Counted from the stretch's first letter, positions 1-64,000 are shown. The stretch: DNA of 64,000 nucleotides from Amphiura filiformis (GCF_039555335.1 NC_092646.1:23042893-23106892), one strand, 5' to 3'. Notes: generated by a model from the sequence alone, not told the origin. Made by a program: numbers and translations.

Positions 1-11
1 GCCCAAGTGCC

Positions 12-240
12 ACCATATACTGATGTCTTCTACATCTGGCACTGAGTCATTGCATACCATCATGATTGTAAACATTACCTGGGTTACCAGTAGTGGAATC
101 ATAAGCTTAGCCTACCCCCCACCAACACACAAACCGTAAGCTTACCTGATCCAGGCGCCTATTTCATGAGTTCCGGCCAGTACCCTAGCACCATACTGCA
201 ATGTATTCTCTATCTGGCACTGACGAGTCATTGCATGCCA
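12..240. repeat. degenerate tandem duplication
   Basis: Two similar stretches lie about 180 bp apart (12-56 and 190-238). They share the phrase CTGGCACTGA(cga)GTCATTGCAT. Nothing coding is seen in 1-506. This is presumably intron or spacer of the plus-strand receptor gene whose last exons begin at 1771. Confidence 0.45.
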
Positions 241-506
241 TTGATGATGTAAGCTTACAAAATATTATGATTACATTGCATGGGCCTAAGTCACTCTACG
301 AAATGGAATCTTTAACTCAAACACACATTTTGGATCATAAACTCACCTTAGCACTGGTATATTAGTAGCAAATGTTGCAGTTCTCTTCAATTTTAGCCTT
401 TAATTACATAAATTCAGTCAATGCACTTCTTCGGTGAATCCAAACACGAATTAGGCACAGGGCTAACTTGCTCAATCAAAAGTTGAGACTCACACACACA
501 GCTCCA

Positions 507-985
507 TTCAGATCTCACACCACCAAATCAGAGTCCCATAGAGATATGTGCTAAATTTGTCTTAAGAAAATTTCATTTTTCTTCACAGGAGCGACTCAGT
601 TTTAAGCGACAGCTATGATGGTTGAAATCAGCCCTTGCCTGATCCCTCTGGCTGGGAAAAAATATAGGTTGACCGTCATTATTTTTTTTACGACTGGCCC
701 TCAAAGTCTCACGATGTCTGGGAATTTCCTATTTTTCAGGCAAAACCATGCCGGTGTTTCTGTAAAGAAAAGGCTGCTTAAAATCATTAAAAGTTATTCG
801 ATCTCTCCCATCTGTGGTACACTTGCAGGAATTAATATTACTAATCATGACCAATCCAAATTTGGCTAAAATTATGCAAATTTCTGCTCATTTTAATGCT
901 TAAATTCAGAATCAATGGGTTTTTCTGAGAAGTGAAATTCAAGGGCGCACAACCATATATACTATTTGGTGGTGTGAAATCTGAA
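507..985. mobile_element. MITE, copy 1 (TIR TTCAGATCTCACACC)
   Basis: The left end TTCAGATCTCACACCACC is matched in reverse complement by the right end GGTGGTGTGAAATCTGAA. The internal sequence recurs almost intact at 9779-10226. This defines a short non-autonomous DNA transposon family. The small ORFs inside are not conserved as protein between the copies. No target-site duplication is obvious. Confidence 0.75.
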
Positions 986-1214
986 GTATGTGCGAAAACA
1001 TGCAATTTTGACATGGGATCAAAATTGGGACTGTTGTGGCCTAAAATTGGGCCAGTGGAAGATGCACATGCAATGTTTGGTTAATTTTGTCCTGGTATTT
1101 TTGAGCCATTTTGCCCCCCCCCCACTAGGTGTGACCATTCCCCCCCAACAAAAATCCCAATTATGCCACTGCCCCACTTATAATTGTAGTGGAGAAATAT
1201 CACATATTATTTAA

Positions 1215-1650
1215 CAGTCCGATCCGACTGCCTGCCCAGGAAACATTGCCGGACCCACAATGCAATGCTCTATTTCAAATAAAGCATCCATTAATATACC
1301 GTTATTTCTTGGGTTAGAGTAAAGAAGTAGGTCAAATATATAATATTATCAATGGATGTAGGCCTACAATCAGTGGTATGTTTTCATCAATTCTAATTAG
1401 AATAAAGGTAATTTGCATATTTAAATGAAATATTAAGAAAACCATAAAATTGTTTTGTTATTTAAATCATTTCCACATGGTGATTTTTTTTTCGCCTGGT
1501 GAACATTTTTCAAATTATATGGAGCTTATGTGTGTAAAAGACAAATTTTCCCCGATCTTTTATAAAATCACCATGAACAATTTAGGGCATAGTCTGCAAC
1601 AAGCTGCCTGGCCCGGCAATGTTTCCTGGGCAGGCAGTCGGACCGGACTG
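1215..1650. mobile_element. TIR element just upstream of the TM exon
   Basis: Arms of about 38 bp (1215-1253 and 1613-1650) are inverted copies that begin CAGTCCGATCCGACTGCC and end GGCAGTCGGACCGGACTG. The AT-rich centre has no ORF. It ends 120 bp before the acceptor of the 1771 exon, so it lies in the preceding intron. Confidence 0.7.
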
Positions 1651-1770
1651 ATTTAGGCACTTGTAACCTTGTGACATACTCCTGATTTTATTATTTTACG
1701 TAATACCAAAAACACAGGGTAGGTATAATACTAATGCATCCATTTTCTTTCTGATTCCTTTGATTTGCAG

Positions 1771-2079
1771 AACAAGTCAACTGCTCTTTGGCATGTCCAT
1801 GTAATTTTACCGAGGCACAGTATTCTACAGATACCTTGATTACCAACACATCGGCTACAGATAAAGATCATAGCAACTGCAATGATACAAATACTTACGG
1901 AATTTTGAATGCACAAAAGTCCGGGCATGATTATTGGCATATCATAGTGATAACTCTTTTAGTCATTGCTATTTTTGTCTGTATTCCGATTTCTTTGGTA
2001 TATGGTAGTAAACACCCAGAAAAAGTAGAATGGTTAGCAACTAAGATTGGGGTACATGGATGGATATACAGGAGCTTGG
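1771..2079 (+). CDS. TNFR-like receptor A, stalk + transmembrane exon
   Basis: Acceptor TTGATTTGCAG precedes 1771 and donor G|GTAAGTG follows 2079. The exon is open in one frame (phase 1 in, phase 1 out). It encodes a Ser/Thr/Asn-rich extracellular stretch with a few cysteines (CSLACPCNFTE), several N-X-S/T sites, a hydrophobic helix (WHIIVITLLVIAIFVCIPIS) and a membrane-proximal SKHPEKVEW segment. Its layout (stalk, one TM helix, phase-1 borders) matches the TM exon of the minus-strand TNFR-like gene at 17374. The family assignment rests on that parallel, because the cysteine-rich exons would lie left of the window. It could be another type I receptor. Confidence 0.7.
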
Positions 2080-2129
2080 GTAAGTGATTAGCAACTACAT
2101 TTTATACAATATTGGCAATGTGTATGTAA

Positions 2130-2545
2130 GTCCAGGGGCGTGGGTACTCGACTTTGGAAGTGACGGGGATGTGCAGACAGCAGTTCAAAACTAGGGGTCT
2201 TTCACCAACAGGAGGGGGTCTTTTGGTGAGAAGGCCCCCAAAAAGGGGTCTTTTTGTGAGACTGGGAAAAATCGTACCAAAATAGGGGTCTCTCAGTGAG
2301 ACTGGGAAAAATATTTGGTCAAAATATATAAGTTGATACAAAATTTTCAAGAAGTCATCAAAATGTTTAAAATTTTGAAGAATTGAAGAAAAATAATGAA
2401 AAAAGTGGGACATTCAGAGAGAAATAATTAGAAATGTATCCAAATTTCTTTCAGTGACAGGGAATTCAGTAAAACAAAAAGGGGGTCATTGGGTGAGAGG
2501 GAGTTGAAAAATGGGGTCAATGCCGGATGATCCAGGGCCTGGCAT
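2130..2545. repeat. G-rich interspersed repeat in intron
   Basis: It begins GGGGCGTGGGTACTCGAC and carries repeated 'aggggtctttc...gtgag' phrases. It resembles the GGGGGTACTCAAGTTTGG elements at 16108 and 34003 and the 'tctcacccaaagacccc' array at 63476. It is most likely a degenerate MITE. Nothing coding is seen here; the rest of the intron up to 3405 is unremarkable AT-rich sequence. Confidence 0.5.
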
Positions 2546-3405
2546 AATTGTATGTAGGTATATTGATGCAGGGGCTTACATGATCAAACCTCAATCATAC
2601 CAATGAAGAAGGCTTGGCTACACCCACTATGATGAAGGTATGCGATGTTGAATATGAAATAACTTTGCTATGTCGAATCTTGACCCTACCCATAACCCTA
2701 CCTAACCCTTGCCCTAAGCTTAGCCAACTGGCTTGTCCAACAAGGCACTCAGTGTGATCCTTTTAAAAGCATAAAAATAATATTTGATTCTTTTAAGGAA
2801 GTCAGGGATAAGCCTAAAACATTCTATATGCAAAAATAAAACACCTGCTTTTTTAATGCTTTTTAGAAATTCTGATTCAGCCTATCGCTGATAATGCCTT
2901 CAAAGAATATGTGGTACAGTAGGGCTTCATAAAAAAAAATTGACCTCTTTATAGCTACATGTGTGAGAGCCTTAGTCCTATTTGTTTGGTCGTAGTGATG
3001 GCACAAGATTTTTTGGGGGGTAGGGGCATGGGGGAAAGTGATTTTTAGGGGATCAACAAATTTTGCCTTAAATTAATTGCAAAAAGTGGACATTTTCATA
3101 ATTGGGGGTTTTCACTGGGCATGGGGGCATATGTTCTGACGGGGAACGAATTCCCCCCATGATCCACATGACGCGGCACTATTTGGTGGAGGTAGGGTGA
3201 AGGTGGGAGAGGGTTACAGCAATAGAAATGCTGATTATAATGACTCAAATTCAGCACTACAAATGTGTCACAAAAAGTGAACCAATTTATCACTTAGACA
3301 GTAAAACTTTTTCTTATTTCGGGCACAGCACATTTTACATTATAAGCATGTAGGTTGAAGTTCTGAATGTACCATGATGTAAAATTGTTGTCAATGTTCT
3401 TTCAG

Positions 3406-3606
3406 GTGCAGATTTAGACCAATGTTCTGAACAAGGACTTCCACAATCTGGAGAATCATCAGGAAGTCTAGCAGATGTAACAACTGATGGGGATGAAACT
3501 CAGAGGTTAACTTTGGATTCTGTTGAGGAGTCAAGCACAAGTGCAATAGATCACTCAGTTGAAAATCCTACTGGTCATCGCCTCTTCAATGAAGAAAGTG
3601 CAAAGG
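3406..3606 (+). CDS. TNFR-like receptor A, acidic cytoplasmic-tail exon
   Basis: Acceptor TTCTTTCAG precedes 3406 and donor G|GTAATT follows 3606, phase 1 in and out, joining in frame to the 2079 donor. It encodes 67 residues rich in Ser, Glu, Asp and Thr, including ESSGSLADVTTDGDE and LDSVEESSTS. No death domain, TIR domain or TRAF-type PxQxS/T motif is evident. The acidic Ser-rich composition would suit a phosphorylated cytoplasmic tail. The short AT-rich microsatellite just after it (3640-3690, 'taatataata') is not coding. Confidence 0.65.
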
Positions 3607-3949
3607 GTAATTATGATCAATATATCTATCTGTATATAATATAATATAACAGAATATAATGTAATATAATATAATATAATATAGGTCTTCTCAATCATTT
3701 CATTGATGTGTCCCAAAAAGTGAACCAATTTACCACTCTTTGACAGTCTGCATATAATACATGTATAATATTATTATGAGTTTGGCAGACAGTCGAATAT
3801 CAATTTCTCTCTTTGTTAAATTCACGTTACGCATTAATTCTCTTGACTTAACTTCTTAAATGCTGAATGCCAAATTAGGTTCTAACTGGGTCTCTACTTT
3901 ATCTTAGTGAACAAAATTAACCTCTTAAACTTAAATCCCAATAGAATGT

Positions 3950-4615
3950 CGCAGGTTCATGAAATTTGGTGGGAACCACCACCAAAGCAAGAAAAAAAAT
4001 GTCAAAGTCATAGGCGTAGATCCCAATGGATAAATCCCCCCAATATTTTGCCAGGGGGATGGTCCATACAATCATCCCCCAATGTTGATGCCTGTATGTG
4101 GGTTTCTGACCAAATTAACCTCATATTTGGCCATTTTTGCCCTAAAAGTGCCAATTTTTTCACGCTTCGTGCTAATATATTCCTCTTTTGCATTATATTT
4201 CATCATTTTAGCTTCAATATGGCAAAATTTTTCGCACGCTTTGCGCGCATTTCTCCCATAAACTTTTTCGTTCGCAAAAAGGTGCTGAATTCACTATACT
4301 TTAAGATATTTTTTCCAACCCCATCCTCCCAATGTGAAAAAGAAATCTACGCCACTGGTCATTTTGGGGTCAAATTGCAGTAGTGTTGCAGGTTTATGAA
4401 ATTTGGTGGGAACCACCATCAAAGCAAGAAAAAAAATGTCAAGGTCAAATTGCAGTAGATTGTTGCAGGTTCATGTAATTTGCCGGGAACGATCATTGAA
4501 GTGAGACAAAAATGTTAAGGTTATTTAAGGGTCAATAGTGGTCAAATTGCCACATATTGTTGCAGGTTCATGAACTTTGGTAGGTACAATTAGCCCGACC
4601 GACCACTGGAGCGAG
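3950..4615. repeat. tandem repeat interrupted by a short element
   Basis: Units that start TTGCAGGTTCATGAAATTTGG recur near 3950, 4385, 4455 and 4560. The run is interrupted at about 4013-4354 by a repeat bounded by GGCGTAGATC and AAATCTACGCC. The same inserted repeat occurs at 18830-19145 and in part near 6130-6320. The ORF readings across it are incidental. Confidence 0.6.
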
Positions 4616-4638
4616 ACAATTTAAACTGACTAAAATCT

Positions 4639-4699
4639 TCCGACAACCACCCAAATCAAGACTTCTAATTTAGAAGTCTTGATTTGGGTGGTTGTCGGA
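4639..4699. repeat. perfect 30-bp-arm hairpin
   Basis: The arm TCCGACAACCACCCAAATCA... (4639-4668) is followed after one base by its exact reverse complement (4670-4699). It has no mismatches, so it is either recent or maintained. Flanks do not show a coding gene. It could be the joined TIRs of a MITE that lost its centre. Confidence 0.9.
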
Positions 4700-4929
4700 T
4701 TATGTTTGTACAAACCACGAAAGACGGGCAACTGCCTAGTTTATATAATATTTAGTGAAAATGATGTCAATGAATGGCTTTAATTTGGCCTTTTCAAACT
4801 AAAATTGTACACAATAATAGTACCAAAATGGTCCACCAAATGGCTTCAATTAGGCCTATACATGTTTCATTTTTTTAAAAGGTTTCTCACTTCTCAGGGG
4901 GCACATCCTCCTCAGACACCCCCTACATT

Positions 4930-5130
4930 TACATTTTCTACATCCACCACTGACTGCCCCATTGCCATCACAGGCTACAAGGTGGTACATAATTTGTATC
5001 ACTGTAGTTCTTCCAGATTGTTCTACAAACAGTCAATCTTCCCCAAAACCGTAATCAACTGGAACAATCTCCCATACTCAATTATACAAATCCAAGACCC
5101 TGCCAGCTTCAAAACTGCTAGTGATGGAAC
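4930..5130 (+). pseudogene. LINE reverse-transcriptase C-terminal fragment
   Basis: The plus-strand reading contains FYKQSIFPKTVINWNNLPYS followed by DPASFKTA. This is the typical carboxy-terminal signature (FFPRTVxxWNxLP, then SFKxxL) of non-LTR retrotransposon ORF2 proteins. No RT core is left upstream, so this is a 5'-truncated relic. The downstream open frame to about 5370 carries no recognisable domain. Confidence 0.6.
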
Positions 5131-5534
5131 ATCTAAGACAAGACTAAACAACTCATGCGCACACCAATTCCTACACGCCTGGCTCCATAGGGAGTGTTGC
5201 GTAGTATCAGGCCGTTGCAACTCATATACCAGCGCAATGCAAAAAGGTGGCGACACCGTCGGCTTCCCCCGTGTATTACCCACCAGCGCCATTAATAAGT
5301 CACGGCCGCTGCCATTAATATTGAATATTGCTACAATTCATTTGTTTATGTTTCTTATATTCTTTCTTTTATAACTATGACCATTTATACATGTACTTTA
5401 AATATTACCTGTCATGACTGTATCCGTTTGTTTGGTAAATTTTCATGAAATATTGATAAATTGAAGAATTTGCAATTAAACCCTGGGCGTCGCCATTTTA
5501 GAAAAGTGAAGAAAAATGCTGCTGCCACCACGAC

Positions 5535-6600
5535 AGTACTAAAAGCCAGTGGCGGCGCCTATTAGGGAAGCAAGGGGGCAATTGCCCCCTATGATTTTCA
5601 AAAAGAGGTAAAAGGAAGGAAAAGAGAAAGAGAAGAAGGAGAGAGAAAGGGAGGGAGAGAAAGAGAGGAGGAGAAGAAGAAAAGGAGCCATTCCCCACCC
5701 TGGCCATGGTTAGAAGGAGGAAACTCCCCCTTCGGACATCTTGCCCCTTGTGGAATGCTGACCTACGCGGTTTTAAAGTTGTTGGTTTTTATATTTTGGG
5801 CACTGAAATTTCCCCTATAAAAGTCACATGGCCTCTCTTGCCTTCTCCCAACTACTTTCGCTCGCTAATGGGCAAATTTTGTCCATTTCTGACTGAAAAA
5901 GCATAAAAAAATGGGTTTTTTTCACTCGCTACGCTCGCAAAGTGGACCTTTTCGGCTTTTAGTGATCATAGGGGGCGACTACCTCCCGCCTACGCTCCTG
6001 ATTACGGCTTTCAATTTGAAATATTTCCAACCTCAAGACACCCCCCATTCATACAATTTTATCGTGCCAATTTATATTTAAAAAAACTGGCATATCATGC
6101 AACTGACTTAACATACACCGCGCTGCGACCAGAGGCGTACATCTGAAAAAGCATAAAAAGTAACCTCATATTTGGTCATTTTAGCCTAAAAGTGCCACAT
6201 TTTTTTTCAAGGCTTGCTGACTTTTATTTAACATTTCCACCATATTTCACTTCGTGCACATTTGTACCATGAACTTATTTTGTTGCCAAAGGGTGCTGGA
6301 TTTACTAATTAAGTAGGTCCATGCCTAAAACCAGCGGGCTAAAAGTCGGGCCCGTGAATGAAATCCATAAAAAATGCAGTTGGAAAATAAATAAATAACC
6401 CTAAAAAGGGTGAAAATGATGCATCAAATGGCTTCATTTGTGCTTTCATTTTGAAAATTTTCTAAATTCTGAGGGGGGCACATCCCCCCTGCGTCGCGCT
6501 GCATACAAAATTTCCACAATTTTTTGGCCCCCTATCAAAATACCCTGGCGCCGCCCCTGCTAAAAGCTACCTAAAAAAATATGCGTAGTGCTGTGGAGAC
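5535..6600. repeat. repeat-dense intronic block, GA-rich core
   Basis: A purine-rich GGAGAGAGAAAGGGAGGG stretch (about 5600-5690) follows 'ggcggcgcctattaggg'. After it come fragments of the 'tcatatttggtcattttagcctaaaagtgcca' and 'gaggggggcacatccccc' repeats, which also occur near 4120, 18930 and 36540. It is made of interspersed-repeat fragments with no supported gene. Confidence 0.5.
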
Positions 6601-6819
6601 TTACGTTAACATGACGTCACGAATATGCTAATTAAAGAAAAATGCTGCTGCCATCTACGTCCACATGTTGCAAGCGTGACGATCGCTGACCTCACATCGA
6701 TGATCGGAGTTGCAATTCCATCGCACTTCGTGCTTTATTACTTCCATGGTAGTATCAACTACAGATACAAAATGCATTGTTATGTTATGCATTGTTTATA
6801 CATTTGATCTGTTTTACAG

Positions 6820-6881
6820 GAGGTCGAAGAGGCATGGCACAAAAGAAGTATGCAACAAAAAGGAGCAGCAGCAAGACTTAA
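6820..6881 (+). CDS. TNFR-like receptor A, last coding exon
   Basis: Acceptor CTGTTTTACAG precedes 6820. Joined in phase 1 to the 3606 donor, it reads GRRGMAQKKYATKRSSSKT and stops at TAA 6879-6881. The receptor therefore ends in a short basic Lys/Arg/Ser tail. Together the cytoplasmic part is roughly 110-115 residues without a recognisable death domain. The ORF at 6710-6898 in another frame is a shadow. Confidence 0.6.
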
Positions 6882-8270
6882 CACTGAGGCTTGTGTGACC
6901 AGTATTCAACTAATATACCAAACCAAAACAGATGGAACCAAAAAATGTATATATGTATTTTTGCAAAAAAATTATCTATAGCTCAACAAAATGTTGCATT
7001 AGGTTTAAGCCAATGAAAAATTGTTTGATTGTCCACATCATTGGGTTAGTGAGAGGCAGGATTTTTAGTTAAAACTGCATATTGAACTTTCCATTATGCA
7101 TTGTAACCTAATAAGATTTGAATAAGGATCTAGTTTAACATCACTTCATAATCATATTTTAAACCAAACACAAACCCTGGGCTGTCACTCCTATAGACCC
7201 TATCGAATACTACGTCACTCACTTGTCCTCATTTAAATAAAATTCTGTCCACCATAAGGTACCACAGGGCAATTCGCACGATAATACAATAAAACATGTG
7301 ATAGGTATGAATGGTTTTGGAATCAAACTAGACACCTATCCCTCTGTCACTTAAAACTTAGAACCAATGTGGCTGCCATTTCAATTGTTATACCGTTCCG
7401 CTTAAGTTTATTCGATACGGTCTATACAGAGGAGCAAAATGTTCTTCCAAGCATCTTAATGTTGCACCCTAATGCTTAAATGGCATATTCTGTTGCAGAA
7501 AATTTGGCTTAAGATTCTGTAAATCATACCTGTTAATGGTATCAAAAACCTAAATAGGAAAGGTACATTGCAAAAATGTTGAAGGTTGATCACAAAAAGG
7601 GAAACGATGCCCCATGGTAAAAATCCTTCCCTTTCTTTGATGTTTTCTCGGATGTGGATGCATATATGGACATAATGAAAGTGACCCCAGGGGTGTGAAA
7701 TAACTGTTTTAAAATCAAAATTTAAAATGTAAACATTCTAAAAAAAGAAAAATCTGTTAATATTATTGAATATTCAATGTTAATTTTATGTTGTTGTAAA
7801 TAGGCCTATTTGTATTCATGCATGAGTGACAATCAAGAGGCTGTGTAATAATTATGTGTAGCCCCAGCCAGGGGTGTCAATCCAGTTGGGGACGGGGACA
7901 TGCCCCTTCCCACTTTTCAGCAAAAGTCCCTTTTTGTTCTGTTCAGTCACCTTTTGGAAATTCAGGCCAAATCCCCCCCCCCCCCATTTTCAAGCCTGAA
8001 TAACGCCACTGCCCCCCGGGGGTGAATTGTCAGTATTTTGTGCCAAAAATTATTTGCACATGTTAATATTTTGCGAAGCCAATATTCAAACCATAATGTC
8101 ATCCATAGTGACCAGGGAATTTTGTTTGTTGCTTTTGTATAAACTAATTTGGTGCAATACTAAAAAGAAGCCCCAAAATGATTTGCCAAAAATTTGTATG
8201 CCCACTGTTAAATTAACCGTGGAAGGTACATTGCTTTGAACATGTAAATAAAATATATAATAATTTTGTA
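6882..8270 (+). other. probable 3' UTR of receptor A
   Basis: There is no coding potential after the stop. An AATAAA at 8247-8252 is a plausible polyadenylation signal. Part of this stretch (about 7860-8020) is repeat-like C-rich sequence. Confidence 0.4.
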
Positions 8271-8370
8271 CTCAGACGTGTAAGAATGTGATAAAAAAAA
8301 CTAAATTCTCATAAATATGCATGTCCATGTTCAAGTAAATGAAATATAATTTCTGATAGCTATATAGGTA

Positions 8371-8491
8371 GATGTCTCATTTAAGACAAACTATCACAAT
8401 ATGTTATTTAGGGTTAGGGGTTACGGTTATTAGGGGTTAGGATTAGTAACTCCTGACCCTAATTAACATATTGTGATAGTTTGTCTTAAAA
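8371..8491. repeat. inverted repeat with TTAGGG-like loop
   Basis: TTTAAGACAAACTATCACAA is repeated in reverse complement at the other end (TTGTGATAGTTTGTCTTAAA). The loop contains several TTAGGG-like units ('atttagggttaggggttacgg'). It is a foldback element, and the telomere-like loop is too short to call an interstitial telomere. The remainder up to 9778 shows no gene. Confidence 0.7.
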
Positions 8492-9778
8492 GGGCATTTC
8501 GTGATCCACAGCCTCATCCCCCCACTTTTCTCAAAAAAAGTTGAGATTTTTACATCACTGGAAACCTCTGGCTACATAATGTTTATGTACAAAATATTTC
8601 TTGCAGATTCATTCGTTCAGCAAAAATATCGTGAAATTTGAATTTAGTTCTGGTGCACCAGAACGAAATTACAACGCATTGTCTATGGAGCAGTGTAATA
8701 CACATAATCATCATGCATAACTTCATGACATAAAATCGGAATCAACTGAAATTTTGGGAATAGGTTTTTTCGTGGATATCTAATGAAAAATGACATAAAT
8801 AGATGATGCTAGGATCACGAAATACTCCTTTAAATGAGACATTTACCCCTGTGACGTTTCATCAAGCATACTTTTTTGCAAGCATCAGAGCGGTGCCACT
8901 CCCAAGTTGACTTGAAACCAGCACTAATCCTAATTTGAGAGTGGTACCCTTATGCAATTATGTCAATGTTGGTGTTAAACATGTATAGCTAATTTTGCAA
9001 GAAGTGCATTAAAGATCATGTAAATTCCTATGAAAAAGATTTGAATCTTGCATTCTTCTTGTACTCTTTCTCAGACTTTTTCTTCCCTTGTACTCTTTGC
9101 TTACCCTGTAAGCGAGGGCTTGTAATCTTATATGCTGTTGCTGTTCTATAGTCTTATATCTACATCCAGTCACTGGCACTAGCTTTAAAGTTCAGCGTGT
9201 GCTGTGTTGGCTTAGCATGGTTTCTTGCGTGTACATATGCGGCATGTTGATTGCGCGCATAAAAGTATGTACACGCACCAAGTTAACGCTAAGCTAAAGC
9301 AGAACATGATGAACTTCAAAGCTAGTGCCGGAGACTGGAGGTAAATATTATAGACTAGGCCTATAGACCACTTGACATGTGACACCATTGCCCGACAGCA
9401 TGTGCACAAATTAATTATCATGATTATGGCAATTTCCAATTCTTTTTGCCCCTGCAGTGTGCACTGTGCATATGCATCGTAGTTTGCTCTGGACACATGC
9501 ATTTCACCCACCACTTTTCATATAGTACAAAAAAGCCATTGAACAGTGAGCGGTTCGTTCAAGCATATCGATAGACCAGTCACTCGCCTTTGGTGATAAA
9601 CAATGGTGTCAAGTGGTCTATACAGCTGCAGCCTAAATGCTTTATCTATTGGTCGTTATATAACAGGTACATGTAAGGGACAAACTAATGAAGCCCTACA
9701 TGCATAAACGTAACTACACTAGCTTCCAGAGAAGGACCGGCTGCCTCTCTTGCTGTGTGCAATGCGTACGCCCTGATA

Positions 9779-10226
9779 AGATCTCACACCACCAAATCAG
9801 TCCCATAGAGATATGTGCTAAATTTGCCTTAAGGAAACGTCATTTTTTCTTCACAGGAGCGACTCAGTTTTAAGCGACAGCTATGATGGTTGAAATCAGC
9901 CAGGAAAAAATATAGGTTGACCGTCATTATTTTTTACGACTGGCCCTCGAAGTCTACGATGTCTGGGAATTGCCTATTTTACAGGCAAAACCATGCCAGT
10001 GTTTCTGTAAAGAAAAGGCTGCTTAAAATCATTGAAAGTTATTTGATCTCGCCCATCTGTGGTACACTTGCAGGAAATAATATTACTAATCATGACCAAT
10101 CCAAATTTGGCTAAAATTATGCAAATTTCTGCTCATTTTAATGCTTAAATTGAGAATCCATGGGTTTTTCTAAGAAGTGAAATTAAGGGCGCACAACGAT
10201 ATAATTCTATTTGGTGGTGTTAAATC
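9779..10226. mobile_element. MITE, copy 2 of the 507 family
   Basis: It begins AGATCTCACACCACCAAATC and ends GGTGGTGTTAAATC. The interior matches 507-985 apart from small indels. It lies in the spacer between receptor A and the minus-strand receptor gene. Confidence 0.75.
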
Positions 10227-10705
10227 ATAATGAGCGACTCAGTCAGGACTACCCCCTTTTATGATCTCTAAATACGGCTTTGATAATCGGTCAATCAGAT
10301 TATTAGTCGTTATAATTGCAAGGCAATTGAGTTAGCCAATTGGGACCCACGTCCCTTTTTACACATACCACAGATAAGAACCCTGTTACAAGTATTCTTC
10401 TCTGAAAGCTTGTGTAGTTTAATCTGATAGCTAACCCCCCCCCCTCTTCATTTGTAACGAAACTGAAATTGGGTCAAAATAACTGCACTGATGTTTTTAA
10501 GAGCATTGGAAAAATATAACCCATGACATCTCTCATGAAACTACTTTCATTCATAGGACATCTTTGATCTTTTGGTGATGATCCCCAATTAATCAGCACA
10601 TCAAAACTTTTGTCTTACGCACTTGCCAAACAGTGGCGTAGACTGAATTTTTCTAGGGTGTGAAGGCAAATTTCAAGGGGGAGGACCAAAATTTCAAATC
10701 TATTA

Positions 10706-11387
10706 TATCCCAGCAAACACAAAACATTTTCGACATCATTCGCAAAAGGTTATAAAAAGTTGTCAGAAAACGTTTAAATGTCGGGTTATATAAAGGGTAT
10801 ATTAAGGGTATAAAACGTTTTCCTAACATTAAAAATCATTTTTTGATAATCTACTGCTCAGCAAACAAAAAAGGTTTTAGAGAAAACGTTTAAATGTTGG
10901 GTTATATAAAGGGTATAAAACGTTTTAATAACATTCCAAAAACATTTTTGAAAACTTGATACTAAACATTCTAAACAGAATGTTATTTTGGGGTTGAAAA
11001 AATATTTTGCGAAAAATGTTTGCCCAAAATATTTGCAATAACGTTTTAAAAACGTTTTCATGACCTTTATATAACCCGACATTTAAATGTTATTAAAACG
11101 TTTTGAAAAAAACATTTGAAGAACATTTCTGTGTTTGCTGAGTGCAAATATTTTAACATGTTATGTAAGTGTTGACAAAATATTTTGCAAAAAATGTTTC
11201 CAAAAATAGTTTACAATAACATTTTTGAAAACATTTTAAAAATATTGTTGTAGTGTGTTTTCATACAAAACGTTTTAAAACGTTTTCATGACCTTTATAT
11301 AACCAGACATTTTAAAACGTTCTTATGTAAACCAAAATATAACTTATTAAAAACGTTTTTAAAACGTTTTGGTGTTTGCTGGGATAC
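10706..11387. mobile_element. foldback MITE with AACGTTTTAAAACG motifs
   Basis: The ends are TATCCCAGCAAACAC and GTGTTTGCTGGGATA. The interior repeats 'aaaacgttt', 'gggttatataaaggg' and their complements many times. Related CAGCAAACA motifs occur inside at 10858 and 11140. The minus-strand ORF here is an artefact of the repeats. Confidence 0.8.
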
Positions 11388-11577
11388 CTGTCATCTAGAA
11401 TCCTGTCATCCGATTGGTTAAAAGTGGGGGCATTGTTTTACCTATGCCCTGTATTTGAGAGAATTTCATCAAAATGAACTATTGACCGGTCATGGAAATG
11501 AACTATTGACCATTGACCGGTCATATGCATCCCGATCACATTGCGCAATCGCAACATCCATTCGGTACATAAAACAA

Positions 11578-11686
11578 ATATTGACTGCTTTATATGCGGG
11601 ACATGGTTAAAATTATAGGCCCACGGTGATCACCTTGGGCCTATAATTTTAACCATGCCCCTCGATAGCATAGCAGTCAATATGTG
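11578..11686. repeat. inverted repeat
   Basis: 'gacatggttaaaattatagg' and its reverse complement flank a short centre (CCACGGTGATCACCTTGG). The outer sequence TTGACTGCT / AGCAGTCAA is also inverted. Confidence 0.8.
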
Positions 11687-11749
11687 TATATCACTATATT
11701 ATCATATAGTTCAGTATCCCAGGTGTAAGTTCCACCCTTGCCTATCACT

Positions 11750-12070
11750 CTATTGGTAAATTTTGTTTTACAAGTCCAATAATTTGCTCACGTTTTTAGA
11801 TGATTCATCTCCCGATCCGAAGACTTCATCAGTAATGTGATGAACCAGCAACACTCCTACTCTCATCTCCAGAGTGTACAGTTCTTTGCAGTAGCTGGTC
11901 GTAATATATGAATTAGAGAGTATGTCCCTTTGCCAACAACTACAAAGAACTGTGCACTCTGGAGATGAGAGTAGGACTAGGAGTGTTGCTGGTTCATCGC
12001 ATTACTGATGAAGATGAAACGTCCAAAAACGTAAATTATTGGACTTGTAAAACTAAATTTACCAATGATA
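11750..12070. mobile_element. foldback element
   Basis: Arms of over 100 bp are inverted around about 11900. Examples are 'ttggtaaattttgttttaca' against 'tgtaaaactaaatttaccaa', and 'ctcatctccagagtg' against 'cactctggagatgag'. No transposase is present. The following 12071-13140 is AT-rich with no supported feature. Confidence 0.75.
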
Positions 12071-13145
12071 CCCAACAGTCCTGATGAACTTATTCAAGGA
12101 CTTGCTTATCACTGTTGCTAAAGGTAATTAGTTAACATTAAAAAGGCGAAAACCAATAAAGAGAGAGAAGAAAACTATGCTTTCCTTACTTATCATTTAT
12201 TGATTCAATGACTGATGAGCAACATAACATATGTGACCATCCAGCACAACTGAGCCCTGAAGTCGCCAATCATCATTTTTGAGATATTCAACCAAAATAT
12301 TCTGCTTGAAATTAGCTTTAAAATGATGTATATCATGTCTATAGTACTTGACATTTAAGTAGTGAAAAATCAATAAAACAGTCAATAAATCCTTTGTTTC
12401 CTATTGTTTATTGTTAAGTTCAATGGAGCATATCTCAATAGTGGCACTGGAGACATCCGGGCTCAGTTGTGGTGGATGGTCACATATATTATTCTTATAT
12501 AACACTGACATATTAATGTCAATAATTTTGAAAAGAATAGCGATCTAATTTGTTACAATAAGAGTACAATTAAAAAATTATCTTTAATAACAAGTTTTAT
12601 TTTTTATCTGTTTTGATTGATACTGTTTACTATGTTAATGTCTAATACTTCAATCAAATAAATAAACATGTCATGACATGTTTTATGATGATGAATTTTT
12701 CTCAAGTTTCGTAATACTGGCCACTTGTAATTGGTTCACGAATATAGTTCAAAACAGTTCATTGATTTCATTCAGTTTGTGCAAATATATATCGGAAGTT
12801 ACAAAATGTTCAAAAGGTCTTTTTCTGTATCCAGGAAGTAAAATATTGGTTGATCTATCACTTCAAATATTTACTTTACCATTGATGAATAGTAACATTT
12901 AAAGTTTGAAAAACTTGCTACCACCAATTTGACTTTGTTGTCAAGTGCAAAGTAGTCTCAATAAATATTGGTCTGCCTGAACTTTTGTCAGGAGGGCAAA
13001 GAAAAAATTCTGCCCAGCGATCATTAGTTTGGCCCAATTTTTGCATGCAAAAGGTTTCAGTTTCATACCACTACTACTGTGGTTTCATACTATATGATTT
13101 TGAAAGTTGATACACACTGGATTAATTTCGAGCGCAGCATGCAAA

Positions 13146-13247
13146 AATGTGCAATTTTACACAGTTTTATACCAAAATTATTTGCAATTTTACACAATTT
13201 TATACCAAAATAATTTGCAATTTTACACAATTTTATACCAAACTACT
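13146..13247. repeat. 33-bp tandem repeat, three units
   Basis: The unit TTTGCAATTTTACACAATTT plus 13 bases is repeated three times with few changes. Because 33 is a multiple of 3, it leaves an open frame (CNFTQFYTKII repeated) that should not be read as a protein without other support. Confidence 0.85.
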
Positions 13248-13649
13248 GTTAATAAATAGGAAGAATACATCTATTTACATTAATGAATCATATTTGCATT
13301 GTATAGGCATTAATTATAATTATCAATAATCATTATCTTATGTACATAGTACATACATTGTGTAACACAGCCACAGATTTTATTATATTAATATTAGACC
13401 GCTTCAGCTCAACACAGCAGAAAATATTTTAAGCAACCTAGTTGTTCAGCTTCGCTACTTAAACAACTTGTTTAAAAAAACCTATATTTCACAAGTTGTT
13501 TGAAATGTATGTTTTTTTTAAAACAAGTTGTTTAACTTTAAGTAGTGTCCCTGAACAACCGGGTTGCACAAAATATTTTTTGCTGTGAAGGTGAAAAAAA
13601 CAACAACAATGCCTTGTTCTACAGGCGGACTTGGGACTTTCCAAGTTAA

Positions 13650-13967
13650 AGGATTGTCGGGCAATCACAACATTATGTCTTTTATGTTAGAAAAATAATT
13701 ATCAAGCACGAATCACATGATTTTATTTAAAACAAAGTCATATTAACCATAAAAAACGAATAAAAACAGCCATCTCAGTCTCAACACGTGATATTCAAAA
13801 TTCCCGCGCCAAAATTGTCTAGAGCAGAATTTTGAATATCGCGTGTTGAGAGATCGCTGTTTTTATGGTTAATATGAGTTTGTTTTAAATAAAACCATGT
13901 GATTCGTGCTTCATAAATATTTTTCTAACATATAAGACATAATGTTGTGATTGCCGGACACTTCCTT
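13650..13967. mobile_element. TTAA-flanked foldback MITE
   Basis: TTAA at 13646-13649 and 13968-13971 flanks arms that start AGGATTGTCGGGCAATCAC and end GTGATTGCCGGACACTTCC. The arms are inverted over more than 120 bp. A TTAA duplication is the hallmark of piggyBac-type integration. Confidence 0.75.
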
Positions 13968-14697
13968 TTAAGTAAGTTTGGTCAGTCACAATTTCAGTTT
14001 TATCTGGAAGAGGCTAAAAATGACCATAAAAAAATCGCAGAAAGTTTTTTTAAAAATTTTTAATTCAAAATATTTCAGTCAAAATATCCACTTAGGCCAT
14101 AAAACTGCTGTTTTTACTTGCATACGTGCAAGAAAAATCCCCACAACTTTGCAAAAATCTGGTTCGGTCATTTCCATACAACAGGTTGTTTTTTCCATTC
14201 CCTAATATTATGGAACCCACATGATTTGCATGTGATATTATTTGAACAGATATAACGCATGACTGAACTTTTCTGTGGGATTTACTTCACTGACAGCGAC
14301 ACTTTGCAGCTTTATCAACCATGTTGATATAACTAATGATGTATAAGAAATGATTTCATATTGTTTAACCACAATTGTGTGAACTTGCTATCATTTACAA
14401 CCATTTTGCATAGAAAGCTTTATCACTATGAATGATGAGGTGTTCAACTTTTTATATTCTGATATTATTCAATCTCAAAAATATAACAAAAACATGATAG
14501 ATATGCAGTATTTGTACAAATATATACAATTTTTTACATAAAATGTTTTCACAGTTTGTATTCATTTAGTCTGTCACATCAAACAGGTCATTTTTTCTCC
14601 AATTTTTTTAACATCTAAATATAATGTATGACATGTTTCATACAGGTACTGGTGTACATGTAGGAAATCTTAGGGGACTTCTATAGCCCCATTACCA

Positions 14698-14898
14698 GGG
14701 ACTGTCTTTTGGAATTCGCAGGAGAGCATTAAATAGCTCTTCTGGAGCCTTCAAGGAGAGCTGTTTAGAGCATTTACAATTGAATGTAAAGAGAGAATGG
14801 TCAACTAAGGAGAGCCAAAAATCACTCTCCTAGATCAGATTTAAGGAGAGCAGTACCGTAGAGAGTGATTGCTCTCACTCTCCTCAAAAGGCAGTCCC
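14698..14898. mobile_element. MITE (TIR GGACTGTCTTTTG), copy 1
   Basis: The ends GGGACTGTCTTTTGGA and CAAAAGGCAGTCCC are inverted. The interior repeats 'aggagagc' and 'ctctcct' motifs. A second copy lies at 41706-41928. Confidence 0.75.
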
Positions 14899-15366
14899 TG
14901 CATTACGAAAGATCATTGTGCTTTACAAAAATGTAGTAAAACAAATGAGCACACACAAATATTTAAATATTAACATAACAAAGAAACACAAGATAAAACT
15001 ACCATGGATAGGTTTGCCTCAGAGAATAAATCTTACACTTCCCACAATGCAATTCTTCCATTACAATTGCCAATACTGATTTGCTATCTACTGCATCATG
15101 GGTCAATAGTGACAAAAAGTACCTTCAATCAGTACAGCACATCCAGATCTTGCAAAATATATTCATTTCTTGACTATCAACCCAAGTTTATCCAGTCTAT
15201 TCTCAACATGAAAACAAAGGGAACCTGTACAAATTAATAGAAGTGTCATTCGGGCATTTACAGTAATAAAGTGATGCATCATGTAGCAAAGGATTCTGGG
15301 AAGGGTCAGTTATCTTCTCTGGGTTTGCCTATTACCTGGTAGGGTGGTTACCACTCTGTCTGATTA

Positions 15367-15627
15367 GAGACTGTTCACAAACACTTGTTAGGGGGGCCTG
15401 ATGCAAAAAAATTTCACCGCAAATTTTTTTCGCCCCCCCACCCTTTTCAGACCTCAAAAATTTCAGGGCCCCCTCTTTTTGACATGAAAATTATGGGTCA
15501 ATCCCATGGAAAAGCATATAACCTCAATTTGGTCATTTTTTTCAGGGTCCCCCTTAGGAGGGTCAGAAATTTTAAGGGGCCCCTTTTTGCATTAGGCCCC
15601 CCTAACAAGTGTTTGTGAATGGTCCCT
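15367..15627. mobile_element. MITE (TIR GTTCACAAACACTTGTTAGG), copy 1
   Basis: The right end CCTAACAAGTGTTTGTGAA is the inverse of the left end. The interior carries G/C homopolymer blocks and 'tttcagg'. A second copy is at 62973-63275. It lies downstream of the stop of the minus-strand receptor. Confidence 0.8.
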
Positions 15628-15781
15628 TACAGTCATGTTTATGGGAAACATGTTTGCAGACTTTCAACCCAGCAGTCCCAATTTTGTTTTTATATTGCAA
15701 TGTTTCAGAATTACAGTTGTGAATGCCAGTTTGAAGGTTCCCATAAAACTACAATGACATGTATTTAAATTAAAGTACTTC

Positions 15782-16033
15782 TCACATTATACAGTGGTTC
15801 GTTAATTGTGCACCATCAAACAAAAACATGGGCGGTTTGTCGACACATTTGCAACGCAACCACAAAAAGGCATTATCACTACCGAACTTGAGGTGAACCA
15901 AAGTGTAGAACCATGGGAAGACTTCTGAAAGCAAAGTAAACATTTGGTTGGTAGATTGTGACACATTATGTAGACTCGTAGTCTCGTAGCTCATCACATT
16001 TTTCATCTTCCTACACATGTATAACAACACCAC
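15782..16033 (-). CDS. receptor B, putative last exon / 3' UTR
   Basis: Acceptor TTTCTTCCAG precedes 16033. Joined in phase 1 to the TM exon it adds only GGVVIHV and stops at 16013-16011, so the remainder would be 3' UTR. In another frame the same stretch is open for 83 codons to a stop at 15782 ([14 protein letters not shown]...TNHCIM). That frame would need an unseen upstream exon ending in phase 0. The alternative is not recognisable as any domain. I favour the short tail but weakly. Confidence 0.4.
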   Translation of the reverse strand: MVLLYMCRKMKNVMSYETTSLHNVSQSTNQMFTLLSEVFPWFYTLVHLKFGSDNAFLWLRCKCVDKPPMFLFDGAQLTNHCIM

Positions 16034-19000
16034 CTGGAAGAAACAAATAGATTTTGATCAGTGTTTCAAAAATTCAAGTGAAGTGACAAAAGTAATTATG
16101 TTATCAAAAGCCCAGGGGGGGGGGGGGTACTCAAGTTTGGTTTTGGTAGGGACGTGCCACTGAGATTTTGGAAGTAGACCCATGAATATACCAATTTTTC
16201 AAGAAATGTTGACCCATTTTGGCTAGATTAAGGAAAAATTGGGCTGTTTTCCGAAAAAAATTGAGAAAATTTTGAAAAAAGGACCCATTCATATACCAAA
16301 ATAGGCTTTGAATTGAAAAAGGGCCATTGATATACCAGAAGGCTGAAAATGCTACCCATGTTTATGCACGTCCCCGTATGGTCATTTGTACTGAGTACCT
16401 CCCCGGATCAAAAGCAAAAAAGAGACAAAAAAAAAGGAGAGAAAAAAAAAAAAAAAAAAAAGAAAAAAAATACAATTAAATGGTCAATTTATATTTTTAT
16501 CAGAAACCAAAAGGATTGCCTATGAGATAGCAATCTTCAATGTGAGTTTCAAATAATAAATATATAATATTCAAAGTTACAGATGGAACAAAATATTAAG
16601 TTTTTACAATTTGAGCCATGTGTACTTTACCAACTTGATGTGGGTAAGACAAAGATAAAACTAAAGCAGTATGCAATTAACCATAGAAGCTACGAGTACT
16701 ATCGCAACATGATCAAGTTGTTTTCCTGGTTCAAATCTTGTGTTCATTAGTTTTGATATTTCTGAGTTTGCACTATAACTTAGAACTCTATAGTGCTAAC
16801 AAGCAGGTTAGAGCAACCATTTTAATTTCACAAACTCTTTTTACAAAGATGTAAACCCTTTGAGTCCTTTAGAACAGTACGATTCAATTTATTTTCAAAT
16901 ATAAAAATACCTAATTGTGCATCATGTTCTGTCATACCTACCCAGAGCAGGATTTACCTTTTTGGGGGCCCTGGGCCAGGCTAAAATTTGGAGGCCTCCA
17001 AAGTCACTGTGAGGAAGGTATTTGCAGATTGTGCACTCAAGCATGTCAAGTGGTGAAGTTTTGGTTTACGAATACTATCGACAGTGGCGGCGGAAACATT
17101 AAATTGAATTTAGATGAAGACAAGCATAATTATACTGTTTAGATTTTACAATTAATATGTACACGAAGCGCACAAAAAAATTCAATTTAAGACTATTTTA
17201 ACCCAAAATGAACATGAAAATTGCTTTATAAAAGGCTAGTGCGTGCAAAATGTTGCAACATTTTTTGGCCCAAAATATGGGTGTTTTTTGGACGTGCAGG
17301 TCAAGTTTGGGGCCCCAAATTTTAGGGGCCCTGGGCCCATCTGGCCCAATGGTAAATTCGGCCCTGTACCTACCATTATTATATATTGCACGGGGTCGTC
17401 GTCGTCGTCGCTGCTGCTTGGTACTGCATTTATTTCTAAAGTAGATCGCAAGCTTCACAACAAGTACCACAAGAATGGCAGCTAGCAAAATAATTACAAT
17501 TAAAAGATGATTATTGCCAAGATGGCTTTTAGGCGACATGGGTTCTTCACTGACATCCGCTTTTATCTGAAGGAAAACAACACACATTAGAAAACATTAT
17601 ACAATACATTCCATCAGGCCCAAAAAATACTTTTGTCATGTTGGTGGCTCCTTTTGACCAAAATTACCCGGTAATTTTTGGTGGCTACTTTCAAGATTTC
17701 TGGTGATAAATATGAATAATCTAAATTTTATTTTGAGCCACAAGCCTCAAAATAGTTTCCTTTCAGAGGCTACTTTCTATTATTCTTATTTAATTTTCTA
17801 GAGCTATTTTGGCATTTTAGGGTAAAATTTGCCCTTTGCCCAGTCTATTTTGAGCCCTGCATTCCACCTCCTAGCACTAACCTGGAGTGCCTACAGGAAT
17901 TTTAAAAAGTCAAGTGAAATAAGTAATATTCCAACCAGTATATGAGTACCGTATTCGTTCCAATAAGCGCCCGTGCCCTAATAAGCGCCCACCCAGGAAA
18001 TTTCCAATTTGCTAAATAGGGTACGGTACCATCAATGTTGAAGTGACAAATAGACATCGATACGGTGAAATAGCTGGAGGACTACTACATGTACATTTAT
18101 TGTACAAGTCCTGTGTAAACTTGCAATACATTTTCTACATCAGAAAAGCTACTAGAACGTCTCAGCAGGGGCGGACTGGCCACTGTGGCGTTGTGGCGAT
18201 CGCCACATGGGCCGCTTGGTTATGGGCCGCTCAGGGCCGGTTGCTCAAAAAGAAGAAAAAAAGAAAGAAAAAGGAAAAGAAAGGAGAAGGGGAGAAAAAA
18301 GAGAAAGAGAGAAAAGGAAACTAGGAGAAAGAAAGGGAAAATAGGAGAAAAGGGGAGAGAATGGGGAAGGAGTATCTTAAGACATAGGCCCTATGGCCTG
18401 AGGCATAGGTCCGAGAGCCGAAGGCGTAAGGCCTAAGACATAGGCCCTAGGGCTTAAGATATAGGCCCTAACACTAAGCTATTATATTACTAGTACACCG
18501 TCGCGGCATCACCTACAAATGGCCTTTTGAATCAATTCTCTAGAAAGTAAACACAGCAAAAGGCCAATACTCTAGATGCATACAGTAAAATATTTTAATT
18601 TTAAGCCAACAGCAAAATATTGGGCTGGCTGTCAATGGAATATTGGTATTTCATTGCGGCTGCGGAATGAGGCTAGGGCCGGTATGGGCATTTGGTATTA
18701 GGCAGACATAGGAGAAAGAAAGGAAAAGAGAAGAAAGGAGGGGGATCATTGAGGGGGATGAGTAATATAAGGGCCTACACAGTGTGCCCGCTGTTTGTCT
18801 GCATAATGATAGGGCCTAAGGCCTGTAGAAATAGGGGCATAACCCCCCCCCCCAATATTTTAAAAGGGGATGGTCCATACAAGCCCCACATGATGACACC
18901 TGTAGGTCTATGTGAGTTTCTGACCAAATCAATCTCATATTTGGCCATTTTAGCCTAAAAAAGGGCAATTTTTTCGCGCTTCGCGCGAATTTATTCCACT

Positions 19001-22000
19001 GCATCATCACCAGTTTAGCTTATGCCAAAAATGTCTGTGCGCTTCGCACGCATTTGTACAATAAACTTATAATGTCGCCAAAGGTGCTATTTCAAGAATA
19101 TTTTTCCAACCCTAATGTCAAAAACAAATCTATACGCCACTGTGGAGTTTTATCACGCTCGCTATGAAATGATCAATGCAATTTTTGCCAAAGCTCACTA
19201 CCCGCGGCATTCGCTAGATGCTGTGAACTACCAAATCGCAATAGTTTAAAAAAGTTGCTATTAACCTTTATCCAGTAGGCCTAAACAATTTTTAGCATTT
19301 GTCTTTTAATAATTGAATATACTCACGATATGATAACACAGTTCTGCAAAGATGTAATTTTATATGTGTGCAAATGAGTCAAAACATAAAACATGCACAC
19401 TACTTATAAATTGAATAACTGTTGGTTTGATCTTGATTATTGCAAGTGAGTGACAATGGATAAAGAATATTTGAAGTCTGTACAAATGGAATTTGGCTTC
19501 AGAAATCGTTGTCAAATCCGGGCTTCCTGACCCCTAGAATAGCTAAAACCCTTAGTTGTCCGGGGCTTCGCCCTAGACCCCACCAGGGGCCCTTACGCTG
19601 GTCCCGGGACCCCATGCGCTTAGTCGCTTCATTTCGCTATGCCTATTTGAGTAATAGGGCCGGTCTTAATAAATTTGCCACGGCCGCCTAAAACCACCAG
19701 TCCGCCCCTGCGTCTCAGGATTCTTTTAAAACATACATAAATTTGTCTCTATCCAACCCCTTACGAAAAAATTAGGTAAACTAGGTAAAAAATAAGCGCT
19801 CACCCAAAAAGACTTTGTTAAGCGCCCTGGGCACTTATTGGAATGAATACGGTATAACAATTTTCAATATATATAGTGATTTATTTGTTTGATTTTAAAA
19901 GTAACTTATTCTTTTTTTTTTTTTCAAGCATACTTTAATTTTTGCTGTTTGTCTTTTCTTATTAATGATAGGAATAAGTAAAACCTATAATATAAAGAAT
20001 ACTAGTACTTACTTTCCTGGTGGATGGTCTTCATGTTATTAGGGGCATCACTGGTATGGGTTTCTAACAACAATAAAAAATATTTGAAGTATATGCAATG
20101 CAAAAATATTATAATGTTAAAGAATATTTTGTACCCCGGATGAGTGAGTACATTTGTAAGTATTTATCATGTGTACATAACTTTTTACATTAATTCTGAT
20201 TTTTTTTTAAATGAATAAATGAATGGCATCCTTAGGGACTGGTCACTATTTACGCCAAGGGGGAAATGGAGGATTTCACATTTTTTTTACTTTCCTGTTA
20301 AGACAATAAGCTTTAAAATTATACCAAAATTATATAAATAGCATCAATACTTTTCAAGATATGGATAATTTTGTAAATGATGCCTTGATATTTTTGCCAA
20401 TTGCTATTCTGAGTAATGGGCTAATAAGTTTCCTGCCTTACACAGGATTGAATAGGGATTATTATAGTTAATTATTGATTAAACAAACTTCTTTTTAATA
20501 AGTACTTTCAAGGATTTGAAAGGCCACTTATAACCAGGGAGCACAGAGTACTTTTTTTGAATTCTTAATGCTATTTTTAGTTGCACCATCAATTTGGATG
20601 GTCCATGGCAAGTATTTTAAGCACCGACCGGGAGACCCCCCAAAATATTCACACAGACACCCCCAGGGGGGGGTCAAATCTGAATTTCATCGAAAGTATG
20701 TCAATATGGGTATCAAATGAAAGGAAATCACACAAGAAATTCAAATATCACAATTATATCTTGTTTAAACAAATCGTTTTTCATTTATTTTCAAAAAACA
20801 CCATATATAGTATAAAATATGTGTCAATGGATGCGTTATTTGTACATGAGCGTATTACAATGGCGTAACTCCTATAGGCTCAGGGTGAGTGAAACTGCAG
20901 GGCACCCCAGACTTGCACATTACCCTTATTTTCAGTCTAAAATGATCCCACCATATGCACCTGCTTCACTTTGAGCCACAAGCACAGGCAGCCACTGTGT
21001 ATTACATTGAGAGTCTTTGCGACTTGATTGACATATATTGAAAAATCTTGCATTATCATTCTACTTGGCAATCTTACACGATATGCATTGTCAACATGTT
21101 TTTTATTAATTATTTTGTATCTGCTTTGAGTCTGCTTACCACAGGATTGATCTCAGCCACAGGTGTGAATTAGAGAATAAGGGTATTGTTTTTAGCCCTG
21201 AGTGCATCTATCGTCTCATATAACACGGCGACATAATTATTTTAAGTAAAACAACGAGGCGAAGCCGAGTTGTTTTACGCCAAAAATAATGATGTCGCCT
21301 GTTATATGAGACGATAGATGCACGACAGCTGCTAAAAACAATACTTTTATTCTCATTCTTAAACACTTCAATTCAAATAAAATATCATTACAAGTAGGCC
21401 CCTATTACAAATATTAATGAAATTAAATCCTACATTTTGCAAGGAATTACCTAGGGCTTAAAATCGATCAGTCCTGTTGTTGTTATGCGCCTCCGATTGG
21501 TTCAAATAGCGAGTACGCGTGTCGCGTCAATGCACATCGCTGACCCGTGTGATATCGTGTCATATCACACAGGTAAGAACCAATAAGATTGCAGGAACGT
21601 TCTCAAGTGTTTAAGAATCTTATTTAAAGTATGGCTTAATTATGTTGAACCATAATAACTTTACTGAAAAGTGAAAGTGCTGTTCAACACACATTTTAAG
21701 TTGCTCCTTAGCAATGTATAATTTTGTATTTAACATATCAAATGGTATACTACATATATCGCTTTGACAAGTTGGAAAAATTAAATGCCTTAGTGTGGTC
21801 TTACTAAATATACTAAATCAATGCTGTCCCATTGTTTTGTAAGAACTATTGGACAGTATCTCTAAGACTAGCTTTACTACATTTTAACAGCCCAATAACA
21901 ATTAATGGTCATAAATGTATAGATGAGGTGACATCAGTGTATATCAACCAGGGCAATTGGAATAATATTGATGTTTAAAATGGCTTTCTTGTATGCCTAC

Positions 22001-25000
22001 ATTTTTGTACTAGATATGAAATGGACCTTGATCAAAGTATGATGCATACGCATAATGCTGGGCAAAGAACAGTGGAAATTGCCATGATGTGTGCGCATGA
22101 TGTCACCTGTCACCTTATCTATTATCCCCTTTCCTTAATGTAACATACATTCTGCAAGTTCTTAATCTTGAATTACTTAATTATTATTTCCAAAATGACA
22201 CTTGCTAGTAGTAGTCGATATAATCTGTTCATCAATGCATTCATTCAGAGAGCCATTTCATTGATCTGAAAAGACACAAACAATCTAGTTTTACTCATGT
22301 TATACTCCATTTCATTTAATCTTGGCAGTGAAATGGACAAGTGAAAAACAATGTGTGCACAACTGTATCATGCAAGACATTAGCCTACCATTGCCAACTG
22401 CCATGATGAAATGACCTGAAATATTATAGGTTTGTCTTTGCTACAAACATCTTATAATTTACAAATCAAATAATATAATAATATTAGTGTGAATTCCCAC
22501 TGAGGAAACTGAAGTGGTTTAGGCCCTATAGGAGCAAAAGTACTTTTAAATGTTTCTGTGGGAAAATCACCCCTGTGAATTCCCACTGAGGAAACTAAAG
22601 TGGTTTAGGCCCTATAGGAGCAAAAAAGTACTTCAACTTCAAAATAATTGCTACAACATAAACAATGAATTTGTCCAAAATCAACTTTTGATATGTTCAG
22701 ACTTTATCCCTGGATGTCTGCTGATGCCAGTGTTTTGCTATGCTACGCTGCTGTGCTGCACAGATATTACCACGCAAAAGTTGTTGTGAAATAGGAGCAT
22801 CGGCAGACATCTGGTGATAAACTCTAGTGCACGATATCCATCAATCTATATACTTTTTAGTGTGTAGAACTACAAAATGATAGGAAGTACAGAGAGAGAG
22901 AGCTGAATACCACAAAATCACCCGTCTTTTACAATGATTTATAAAACAAACTTTTAATCAGGTCACAACTTTTAGCGCAAAATATCCAATTGATGCATTT
23001 TTGTGCATATCAGGGACATAAAGGTAATATAAATGTCAGCCTGCAATAGAAAATTCTCCTCTGGGAAGCTTGCTAAGAGAAATGACTAATGAAATTCAAT
23101 CCAAATGCTGCACAAAGAACTGCTAGACCAGAAATCAATCTCATTACAGGACATTGAAATGTTTGCAGTCAAGAGTTGAACTGTTTGTCAGCACAATACC
23201 GAGGTGTTTAACTAAGTGTTTTCATCAGAAGTGGACTGTTCAGAATCACTGATATTGGCAATTCATGCAAATGTGGTCATAATTTATGAATATCATTTTT
23301 ATCAACATATCATTTTTTATCATGACTTGGATTAATTATTGTAAAATTGTAAAATAAAATAAATACAGAGATGTGATACAGTACATGGTCAAAATTTCCT
23401 GATATGCTTTGAAATTTCCTGAAAAAATGAGCTGTCTCATTCTAATTTCTATCGTGCAGGGCAAAATTTCCTGAAAACAATAAATTTTTAATAAAATTTC
23501 ATGAAATCAGGAAAATTTATGAAAATCACATCTCTGTATTAAAGTATAAAGTTAGAAACAGGGAATAGAAAACTTGTTAGAAATTCATGTGAACTGGCAA
23601 AAAAAAAAAGTACAATTGCTTACGCTTATCTTGCAAATCTATATTTCTGCATGGCGACTCCCTGACTTTGCAGCGGCTTTTGATAAACTTGGTGATATTT
23701 TCACTCCCTTGACCTTGCAGCGGCTTTTGATAATCTTGGTGATATACGCCTGAAATTTTCAAAATTGTGTTTAAGTTTAAATAACGCTTATTGAGTTTAT
23801 TGTTCAGCAATAAACTTTTTTGCCGCCAGAAATAAAGAGGGTCAATGCGGTTGCTATGATTTTGTTTTGGTTGGTTACGGCTTTCGCACCATTGTTGTAT
23901 TATTAAATTTTACTATATTACAACCAGAGGATGGAAAGTAAACGTGATGCGCTAAAGTGTAACACGTGTTACCGTGGAAATGCCCATAAATGACCACATT
24001 TCACATGTCATGTATACAAGTCGAAATTCCCAATAAAATACATCAATTGGGAAAAAAGACAATAGAGAGTCTAGAATAGACTTGGGACATAGACCTAGAT
24101 ATTCCTGCAGATCTCTGTGACAATATTGCACTTTTTTTGCAGATTTTTATACAGGCCTTTTACACTTAGCATTACGTCCAAACTTATGGATCCTGCTGAG
24201 TCGACCGGCGCTAACGTAAACACATTGACTGATAGGGCCTAAGTGATAAAGAATAATTTAATCCCGAATTTAATATTTAACACTGGTCAGCTTGAATATT
24301 TGCCTGTGCAACTAACTTGTCTTGAAGCAAAATTGATTACGTGTTAATGCATGAATGGTACCAGTAACTCAACTGATCAAACCAGTCATTTGATACATGA
24401 TAATAACAATCATGACAATAAATATCAATATCACATAAATTATTTATATTACCATTAAAATATCATGTACGGTACCGTACAGGTATATGCTCATAGTAAA
24501 GTGGAATTTACATTCATGTACCATGATATGCTTTCTAAAGTGAAAGTCAAAACTTCATAGATAAAATGCAACTTACCAAGAATTCATATACCTTCAGTCT
24601 CAGAAGACAGAACCACTGGCACTGGAACAAGCCTAAGCTTAGTCATGACAGTTGATACAAGCAGTCACAAACACCACACCGTCAGGTTGTAATAATCATG
24701 TTATCATGCTTGACGTGTCTATCAACGGCAGCTTGAATCTTATAACTTTGAGTTTAACTTCTTTTAAGTGGATCTACTCCAACTAGAACATTCAAATCAT
24801 GCAATTTAACCAGTGCCATATGATTTGGCAAATTTGCCCACCACCGTGTGATAATAGCTATATGCAGCATGTCATGATGACAGGCTGCGTGTATAGCTCA
24901 TTAACAGCAATTCGCCTACGAGGGCAGTGTTCAACTAATCAATTTTATGTGATTAATTACATGAAAACCATACACAAATTTTAAGTTTTTATTTTTGAAA

Positions 25001-28000
25001 AAATTAATTTACATGAATATCTTTCTTTTAAAACCAAATTTGTCATAGTAAACTGCATAATAAATAAATGCAGTCAAAATCAAAAACAGCTTTGATTTCC
25101 CTATACTTTACTGTACAAACCCTAATTTGACCCCCCTGTAACATGAGCTGTGTGTATTTTTTTAATGGTCTCCCTTTCAGGGGACATTCTAGAGGTAATA
25201 AGGTATCCAAAAAATACTATCAACTAAAAATAGCAAAAAATCATATTTTTAAACTCTAACATCACCTGGTGCTCCTGGGTAATATTAGTCCCATTGTCAA
25301 ATACCATGAAATTAAGAATTACAAAATTTGATTTTTTTTATGGGAATGTCATCTTTAAAGGCCTATAACTCAAAAACATGTCTGGCGACTTGTTCTGGGT
25401 TTTGTAGGAGCTGGTCACATACAGTAACTTTACATGGTCGCTTCAAATCTTACCATTAGTTTCAGCAGGTGAATGTTTTGTTGGGGCAGCTTCCAAATTG
25501 AACACGGGCAGTGGTTCTTGATAGCACCTGTCGGAACTATTATCCTTCGGCTGTATGTACCCATTAGGGCATGGTACACAGATGTATGATGTGTACTCGT
25601 CATCTAAAATAACGATACATAAAATGAATATCATTTGCCTCTTGCTTGCAATGCTTTAGGGGCTGTGCAATAATTATGAACCCTGGGGGAAGATAAAATT
25701 GGGAAGGGGCAAAGTTGTTTGGCAGGGAAAGAGGAGGAGGCAAGCAATTTTTGGCACACATTTACAAAGCACCTTTTAAATAACACTCTAAAACACTGTA
25801 GAAAACATTCAAATATGTGACACGATCTGGTCCATGGGGGCCAAAGGCGGCAAATTTGATACTGAGATAAAGGTAATGGAGTAAAACAATAAGATACATA
25901 AGAAAATAGACATTAAAAAACTTCATAACTTTAGAACCAAGTATGCTAGATCTTTGGTGTTTTCAGTAAATGATAGCCTATTGTATGTATAATGTAATCT
26001 ACCAAAAAAAAGCGTTGACAACGTAAAGAAAGCAGCAAGTTTAAAAAGCCCCCACCTCGGCTCACTTTTTGAAACTTGGTCCCATTTTGAATATCAACAG
26101 CAAATCGGTGTTTTTTAGCATCATTGCCATTAACATGCCTACTTGTTATTCGTTTAATTCAATCATTGATCATGAACTTAATAATTATTATAAAACAAAA
26201 CATATATAGGATATTGGCCAAGAACAACATAATAACCTTTCTGATCGTTCCAGAATGCTAACAACTTTTAAGTAATATATCGCATCGGCACATTAAAGAT
26301 TCATAACACTTCTGGAAATGTTTTAAGTTGATAATTATGACAAAGTTTAAATCAGTATATTTTACAAATGGGACCAAGTTTCAAAAAGTGAGCCGAGGTG
26401 GGGGCTTTTTAAACTTGCTGCTTTCTTTACGTTGTCAACGCTTTTTGGTAGATTTCGCTTTTTTATGAATGAAGCCGAGTAGCTCCAAGCTTGAAAAGTC
26501 ATCCGGGAACGAAGTACTCCATAAGACGTATAAAGCTAAAAATAGAAGTTTGAATATTTTATCCTTGATTTATGACAATAAAAAATACGAGTATATGTAG
26601 CTATAACTAAAATGTATGTGGTTCTTTGTAGCACTGGGGCAATCTAGTTGGATATCCAAATTTCGCCGTTTGTGGTTCTTTGTAGCCCTGCAGGCACTCT
26701 AGTTGGATATCTTTATTGAGCGGCGGTTGTTGGCGGTCTTTCGCGTTCGTGGTATTCCTTTATTCTTCAAGCCCTGTCCTCTATCGGGCTAATTTATTGT
26801 ATAAGCTTGTTGGAAATCCATATTTCATGGTGTGTGGTTCTTTGTAGCCCTCTTGGGCAATATAGGGGATATCTCTATTGAGGTGGTTGTTGGAGGTCTT
26901 TCGCGGTTCGTGGTTATAATTTTCCTTATCCTTCAAGCCTTGCCCTCTATTGAGGGCTAATTTATAGTTAAAACTTGTTGGACATCCATATTTCGCGGTG
27001 TGTGGTTCTTTATAGCCCTGCGGGCCAATCTAGTTGGATATTTCTATTGAGCGGCAGTTGTTGGCAGTTTTTCGTGGTTTTAATTTGTAGGATATCCATA
27101 TTTCAAGATTTGTGGTTCCTGAGTCCTGCGGGGCAATCTAGCTAGATATCCAAATTTCGCGGTTTGTGATTGGATATCCCTATTGAGCGGCGGTTGTCGG
27201 TGGTCTTTTGAGATTTTCCCTTTAATTTCGGGCCGCCCTCTCCTCTACATCCCGAGGATGCTTTTCAATAATTTAAATTATACGGTGTCAACAATTACTA
27301 TTACTTGGTATGATAACTTATCTTACCATGTTGACTTATATTGTTTGTTAAGGCAACTTTCGCGGTTCGTGGTTATAATTTCCCTAATCCTTCAAGCTTT
27401 GCCCTCTATCGAGGGCTAATTTATAGTTAAAACTTGTTGGACATCCATATTTCGTGGTTTATGGTTCTTTATAGCCCTCTTGCGGGCAATCTAGTTGGAT
27501 ATCCAAATTTCGCGGTTTGTGGTTCTTTGTAGCCCTCGGGCAATATAGTTGAATATTTCTATTAAGCGGCAGTTGTTGGCGGTTTTTCGCGGTTTGTGGT
27601 TTTAATTTGCAGGATATCCATATTTCAAGATTTGTGGTTCCTGAGTCCTGCGGGGCAATCTAGCTGGATATCTAGTTGGATATCCCTATTGAGCGGCGGT
27701 TGTCGGCGGTCTTTTGAGATTTAATTTTACCTTTAATTTCGGGCCGCCCCCTCCTCTACATCCCGAGGATGCTTTTCAATAATTTAAATTATACGGTGTC
27801 AAAAATTACTATTCCTTGGTATGATAATTTATCTTACCATGTTGACTTGTATTGTTTGTTAAGTCAACTGGACGTGACAAAATATCCTGCTATGTAGACA
27901 TTAATTTGTTGCTAAATTGACTTGGCATAATAATTTATTTCGGGAAGAAGACATCCATTTTTGGTATGTTGACTTAGCATGATAATTTATCTTGCCATAT

Positions 28001-31000
28001 TGACTTGTTTGTTCAGTTGTCTTGGCGAGATATTTTATATCGTCATGTTGACATAATGCTGATAATAAGTCGACATGGCAAGATAATTATCTTGTCAAGT
28101 TGTGTCACATAGACGCTTCCGTACTATATATGCTTGATAAATGTTATTTGAATTTTTTTTCCTGCTGGCCTTCCATACTAGCGGAACAATTTTCCACACC
28201 TACAGAGTATTTGTAATCAACCTACCGGGACGGTATGACAATTGTCATGTTCTACGATAGCTGAAGATGACAGAGAGTCAGGTCTCTTAATCGATTCAAC
28301 AACCATTCATACATATCACAATCATCATTGTCCTATTATCATGCGAATTTGCCCGTGGTAGGACAAAATATATTTAAATGAGAATAACAATGAGTAACGT
28401 CGTATTGCATACCCTATAATACCTGATCTGGTTTCTTGTGTTATTCAGATTTCTTTTGATCCTTGATGGTGTTGTATCACATTATGCTGTGTTTTTAAAT
28501 AGGCCCTTAACACAAAAAACAATTTACATGAGAATCAAACAACTTGCTTTACTAAAAAAATAATATCACAATAGCACTGGATGTTTAAAATTATGTTATC
28601 CTTGATTAATGACAATAAATTGTTTAATAAAACATTGAAAAAAAAATCAGTTGGTCACCGGGTTTCGAACTCGGGATAGCGTATCTGGAGTCAAGCGCAC
28701 TAACCATTAGGCCACGGACCTCTGCTGTAAAATACTTTGTCGAAATACAGCATTTATTATATAAATGGATGCGTCGTCCGATAAGAACAAAAGAATTGTG
28801 AAAAACTTGATTTTTTTTTTTTTTTGCGCTCAGAATTTGTATGTAGGGTATCCAGGAATCTGCTAGGGTATATTTGGAAGTGAATCTGAAAAAGTAGTGT
28901 GAAGGTGATAACCAGGTAGACCTGTAGCAGTGTCCAAAAATTCTGGATCAGTATGATTTGCAACTAATTTTCGCTATGAAATACCGCGTGAAATGGAAGC
29001 AAAAATATTTGTTTATTACTTAACAATGATTGACTGTAGGATTGGTGGCCCTTTTGGAATTAATGAGTTGTCACGATATTACACCTGGGACTGTAAATAA
29101 CATTTAGCATGGTTTTAGATACATTTTGTACCCAGCTAAAAATAACATCGAACAATAGAAGTCAAGTGTTTTAATGTTACGTAAATATAGTCTCATGGGA
29201 GCATCTGTTATTAGTCTTCTTTATCAGTCTTTTTTTAAAACTTGCTGGTCATGGGGGGGCACAAAGATTCACTTTTTATCTCCCCTCAATAAATCCTGGC
29301 TTAATTCATGCCTGTCTCCCTGATCAAATCAACTGAATTAAAGACCCATCTTGTTACTTAAATTTCAGAGAAACTACGGTGCACCTACCAAGTCTGTGGG
29401 TTAAATCTGCGTGATAGTTTTTCTGGCATGTAGGGATTGTTTTACAGGTGGTGGCACTGTTTTGGAAATAACCATCAGCACAGCCACACACACTATCTTG
29501 GTCTATACTGCACTCTTTTATCTAAAAAAGAAAAAAATTAACAAAAAATGCATATTTATATGAGTGAAGGTATAATATGTTACAGTTCAAGTATAATACT
29601 CTATGAAATATTAATGTAAAAGTTTGGTGCATTCATCACCACGTGTTGAGTTTTGATGTGTACGGAGAATTGAATGTCTGCAAAATGTCGTCGAGGAAGT
29701 AAAGTTATTCTGCAGCATTTAAGCTCAAAGTTATGAAAAAGAGCAACAAAATTTTTTTAGCATTCCCGATTTCTCACGCTCACTAGAAAGAGTGTACCCG
29801 AGCCCGCTTTAATTCATGAATTGGATAGTAAAATTAGCAGGCGCTCAACTTGGGCTAGCTACAACCCTGAGTAGGCCTACTCGCAAAATTATTCCCTTCT
29901 TGCTACCGATCCGGCGCCGATTCACGCTCACCAACATTTACTAATATCGCTTACATTCAATGCAGCCAAGTAAATGTTGTCGGACTATCAATAAATATTA
30001 TATGGACAGATCTATTTTCATTTTTTTTTATTACATAGTCCAGAGCCATCACAAGTTAAAGTTGTAAATGTAATGTTCAATGATAATAATTAATTAAAAA
30101 AATGTGACTAAAAGTTAAATTTCCTTTAATTTTCCCTCAATAGTATATTTCATGTGAATAACTATACATTGTATATCTAACTAAGGTTTTTATAATTATT
30201 TTGATAATAGGTTTTGCTTGTCATGATCACAAATTTCTGTAACATCAACATACAACAACAACAACATAATGAAATCGGTCCAATGTCACTAAGGCAAATG
30301 CGGGTTCACATAAAATCACAAACTCAAATGAAAATGCCAAATTTTTTGTAAAATTCCAAAATTTGTGTAAAATCGCCAACACATTTGCAAAATTGCCAAA
30401 AATGTTGCAAAATCGCCAACATTTTTGTAAAATCGCAGGACATGTTTCAAACTTTGCAAAAAAATGACAAATCAATTATTAAAAACAGATTTATTTAAAG
30501 ATTTTCAAATGTGACATGATCTGGTCCATGGGGGCCAAAGGAGGCATTTGACATAGGGCCTTAAAATAGTGTTGATGATGAGGCAAAAAATACTCACTAA
30601 AACCATGTTCCCTGGACATTGGGAACAGTTGTATGGCACCCTACATCTATTATGATGGGGCATAAAGTTGATGCCCCTAATTGGAAATATGCACCTGTTG
30701 TTACCGCAAACATGAAACAAAAAGAAACATGAAAGGAAAAGAAACATGCAAAATGAGAGCCCAATTTGGAGCCCAAAACAAAATTATGTAAAACATGCAT
30801 GGCAACTGAAAAGCTAAAATGATGCATCAAATCAAATCAGCAAACTAGATGAAATGCACAAACTAGAAGTAAAATAATATTATAACATTAAGGGGTACTA
30901 CACCTGCTAAATTTTATGCCTATTTTTGCATTTTCTCAAAATTATAGCGCATTGGGGACAAGTAAGATATGTATATTATAGGGGCAAGGACTACAACTAC

Positions 31001-34000
31001 TGCACTGGATATTTTATTTCAGCACAGACAATAGTTGTGGAGTTACAGTCAAAAATGAGGGAAAACCAATATTTGATAAATAAATCAATAACTACTTGCT
31101 TTGAGTTGCTGAATTTTCAGTACAGTAGTTGTAGTCCTTGCCACTATAATATATATACATGTATATCTTGTCCCCAATGCGCTATAATTTTTGAGAAAAA
31201 TGCAAAAATAGGCACAAAATTGGCCAGGGGTGTAGTACCCCCTTAAAAGTGTTAAATTGGGCTATTCCAGAAATTAATGGCACCCCCCCCCCCCCTAAAG
31301 AAGACATGTGAATTTGTACCATAAATTTTTGGGAATTCCCAGAACAAAATTTTATCCAAAAAAATTAGGAATTCCCAGTTTGATAAAAAAATGCTTAAAA
31401 ATATTGGGAATTCCCAGTGACCCTAAAGAAGACGTGCAAATTTTTGCCACAAATTTTGGGAATTCCCAAGCCTAAAAAGGGCTACTTTTCTTGGGAATTC
31501 CCATGTCTTCTTTAGGGTTTCATCAATATGCTGCCCTTTTTTTTTTTTTTTTGGGGGAATTCCCTCCCAGAAACAAATGCTTCAAAAATTGGGAATTCGG
31601 TGTGTGCCTAAAGAAGACAGGCAAATTTTGGGAATTCCCAAGCCTAAAAAGGGTTTTTTTCTGGGAATTCCCATGTCTTCTTTAGGGTATCGAGAATAAT
31701 AACTATTTTTTTGGGGAATTCCCAGAGCAAAAATGGGTGAAAATTTTTGGGAATCCCATGTCTTCTTTAGGGGGAGTGCCTTTAATTTCTGGAATAGCCC
31801 ATTGTTTGAAATAAATCATAGATAAAAGTTCCATTTTAATGCAAATAATGGTTAAAAGTGCACACTTCCAGTCCAATAATCATGTAACTTATTAGTAATT
31901 AATTGAAAATTGAATTCTTATCTGCAGGCAACACCAATCATGATTTATAGTAAAGAAACACAATCCTACCAAACAAAAACAAACAAATGGATCTTGCTTC
32001 TAAACCCAAAATATTTGGGACAAAAAATAGAATTTTACTCCATCTTTTAAGTTGAGTGCCCACTCTCCCCCCATGTTCTAAACTTGGAAACTTACGAGAC
32101 TTCTCCACCAGTTGGTGTGCACACGCAGGGTCCATCCATGTACATAGGGACACGACATAGCGGACAGGTACAGGTGGCGCTATTCTCGTCTGTATACTCA
32201 TAGTGGATAGGTATGTGATCATCTGGGCTACTAGCATCATGATCTGGGCAATGTATGCAGGGTTCCTGCCAGGCCAGGAAAGAAAAGAATATAGAAAATT
32301 GTGGAAAAACTAGCTCATTTCACCAAGTTTACTGATTTATTGAAAAATCAAATGAACTCTCCAAATGTAAAAGAGTGAAAAACAGTTCAAAAAGAGTGTT
32401 TTTTTCACTCCTCCTTGGAGCCATATATATATATATATAGGTGACCACTCTTTTAGAGTGAAATTCACTCTCTAAAAAGAGTGAGCAAATTCACTCTTAA
32501 AGAGTGAATAAAATCACTCAAAAAGGGTGATTTTATTCACTATTTTCTTATATTTAGAGAGTACTATAGGGCCTTTTAAACATGCTATACTCCGAGAACC
32601 ATTAAAAACCCAGTGACCACTCCACTCGGGGAAGCAATCACATGAGGTTTAGCAGTTCTCGGGGTAGCATAATTCATGTATTTTAGGGATTGCCAAGTTC
32701 AAAAGGCCCTCTGGTAATAATAATAATAATAATAATAATACCAGCACTTATATAGCGCTATTACAAATTCAAGGAATATGAACATAGCACTTTACACAAA
32801 AAGAAAAGAAGAAAACAACAACAAAAATCTTATGAGGTGAACAAATGAGTCTTTAGATGGCTCTTGAAACTGCTGACAGTGGGACATGACCGTATGGATG
32901 ATGGCAAGTTGTTCCAAAGTTTGGGACCAGCAATGCTGAAAGCCCCACCACCAACCACCCGGTGATTCCATGGGATGGCAAGACGCGTAGTAGGGCTAGT
33001 GTGGGTTTTCATTTTCTTATGAGCCAAAAATACAAATAAATTAAATGCCATACATCATGTGAATGGCCAATACATGACTGAGCTTTGTGTTTGTTTTCTA
33101 TAGATAAATAACTTCCTGTATCCTTCAAATTTCAAGTTCCCACAATTGCATTATTCAATTCAACAAATGCGGTCATATTAAACTTGATACAGAATTTAAA
33201 GAATGTATCTTATATACACATGTCCTTTTACCTGTATGTAAACAGGACAAGTCATGTGATTGTCTGCATGAAGTACAACCACATATCTTTTACGTACATC
33301 TGCATCTAGATCAAACCAGAAATTACCAGAAAAAGTGTATTTAGCGTATCATGGATATTAATTTGCAGTCATTGTGAATAAATATGTCATACGTTTGTTA
33401 CATACCTTTGTTAATGGTTCACGCTTGGTTTGAACCCCGGGGGGGCACTCAACTTAAATTTTGGTAGGGGTGTGCTGGCGCCTAACTTTGGGAACTAAGA
33501 ACTGATTTTCGGGCAAAATAGGGCTTGAAGAACTGAAATTTGGGCCAAATTATAGGCTGTTGAGCTAAAAATTTTAAATTTTTCCAAATTTGAGCTTAAA
33601 GAGCTACAATTGTCAGAGTTTGAGGCTCAAAGAACTGGAGCAGATTCAAATGTGGGGCTTAAGGAACTGCCGGAGAGCCTGAAAAAGGGACCCTTGACGG
33701 CCGCACATACCCGTACCACCTTAACATGTGAGTGCCCCCCCGGGGTTTGAACACCAAGCAACTCATTGACATTGTGATATGATCATTGAGATCATGGTCC
33801 CAAACACAAATGGGGTGAACCAGTTGAACTGGAAACAATGAATTTTGATGTCACACTAGGACGGGGATATAGGCATTTTTTTATTGTAGTCATTTATAGG
33901 CGTATCACTTGTTGGGAGTGAATTTGTACAAAATAATGCACGCTTACTGAGATGTTGATGCGTCCCCTTCGGGGTCCGTGCATTAGATGCATCAACATCT

Positions 34001-37000
34001 AAGCCCGGGGGGGGTTCTCAGTACAAATGACCATACGGGGACGTGCCGCAAATATGGGTAGCATTTTCAGCCTCTTGGTATATCAATGACCCCTTTTTCA
34101 AAGCCTATTTTGGTATATGAATGGGTCCTTTTTCAAAATTTTCTCAATTTTTTTCGTAAAATAGCCCAATTTTTTTCGTTAATTTAGTTAAAATTTTCAA
34201 AATTTTCCCAAAATTTTGGGAAAATTTGTAAAAACTAGGACAATTTGGGTTAAATTCGGCCGAAAATTTTGACTTTTGGTATATCAATGGGTCCAAATTT
34301 CATGAAAAATTGGTATATTTATGGGTCCACTTTCAAATTCTCAGCGCACGTCCCTACCAAAACCAAACTTGAGTACCCCCGGCATCTAAGTACAAGTGCA
34401 TTATTTTGTACAATTTCTCGAGCAACAAGTGATACACAATTTACGCATTTATTAACCTATTTCATACACAAGAAAAAAATCCTGTGATTTTCGCTATTTT
34501 TATAACAAGATTGTCATTAAAATGGACGGCTAGTAATTTACTAACGTGTGCTCTGATTGGTTCTCACTATCTAGGAGTGTATAAAATCGATTTTAGCAAT
34601 GCCCACATGAAAATGTATTCATTATTTTGTCTTTTAGACTTGAGGATTCCCCAAGTTTGGACTTCGGCACATGTCCTCTGAGAAGTTGCAAACATTTTTT
34701 TTAAAGCAATACCCAATTGAAGCAAAATTGTGAACCATTTTTACACTATTATTGATTATTTTTTGACTATGTTATTAACTTTGTATTGGTACACTAAATG
34801 AACAGGATTTTTAATTTAATAGGGCCGACTATCTAAGAATGATCCCTCAATTATGTGTAATTTTACTCTTTCTCTTTTACATACATACATTACATACATT
34901 ATTACACGGTGTTACTTGCCTCATTTCATTCTGACCACTGTGTATGAAAAAATACTGAGAAATTTAGTGAAGTTGTTTTACGACATGTACGAGTCAGACA
35001 CTCGTGATATGCACGCATAGCCATGCATGCATGATGGCAGTCTGTACTGAGCAGTTAATAAGCTTACGTATCAGGTTTTTATTAATCAATCAAGTATTTG
35101 AAAATAACTTCACTAAATTTCTCAGTATTTTTTCATACACAGTGGTCAGAATGAAATGAGGCAAGTAACAGCGTGTAATATTGTATGTATTTATAATTAA
35201 TTTAGAGAAAACTCACCTCACAATTGAAAAATATTTGCCCAACTAATTTGGCAAATATTTTGCTTAATAATTAAGCAAAAAATAAACCAACATATGAACC
35301 AATAATGTGTAAAATGCCCAACAGTTTAATCAAATTTTGTCCAACAATTGGTACAATCAACTATTTGCCCAACAGTTTTATTAAATATTGCCCAACAATT
35401 AGTGAAAAATATTTACCCAACTATGTTGGTCAAATATTTTGCTTAACAGTTATGCAAAAATAAACCAACATATAACCAAAACCGTGTAAAAATGCCCAAC
35501 AGTTTGTTCAAATTTTAAACAATAATTGGTAAAACAAATTGCCCAACTGTGTTGGGTAAATACTTTGCCCAATATTTGAGCAAGTTTTTGTAAACCAACT
35601 GTTGGTCATAATTTTTGTACAACTCTTGTTGGTCAAATTTTGACCAACTGTTTCATGTGTTGTACATAGACCAAACTGTTGGTCATTTTTTTGACCAACA
35701 TTATTTGCAGTGTATAAACATAGCCCCCCCTCAAATTACTTATTTTCAATATTTATTGTCAAATCAGTGCAGAGTAATTACATGTGAAAATTTTGCATAA
35801 TATATGATATAAAGTTAGTACTTTCCAGTTTTGAAAGGAATTTATTCTGAATAGGCCTAGAGCCATCTTTGAAGAAAAAACAAATTCTTCCAGAAAATTT
35901 TCCACAATAGCGAATCACTTCAACTTGACAAAAGGAACTATTATTTATTGAACTTGGTACTAGATATCGAATGGATTGGAATTATACATAATTGATATTG
36001 ATAATACATAATGTATACACATGTACCTGGTTTTATCACCAATGGGATATGTCACACCTGACTTACTTAGATTATTCATCATATTCATCTATTCATTAAT
36101 GATTAATGAATCATTTTCCCACCAGATTCCGTAAACCATAAATTTAATATACAAAGCATTGTGTTACAGAATGTAGGCGGAATGCCAATGGCGCGATGCC
36201 ACTGATGACTAGGCAGTTTTGAGCGTGAATAGGCATTTTGACTTGAGTGTTCATCATCTGCCAAATGTGAATGGATAAAATAGTATACATGGTATATTTA
36301 TATTCAAATTAATCGTATTTCCTAATTTGCAAAAAAAAAAGAGTAAAAATTCTTTTTTTTAAAAAATCAAAAATTAAAAGTTGCATGTGTTTCATACCAT
36401 ATAAAATTGTTTCTTTATCCATGTACAGCATGGATCCAGAGAACAAAAAAATACGGGGGCGCAAAATACATGAGATAGAGGGCGACGAACCATGGTCGCG
36501 AAGCGGTCATCGCGTCACGCTTGGGCGACGCAGGGGGGTGTCTGAGGGGGGATGTGCCCCCCTCAGAAGTGAGAAACTTTTGCAAAATGAAGACCTAATT
36601 GAAGCCATTTGGTGGACCATTTTGACACTATTATTGTGCAAAATTTGAGTTTGAAAACGCGGAAAATTGGTAAAATGGCCACGACGGCTCATTTCCCATT
36701 CGTGAACAAATTTACAATATTATTGTATAAATTCAATTGCTTACTTAAGCATATCCCCTCCCCTTTCCCCACCAATCAATGTTGGGAGAAGATATGGTGA
36801 AGATGAGCATATTCGGCATGCCAACATTGTACGGGGGTAGAAGGGGGACCATTTCCAATAAGGCCTTTAAAGTGTTCGAACAATTTTTTCTAATATTGTA
36901 GCATGGACAAGTATGTAAAGCTAGTCAATTTTTACACAAATCACTTAGGCTTTGATGCCTGTTGCTTTGTGAAGAGAAAATGTGGACCTTGTGCCCCCCC

Positions 37001-40000
37001 CCCCATTGAAGTGAAAATTTAAAAACTTCTGGAAAACCGGGATTGAAAATTGCCGAAATGGCTGGTTCCCCTCAATCAGGCTCATATCAGCCCCTCCCCA
37101 TTGAATCATTCATGCCCAGACCATTTGGGCTTTGGGTTTGTGATTGTCAAGGCATTTTGCTCAATTGAAAGAGCTCAACAATGTGTGCAATTCTGTTGGT
37201 CAGACATCCAATGGACGGACTTTTCAAATAGGGTTGATCAGTCGGGATGATTATTTTAAATGTGTTTTTTTCTGGAGGTAACTCATGCACAAGCTTGTAA
37301 TGTTTGAATGTTTCTATGTTCCAGTGTATGATGTGTAAGCCTCTTCCCTTGTTTGTTCCTAAAATATCACCCAAAATCTGTCAAAATTTGATGATTTTTT
37401 GCATAAGAAACATTTTAATGTTCTGAAATTTTTTCAAACATTTTCAAAATTAATGCATTTTAACCAAAAACTGGCTTAACCCCCACCTAAAAAAGGCTCA
37501 GTATTTGGACAATTTTGATCAGTTGAACATGAAAAGGGTGGTCCCCTTATTAATTTTTCTTATAATTTAGACCTTCTTGTCAGTGTGGTATATTATTTTT
37601 AACATTCTGTCGCTGAAAAGTGGACCTTTTTGCCGATTTGGGGTCACAGTGTGTGTCACACGCCCCCTGGCTACAGACTTGCCATCTATCTCCAATGAAT
37701 ACTGTATAAGTGGTAATTTTCGCGAATTGGAGTGAGAGAGACATTTTTGGGATTGTTATTTTCGCGATTGCCTAGTCTTGCCCTATACTTGCAATACATT
37801 ATACATATATTCGCGAGGTGTTAATTTCGAGGATGGCACTCCATTCGCGAAATCGGCGAAAATAAAACCCTCGCGAAAATTACCACTTATACAGTATAAT
37901 AAGCTAGAGACTGCCTATGGCAAATCTGTAATTCTATATACCCAGACCAGATCAAAGTGCTATAAAAATCAAAATATGCAATATTTGTATACTGTGAATG
38001 CAATTTCCAATAAGGGACGCACCATTTTGACTTCCAGGAGGTGGACTTCCCCCACTACATGAGCAAAAAAAACTCCCCCACTACATGAGCAAAAAAAAAC
38101 TTCCCCACTACATGAGCAAAAAAACTTCCCCACTACATGAGCAAAAAAAACTTCCCCCACTACATGAGCAAAAAAAAACCTCCCCCCACTACATGAGCAA
38201 AAAAAAACTTCCCCCACTACATGAGCAAAAAAACTTCCCCACTACATGAGCAAAAAAAAACTTCCCCACTACATGAGCAAAAAAACTTCCCCCACTACAT
38301 GAGCAAAAAAACTTCCCCCACTACATGAGCAAAAAAACTTCCCCCACTACATGAGCAAAAAAACACTTCCCCCACTACATGAGCAAAAAAACCTTTCCCC
38401 ACTATCACTAAAAAAATTTCCTCACCAACACTTAACTTTAAAATTGCTATATCATTCCAACGCAGTATTAGATTGTTGATCAGGTGGATCCAGAACGGTA
38501 AACTACCGGGGCTAAAATTGAAAATGAAAATTGAATGGGAAAAATGGCCGCGAAGTGGTCATCGCGTCGCGCTTCTGCGATGCAGGGGGTGTCTGAGGGT
38601 AGAAACTTTTGGAAAATGAAGACCTAACTGAACCCATTTGGTGGACCATTTTTGCACTAAATTGAAGTTTAAAAAGCTGTTAATTTGTGAAATGACGGCC
38701 CAAATCGTTGAACTCAGAATCTTCGGATTTAATATAAAACTTAAATTTTACTGTTAATTAGTAATTAAAGCACTTCAGTCATAGTCTTTCACATGGTATT
38801 TTAGTACACCATTGGGCATCTTAATACTAATAACGGCGTGTCCGTCCGTCCAGCGCTCTATCGCGTTCCACGCTCACGCTGGTGCACTATCGCGTGCTTT
38901 CAGCGGTGCGCTATCGCGAGTATCAATGGGAGTGTGCGAGGTACAGTGCATGCATCGGAAAAGCATTACAGTGTGACTAACAGGTGCATCTCATCGGACC
39001 AATAATTATAGGCCTTATTTTCAACACATATTTCAATACCGAACACGTGCACACACCAAACACGTGTATATAGGCCTATTTCAGCAGAACATGACTATTT
39101 CCGGAATCCTCCAGAATTGTTAACATAAAAATTATCCGTTGTGTTAAGGCCTATGAATGTTTTTGCGTTCACGTTTCTCGCGATTGATTTCATTACTTTA
39201 GTAACAGCCTATATCCACGTCCAGATACTAATTTCGGTTACTCTAAATGTGGTAGCAGGGCAGGGGCAAATGATGGGTTTCCAGATTATGGGTAGGCCTA
39301 CCGAACTACCGAAGTAGGGGTAACGGGTTCGGGTAATTAGAAATAGGCCTATCACGAGAAGCGCCCGACCCGAGAACCGCGAAATCTAGTTACATATACA
39401 ATCATGTAAAAAGTACAAATTCAAGAATAATTGAGGGTGTTGCTAGTGGCGTAAAAGACTCATTCAGTGATCCTAGCGAAAGTGTAAAAATATTAAAATT
39501 ATTCATAAATTGTTAAAAGTGAAGGATAAGTCATTCAAATTGTCATTTGGTATTTTCGAAATATTTGTCAAAAAAAATTGGCAAAAAACAAAGAAAACAG
39601 CAGTATTGGCAAAGCCCCATTCAAATACATGTAGCTAATTTATATAACTGTCATCTTACTATAATTTGCCTAATGTGGGGTGCGTGTAGGGGTGTGGGGG
39701 TGCGTGTGTGTGTGCCAAAGGCTGTCAGTTTTTATCCGAGCCTCGCCAAATTCGCACGGGGGATGCAGAAAAATATGGGGAGTGTCGTAAGCTACCTTCG
39801 GTCGCAATCGGAGGTCGAAGGTCAAAGGTCAAATTTTAAACTTGGTCCGATTGGGCTGTAATTTATACGGGAGATCAAGGAAAATATGGGGAGTGTCCAA
39901 AGCTACTTTCGTTCGAAATCGGCGGTCGAAGGTCAAAGGTCAAATTTTAAACATGGTCCGATTGGGCTATATGGGAGATCAAGGAAAATATGGGGAGTGT

Positions 40001-40682
40001 CCTACGCTACCTTCGGTCGAAATTGGAGGTCGAAGGTCAAAGGTCAAATTTTAAACTTGGTCCGATTGGGCTGTAATTAATATGGGAGATCGAGCAAAAT
40101 ATGGGGAGTGTCCTAAGCTACCTTCGGTCGAGGTCGAAGGTCAAAGGTCAAATTTTATGCAAACGGCTCCGTCAGTTTTGATCCGAGCCTCGCCAAATTC
40201 GCACAGGGGATGGAGAAAAATACGGTGAGTGTCATAAGCTACCTTCGGTCGAAATCGGAGGTCGAAGGTCAAAGGTCAAATTTTAAACTTGGTCCGATTG
40301 GGCTGTAACTCGGTGGGTGGAATCCTTGATGTGAGGGGAATGCAGAAGTCACATTTGGTTGAGATCAGTAAAAAATTGGGCTCAAAATCGGCAAAAATTT
40401 GATTTCTTTTTTGTTTTATCCAAAATCCACAGTAACCATGGCATGGCACCCTGAATGCCCTCTCTGTTAATCTATAAATAGCTCTGATGATATATGCTCT
40501 GATCATGCTGATACATGTATAGGCCTTGCAGAATATAACAACTCTTGCTATAAAACCAATGTCTTCCACTGTGGGTTTTATATTAACCCATTAAATGAAG
40601 ACACAAGTAACTATATAAATTAATTGATTTAATTAATTATCGGTAAATAAGTGATGTCATCTGCGGTCAAAAGTCATCCAAA

Positions 40683-40713
<31 letters not shown>

Positions 40714-43700
40714 ACAAACAAATGGTCATCAAAATTAATTAATTTATGTCATCCGAGGTCAAAGGTCATCAGAGGTCAAAGGTCATGTGGGCTCCGGCTA
40801 TGTTGCTGTTATGCATACGGGCATATTGAGCTTAATAATCATTTACGCATACGGGTATTAACTCTAGTTATGTAAATTACAGATTCATGTATAAATTCTT
40901 TATTTTTGTCTTAAATACACAGCTTTCAGCTGAACCACTAGCAGGCTATAATGATGTTAACACATTTATGACAATGACAAAGGTACCAAAATCTGAATTT
41001 TGATGATTTTTACAATCGTCCGAATGAGCAAATCACCGAGCAAATCACTGAATGGGCCTTTAAGTATTTTAGATATGTGTATACAATTTATATAATGGGC
41101 CATTCCAGATAAAGAGTGCACAGGGGGTATAGAGGGCGCTTATATATGCATGACTGAACACATCCCACAATGCACCCTGTCCAAATAAAATTACCATATC
41201 AAACAATGGGTTGAGCCAAGATAAACACTTGTTATGTAATCAAAATGAAACTTTGACCTTCGAGGTGAATATAAAGATCACTCTATATTATAGTGTGTGA
41301 ATACAGGCAAACACAATTGGCTGTGTGCTAATGTTGCATATTGTGTACAAGGCAAGGTACGCTTTGGCAGTGACAATTCAACAGTCTGTTTTCTCGGATT
41401 TCTACAGAATTCTACTTAAGCCTTAGGGGCCGTGCAATATAATTATGAGCCCCAGGGGTAAAATTTCTGAACGCCCAGCAAAAATCACTTACTTCCCTTC
41501 TAGGCCTGCCACAAATCTCCCCCGCCAGCCAACAAATCTCCCCCCCTTGAATTGCACATGCCAAATTTTTAGGATTTCTTGCCCATGGCATGACCATGTT
41601 GCCCCCCTCGCTCATAATTATTGCACAGCCCGTATTATACACAGTGAACATGCTGAAGATTAGTCTGTGCTGTGTTACGTGTTGCTATGGAGACCGACAC
41701 ACAACACTGTCTTAGTTTTGGAATTGGCAGGAGAGCATTAAATAACTCTTCTGGAGCCTTTCAGGAGAGCTGTTTTAAATAAGAGCATTTACGTCATTAA
41801 AATGGATTAATTGTTAAGAGAATTTATGTTCAACTAATTTAAGGAGAGCTAAAAATTGCTCTCCTATATCAGATTTAAGGAGAGCAGTAGAGAGCAATTG
41901 CCCTCGCTCTCCTCAAAAGGCAGTCCTTAGCTGTCTCATGTACCATGCAAGACTGATAATAGCTCAGCCAGGCATGGAGTGCTGAATTTTGCAACCATGC
42001 ATGCAGAACGTACAGTATATGTACGTATGGTGGTAGCCAACCAGGTATAGGTAGGCTCTAGATATAAAACATTTTTTGATAAGCTTACACATATTTCGGT
42101 CTTTTCCCCATATTTTACTCTATACTCACACGTGACAAATGTGCTTTACTCATGATAGCTGTGCAAGAATCATACATCAAAAAACTATCGAACACTGAGA
42201 AATCTAATTCATTGAATTTCGCGCAGGATGGAAACTAGTCTTGTTTGCATATCACTGACAGATATTTTACATGTCTTTCTAAGGGGCTGTGCAATAATTA
42301 TGAGCCCTGGGGAGGGTAAAATTGGGGGGGGCAAGAAATTTTGGCGAGCCAAAAGGGGGGGCAAGCTATTTTTGGCCAGCCGAGAGGGGGGGGCAAGCGA
42401 TTTTTGGCACACATTCATGGGGCGCCTTTTAAATAAATCGCTCTAAAAAGGCTTAGGAAAACAGTACAGAAACGCTTTAATATGCAAATTTTCCTGCTCG
42501 CTGCGCTTGCAACATATATCTAGACCATTTAAGGTTTGAAAATTGGGATCCCAAAAATTTGGCATGTGTAAGGGGGGGGGGCAAAGATTTTTGGCAGGCC
42601 GAGAGGGGGGGGCCAGCGATTTTTGGCGGGCCGTTCGGAAATTTTACCCCCCCGGGGGGGAAAATAATTATTGCACAGCCCCTAAATACATCGGCCTAAT
42701 CCAGTCTTTTCTGATATTTTGTGTACATATTTCTTTCCCTGCTTAGAATTATGATTACAAGTCAACTTTTTGCAGACTAACAAGAAAATATAGATTTCGT
42801 CGAGTGTGGACGTGTGTATTGCACGCTCCGGCCACGCATGTGAACCGTATGTAATTTCATCTATAGGCGTATGATGCCCTTACACCAACCGAAGCGACTG
42901 ACTTGTGAATTACAATTATTACGATCAGCATGGCAAATGAACTCAAAGATCTGATCAACAACGAGGAGTTTAAAACTTTTATGAAGGTAACATTATCAGA
43001 AGTAATGAAAGAATCTCTAGATCACCATACAACACGGATTGAAGAAATGGAGGCGAGACATTGCAAGCGTATAGAAGAAATGAATGAGAAACACACAGAA
43101 CATGTTAAACAAATGGAAAAGAAGTATAAAGAAATGGAAGCATCACAGATGAGCCGAGCACAGCATGTTGATAACAAAATCCAGAAAATGGAAGAACAAT
43201 ATACCAGACGTATCGAGCAACTGGAAGGGGAAATACATGAGTTCAGTTGCAACAACACACGAATGGAGTCTGTTTCCTCTAACCAGCAAGAGCAACTGGA
43301 TGATCTTCTCTTAGACATTGAAAACAAATCCATGGCACTGGAGAACCAGATGCAATATTCTAGGCGTAACTGCCTTCTAGTGACTGGTATACCAGAACAT
43401 AAGGGAGAGAAATCGGAAGATACTGATGAGGTGATCAAAACATTTGCGAGTGATTATCTGGGAGTTAACATCGAAGATGTGGATATTGACCGCACGCATC
43501 GTCTTGGCAAGCCACAGGCAGGGAAAAACAGACCAATTATTGTCAAATTCACCAGATATAACGCCCGCCTAGCGGTTATGAAGGAAAGAAGGAAACTCAA
43601 GGGTAAGAAAATGGGAATCCAGGAACATTTGACTTCCTTTACCCAGCACATGTTGAACATGGCAAATCAGCTCTCACAAAAAGCACCGTGGGTTAAAAAA

Positions 43701-46700
43701 GTATGGACATGGGACGGTCGTGTTACTTGTCTTGTGCAAACAAACATAGAAGTTCCAGAGAAGAAAGTGACTGTAACCTGTCAAGATGATCTCGATAGGA
43801 TCTGGAGGAAAGGCGCTGAAATGGTTAAAAGCGGGACTTTGAAGAAACAATGGAAGAGTAGAATCGGTGATGCATCCTATAACCGACCAGCACGGGAAAG
43901 CAGAGAAAAAACAGACTAATTAAGTTATTGATAACTGTGAAAGTGTGAACTTGAATGCTACAAAATTATTGACAAATGTTTGTCTTGAAGATTCAAGATA
44001 TATCAGATATAAATAATAAAATTATTAACTGTGTTCAATATTATATTCTGAAATCATTGTATATCAAAATGGCGAGCTGTAGGCCCCTATACACATGCAT
44101 GTTAAATATGGCTAAACTATAATAGTATTGTAAGGTTGTTCAATACGAAAATTCGATAAATTTCTGTACAATCATTAATCAGAGTCTTTCTCTTGATGAA
44201 TTTTATGCAATGTTATTCAATCACTATCGAGCAAATACCATAATACTATTATTACCTTTAAAACTGTTAACTGACTAAATTAGGTACCAGGGAAATGTTT
44301 TAAGTTGTTCTCACTTAATGCTAAATTGTCCTTGCTACTTAATTAATAGCAATCATGTGTAATAAAACTATTTGGTGTGTAGATTGAATGTATGCAATGC
44401 TGATCAATATTATATCGATACTCAATATTATATCGATACTCAATTATTGAATAAGCTTTAGCTCTTCACTACCCACATTTTACTTCTTAAAAACCACGAT
44501 GCGTTAAGTCTAGGATATTTTGCATGCAGGGTTTTCACCAAATTGTTTGTACATCACGTCCTATTGAGCACTCTATAATTTGATCGTACAAAATTAAGAT
44601 ATACAGTATATATACTGTTGTTGTTTTTTTTATTATTTATATTTGTTTTATAAGATTGTATGTGTGTAGACGTAAATGGCAGGTAAAGAAAAATGTATCG
44701 TTTGTAAAAAGAACATGCAAAAGAAACATCAAATTTTCTCATGTAAAATATGTAAAAACTATGTGCATAAGAAATGTATGAACCTCAGTCGAAAGGAAAT
44801 TTCGTAACTTAAAATAGATGAATATGTATGTAATAAATGTTCCAAAATCAATGATGAGAATATAGATAATGATGAGGATTCTGATGGCGATAATGACCTT
44901 ATGAATGAATCTGGAGAAACAATCCACGTATCGGATATTAATATAGACAAATATGATAAAATGATGTTTAATCCAATTAGATTTCAAAATAATAACAAAA
45001 ATGACGAATTTATTGAAATGAACAAAATACCAGAATGCAATTATTTAACACCAGAAGAATTCAGCCAAAAATATATTGATACCAATAGTGAACTCTCCAT
45101 ACTGAATGTTAACATTAGAAGTATCAAGAAAAATTTTGAAAAATTAAAAGAAAACATTAAGACCTTAAATCACGAATTTAACATCATTGGCCTATCTGAA
45201 ACTCACTTAAAAGAATCGCCATCCGAATACTTCAACTTAAATGGTTATAATATGGAATATACAAACAGAACAGAAAGAGAAAAAGGGGTGTTTGTTTATA
45301 TATTTCCACTTCAATCAAATATAAACTGAGGTCTGATCTTTGTATTTCAAACTCTAATTTTGAATCTTGTTTTGTAGAAATAGAAAGAGAAAATACACGA
45401 AATATGTTAGTAGGTGCCATTTATCGTGCACATACGAAAATTGAGCATTTCATCAAAGATATTGGTCCTATTTTTGATCAAATAACTAAAGAAAATAAGG
45501 AATGCTATCTAATGGGGGATTTTAATATAGACTTGTTAAAGGATGACTGTCACAAACAAACTCATGAGTATCTTAATCTTGTTTATTCATATTCGTTCAT
45601 GCCAACAATTTACAAACCAACTAGAATAACTGAACATAGTGCAACCATTATTGATAATATACTTACAAATAATCACAACGATGTAAACTCAGAAATAATA
45701 GTTACTGATGTCAGTGATCATCTATTAACTATAGTACTCAAAAATCGGGCAGTAAGAAAAACATCGCCTGATGAAAGAAATTACTTCTATAAGAGGAATC
45801 ATAATACTTGTAATATAAATAATTTGAAGCAAAAACTTTCCAATGTGAATTGGCATGCTGAACTGGATAATGAAGATGTAAATGATAGTTACAATAAGTT
45901 TATACATATTTTCAATAATGTATATGATGAATGTGTGCCTTTGACAAAATGCAAGAGTAATAATAAAAAAGAACCAAAATTTCCTTGGATAAGTAGAGGT
46001 CTTCTCAAAAGTATAAAAACTAAGAATAAGATGTATAAGAGGTATATACAAAAGCCATGTGATGAAACGCTTGAGTCATTCAAAACATATAGAAATAAGT
46101 TAAACACGTTAATACGAAAATCAAAAAGAGAGTATTATAAAAAGAAATTTGAATCTGTTAAATACAATCTACAAAAAACTTGGAAAACAATTATTATTGG
46201 ACGTAACAACAAAAGAAATATGCAAGCTAAATTCAAAAATGATGAAGGCGAAACGGTGTCAGATCCCCAGAAAATTTCAAATGAATTTAATGAATATTTT
46301 GTTAACATCGGACCTAAATTAGCTTCCAAGATTACAACAAATGGCAAAGAAGTACTATGATTATTTAAAGAGCCCATTAAGCAGTAGCATGTACATGAAA
46401 CCAATTGTTAATGAAGACGTTATAAAAATAATACATAAATTTAATCAAAACAAGAGTGCTGGTCACGATACTATTGGTAATTACGTGGTAAAAAGGATTG
46501 CAAAGGAAATATCGATTCCGTTAACTATCATATTCAACCTGTCTATTACTGCTGGTGTAGTACCAAATGAGTTAAAGATCGCAAAGGTAATTCCCATTTA
46601 TAAGAAAGAAAATCCAGAAGTTTTCTCCAACTATCGTCCAGTTTCTGTCCTGCCATGCTTTTCAAAAATACTTGAAAGGCTTGTATTCAACAGATGCATA

Positions 46701-49700
46701 CATTACATTGATAAATATGAAATTCTAAATGATAAGCAATTTGGCTTTAGATCTAAACATTCTACCTATATGGCTATCTTGGAATTTATTGACAAAATTA
46801 GTAATGCTGTCGAAAACAATGAGACAACTGTTGGGATTTTCTTAGATTTGTCGAAAGCCTTTGACACTATCGACCATAGTATTTTATTACATAAACTGGA
46901 ACATTATGGTTTTAGAGGAAACGTTTTAAAATGGTTTAAAGATTACTTACATAATAGAAAACAGTATGTGTATTACAATTCTTGTAAATCTGAATATAAA
47001 GATATAATATGTGGAGTACCTCAAGGCTCCATCCTAGGCCCATTATTGTTCATTTTGTATGTTAATGATATCATAAATACTTCCACCATTCTAAAATTTG
47101 TCTTGTTTGCCGATGATACTACTATAACTTATTCACATAAGGACATTGTGTCCAAATACGATCTTATCAACAATGAATTAAAAGAAGTTAATAATTGGTT
47201 TAAGGCTAATAAGCTATCAGTGAATGCAAGCAAGACTAATTATATGGTGCTTGGTACAAATCACAAAACATCACGCGTATTGTACAATGTTACTAATAAT
47301 ATTATATTAGATAATGTAATCCTGGAAAGGTTGAATAAGACCAAATTTCTTGGAGTGACAATTGATGAGAATCTAACTTGGAAATTTCATATTACCAACA
47401 TCTCAAAGAATATATCTAGAGGTGTTGGTGTAATAAACCAACTGAAACATTTTGTTCCTGAGCGAATAATGTATTCACTATATTGTACTTTAATACTTCC
47501 TTACATAAACTACGGTATCTTAGCATGGGGAAATACTTGTCAAAAATATTTGGAAAAGATTTTCAAACTTCAAAAAAAGCCCTTAGAATGATATCGAATA
47601 GTCACTTTTTAAGTCACTCAGCTCCTATTTTCAAGAATTACAATTTGCTTAATGTTTATGATAGTTATGATCTCGAACTAAGCACTTTTATGTACAAGTA
47701 TAATACCAATCAGTTACCAAAGGCCTTCAATAGTTATTTCGTTGAGCAGAGGAATCACCTCAGGTATCACACAAGAAACGCTGAAGATTACAAGATCTGT
47801 CTTACAAAAACAGAGTTTGCTAACAAAACAATAAGAACCGCCGGGCCAAGAAAATGGCATTCGATCGACAGATGCGCCAAAACGGCTACATCAGTAAAAC
47901 TCTTTAGATCCCAAATTAAAACAAACCTTATGGAAATGTACACTTAATACCTCTTAGTTTTGATTTACTTAGTTTTATTTTTCTCCCTTTTAAAACAAAA
48001 AATCGATTAAAATTAACCGATCTTTTAGCTTCTATACTATATTCACAAAATGTCAGCTTTCTTTTGCGATATACGTGAGCATATGTTATGAAATCCTAAT
48101 TTGTCTTACACTTATATTCTGCATGTTCTTTATTCATCATTTTTCCTGCTTAGTTCGTTTCTACATGAATGTATGAAAGAGGGTGGGGGGGGTGTTTGTA
48201 TGTATGTAATTGTATTTTATTAGACAAATTAAGAAACGTAGGTTAAGGTTAAGGGGGTGCTTGTTCAGGCCTTTTTGGCCTTCTGAGCATCTCCTCATTC
48301 AAATGTGTTGTTTAGCTGTTATTGTATTGTTGTATTTTGAATGAAATAAAGACTGATTGATTGATTGATTGATTAATAAAAACAAGAGCACTTTGGAATA
48401 ATCAATCCAGATATTGCATATCGAACTCAAACCATCTCTGTACTGTATACAAACTAGTCACCACCATCATATTCAAGGATATCTATTTGCCCTATTGCAT
48501 TTAAAGTAGTCCAGCTGAACAGATTTAAAATCATTTTCTCAGCATGTACTTTCACCGACACCATCCCAGTTTTAATATGGCATCAAAACAATGTATCCGA
48601 GTCACATATTTCTTGAAAAATGTAACAAATAAGCTCAATTTTTAAGAGGCCTATTTTATGGTTACACAATTTGACTCGGAAGCTTGTGGTGGTGCTCTGG
48701 TCTGGCCCTCACGTCGTCTGCTAATTATTAGTAAGTTGGGCCGGGCACTTTGTGTAAAACACATTCGCACTAACTGGATGCATCTTGGAAGGGGGGGGGG
48801 GGTGCATAGAAATTCTTCTTCTGACCAGGTTTGGTTCAATATTGCTTCATGTAATTTTAATTAGGGTTAGGATTAGGTTTAGGATTAGGATTAGCTAACA
48901 CAATTACATGGATTGACCTAAGGTTTAGACAATTATTACATTTGATTAAGTTTTTGTTCCATTTTTGAAGGGGGGGTGATTTACACAATATCTAGGTCTT
49001 CATACCAGTCTACATTTTACACCATCAAGCTGCATGGATCATTTTATAGACTTAAACCAAGAACTGGTCAATATTCCTTGTCATAGTGGACTGTTATATT
49101 CATGAGGTCAAAGTTTCATTTACTCTATTATGTAATCTTATTTGGACAGGGAGCATTGTGGGATGTGTTCAGTCATGCATAGCTAAGCGCCCTCTATAGG
49201 GAGGGTGCATGTTTTATCTGGAATGGCCCAATACAATACCTGGCCAACTGGACTGGTTGGGCAAACACCTCGCTTACCCCTGGCCAAAACGTCATCACCA
49301 CTAATACCCAGGCCTGTCTTTGCTGTATCCTCATCATTTCTTTGTGTCAACACATCAGTAGCATCATCAGAACTGATAACTTGGATTACCTAAAAGAGTT
49401 GAAACAGATAAATTTCATTATTTATTTGTTACTTTGATAAATTTTTGATTTAATGCAACAAAGGCTAATGGCACATATAAAAAAAAAGGTACTAAGCACT
49501 GGCTGCACCAGGAATTTTTTTTCTTTTCGGGGGAGGACAAAGTGAAGGGGGGGGTAAAAGTAAAATCAACAAATTTTGGCCAAAATTGTTGCAAAAAGTG
49601 AAAATTTTCGTAATTTTGGTTAAAAGTGGGGGGGTAAGAAAAATATTTAGGGGGACAAATTCACCCTTTGCCCCTACCCCCTCCCTCGAGTGGCGCCACT

Positions 49701-52700
49701 GGTACTAAATCAAAAATATAGTGGGGTAGAAATAGAGAAGAAAAATTCAATAACTTCCCCTTCATGATATTATTTCACACCAAAGTATGCTAAAGCCTTG
49801 TCACTTTTTGTATTTCCTGTCTTCAGTAGATAGCACAACTAAGCATGCTAAGTAGGGAATAGTTCATCATTGATTACCATGATTACCCACTGTGACACTA
49901 ACTTGGACAGCATTTTCAGCCTATAGTATAACGTAAATGAGGTGGAAAAGGCAAACAAAACAACCGCAAATTTGGATAATTTAGCTGTATAATGGTATAG
50001 AAAACAAATCAAGCATAATATTTTGAGTAAAATGAATCAGCTACGTAATTCCAGAAATCGGGATGTGTCATCAGTTTTTGGGTGCATCAACTTCAAAGGC
50101 ATGTTTTGCAGTTTGTCTAGTCTATCATAACCGAGAACATGAGAAACCACTCTGGTCATCAGTGGTGTGCCCCCTCCCCCCCCCCTATCGATTGCAAAAT
50201 CCCATAGGAAAATTGCCAAAAAATGGCTTGTGTCCCCTAATCAGACCCGTGCCCCCCCAATATGATGACCCACACTACCAGCCCTCGAATTAACCCACAG
50301 CACCCATGGCATTTTGCCATCGGTGCCCATCCCCACTGCCGTAATGCCCTCAAAATATGTCCTTTACCAAGGCAGTCACTTGCCGTGCCCTCTAATGAAG
50401 TTGCCGTCGGTGCCCCAGCCCTGCCCCTTCATTATAAAATCATCTATCTATCTATGTTTGTGTGTGTTTTCTTCACTTTTGAGAAATTGTTCTCAAATTT
50501 TCATCAGTTGCCATGATGCCCTCTTGAAATATTACAAACTGCCATGCTGCCTTGCCTTTTCAGTGAAAATCCAAGGCAATTATCAATTTGCCCTAAAAAA
50601 GTTGCTGTGCCCCTTCAGATCCTTAATTCTACTGCTGGTGGTCATAAGTATGCATGCTGAGTAAATCATGTAGGCCTAAGTAAATTAGGATATAAAAAAA
50701 AAATTCAAGTTCAACATATCTGTGGCTTGCTCATCTTCTGTGGTGTTCCCTATTCATTATATAATGGTCACCAACTAAATGCTGCATATAAATAATTAAA
50801 ATAAATAATAATCAGTGGCGAAGCTAGAGGTGGGCGACTTGCTCACCCTGGAAAAATCTGGGGGGAAATTTTGGAGGACAAGGGCAAAAAAGAAAGGAAA
50901 GGGGAAACGAAAAAAGAAATGGAAAAAGGAAAGGAAAGATGGAAATAAGAAAGAAAGGGAAAGGAAGAAGAGAAAGGGAAGAGGGAATTTGGGAAAGAAA
51001 AGGTCAAGAGGGAAGGAAAAGCAACAGAGAGGAAACAAGAATAATAAAAAAAGAGGGAAATGAAAAAAAGGAAGTCTAAGAGGGATGGGGTAGAAATAGG
51101 AAAAGGGGAACGAAAGATGGAAGAAGAAAATATTAATTTTATATTTTGTGCAATCTTCATCATTTGAACATTGACTTTGTGCATTGGATCCTGCTTTGTA
51201 TACATTCTGCTGCAGGTTTTTAACAAATTATCTTGTGTGCTTTTAATTATTGCCAGTGTGTATTTCATATAAATTTCTGTGTAAACTGTACGATTTAAGG
51301 TATTAAGGGTTTTTTAGTAATGTATTGGTTTGTCTTTCTTTTGTTCAGCGCCTTGAGGTGTACGCGTAAGGTGCTATAAAAATGCGGGTTTGTTGTTGTT
51401 GTTGTAAAGAAAACAACTTTTATGGGGAAGCAATTCTTGCAGAAGGGGAAGGAGTTTAGTTTAGTTTATTTATTTACCATATCAATTAACAACGCAAAGA
51501 AAATATATATATTATTATAATACATAAGGCCATCTTAATTAAATCATGTGTCTCAAAGCTGCCGCGCGCATTAGTAAAATCGTGCGCTTAGTCCTCTTTG
51601 AAAATCAAGAAATTCATTTTTGTTTTTTATCACTATCTATTTTTTTCAAACAAAAAGGCGAAAATAAATATCAAAATTTCGTATTTGATTTCAAGTTTTT
51701 GATTTTTTCGCAAACTTTGGACACGAAAATAATGAAAGAGAAGAATAATAGTTTGTAGCAGTGACTTTTTTGTCTGCTATTCCATCATTTGCAACACTGG
51801 ATATTTTTTGCACAAAATGCTTGTCCGAAATCCTGTACTGAAACATAACAAAATTAAAATTAAAAAAAAATACAGTAAAAAACACTGCATTCGGCATTAG
51901 GTTGTCAATTTCTCGCAAGCTTTGAGACACAGGATTCCATTCAGATGGCCTAATGAAAGTATGACCAAAAAAAGAGCAAAGCTCGAGTGTAAGAAAGGGG
52001 AAGAAATTGAAGATTATGAAGAGGGAAAGGATATTTAAGGAAGGGAACGGAAAGTGATTGAGAATATACTAATTGAGGGGAAGGAATTTAAGTGAGTGTA
52101 ATAATGGAAGGGGAAAGGAATGAGAGAAAGGGAAGAAATTGAAGAATATGAAGAAGACGGAAAGAGAAGGAAAATTTCAGGAAGAAAAGGGGAAGTAATT
52201 TAATGGAAGGGGAAGGAATGAGAGAAAGTGGAAGAAAGGTAAACTTAAGAAAGAAAAGGGAAAATATACGTTGGCCAAATTGAGTTCAGCATGGGAAATT
52301 GTTGCTATACATAGGCCTAGCGCCTGTCATATGTATGAAAGAACAACTCAAATTCATCATCTGTGTCTATTGAGCATGTGAGAAATAGCATGTATGAAAG
52401 AACCACCCAATTCCGTGATTTGAGTCTTGTAACACATTGATTGAAATCCAGTATGTATAAAAGTCCACTTGTAACACATTCAGTGACTTTTGATATGGGT
52501 TTAATAAAGGAACGTGTGTGGTTTATATTACATGGCAGAATGCTTATCAACATTATACATACCTGTGTGCTTTATTTTGTATTATCTTACTAGCGGTAAT
52601 CTCATTCCAACGTTGTTGTCTTTGTATGATTAAAAAAACCACCCAAGTCCAAAATTTAAAATGAACCCTTTATACAAAGTCCCTGAAATGCTAATCGTCA

Positions 52701-54433
52701 TACTTTATATAGTTTAATCCATTCATTTGCACATAAAACTTACCATATTGACCAGGCAAATCTAACTTAAGGAATTAAAATGATACACAGGTTTTTCTCT
52801 CAAAATCACTTCCCATGGACTTGGGTGGGTTTTGTATTCATGTATTCAATTACTTACCTAAATTATTTAGGGGAAAGTAATTTAATGGAAGGGGAAGGAA
52901 TGAGCGATGATTATAAATGTTCACCACTGACCACTTTAACTTGTATGGCTCAAAATTCGAGCCGCTGTCCAGAGACAATGTACTACTATAGTTCCTTGTA
53001 GTGACTAGTACTAGGTTTGCCTTAAAAGTGGGGGCAGGGAAAATACCTGGGTGAAAGGCCTACTATATGATCAAAAAAAATGTTTTGTGATGTTCTTGAA
53101 AGGTGTTGTTGAACTTGAAACGGGAACCGCATCAGAAACATACCGGGACACATACATTTTTCTGAATCTTTTCGCATACGGGGATGCAGAAAAATACGGG
53201 AGTGTCGTAAGCTACCTTCGGTCGAAATCAGAGGTCGAAGGTCAAAGGTCAAATTTTAAACTTGGTCCGATTGGTCTGTAACTCGGTGGGTGGAATCCTT
53301 GATGCTAGGGGAATGCGGAGGTCACATTTGGTTGAAATCGGTAATGAATTGGGCTCAAAATCGGCGAAAATGTGGATCTTTGTTAAAAATCCTAAATCCA
53401 CAGTGCCACCCTGTGTGCACTGTCTGTTCATCTATAAATAGCTCTGATGCATTCTGTACATGTATATACTCGCTCTATACAGTGTTTATATTAACCCTTT
53501 AAGTAAGAAAGGGAGTAGTCAGTAAAATAAATACATGCATACATTAATTAAATTAATTAATGTCATCCAAGGTCAACGGTCATCCTGGGTCAAAGGTCAT
53601 ATGGGGTCAACGGGGTGAAACAGCCATCAAAGGTCATCAAACAGAGGTCAAAATTCATGTGGGTTCATGCTATGTAATTCATACCGGAGATCAAGGAAAA
53701 TACGGGGAGTGTCCTAAGCTACCTTCGGTCAAAATCGGAGGTCGAAGGTCAAAGGTCAAATTTTAAACTTGGTCCGATTGGGCTGTAATTCATACGGGAG
53801 ATCAAGGAAAATACAGGGAGTGACCTAAGATACCTTCGGTCGAAATCGGAGGTTGAAGGTCAAAGGTCAAATTTTAAACTTGATCCGATTGGGCTGTAAT
53901 TCATACGGGAGATCAAGGAAAATATGGGGAGTGTCCTACCCTACCTTCGGTCAAAATCGGAGGTCGAAGGTCAAAGGTCAAATTTTAAACTTGGTCCGAT
54001 TGGGCTGTAATTCATATGGGAGATCAAGGAAAATATGAGGAGTGTCCTACACTACCTTCGGTCGAAATCGGAGGTCGAAGGTCAAAGGTCAATTTTTAAA
54101 CTTGGTCCGATTAGGCTGTAATTTATACGAGAGATAAAGGAAAATATGGGGAGTGTCCTAAGCTACTTTCGGTCGAATGCGGGGATCACATTTGGTTGCG
54201 ATCGGTAAAGGATTGGGCTCAAAATCCGCGAAAATGTGAATTTTCAAAAGTCAGTGACCATGGTATAAACAATTGCACTTGCTGCCTGTGTTGCTGTTAT
54301 GCATATGGCCATACGGGTATACCTCTAGTACGGTAATTATAAATTGGCTTACCTGTGTCGTCATCATCACGCTTAGCAGTAGGACTACTTTTCCCTTCAC
54401 GGTTACCTGCTTGCTGCTTCGCATTTGATACAT
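16011..54433 (-). CDS. TNFR-superfamily-like receptor B, eleven-exon gene model
   Basis: This is the gene-level entry. Minus-strand exons are 54433-54353, 49389-49278, 33299-33232, 32265-32096, 30694-30598, 29521-29389, 25603-25454, 24621-24592, 20063-20013, 17559-17374 and 16033-16011. All junctions are in phase, giving about 366 residues. The predicted order is signal peptide (1 to about 27), acidic segment, cysteine-rich TNFR repeats (about 82-247), Pro/Ser/Thr stalk, TM helix (about 316-338) and a basic tail of under 30 residues with no death domain. The pattern CSQCPGN...KECS...DSVCGC...GYF is characteristic of TNFRSF cysteine-rich domains. The function, binding a TNF-family ligand, is inferred from the family. 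The tail suggests a decoy-like or adaptor-dependent receptor. The six exons from 33.3 to 25.4 kb and the first two are the firmest; the stalk exons and the last exon are tentative. Confidence 0.75.
16108..16404. mobile_element. MITE with poly-G end, inverse copy of 34003-34386
   Basis: It reads GGGGGTACTCAAGTTTGG at the left and 'cgtccccgtatggtcatttg' at the right. The same sequence appears reverse-complemented at 34003-34386. The interior has 'accattgatataccaa'-type repeats. An A-rich tract follows (16420-16470). Confidence 0.7.
17374..17559 (-). CDS. receptor B, transmembrane exon
   Basis: The exon encodes [14 protein letters not shown], a hydrophobic helix ([20 protein letters not shown]), then a basic stop-transfer run ([15 protein letters not shown]) and YNN before donor G|GTAGGT at 17373. 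There are two possible acceptors: CCTTCAG with the exon starting at 17566, and a tandem AG seven bases inside, starting at 17559. Only the inner one keeps frame with the 20013 exon; the outer would need an unseen exon ending in phase 0. The unspliced reading continues into a repeat (GGGGCCCTGGGCCC) and is not coding. Confidence 0.75.
17949..19852. mobile_element. TA-flanked MITE (TIR CCGTATTCGTTCCAATAAGC), split by a hAT-like insert
   Basis: The left end CCGTATTCGTTCCAATAAGC is inverted at the right end (GCACTTATTGGAATGAATAC). TA dinucleotides at 17947-17948 and 19853-19854 flank it. Removing the insert at 18166-19710 leaves a short element with 'taagcgccc' repeats at both ends. It lies in the intron between the 20-kb stalk exon and the TM exon of receptor B. 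Confidence 0.8.
18166..19710. mobile_element. non-autonomous hAT-like transposon
   Basis: The TIR CAGGGGCGGACTGG is inverted at the right end (CCAGTCCGCCCCTG). The 8-bp CGTCTCAG is duplicated directly outside (18158-18165 and 19711-19718). An 8-bp duplication with a CAGGGG-type TIR is the hAT pattern. No transposase ORF remains. The interior has a purine-rich tract (18245-18365), 'gcctaagacataggcccta' repeats (18380-18470) and a further repeat at about 18830-19145 ending 'ctatacgccactg'. Confidence 0.85.
20013..20063 (-). CDS. receptor B, stalk exon 2
   Basis: Acceptor TATTGTTGTTAG and donor AAA|GTAAGTAC bracket 51 bases that are open only in the required frame (phase 1 in, phase 1 out). It encodes [16 protein letters not shown], a hydrophilic Thr/Asn/His stretch that suits an extracellular stalk. 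The other two frames are closed. Short length keeps this tentative, but splice sites, frame and phase all agree with the flanking exons. Confidence 0.6.
21170..21366. mobile_element. foldback element
   Basis: 'gagaataagggtattgttttt' and 'tgcatctatcgtctcatata' are inverted around a GAGGCGAAGCCGAG centre. This is the palindromic end of a MITE within the intron. The surrounding intron (19856-24591) holds no supported exon other than the stalk exon at 20013-20063. Confidence 0.75.
22489..22635. repeat. 86-bp tandem duplication
   Basis: GTGAATTCCCACTGAGGAAA and the following 'gtggtttaggccctatagga' occur at 22489 and again at 22575, nearly identical. The ORF across it is not supported as coding. 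Confidence 0.85.
24592..24621 (-). CDS. receptor B, stalk exon 1 (candidate)
   Basis: Thirty bases between a CTTGTTCCAG acceptor and a GAAG|GTATAT donor encode [10 protein letters not shown] in the required phase (1 in, 1 out). A stronger donor, TTG|GTAAGT, lies 15 bases further (exon end 24577). Using it keeps phase but brings TGA at 24586-24584 into frame, truncating the protein before the TM helix. The polypyrimidine tract is poor, so the exon is a candidate only. Confidence 0.4.
25454..25603 (-). CDS. receptor B, TNFR cysteine-rich exon 4
   Basis: Acceptor CGTTATTTTAG and donor G|GTAAGATT, phase 1 in and out. It encodes [15 protein letters not shown], then [13 protein letters not shown] and a linker [18 protein letters not shown]. 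The CxxCxxGY core with a later cysteine is the first half of a TNFR-type module. The Pro/Thr-rich end marks passage into the stalk. It joins seamlessly to the 29389 exon to give [10 protein letters not shown]. Confidence 0.85.
25657..25830. mobile_element. MITE fragment (TIR GGGGCTGTGCAATAATTATG)
   Basis: It begins AGGGGCTGTGCAATAATTAT, as at 42280 and, less perfectly, 41427 and 61664. It shares 'gcaagcaatttttggcacaca' with 42400. The right terminus is missing. A neighbouring phrase 'gatctggtccatgggggcca' (25826) recurs at 30515. Confidence 0.65.
25997..26454. mobile_element. foldback element with about 100-bp arms
   Basis: 'aatctaccaaaaaaaagcgttg' at the left is inverted as 'caacgctttttggtagatt' at the right. 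The identity extends through 'ccccacctcggctcac'. The central 250 bp are AT-rich and contain no transposase. Confidence 0.85.
26590..27840. repeat. complex higher-order tandem repeat (about 0.5-kb unit)
   Basis: Phrases 'ggttctttgtagccct', 'gttggatatcc', 'tattgagcggcggttgt' and 'ccctctatcgagggcta' recur many times. A block containing 'tacatcccgaggatgctttt' is repeated at about 27247 and 27758, a spacing near 511 bp. The ORF at 27183 is a by-product. 27841-28090 continues with degenerate 'gataatttatcttgccatgttgact' units. Confidence 0.8.
28653..28720 (-). other. tRNA-like sequence (tRNA pseudogene or SINE head)
   Basis: On the minus strand it starts GGTCCGTGGCCTAATGGTTA and has a CTCCAGA loop (CCA, Trp-like) and a B-box GAGTTCGAAACC. 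Only four of seven acceptor pairs form, and the anticodon stem is broken. It is probably a decayed tRNA or the head of a SINE rather than an active tRNA. Confidence 0.5.
29389..29521 (-). CDS. receptor B, TNFR cysteine-rich exon 3
   Basis: Acceptor TTCTTTTTTAG and donor G|GTAGGTGC, phase 0 in, phase 1 out. It encodes [20 protein letters not shown], then [24 protein letters not shown]. The EC...D-x-VCxC...GYF pattern is the canonical end and start of consecutive TNFR modules. N-X-T/S sites are present. Phase and sense both join to the 30598 exon (GNMVL-IKECS). Confidence 0.92.
30280..30450. repeat. degenerate tandem repeat in intron
   Basis: Successive 'ttgcaaaatcgccaaca' and 'gtaaaatcgcc' units at roughly 18-36 bp spacing. 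The ORF here ([18 protein letters not shown]...) is a product of the repetition. Confidence 0.7.
30598..30694 (-). CDS. receptor B, TNFR cysteine-rich exon 2
   Basis: Acceptor GTAACAACAG and donor TTA|GTGAGT, phase 2 in and 0 out, exactly as needed by both neighbours. It encodes [20 protein letters not shown], then [12 protein letters not shown]. The CxxCPGxxVL motif followed by KECS in the next exon is a strong TNFR cysteine-rich-domain signature. An NCS glycosylation site is present. A longer ORF in another frame overlaps but lacks the cysteine pattern. Confidence 0.9.
30892..31242. mobile_element. TTAA-flanked foldback MITE
   Basis: TTAA (30888-30891 and 31243-31246) borders GGGGTACTACACC and its inverse GGTGTAGTACCCCC. 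The arms extend over 100 bp ('ttgcattttctcaaaattat' inverted near 31190). It is piggyBac-like by target preference. The plus-strand ORF inside is spurious. Confidence 0.85.
31258..31802. mobile_element. foldback MITE carrying eight GGGAATTCCC palindromes
   Basis: The ends GGGCTATTCCAGAAATTAA and TTAATTTCTGGAATAGCCC are inverted, followed by 'cctaaagaagacatg' and its inverse. Exact GGGAATTCCC starts at 31331, 31406, 31458, 31493, 31555, 31630, 31663 and 31714. It lies in intron 4 of receptor B, between exons 30598-30694 and 32096-32265. Confidence 0.85.
32096..32265 (-). CDS. receptor B, TNFR cysteine-rich exon 1
   Basis: Acceptor GGCCTGGCAG precedes GAA at 32265 and donor TC|GTAAGT follows 32096 (phase 0 in, 2 out). 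It encodes [13 protein letters not shown], then [13 protein letters not shown] and [13 protein letters not shown]. Two CxxC pairs and a closely spaced CTC/CVC pattern fit TNFR modules with some rearrangement of spacing. The ORF starting MMLVAQ is the wrong frame. Confidence 0.88.
32395..32545. repeat. palindromic CACTCTTTTAGAGTG cluster
   Basis: Many interleaved 'cactct' and 'agagtg' units form overlapping hairpins ('agagtgaaattcactct', 'aatcactcaaaaagggtgatt'). It is intronic, with no gene. Confidence 0.75.
32716..33051 (-). pseudogene. 3' end of a CR1/L2-type LINE
   Basis: The minus-strand reading [20 protein letters not shown], then [14 protein letters not shown], is the classic C-terminus of these ORF2 proteins. 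It is followed by a 3' UTR with GCGCTATATAAGTGCTGG and an (ATT)n tail (32716-32741 on plus). Everything upstream is missing, as expected of 5' truncation at insertion. It has the same orientation as receptor B, in its intron 3. Confidence 0.85.
33232..33299 (-). CDS. receptor B, exon 3 (entry to cysteine-rich region)
   Basis: Acceptor TCTAGATGCAG and donor ACAG|GTAAAAG bracket 68 bases (phase 1 in, 0 out). It encodes [20 protein letters not shown] plus IQ. It contributes the first cysteine before EPCIHC in the next exon. The phases match both the GCCAGGG|GTAAGC donor at 49278 and the 32265 acceptor. Confidence 0.75.
33437..33751. mobile_element. MITE (TIR ACCCCGGGGGGGCACTCA)
   Basis: The left end ACCCCGGGGGGGCACTCAA is inverted at the right ('gagtgcccccccggggtt'). 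The interior is made of 'gagcttaaagaactg'-type units. It is related to but distinct from the 34003 element. Confidence 0.8.
34003..34386. mobile_element. MITE, inverse copy of 16108 element
   Basis: 'cagtacaaatgaccatacgg' at the left and 'aaaccaaacttgagtacccc' at the right mirror the ends at 16108-16404. 'ggtatatcaatgggtcc' units fill the interior. Confidence 0.75.
34890..35192. mobile_element. foldback element with about 90-bp arms
   Basis: 'gttacttgcctcatttcatt' at the left is matched by 'aatgaaatgaggcaagtaac' at the right. The inversion runs through 'ctgagaaatttagtgaagtt'. The unique centre is about 110 bp. Confidence 0.85.
35220..35715. repeat. internal-repeat element of CCAACAGTTTG units
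   Basis: 'gcccaacagttt', 'aactgttggtca' and 'aaatatttt' recur about a dozen times with both polarities. The design is similar to the 10706 element but with another motif. 35716-36439 has no supported gene. Confidence 0.65.
36440..36650. repeat. interspersed repeat ('gatgtgcccccctcagaagt')
   Basis: The string GGTCATCGCGTC, 'gggtgtctgagggg' and 'gaagccatttggtggacca' is repeated at 38540-38670, and parts occur near 4800-4920 and 6440-6490. The ORFs reading across it are not conserved in frame. Confidence 0.65.
37697..37900. mobile_element. MITE (TIR ACTGTATAAGTGGTAATTTT)
   Basis: ACTGTATAAGTGGTAATTTT at the left is exactly inverted at the right (AAAATTACCACTTATACAGT). Both ends are flanked by T/TA. 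The interior has further TTTTCGCGA motifs. It is about 200 bp with no ORF. Confidence 0.9.
38049..38410. repeat. minisatellite, 13 units of about 27 bp
   Basis: CTTCCCCCACTACATGAGC plus a run of A (6-9) is repeated 13 times, with length differences in the A and C runs. A last degenerate unit follows at 38397. The minus-strand open frame (FFAHVVGEV repeats) shifts with homopolymer length and is not a gene. There is no spacer diversity, so it is not CRISPR. Confidence 0.95.
39715..40330. repeat. 111-bp-type tandem repeat with DR1 motifs, array 1
   Basis: Five units contain ACCTTCGGTCG...GAAGGTCAAAGGTCAAATTT and GGTCCGATTGGGCTG. Exact AGGTCAAAGGTCA starts at 39819, 39930, 40034, 40138 and 40266. 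Two more follow at 40756 and 40773. The ORFs 39547-40080 derive from the repeats. It lies in intron 2 of receptor B. Confidence 0.9.
41096..41290. repeat. repeat, inverse copy of 49000-49232
   Basis: 'gggccattccagataaa' and 'catgactgaacacatcccac' reappear reverse-complemented at 49232-49090, together with 'tgaaactttgacct'. The two copies face each other about 8 kb apart and enclose the LINE. Confidence 0.75.
41427..41635. mobile_element. MITE (TIR GGGGCCGTGCAATATAATTATG)
   Basis: The right end GCTCATAATTATTGCACAGC is the inverse of the left. It is the same family as 42280-42687 and 25657-25830. The short ORFs are incidental. Confidence 0.75.
41706..41928. mobile_element. MITE (GGACTGTC family), copy 2
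   Basis: It matches 14698-14898 through 'caggagagcattaaata', 'ctcttctggagcctt' and 'tcctcaaaaggcagtcc'. It differs by a small insertion. Confidence 0.8.
42280..42687. mobile_element. MITE (TIR AGGGGCTGTGCAATAATTAT), full copy
   Basis: The left AGGGGCTGTGCAATAATTAT is inverted at the right (ATAATTATTGCACAGCCCCT). The interior repeats 'gagaggggggggcaagcgat' in two blocks (42380 and 42600). It is the best-preserved member of this family in the window. Confidence 0.85.
42930..43919 (+). CDS. LINE ORF1 protein (coiled coil + RRM-like)
   Basis: 329 codons, intact. Residues about 20-145 are a heptad-rich coiled coil with repeated [18 protein letters not shown] and [13 protein letters not shown] units. 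Residues about 145-240 contain [30 protein letters not shown] and [16 protein letters not shown], the L1-ORF1-like (Transposase_22) RNA-binding fold. The C-terminal part (IQEHLT..., [12 protein letters not shown]) matches the family's CTD. Its role is nucleic-acid chaperoning in the retrotransposon RNP. The start ATG at 42930 is the first in frame before the coiled coil. The intact frame contrasts with the broken ORF2. Confidence 0.9.
   Translation: MANELKDLINNEEFKTFMKVTLSEVMKESLDHHTTRIEEMEARHCKRIEEMNEKHTEHVKQMEKKYKEMEASQMSRAQHVDNKIQKMEEQYTRRIEQLEGEIHEFSCNNTRMESVSSNQQEQLDDLLLDIENKSMALENQMQYSRRNCLLVTGIPEHKGEKSEDTDEVIKTFASDYLGVNIEDVDIDRTHRLGKPQAGKNRPIIVKFTRYNARLAVMKERRKLKGKKMGIQEHLTSFTQHMLNMANQLSQKAPWVKKVWTWDGRVTCLVQTNIEVPEKKVTVTCQDDLDRIWRKGAEMVKSGTLKKQWKSRIGDASYNRPARESREKTD
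43920..44675. other. LINE inter-ORF region
   Basis: About 755 bp of AT-rich sequence without coding potential separate ORF1 from ORF2. A short direct duplication 'aatattatatcgatactcaa' lies at about 44404-44443. Such a long spacer is unusual for LINEs and could hide a decayed segment. Confidence 0.5.
44676..47947 (+). pseudogene. LINE ORF2: PHD finger, endonuclease, reverse transcriptase
   Basis: Starting at ATG 44676, CIVC...CKIC...HKKC...CNKC gives a PHD-type zinc finger, interrupted by an in-frame TAA at 44805. The APE endonuclease follows ([20 protein letters not shown]; then [11 protein letters not shown] and VSDHL in another frame from about 45330). The RT is at 46341-47591, with [54 protein letters not shown] and FLGVTID. 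The C-terminal region ([10 protein letters not shown]...) is at 47483-47947 in a further frame. One stop and at least three frameshifts make it inactive. The family reaction is target-primed reverse transcription. Confidence 0.9.
48375..48999. other. intronic sequence without a supported gene
   Basis: It contains a poly-G stretch (48790) and a TTAGGATTAGG-like run (48865-48895). ORFs here have no domain or splice support. Confidence 0.4.
49000..49232. repeat. repeat, inverse copy of 41096-41290
   Basis: It ends ATCTGGAATGGCCCA, the inverse of the 41096 start, and shares 'gtgggatgtgttcagtcatg'. The end lies about 45 bp downstream (in gene sense) of receptor B exon 2. Confidence 0.75.
49278..49389 (-). 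CDS. receptor B, exon 2 (acidic N-terminal segment)
   Basis: Acceptor CAACTCTTTTAG precedes 49389 and donor G|GTAAGC follows 49278 (phase 0 in, 1 out). It encodes [20 protein letters not shown], then [17 protein letters not shown]. It continues the signal peptide of exon 1 into a hydrophilic Asp-rich N-terminus. Reading through the donor would add [13 protein letters not shown] before a second GT, an alternative that breaks phase with the next exon. It has no cysteines, so it precedes the TNFR modules. Confidence 0.7.
50810..51130. repeat. purine-rich repeat
   Basis: 'agtggcgaagctagaggtgg' leads into about 240 bp of nearly pure A/G (GGAAAGGGGAAACGAAAAAAG...). The same type of tract lies at 5600-5690, 18245-18365 and 51960-52270. 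It looks like a family-specific simple-sequence core. ORFs on either strand are low-complexity artefacts. Confidence 0.75.
51130..51410 (+). mobile_element. SINE/LINE 3' tail
   Basis: 'cagcgccttgaggtgtacgc', 'ggtgctataaaaatgcgg' and a (GTT)n end form the conserved 3' tail shared by many LINE/SINE pairs. There is no recognisable tRNA head, so it is a 5'-truncated copy. Confidence 0.5.
51960..52270. repeat. purine-rich repeat, second block
   Basis: 'gaggggaaggaatgagagaaag' and 'aattgaagaatatgaagaa' recur, and a piece reappears at 52870-52905. No gene is seen. 52271-52627 shows only degenerate 'gtatgaaagaac' repeats. Confidence 0.65.
52628..52833. mobile_element. short TIR element
   Basis: AAAACCACCCAAGTCCA at the left is inverted at the right (TGGACTTGGGTGGGTTTT). 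It is about 200 bp with an AT-rich centre. Confidence 0.6.
53155..54235. repeat. 111-bp tandem repeat with DR1 motifs, array 2
   Basis: It is the same unit as 39715-40330. Exact AGGTCAAAGGTCA starts at 53239, 53746, 53857, 53968 and 54079, and the last four are spaced exactly 111 bp. The flanking text (CGGTGGGTGGAATCC, 'gaggtcacatttggttg') is also shared with array 1, so both are copies of one larger repeat. It occupies intron 1 of receptor B, ending about 120 bp from exon 1. Confidence 0.9.
54353..54433 (-). CDS. receptor B, exon 1 (signal peptide)
   Basis: The minus-strand ATG at 54433 opens 27 codons ending ACACAG|GTAAGCC (phase 0). It reads [20 protein letters not shown] then SVMMTTQ, a basic n-region plus hydrophobic core typical of a signal peptide. 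A second ATG at codon 4 is an alternative start. The next exon begins in phase 0 with VIQVISSDD, where cleavage could occur. The distance to the divergent plus-strand first exon is 679 bp. Confidence 0.7.
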
Positions 54434-55112
54434 TTTATCTTTAGGGTTAGGCCTTTGACGAGAATCATGACAGTAATCCCGTTACAGTATTATCCTGGTA
54501 TGGACCACGTGAAGTAGTAGTAGGCCTATAGGCCTATAAATCATAATGGAGATGAAGATGTGAACTAAACTACGAAGTTCCGCTGCTGCTGGCGGTTCAT
54601 TTTCCCCATTGAACTGTATGAAACTAGAATCAGAACCAGACTACTTTTAGTTTTACACAAGATCGGATCGGAATGAACGACATCCGACACCGCTAAATTT
54701 CGTGGTTGCGGTTTTGGGTTTGCTGACTTTTTGACGCATTTACTACTTTTAAATCACGTGAACGATCATAGTCCAATCACAGTGAATATGCAGAATAGCC
54801 CGCCATATCTGGCGGTGCAGGAGCCAATGAGAAGCGTCGAGAAAATCCACCTGCTACCTGTTATCTGTCACGGCTATATTTAGATTTGGGAAATTCCAGT
54901 GAGGCCGACGTGTATTGTCAACGGCCGTCTGTGCACAGAATCCATTTCTCTGCCGCAGCTCTACCTACCTGTCGCGTGGTGTCAAGGATAATTTTGCTGT
55001 AGTTGTATATAAACCCAGGATATACATGTAATAAGCTTACATGTAATAGCTAGCAATACGGATTAACGCCGCTGCTGTATAAACATAACATGATCTGCTG
55101 TCATATACGAAT
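54434..55112. promoter_or_regulatory. putative bidirectional promoter
   Basis: It lies between two divergent first exons and is richer in CpG than its flanks. It contains CACGTG E-boxes (54506-54511, 54755-54760), CCAAT boxes (54773-54777, 54824-54828) and TATATAAA at 55006-55013. The last is placed about 100 bp before the plus-strand ATG, suiting a TATA box for that gene. No TATA is seen for the minus-strand gene. Transcription starts are inferred. Confidence 0.5.
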
Positions 55113-55193
55113 ATGTCTACATCATTTTCTTCTTCCCAAAGGAAAGACGAGTTGACATTCCGCCTACATGTATTTATTTTGGTATTATTAGTG
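55113..55193 (+). CDS. putative first exon of a third (divergent) receptor gene
   Basis: ATG at 55113 opens 27 codons ending TTAGTG|GTAAGTAAC, phase 0. The peptide MSTSFSSSQRKDELTFRLHV then FILVLLV ends in a hydrophobic core like a signal peptide. Length and splice phase equal exon 1 of receptor B, suggesting a paralogous head-to-head gene. Later exons were not found in the window and are presumably beyond 64000 or hidden in repeats. An upstream ATG at 55091 is in another frame. Confidence 0.5.
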
Positions 55194-55680
55194 GTAAGTA
55201 ACTATTAAATAAACTTGAAATTTAAAAGTCTCAACTTTTCTGGTATCATTAGCCTACAGCTGTATACGTTGACTCTCTATACATAATGCCCTATTCCTGT
55301 AACCCCCCCCCCTTAGTTTTCTCAATGCCAAAAACCCATTCCTCTTCATCCACAAATCGACGCCACTGATTACACAGTATAGAAACATACTCGTATTATT
55401 AGTCATGTTAGTGAACGCGAAAGTACATTGAGCGCTGAATCCTCGACTGGTCCAATCTGTTTCAGATCTCACTTCCAAATATTCGTTCAACGAAGCCCGG
55501 TGATTCTGATGTCAATTACGAAAGCCCCGCCCCAGTTTCAATTCAAATATGGTAGCACAAAGCTATGCTTCTGCTTCTGCTTTGATACTCCTCAACGCTA
55601 CATTTGTAACCAGGCGAGGAGAACTCTGGAACCTAGAGTTAATGATTGTATTTTTGAAGTACAGTCAACAGTACCGGGAT
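55194..55680 (+). other. probable intron 1 start of the divergent gene
   Basis: A C-rich fragment (55305-55315) followed by 'gccaaaaacccattcctctt' looks like repeat debris. The ORFs at 55428 and 55598 have no domain and no splice support. Confidence 0.35.
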
Positions 55681-55776
55681 GATCCCCTGCTCTTTTCGAA
55701 TAGCCTGTGACGTTCTTTAACGTGCACACTACATTAATGTGAGAAAATATGCATGTACACGGGACCGACAGCTTAA
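55681..55776 (-). mobile_element. tRNA-derived SINE, distal part (split)
   Basis: Sequence with 'cgttctttaacgtgcacac' and 'tacacgggaccgacagctt' ends at TTAA 55773-55776. It appears to continue at TTAA 60016-60019, because the two halves read as one repeat once 55777-60015 is removed. Confidence 0.5.
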
Positions 55777-56044
55777 GGTTGGTCTGAACCCTGGAAATAT
55801 GGAAACTTTCGGGCCTCATAACTTCTAAATTGTTGGTCCAAAGCATATAAAAGTATTATATTTAGAATGGCAAAGATTTGATAAGTTCATCTGTGAGGTC
55901 AAATTTGGGCCAAAATGGCACTTTTGGCCCCAAATCCCAAAAATAACGGTTTTTGGCCCACTTCTTTTTTGTGCATCGTAACAAAAAAATTCTTGGGCCA
56001 AAATTTTTTTTTTATTAATTTTTAAAAACTAGATCAAAATATCT

Positions 56045-59000
56045 CCCTAAACCTGTAGTCTCTTACCTCACTTGTGTATGAAGGACCATACTTATCCTAA
56101 TACACTTGTGTGATGGACCATACAAGGAGGAGACGTCCCCGGTAACGAGTGCTAGTGTAGATAGAGTAGTATCAGCACGTAGTATAGCACGTGAGAGTTA
56201 GGTGGACAACCGACTTGTGAGATAACGAGTAAGCGTCCTGGTCTACCTTCAAGTGGCAGGGGTTGTTAACCCTTTGATTTAATTCAATGGGGACGGACAG
56301 ACCAGGGTGGCTGGGCATTTGTTGAGTCTACATCAATCTACTGATTTCCAGCTGGTAGTGACCTGCAGGGAGAGAAGTCAAGGTCCTTCGCCCCGCTTTG
56401 GTATAAAAAGACCACTAAACCCAACAACATGATGAGTCGAATTTACAGCACCAGGGTTAAAGCCCTGATATTAACCAGTCACGATTTCCTCAGGGCCTGG
56501 AAAGCCAAGAGCATGATGACGCATCAACCTCAAAGCGTATTGGAAGGGATGATGATCTTCCTTCATCAGGGGAACACCATACCGATCCCCAATTCGACGG
56601 GCTGCTGCTGATAACCCTGACGGAAAGAGGGCTTTTTAAACGCATAAAGCAATCAATTGGGATTGGCACATGGAATGTGCGCACACTGCATCAAACTGGC
56701 AATCTAGAATTGCTTATAAGTGAACTTGATAATTATGACTGGGAAGTGATGGGTATCGCCAAACCCATTTCACAATACAAGGAGAATTCAAACAAGATGG
56801 ACTCCAATTTCTTTGCTCAAGCAATGAAGATTTTCACAGAAAAGGAGTGGCTATAGTGCTAAACAAAAATGCACAGAAGTCACTTTTAGGATATAATCCA
56901 ATATCTCAGAGAATAATCTCAGCAAGGCTGCGCACCCAAGTAGGAGCAGCAACAATTATCCAGGTCTATGCTCCAAATACCAGCAACACTGAAGAAGAAA
57001 TGGATGAGTTCTATGAAGATCTACAACGAACTATAAATGAAGCCCCATCCCAAGACATGTTGATAGTGATGGGAGACTTCAATTCCAAAGTAGGCAAGGA
57101 TTGGGAACCATGGAATGGTATACTTGGAAAATTTGGCTGTGGTGAAAGAAATCAAAGAGGAGAAAAACTCCTAAACTTTTGCGCCACCAACAACCTCTGC
57201 ATATCAAACACCAAATTCAAACAATCAAAGTTTAGCCGTGAATGGACCTGGGAATCCCCAGATGGTACAACAAGGAACAAAATTGACTTCATTCTTATTC
57301 AACAAAAATGGAATAGCAGCATATCAAACTCACGGAGCTACCCTAGCGCCGATATTGGATCAGACCATCAGATGGTCCTTGCTGATCTAAAACTCAAGCT
57401 GAAAGTGAAACCAAAGGCAAACAGACTTCCTCGCTACGAGGTTACAAAACTCAAATCGGAAGAGATTAGAGAGTCATATGAAGTGACAATAGGTGGTAGA
57501 TTCAAACCCCTATTAAACATCCCAGATACTGATGTCGAGATTGAAGACCTATGGAATGACATCAGAAATACAATCAATGAAACTTCTGATAAACTTCTTG
57601 GAAAGAAAAAACCACAACAACAGAAGCCATGGATAAGTACTGAGGTCCTAGAGTTAAGCAGACAGAGAAGTAAAGTGAAACTGCAGCGCTTGGAGGACCC
57701 TACTCTGAAACCCAAGTACAACTTTCTAAATAGGGAAATAAAACGGAAGTCGAAAGAGTGTAAAGACAACTGGCTGCGTGAAGTGTGCAAAGATGTGGAT
57801 GATGCGCATGAAGCAAAGAAAACCAAGCAGATTTATGCCACCATAAAAACAATCACAGGGACTCGCTCAACATCGATGTCAAGTGTCAAAGACAAAAATG
57901 GCAACGTGCTAACTGAAGATAAGGAAGTCAAGGATAGATGGAAAGAAAGTTTTGAAGAATTATTCAACAAAGTCAGTCCTGATGACACCTCCATCCTCCA
58001 AACAATTCCAACCATTCCTGAAGAAGGGGAGGAAGCAAACATCCTGATAGACGAAGTTCGAGCAGCCATCGGTCATCTCAAAACAGGCAAATCCCTGGTT
58101 TTGATGGGATCTCAGCAGAGGAACTGAAAGCTACAGGAGAACCAGGTGTCAGGATTATACACAAACTGTGCAACAGAATATGGGACACGGGGGAAATTCC
58201 AGAAGACTGGGGAAGAGCTGTTATTGTTCCAATTTATAAGAAAAGGACAAGTTAGACTGCTCCAATTACAGAGGATCAGCCTCCTTAGCCTTGCAGGAAA
58301 AGTATTCTGTAGCATACTCCATAAAAAGAATGCAAACCCGAACAGAGGAAATACTTGCTGAATCCCAAGCAGGCTTCCGACCGGGAAGGAGCACCATAGA
58401 CCAACTCTTCACCCTAAGACAACTGGCTGAAAAGTACAACGAAAAACAGAAACCATTGTACTGCTGCTATATAGACTACCAGAAGGCCTTCGACACTGTA
58501 TGGCAAGAGGGTCTGTGGCAAGCCATGCGACACCTGGGCTACCCGTCACTCTATGGAACATCTCAAAGCACTGTAAGAGTCAATGGAGAGCTTACACCTT
58601 GGTTTACCACTAGGACAGGAGTTCATCAAGGATGCATACTGTCTCCACAACTTTTCAACATTCTGCTGGAACTAGTGTTAAGGTTGGCTATCCAAGACGA
58701 ACAGATAGGTGCAAAAGTGCAAGGGCAGTACATCAACAACCTCCGCCGCAGACGATATTGTCCTCCTGGCTGAAACAAAAGAAGACCTACAGTTTCTGGT
58801 TACAAGAGTTGATACTCTCAGCAAGAAGTTTGGACTTACTATTAATATCAGCAAAACTGAAGTCCAGGTCATCAACAGAGAAAAAGTGAAACTTGATATT
58901 CTGATTGGCGGGAAGCCCTCAAGCAGGTGGAGGATTTCAGATACCTGGGAGGGGTAATATCAGACCCCCCCAGCAATTAAAACGATACCACACGTAGGAT

Positions 59001-59562
59001 TGGTCTTGCTATGGGATCCATGCAGAAGCTGAACCCCATTTGGAAGTCGAGAGACATCAAATATTCAACCAAACTTGAATTATACCGAGTACTGGTCCTA
59101 TCCATCATCACATATAGTGCGAAACCTGGACACTCAAGAAATCAGATGAACAGAGACTGCAAGTATTTGAAATGGCGTGCTTGAGGAAAATATTAGGAGT
59201 CACACGCGTAGAGACAGAATCCGAAATACTAGCATCAGGGAGCGACTACATTACTACAAAGAACTGACTACAACTATCATGACCAAAAACTCAAATATTT
59301 TGGTCATGTGAAAAGAATGAACAACACCCGATATCCAAAAATCCTGCTTGAAGGTCACATAGAAGGCAACAGACCCAGAGGAAGACCGGAAAAAAGTGGC
59401 TCGAGAGGATATCAAGCACTTCTGTTCAGAGACAGGAATACCATCAATTGCAGCGGCAGGACATCTGGCCACCAACAGACAGCTGTGGAGACTCAAACTA
59501 GTTGGGAAGCCATCTCCGAGACCTACCTCAGGAGGACGGCTTTAAGTCAAAAAGTAAGTCAA
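56045..59562 (+). mobile_element. RTE-like LINE, broken, with 13-bp TSD
   Basis: GATCAAAATATCT is present at 56032-56044 and again at 59563-59575, directly flanking 3.5 kb of APE-endonuclease plus RT sequence. Length, a single ORF region and a minimal 3' end ('aagtcaaaaagtaagtcaa') fit RTE-clade elements. It sits inside one arm/centre of the foldback at 55777-60015. Confidence 0.88.
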
Positions 59563-59577
59563 GATCAAAATATCTAG
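56649..59577 (+). pseudogene. RTE-like endonuclease / reverse transcriptase
   Basis: IGTWNVRTLHQTGNLELLI (from about 56659) starts the endonuclease. After a frame change, 56847-58127 carries VYAPNTS, VMGDFNSKVG, EWTWESPDGTTRNKIDFIL and IGSDHQMV. The RT begins after about 58090 in a new frame, then SQAGFRPGRSTIDQLF, YIDYQKAFDTVW and TGVHQGCILSPQLFN lie in 58291-58773. ADDIVLLAE is in yet another frame from about 58745. A degraded C-terminal region extends to about 59577, with RPRGRPEK near 59370. Several frameshifts and stops make it non-functional. The motifs match RTE/BovB-type proteins. Confidence 0.88.
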
Positions 59578-60015
59578 GACCTGTTTTTTCATTATTTTGA
59601 ATTTCGACTAACTTTGAGAAATTTGCTTAAAATGGTCAAAAAATGCTGATTTTTCAAAAAATCATAAAAAAACCCGATTTTGGCACAAATTTCAAATATT
59701 TTTGGTGAAATTGGTCAAAATTCAAAAAAATGAAAAAACGGGTCCCAGATATTTTGATCTAGTTTTTAAAAATTAAGAAAAAAACCATTTTGGCCCAAGA
59801 ATTTTTTTGTTATGATGCACGAAAAAGAAGTGGGCCAAAAACCGTTATTTTTGGGATTTTGGGCCAAAAGTGCCATTTTGGCCCAAATTTGACCTCACAG
59901 ATGAACTTATCAAGTCTTTGCCATTTTAAATATGTATACTTTTATATACTTTAGACCAACAATTTAGAAGTTATGAGGCCCGAAAGTTTCCATAATTCCA
60001 GGGTTCAGACCAACC

Positions 60016-60150
60016 TTAAAGTGCCCTCCGAAGCACTAAGCAAGTAGAGTGAAGTGCCTTGCTCAAGGACACAAAGAGCCGGACCTGGGATTCGAACCCT
60101 TGACCCTCGGATTCACAGTCCTATGCCTTAACCGCTAGGCCACGCTCTCC
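60016..60150 (-). mobile_element. tRNA-derived SINE head and body
   Basis: On the minus strand it starts GGAGAGCGTGGCCTAGCGGT, with a B-box GGGTTCGAATCCC. It continues 'ctttgtgtccttgagcaagg' and 'cacttcactctacttgct', a typical SINE body. It breaks at TTAA 60016 where the foldback was inserted. Confidence 0.8.
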
Positions 60151-60189
60151 TATGCCGCAGGATGTGACGCAACTATCGGATGGGACACT

Positions 60190-60480
60190 TGTCAACAACT
60201 GAGAGGTATTGGCCGGTATTCACAAAAGGAGACTAACTTTAGTCCTGGATTATCCCTAGTCCTGGACTAGTTAGTCCTGGTCTAAGGATGGTCCACGGAC
60301 CTGGACTAATTGGTATTCACAAAAGCTGGACTAACTAGTCCAGGCCTAACTCGCGATCTGAAAGTTAATCCGCGGACTATCTTTTCAGATTGCGAGTTAG
60401 GCCTGGACTAACGTGAGATCTAACGGTCAATCCATGGACTAATTGAACTGCACATGCGCAACAGCGTCATCAGAGGCCGC
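60190..60480. mobile_element. palindromic element ('ggtattcacaaaag')
   Basis: 'tagtcctggactagttagtcc', 'ctggactaactagtccaggc' and 'ggcctggactaac' alternate in both polarities. 'attcacaaaag' occurs twice. It is MITE-like, with no ORF. Confidence 0.65.
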
Positions 60481-60483
60481 ACA

Positions 60484-61660
60484 TCATCGATCGCGGGTTT
60501 TCTATGGTAGTCCGATGAAAATGTGACAAGAGATCAATCTTGAAACACCCTGTACACAAACTTATTCGTCATTTATACATTAATAGGCCTACATATTTAT
60601 GTTTATTTATGTGTTTTCTTTCTTGATTATAATTTCTTTTTAATTTAAAGTAGGCCAACGGGAATTTGAAAGAATGACTGCTAAAGAAAGTATAGGCCCT
60701 ACGTTTATTAACGTTGTTTCGACAAGTCATTAGGCCTTTCCAGTATGGCTTTGCTTATTTAGTAGGCTTAGCGTATATAAAAGTGAGGGACGGAGGGGCA
60801 GTAACAGGGGAGTTATTGCAAGGAGGAGCGGTTGTCTTGCTCGTGCTTCGTTTACCCCAATTTTCACGGTAAATACGACTCTAGGCCTACTGGAAATTCT
60901 GATATGAGCTCGAAGGGGTATGATCGATCGGAGTTGTAACATTTTTCAACATTTTATCAAAATTGCCAAGAAATGGTCAAAGTCCCTTTTGTAGGCGCCC
61001 ACACTCCGTGTATCCGTGGGTGCTCATGATTGTTGGCAAACTTTGAAAACATCCCCTTTTTGAATATCATTTTTTGACAATTTCAGAGGAAAAAGACCCA
61101 TTTCTAATTTCAATCGATTTCTCGAAACCCTCACATGTTTTTTTGACAGAAACGCGTAGGGCCTACGACTAGTCCTAACACCGATTTACTATGCGCACTG
61201 ATTTCTGTAAAGACTTTCGAGCATACGTGCATGATGAATAATTGGATATGCACATTTATTGATTCATAGACGAACAGATCTTCAATTTTTGTTGCACCCA
61301 TTCAGCGAATATATTTTGAAAAATGACACTTTCTTGTGCGTTCAATAAATCATCGCATATTTTACAAAATTTACGATATTTTTGTGCTAAAGTGACGACG
61401 GATACACGGAGTACAGGGACGAACTGGGTCCGCTCCTGGTTATTGCCAGTAATGTAAAGTCTACTGCAGGAAGAGAAGGGGCTTTTTCGTGGTTCAGAGG
61501 AATAGGCCTACTTTGTTGTGGTTTAAAATTCCGAATAATTTTGAAATTTTGAAGATTATTGCAGTAGAGGCTCTTGGCCCTTATCCCATCTCCCTCCATC
61601 TGCTCATAAATTTTTCAATAGACATACGTGTGGAATGTCTACATTTAAAAACTATAGTTT
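60484..61660. other. spacer/intron without a supported gene
   Basis: It contains short inverted phrases such as 'cactccgtgtatccgtgg' (61005) and 'ggatacacggagt' (61400), suggesting another element of about 400 bp. No ORF has a domain or flanking splice sites. Confidence 0.4.
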
Positions 61661-61663
61661 CTG

Positions 61664-61700
61664 GTTGTGCAATAATTATGAACTCTGTGGGAGGGTAACA
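61664..61700. repeat. left end of the TGCAATAATTATG MITE family
   Basis: GTTGTGCAATAATTATGAA followed by 'tgtgggagggtaacatggg' resembles 42280-42330. The other end is lacking. Confidence 0.5.
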
Positions 61701-61777
61701 TGGGAGAGGGTGCGGGGAATAAGCAATAAATTCAAAGTAACCGTCATTATGAAAACTTATTGCCAACCCTGCCTTAA

Positions 61778-62440
61778 GGGATCTAAAATGAGCGTTTATT
61801 GCGTTTCGACAGTATTTTTTGTGGGACATGAGAGCACCTCAGACCTATCGAATTGCATTCTGAATACGAAGCATGTCTTTCTGATATCAAACAATTTTCA
61901 TTTTTTGAAAATCACAATATAATACAAATTTTATGACAAATTATAAAAATTCGATATTTTTCAAATTTTTGATATATAACAGTCCTCGAAGTAAATGATA
62001 TAAATCTAATGACATATCCTTAAAGTGTATGTAGCAGGGAGGAAAAGCCGACGGTCAATTGAAAATTTTGACCTTTCATATTGAAGATATGGATTTTTTT
62101 CCCAAAAAGACCTAATTTTTTTGGGTGTTTTGGGAAAAAAATCCATATCTTCAATACTGAAAAAGTCAAAATGTTCAATTGATCGTCGGCTTTTCATCCC
62201 AATCGACATACACTTTAAGTATAAATCATCAGATTTATAAAGTTTACTTCAAGTACTGTTAAATATCAAAAATATCAATTTTAATGATTTGCCATAAAAT
62301 GTGTATTAAATGGCTAATTTCAAAAATCAAAATTATTTGATATCAGAATGACATTCTTCGTATTCAGAATGCAATTCGATATGTCTGATGTGCTCTAATG
62401 TCCCACAATAAATACTGTCCAAACGCTCATACCCCAGCCC
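61778..62440. mobile_element. TTAA-flanked foldback MITE, 0.66 kb
   Basis: TTAA at 61774-61777 and 62441-62444 borders arms starting GGGATCTAAAATGAGCG and ending CGCTCATACCCCAGCCC. Nearly the entire element folds back. The centre is a hairpin 'ccatatcttcaatactgaaa' against 'atattgaagatatgg'. The short ORFs in it are mirror artefacts. Confidence 0.88.
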
Positions 62441-62972
62441 TTAATAAGATGTGTAACAAAATACCATTGCATATAAATAATGGTTTAGAACCAGAACTGC
62501 TGATGTCCAAAATAGATGTTTTGCGCAATAATGAGTTCAAAAGCTTTCTGGTAAATCAAATTTCAGCAAAAAATAGGTGTTTTGAAATATAGGGACAGAA
62601 CACTTATATAAATTTTGTCATAGGTCACAAATTAATAATTTAAGTACACAATAGGATGGTGGACTTAACATCCAAATAGCGACTTCTGGTTCGTCCCTCT
62701 CAGTAATATTCTTAAAAAGTGAAATATATTTAATTAATATTATATGTTACCCAACTTACCAAAATTCAAATGAGCCATAAACACACACACATAATTATTA
62801 TGGTTATCTTTTTTTTCTTCTATTTTTATTATTATTATTATTCTCTCTGTTTTTTAACATGTTTACCAGGAACATCAATATCATACATTTCCAGGAATGT
62901 CTCTAAGTATTTTGCTGATGATAATAATGTACTGACACGTTTAAAGTATATCATCCATAGTAGAAGGCACTA

Positions 62973-63275
62973 GGGACCGTTCACAAACACTTGTTAGGGT
63001 GGGGGCCTGATGCAAAAAATGTCATCGCGAAAAATTTTTGGGCCCCCACCTTTTAAGATCTCAAAAATTTCAGGCCCCCCCCCTTTTTGACATGAAAACT
63101 ATGGGTCATCCCCATAGAAAAGCATATGTCAATTTTTCCAGGAAAATTTGTGGTCATTTTTCCAGGAAAATTTGTGGTCATTTTTTTTCAGGGCACCCCT
63201 TAGAAGGGTCAACAAATTTCATATCCCCCCTTTTTGCATCAGGCCCCCCTAACAAGTGTTTGCGAACGGTCCCCT
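62973..63275. mobile_element. MITE (GTTCACAAACACTTGTTAGG), copy 2
   Basis: AGGGACCGTTCACAAACACT at the left and 'agtgtttgcgaacggtcccct' at the right are inverted. The interior parallels 15367-15627 and has a local duplication of 'tttttccaggaaaatttgtgg' (63133 and 63159). Confidence 0.85.
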
Positions 63276-63475
63276 ATGGGTTTGGGATTTTCTTTTGCTA
63301 CTGGCATCCTTAAACCTGAAATAATAAAAATTTGGTTCCATTTTTTTCTATGCCCCTTGTGGTAGGGGGTGGAATTAGCACCAACTTTTTTTTCTGCACC
63401 TCTTAAAATATGTAGCTGACCTATCTTAACATATAAATCAACTTGATTTTGAAATCAAATAATCAAATAAACCAG

Positions 63476-64000
63476 CTAGGTGCTGGTCTACGGGGGGGGG
63501 GGGGGGCCCCCAAACTTTGGAGGGGACGCGTAGTTAGGGCTGTTAAGACCCCCTTTTCAACATCGCTATCACCCAAAGACCCCATCCCATATCTTTTAGA
63601 GCACATGCTCTCTCACCCAAAGACCCCATATTTCCTTTCGATCTGTCACCCAAAGACCCTTATATTTCCATTTGAACAGCAACACATCATCTACATGATC
63701 TATCACTGATTTTGTAACTTCTTTGCAAATAACAAGCCATTTGAAGCCATTTAGAACTTTAAAAACATCAATTTTCCGAGGCTTCTTTTGGCTCTCACCC
63801 AACGACCCCATTTAAAAAAAGGTTATATTCTCACCTCTCGCCTCTCTAATTTAGATCGGAATGGTCCGTCTCTCACCCAATAACCCCATGTTTTGTCAAT
63901 TTTGCTCTCACCGAATGCCAAAAACCACACTCTCACCCAATGACCCCATATTTTTGATATTTTGCTCTTACCGAATGCCACTTGGTGCGAAAGTACCAGC
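63476..64000. repeat. 'tctcacccaaagacccc' repeat, runs off the window
   Basis: After a poly-G run (63493-63506), 'tcacccaaagacccca' and 'tctcacccaatgacccc' variants recur about eight times at irregular spacing. 'gctctcaccgaatgccaaaa' and 'gctcttaccgaatgccactt' end the visible part. It resembles the 2130-2545 repeat in opposite sense. Confidence 0.65.

Follow-up and report, generated by a model that had tools for sequence, protein, structure and literature searches.

Five perfect DR1 sites near a candidate first exon of Amphiura filiformis appear, as judged from the sequence and with a probability of roughly 0.7, to be part of a non-coding interspersed repeat of ~1.2 kb with a central 111-bp minisatellite, in which the DR1s are carried as copied passengers; the "interspersed family" is known here from two copies in one window, by which we mean the whole stretch of 64,000 nt that was analysed. 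Every one of the window's 12 perfect DR1s falls inside these two copies, always on a single strand, and the copies have flanks and array in common, which argues for the passenger reading. The copy number of the DR1s is most simply explained by multiplication of the repeat. The DR1s themselves are putative sites for HNF4, RXR or COUP-TF-type receptors, which could bind them in open chromatin.

DR1 Sites in Two Copies of One Repeat

Scanning the 64,000-nt window for perfect AGGTCA-A-AGGTCA yielded plus-strand starts at 53239, 53746, 53857, 53968, and 54079, with successive spacings of 507, 111, 111, and 111 bp, and thereby recovered every position behind the claim of a previous sequence-only reading that five perfect DR1s occur here, the last four at exact 111-bp spacing. 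These sites belong to repeat copy B (53171..54346, plus strand, ~1.2 kb), whose edges are inferred from where the alignment of the two copies ends. Its edge unit carries the DR1 at 53239..53251, and comparison of the copies delimits a 3' flank with a GGTCA-rich tail (53285..53672, plus strand). The array (53673..54177, plus strand), a tandem repeat of 4.5 copies of the 111-bp unit, contains the DR1s at 53746..53758, 53857..53869, 53968..53980, and 54079..54091, all found on the plus strand by motif scan; the last unit (54118..54188, plus strand) is partial and lacks the motif portion, and a second, shortened 3' flank (54172..54268, plus strand) is recognised by copy comparison.

Seven further perfect DR1s are all located within repeat copy A (39713..40896, plus strand, edges likewise inferred), which was absent from the earlier reading. 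Five of them, at 39819, 39930, 40034, 40138, and 40266, lie in a plus-strand array of 5.0 unit copies (39756..40308) with variable unit spacing, and a second edge segment within this copy (40158..40200, plus strand) repeats 39713-39753. The other two, at 40756 and 40773, lie in the tail in a 17-bp tandem repeat (40748..40786, plus strand) which contains GGTCA; since the tail has a GGTCA repeat of its own, GGTCA-rich simple sequence seems to recur in the element. The 61,610 window bases outside both copies contain no perfect DR1. Allowing at most one mismatch, the window holds 22 DR1 matches compared to 0.26 expected, and none of 100 shuffles reached 22.

In a DR1, a single base separates two directly repeated AGGTCA hexads, an arrangement found in all 12 perfect sites. 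Each copy contains arrayed 111-bp monomers with three hexads at a 7-bp period, the third of which in array units sits 7 bp upstream of the DR1 and reads AGGTCG, with the variants CGGTCG in unit 39930 and AGGTTG in unit 53857. In both copies there is one DR1 per monomer wherever the monomer is not truncated ahead of the motif. In the array of copy B all three plus-strand frames are broken and no minus-strand frame of 60 codons is contained wholly within it; a single unit showed no unusual folding, and Rfam gave no match at gathering score in the window.

Motif Constancy and Possible Regulatory Use

The claim that the motif is intact amid substitutions was borne out: the alignment of nine units over 103 columns contains 51 non-consensus cells, none of them in the motif. 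The 13-bp motif is invariant in 9/9 compared units, whereas variation is seen in 31 of the 90 columns outside it. This invariance has a P of 0.007 if the motif is chosen beforehand and of 0.008 without CpG columns. The unit's longest stretch of invariant columns, 16 in number, includes the motif, and column shuffling produces a stretch of that length with P 0.059; comparison with the 30 columns 3' of the motif gives P 0.063, and the four units of the B array alone give P 0.15. In the tail, both perfect DR1s of copy A are altered in copy B, and a local alignment shows differences in 2/26 motif columns vs 11/55 others (P 0.21), the motif thus changing no faster. The comparison of substitutions inside and outside the motif, which had been proposed as a check, therefore speaks for the motif when it is prechosen but is marginal otherwise, and selection on the motif is undecided because of these values once motif choice or neighbours are allowed for and because of the tail. 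Taken as sequence evidence, the invariant motif in nine units is what mild constraint would predict, and it counts against the passenger reading, as does the lower divergence of the unit than of the 3' flank where single-unit parts of the copies are compared.

We consider it unlikely that the array is a host enhancer, in which HNF4/RXR/COUP-TF-type receptors on intron 1 DR1s control the candidate gene "receptor B" and selection preserves the motif. Each copy does hold several perfect consensus sites, the motif is invariant within the longest invariant run, candidate exon 1 is 262 bp away, and binding in cells can occur at Alu repeats bearing sites of this kind (PMC1785376). However, the invariance is marginal after motif choice or local background, and the second copy 13 kb off means that a location beside the candidate exon is not special. 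Moreover, the "receptor B" gene model is predicted from open frames and splice sites judged by eye, and two downstream candidate exons have no Pfam match above cut-off. Candidate exon 1 (54353..54433, minus strand) is predicted as an open frame of 27 codons that begins with ATG and runs up to a CAG|GTAAG donor; the previously given distance of about 260 bp fits the interval from 54091 to base 54353, after which the donor follows, but the exon itself is predicted by eye. As to the earlier interpretation that a repeat distributing clustered DR1s could wire host genes to nuclear-receptor control, the consensus motif and the repeat-borne clustering stand and a second copy has been added, whereas receptor control of the host gene and selection on the motif stay hypothetical.

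Little probability is likewise given to the idea that the DR1s serve the element, a mobile repeat that would exploit nuclear receptors of the host in order to be transcribed or to spread, and whose family, rather than this host gene, would be under constraint. The motif is present in each unit reaching that far in both copies, and among single-unit parts compared between copies the unit is less diverged (4/107 differences) than the 3' flank (18/162; Fisher P 0.039). Exchange among units, however, would keep units similar as well, the copies number two, and no coding region was found.

Relationship of the Copies and Origin of the Array

Copies A and B have the same orientation and lie 13 kb apart; a 3' flank, the array, and a right-end segment are common to both, and alignment blocks of 390-642 bp are 76-89% identical. 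A local segmental duplication of a minisatellite within one long intron, without a mobile element, would suit two copies in one window and in one orientation as well as the finding of no terminal inverted repeats at the inferred edges, but it is improbable given that the similarity ends at or near the repeat, the outer flanks of the copies do not align, and the parts are ordered differently in A and B. For the passenger reading, an internal 7-bp repeat (AAGGTCA) would have brought hexads side by side in an ancestral monomer, which may have been amplified via unequal exchange or replication, and the element would have moved or duplicated together with its array. The array is probably older than the separation of the copies, since the edge units 39819 and 40266 of A and 53239 of B cluster (support 91/90) and the internal units of A are not set apart from those of B, in a grouping in which 0/6 inner branches attain the 95/80 mark.

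Comparison With Known Elements

Repeats spreading receptor sites are already known, such as Alu, and the present repeat is another of that sort. Alu elements carry DR2 RAREs (PMC1785376) and HNF4alpha sites (PMC3252374), and the present element resembles them in being dispersed and in multiplying direct repeats of the AGGTCA type. Unlike Alu, a primate element of whose DR2s several recruit RAR in ChIP, it has putative receptor sites of the DR1 type, and each element holds several of them in a minisatellite of 111-bp units. In PMC3252374, AGGTCAxAGGTCA is named as the DR1 to which HNF4alpha binds, and CAAAG is considered the core of greater relevance; CAAAG also occurs here.

In layout, both copies (n=2) have the central tandem repeats between common flanks of the HINE/DINE-1 type (PMC4067079). 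Cg_HINE of the oyster comprises non-autonomous Helentrons with satellite-like central repeats (PMC7492417); flank, short central tandem array, flank, simple sequence adjoining the array, and no coding found are shared features. Unlike Cg_HINE, the present repeat is without sub-terminal inverted repeats at its inferred ends: for the ~11-15 bp pairs of HINE, a search of three edge pairings gave no pair of 11 bp with at most one mismatch, although a misplaced edge might conceal such pairs. Elements of the HINE type are also marked by insertion at TT without target-site duplication and by a palindrome near the 3' end; in minus-strand folding of three left edges, run with no shuffled control, a long stem forms in one (copy A, 40150-40215) and the other two fold otherwise. 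Of a tRNA-derived SINE, no tRNA-like head was found (ARAGORN 0 genes, Rfam 0 matches in the window), although decayed heads can escape. The cNRE (PMC10995137), an element of 32 bp from the promoter of a quail myosin gene that was assayed in zebrafish and mouse transgenics, also has three hexads close together, a likeness limited to hexad count.

DR1 sites and the repeat that carries them

The cluster of DR1 sites (AGGTCA-A-AGGTCA, the type bound by HNF4/RXR/COUP-TF receptors) is real, and how many sites there are and how they are spaced is most simply accounted for by a minisatellite within a repeat. The five perfect sites of the sequence-only reading were all recovered, at 53239, 53746, 53857, 53968, and 54079, the last four at a spacing of 111 bp. 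Seven further perfect sites, at 39819, 39930, 40034, 40138, 40266, 40756, and 40773, bring the window to 12, every one on the plus strand. Allowing at most one mismatch, AGGTCANAGGTCA has 22 matches in the window vs. 0.26 expected, a number reached in none of 100 shuffles, while perfect hexad pairs at the other spacings from DR0 to DR8 amount to one DR4 and one DR8. In most monomers the DR1 lies within AGGTCG-A-AGGTCA-A-AGGTCA, i.e., three hexads with a 7-bp period, of which the third, upstream of the DR1, is altered in two of nine units.

Tandem Repeats Finder reported two 111-bp arrays with nearly identical consensus, at 39756-40308 (5.0 copies, 76% matches) and 53673-54177 (4.5 copies, 92% matches). 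When the window was aligned to itself, both arrays, together with portions of the adjoining sequence, proved to belong to a single repeat present in two copies, here called A and B. In copy A (about 39713-40896), an edge segment is followed by four units, the last of them truncated; then come another edge segment, a single unit, the 3′ flank, and a tail rich in GGTCA. The second edge segment, at 40158, duplicates the first with 92.7% identity over 151 columns. Copy B (about 53171-54346) consists of an edge unit, the 3′ flank and tail as in A, and the array, after which come a partial unit lacking the motif (54118-54188), a 3′ flank of reduced length, and a right-end segment that is common to both copies. 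The outer edges of both copies were set by judgement. The tail contains a separate 17-bp repeat including GGTCA. With A and B masked, nhmmer searches with four pieces of the repeat detected no further copy in the window; in the unmasked control every piece recovered both copies, apart from the 5′ edge piece, a sequence present in copy A only. Another tandem array, of a 26-bp unit (38045-38404, 13.5 copies, 91% matches), lies about 1.3 kb from copy A.

When nine units were placed in a maximum-likelihood tree, the edge unit of B (53239) grouped with those of A (39819 and 40266; support 91/90); the internal units of A and B are not separated, and every inner branch falls short of the 95/80 mark. 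The array is therefore probably older than the separation of the two copies, judging from these unit sequences. The DR1 itself may have been created by short duplications and would then have been multiplied through amplification of the unit.

Motif conservation

The sequence-only reading had described the motif as intact amid substitutions in the surrounding units. Among nine array units, 31 of 103 columns vary (51 changed cells), and none of the 13 motif columns does. This count includes nine of the ten motif-bearing array units, omitting 40138, which is truncated and also carries an upstream deletion; one gap in unit 53239 was placed by hand, and the units were recognised by the motif itself, which biases the comparison in favour of the motif. 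In the two copies at hand, the invariance has P 0.007 if the motif is taken as chosen beforehand (0.008 without CpG columns), but its distinction from the rest of the unit weakens under stricter comparisons: an invariant run of at least 16 columns arises in a column-shuffled unit with P 0.059, and a comparison confined to the motif plus the 30 columns on its 3′ side gives P 0.063. For the four units of the B array alone, P is 0.15.

In local alignments of the tails, 40756 corresponds to 53570 and 40773 to 53587, each B counterpart having one change, whereas a global alignment gives a different pairing, with a broken first hexad and AGGTCAAAATTCA. Both tail DR1s of A are imperfect in B, yet they change no faster than their surroundings (locally aligned, 2 of 26 motif columns vs. 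11 of 55 others, P 0.21), so the tail gives no evidence of ordinary motif decay. Comparing the single-unit parts of the two copies, 4 of 107 positions differ in the unit and 18 of 162 in the 3′ flank (Fisher P 0.039), and this smaller divergence of the unit may reflect either constraint or exchange among units.

Known relatives and rejected readings

Repeats that spread nuclear-receptor sites are already known: Alu elements are described with DR2 sites, ChIP showing RAR recruitment to several of them (PMC1785376), and with HNF4alpha sites (PMC3252374). HINE or DINE-1-like elements have a satellite-like centre (PMC7492417; PMC4067079), with members mentioned from sea urchin and mollusc (PMC4067079). 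The present repeat is similar in layout, but a search at its inferred ends detected no sub-terminal inverted repeats, and for that reason HINE membership was not assigned. Six words of the 111-bp unit do not occur in the open-licence literature searched, and a literature search on receptor sites in echinoderm repeats returned nothing on the subject, judged by titles and the opening lines of abstracts.

A peptide-coding repeat was ruled out because the plus-strand frames are interrupted and the spacing in A varies. No RNA family matched at gathering score, no tRNA-like head was found, and one unit as single-stranded DNA has no unusual fold (z -0.15 and 0.00). Exact unit fragments had no match in viral contigs or prokaryote genomes, nor the B array in phage records, all of them collections that are uninformative on animal genomes.

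Possible receptor control and the neighbourhood of copy B

Receptor B is a predicted gene whose intron 1 was proposed to hold the array, a plausible placement. Its candidate exon 1 (54433-54353, minus strand) is an open frame, hydrophobic by eye in its second half, that terminates at a strong donor; the minus strand of the window has three such MAG|GTRAG sites in all. The right edge inferred for copy B lies about 7 bp from this donor. Two further minus-strand candidates with splice consensus contain cysteines (about 25603-25454) and a hydrophobic stretch (about 17566-17374), and neither had a Pfam match above cut-off. If the model is right, both repeat copies may share one long intron. On the plus strand, 55113-55193 is an open frame of 27 codons that starts with ATG, is hydrophobic at its end, and precedes a GTAAGT; it may be the first exon of a divergent gene.

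That an invertebrate family of minisatellite-bearing mobile elements spreads ready-made DR1 clusters maintained by selection for receptor binding, and thereby puts genes including a receptor gene under HNF4/RXR/COUP-TF-type control, is in our estimate improbable, at roughly one in ten; receptor wiring is a testable idea rather than a result. If the element were common, each copy would add several consensus DR1s, offering a natural test of whether host receptors use repeat-borne clusters. Motif counts near genes can also stem from repeat amplification instead of regulation.

Elsewhere in the window, a LINE-like region at 56461-59574, with Pfam endonuclease-reverse transcriptase and RVT_1 matches, is flanked by 273-bp inverted repeats (55773-56044 and 59747-60019, 95% identical), and a second one lies at 42909-47944 on the plus strand (RVT_1 match 46323-47588, E 3.8e-36). 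The stretch 61801-62426 forms a long palindrome, aligning at 83% with its reverse complement across 640 columns; smaller palindromes lie at 8380-8490, 11752-12066, 13648-13968, 30888-31246, and 34891-35189. TAGGCCTA, an excess of which is reminiscent of echinoderm or hemichordate DNA, occurs 17 times in the window vs. 0.7 expected from base composition.
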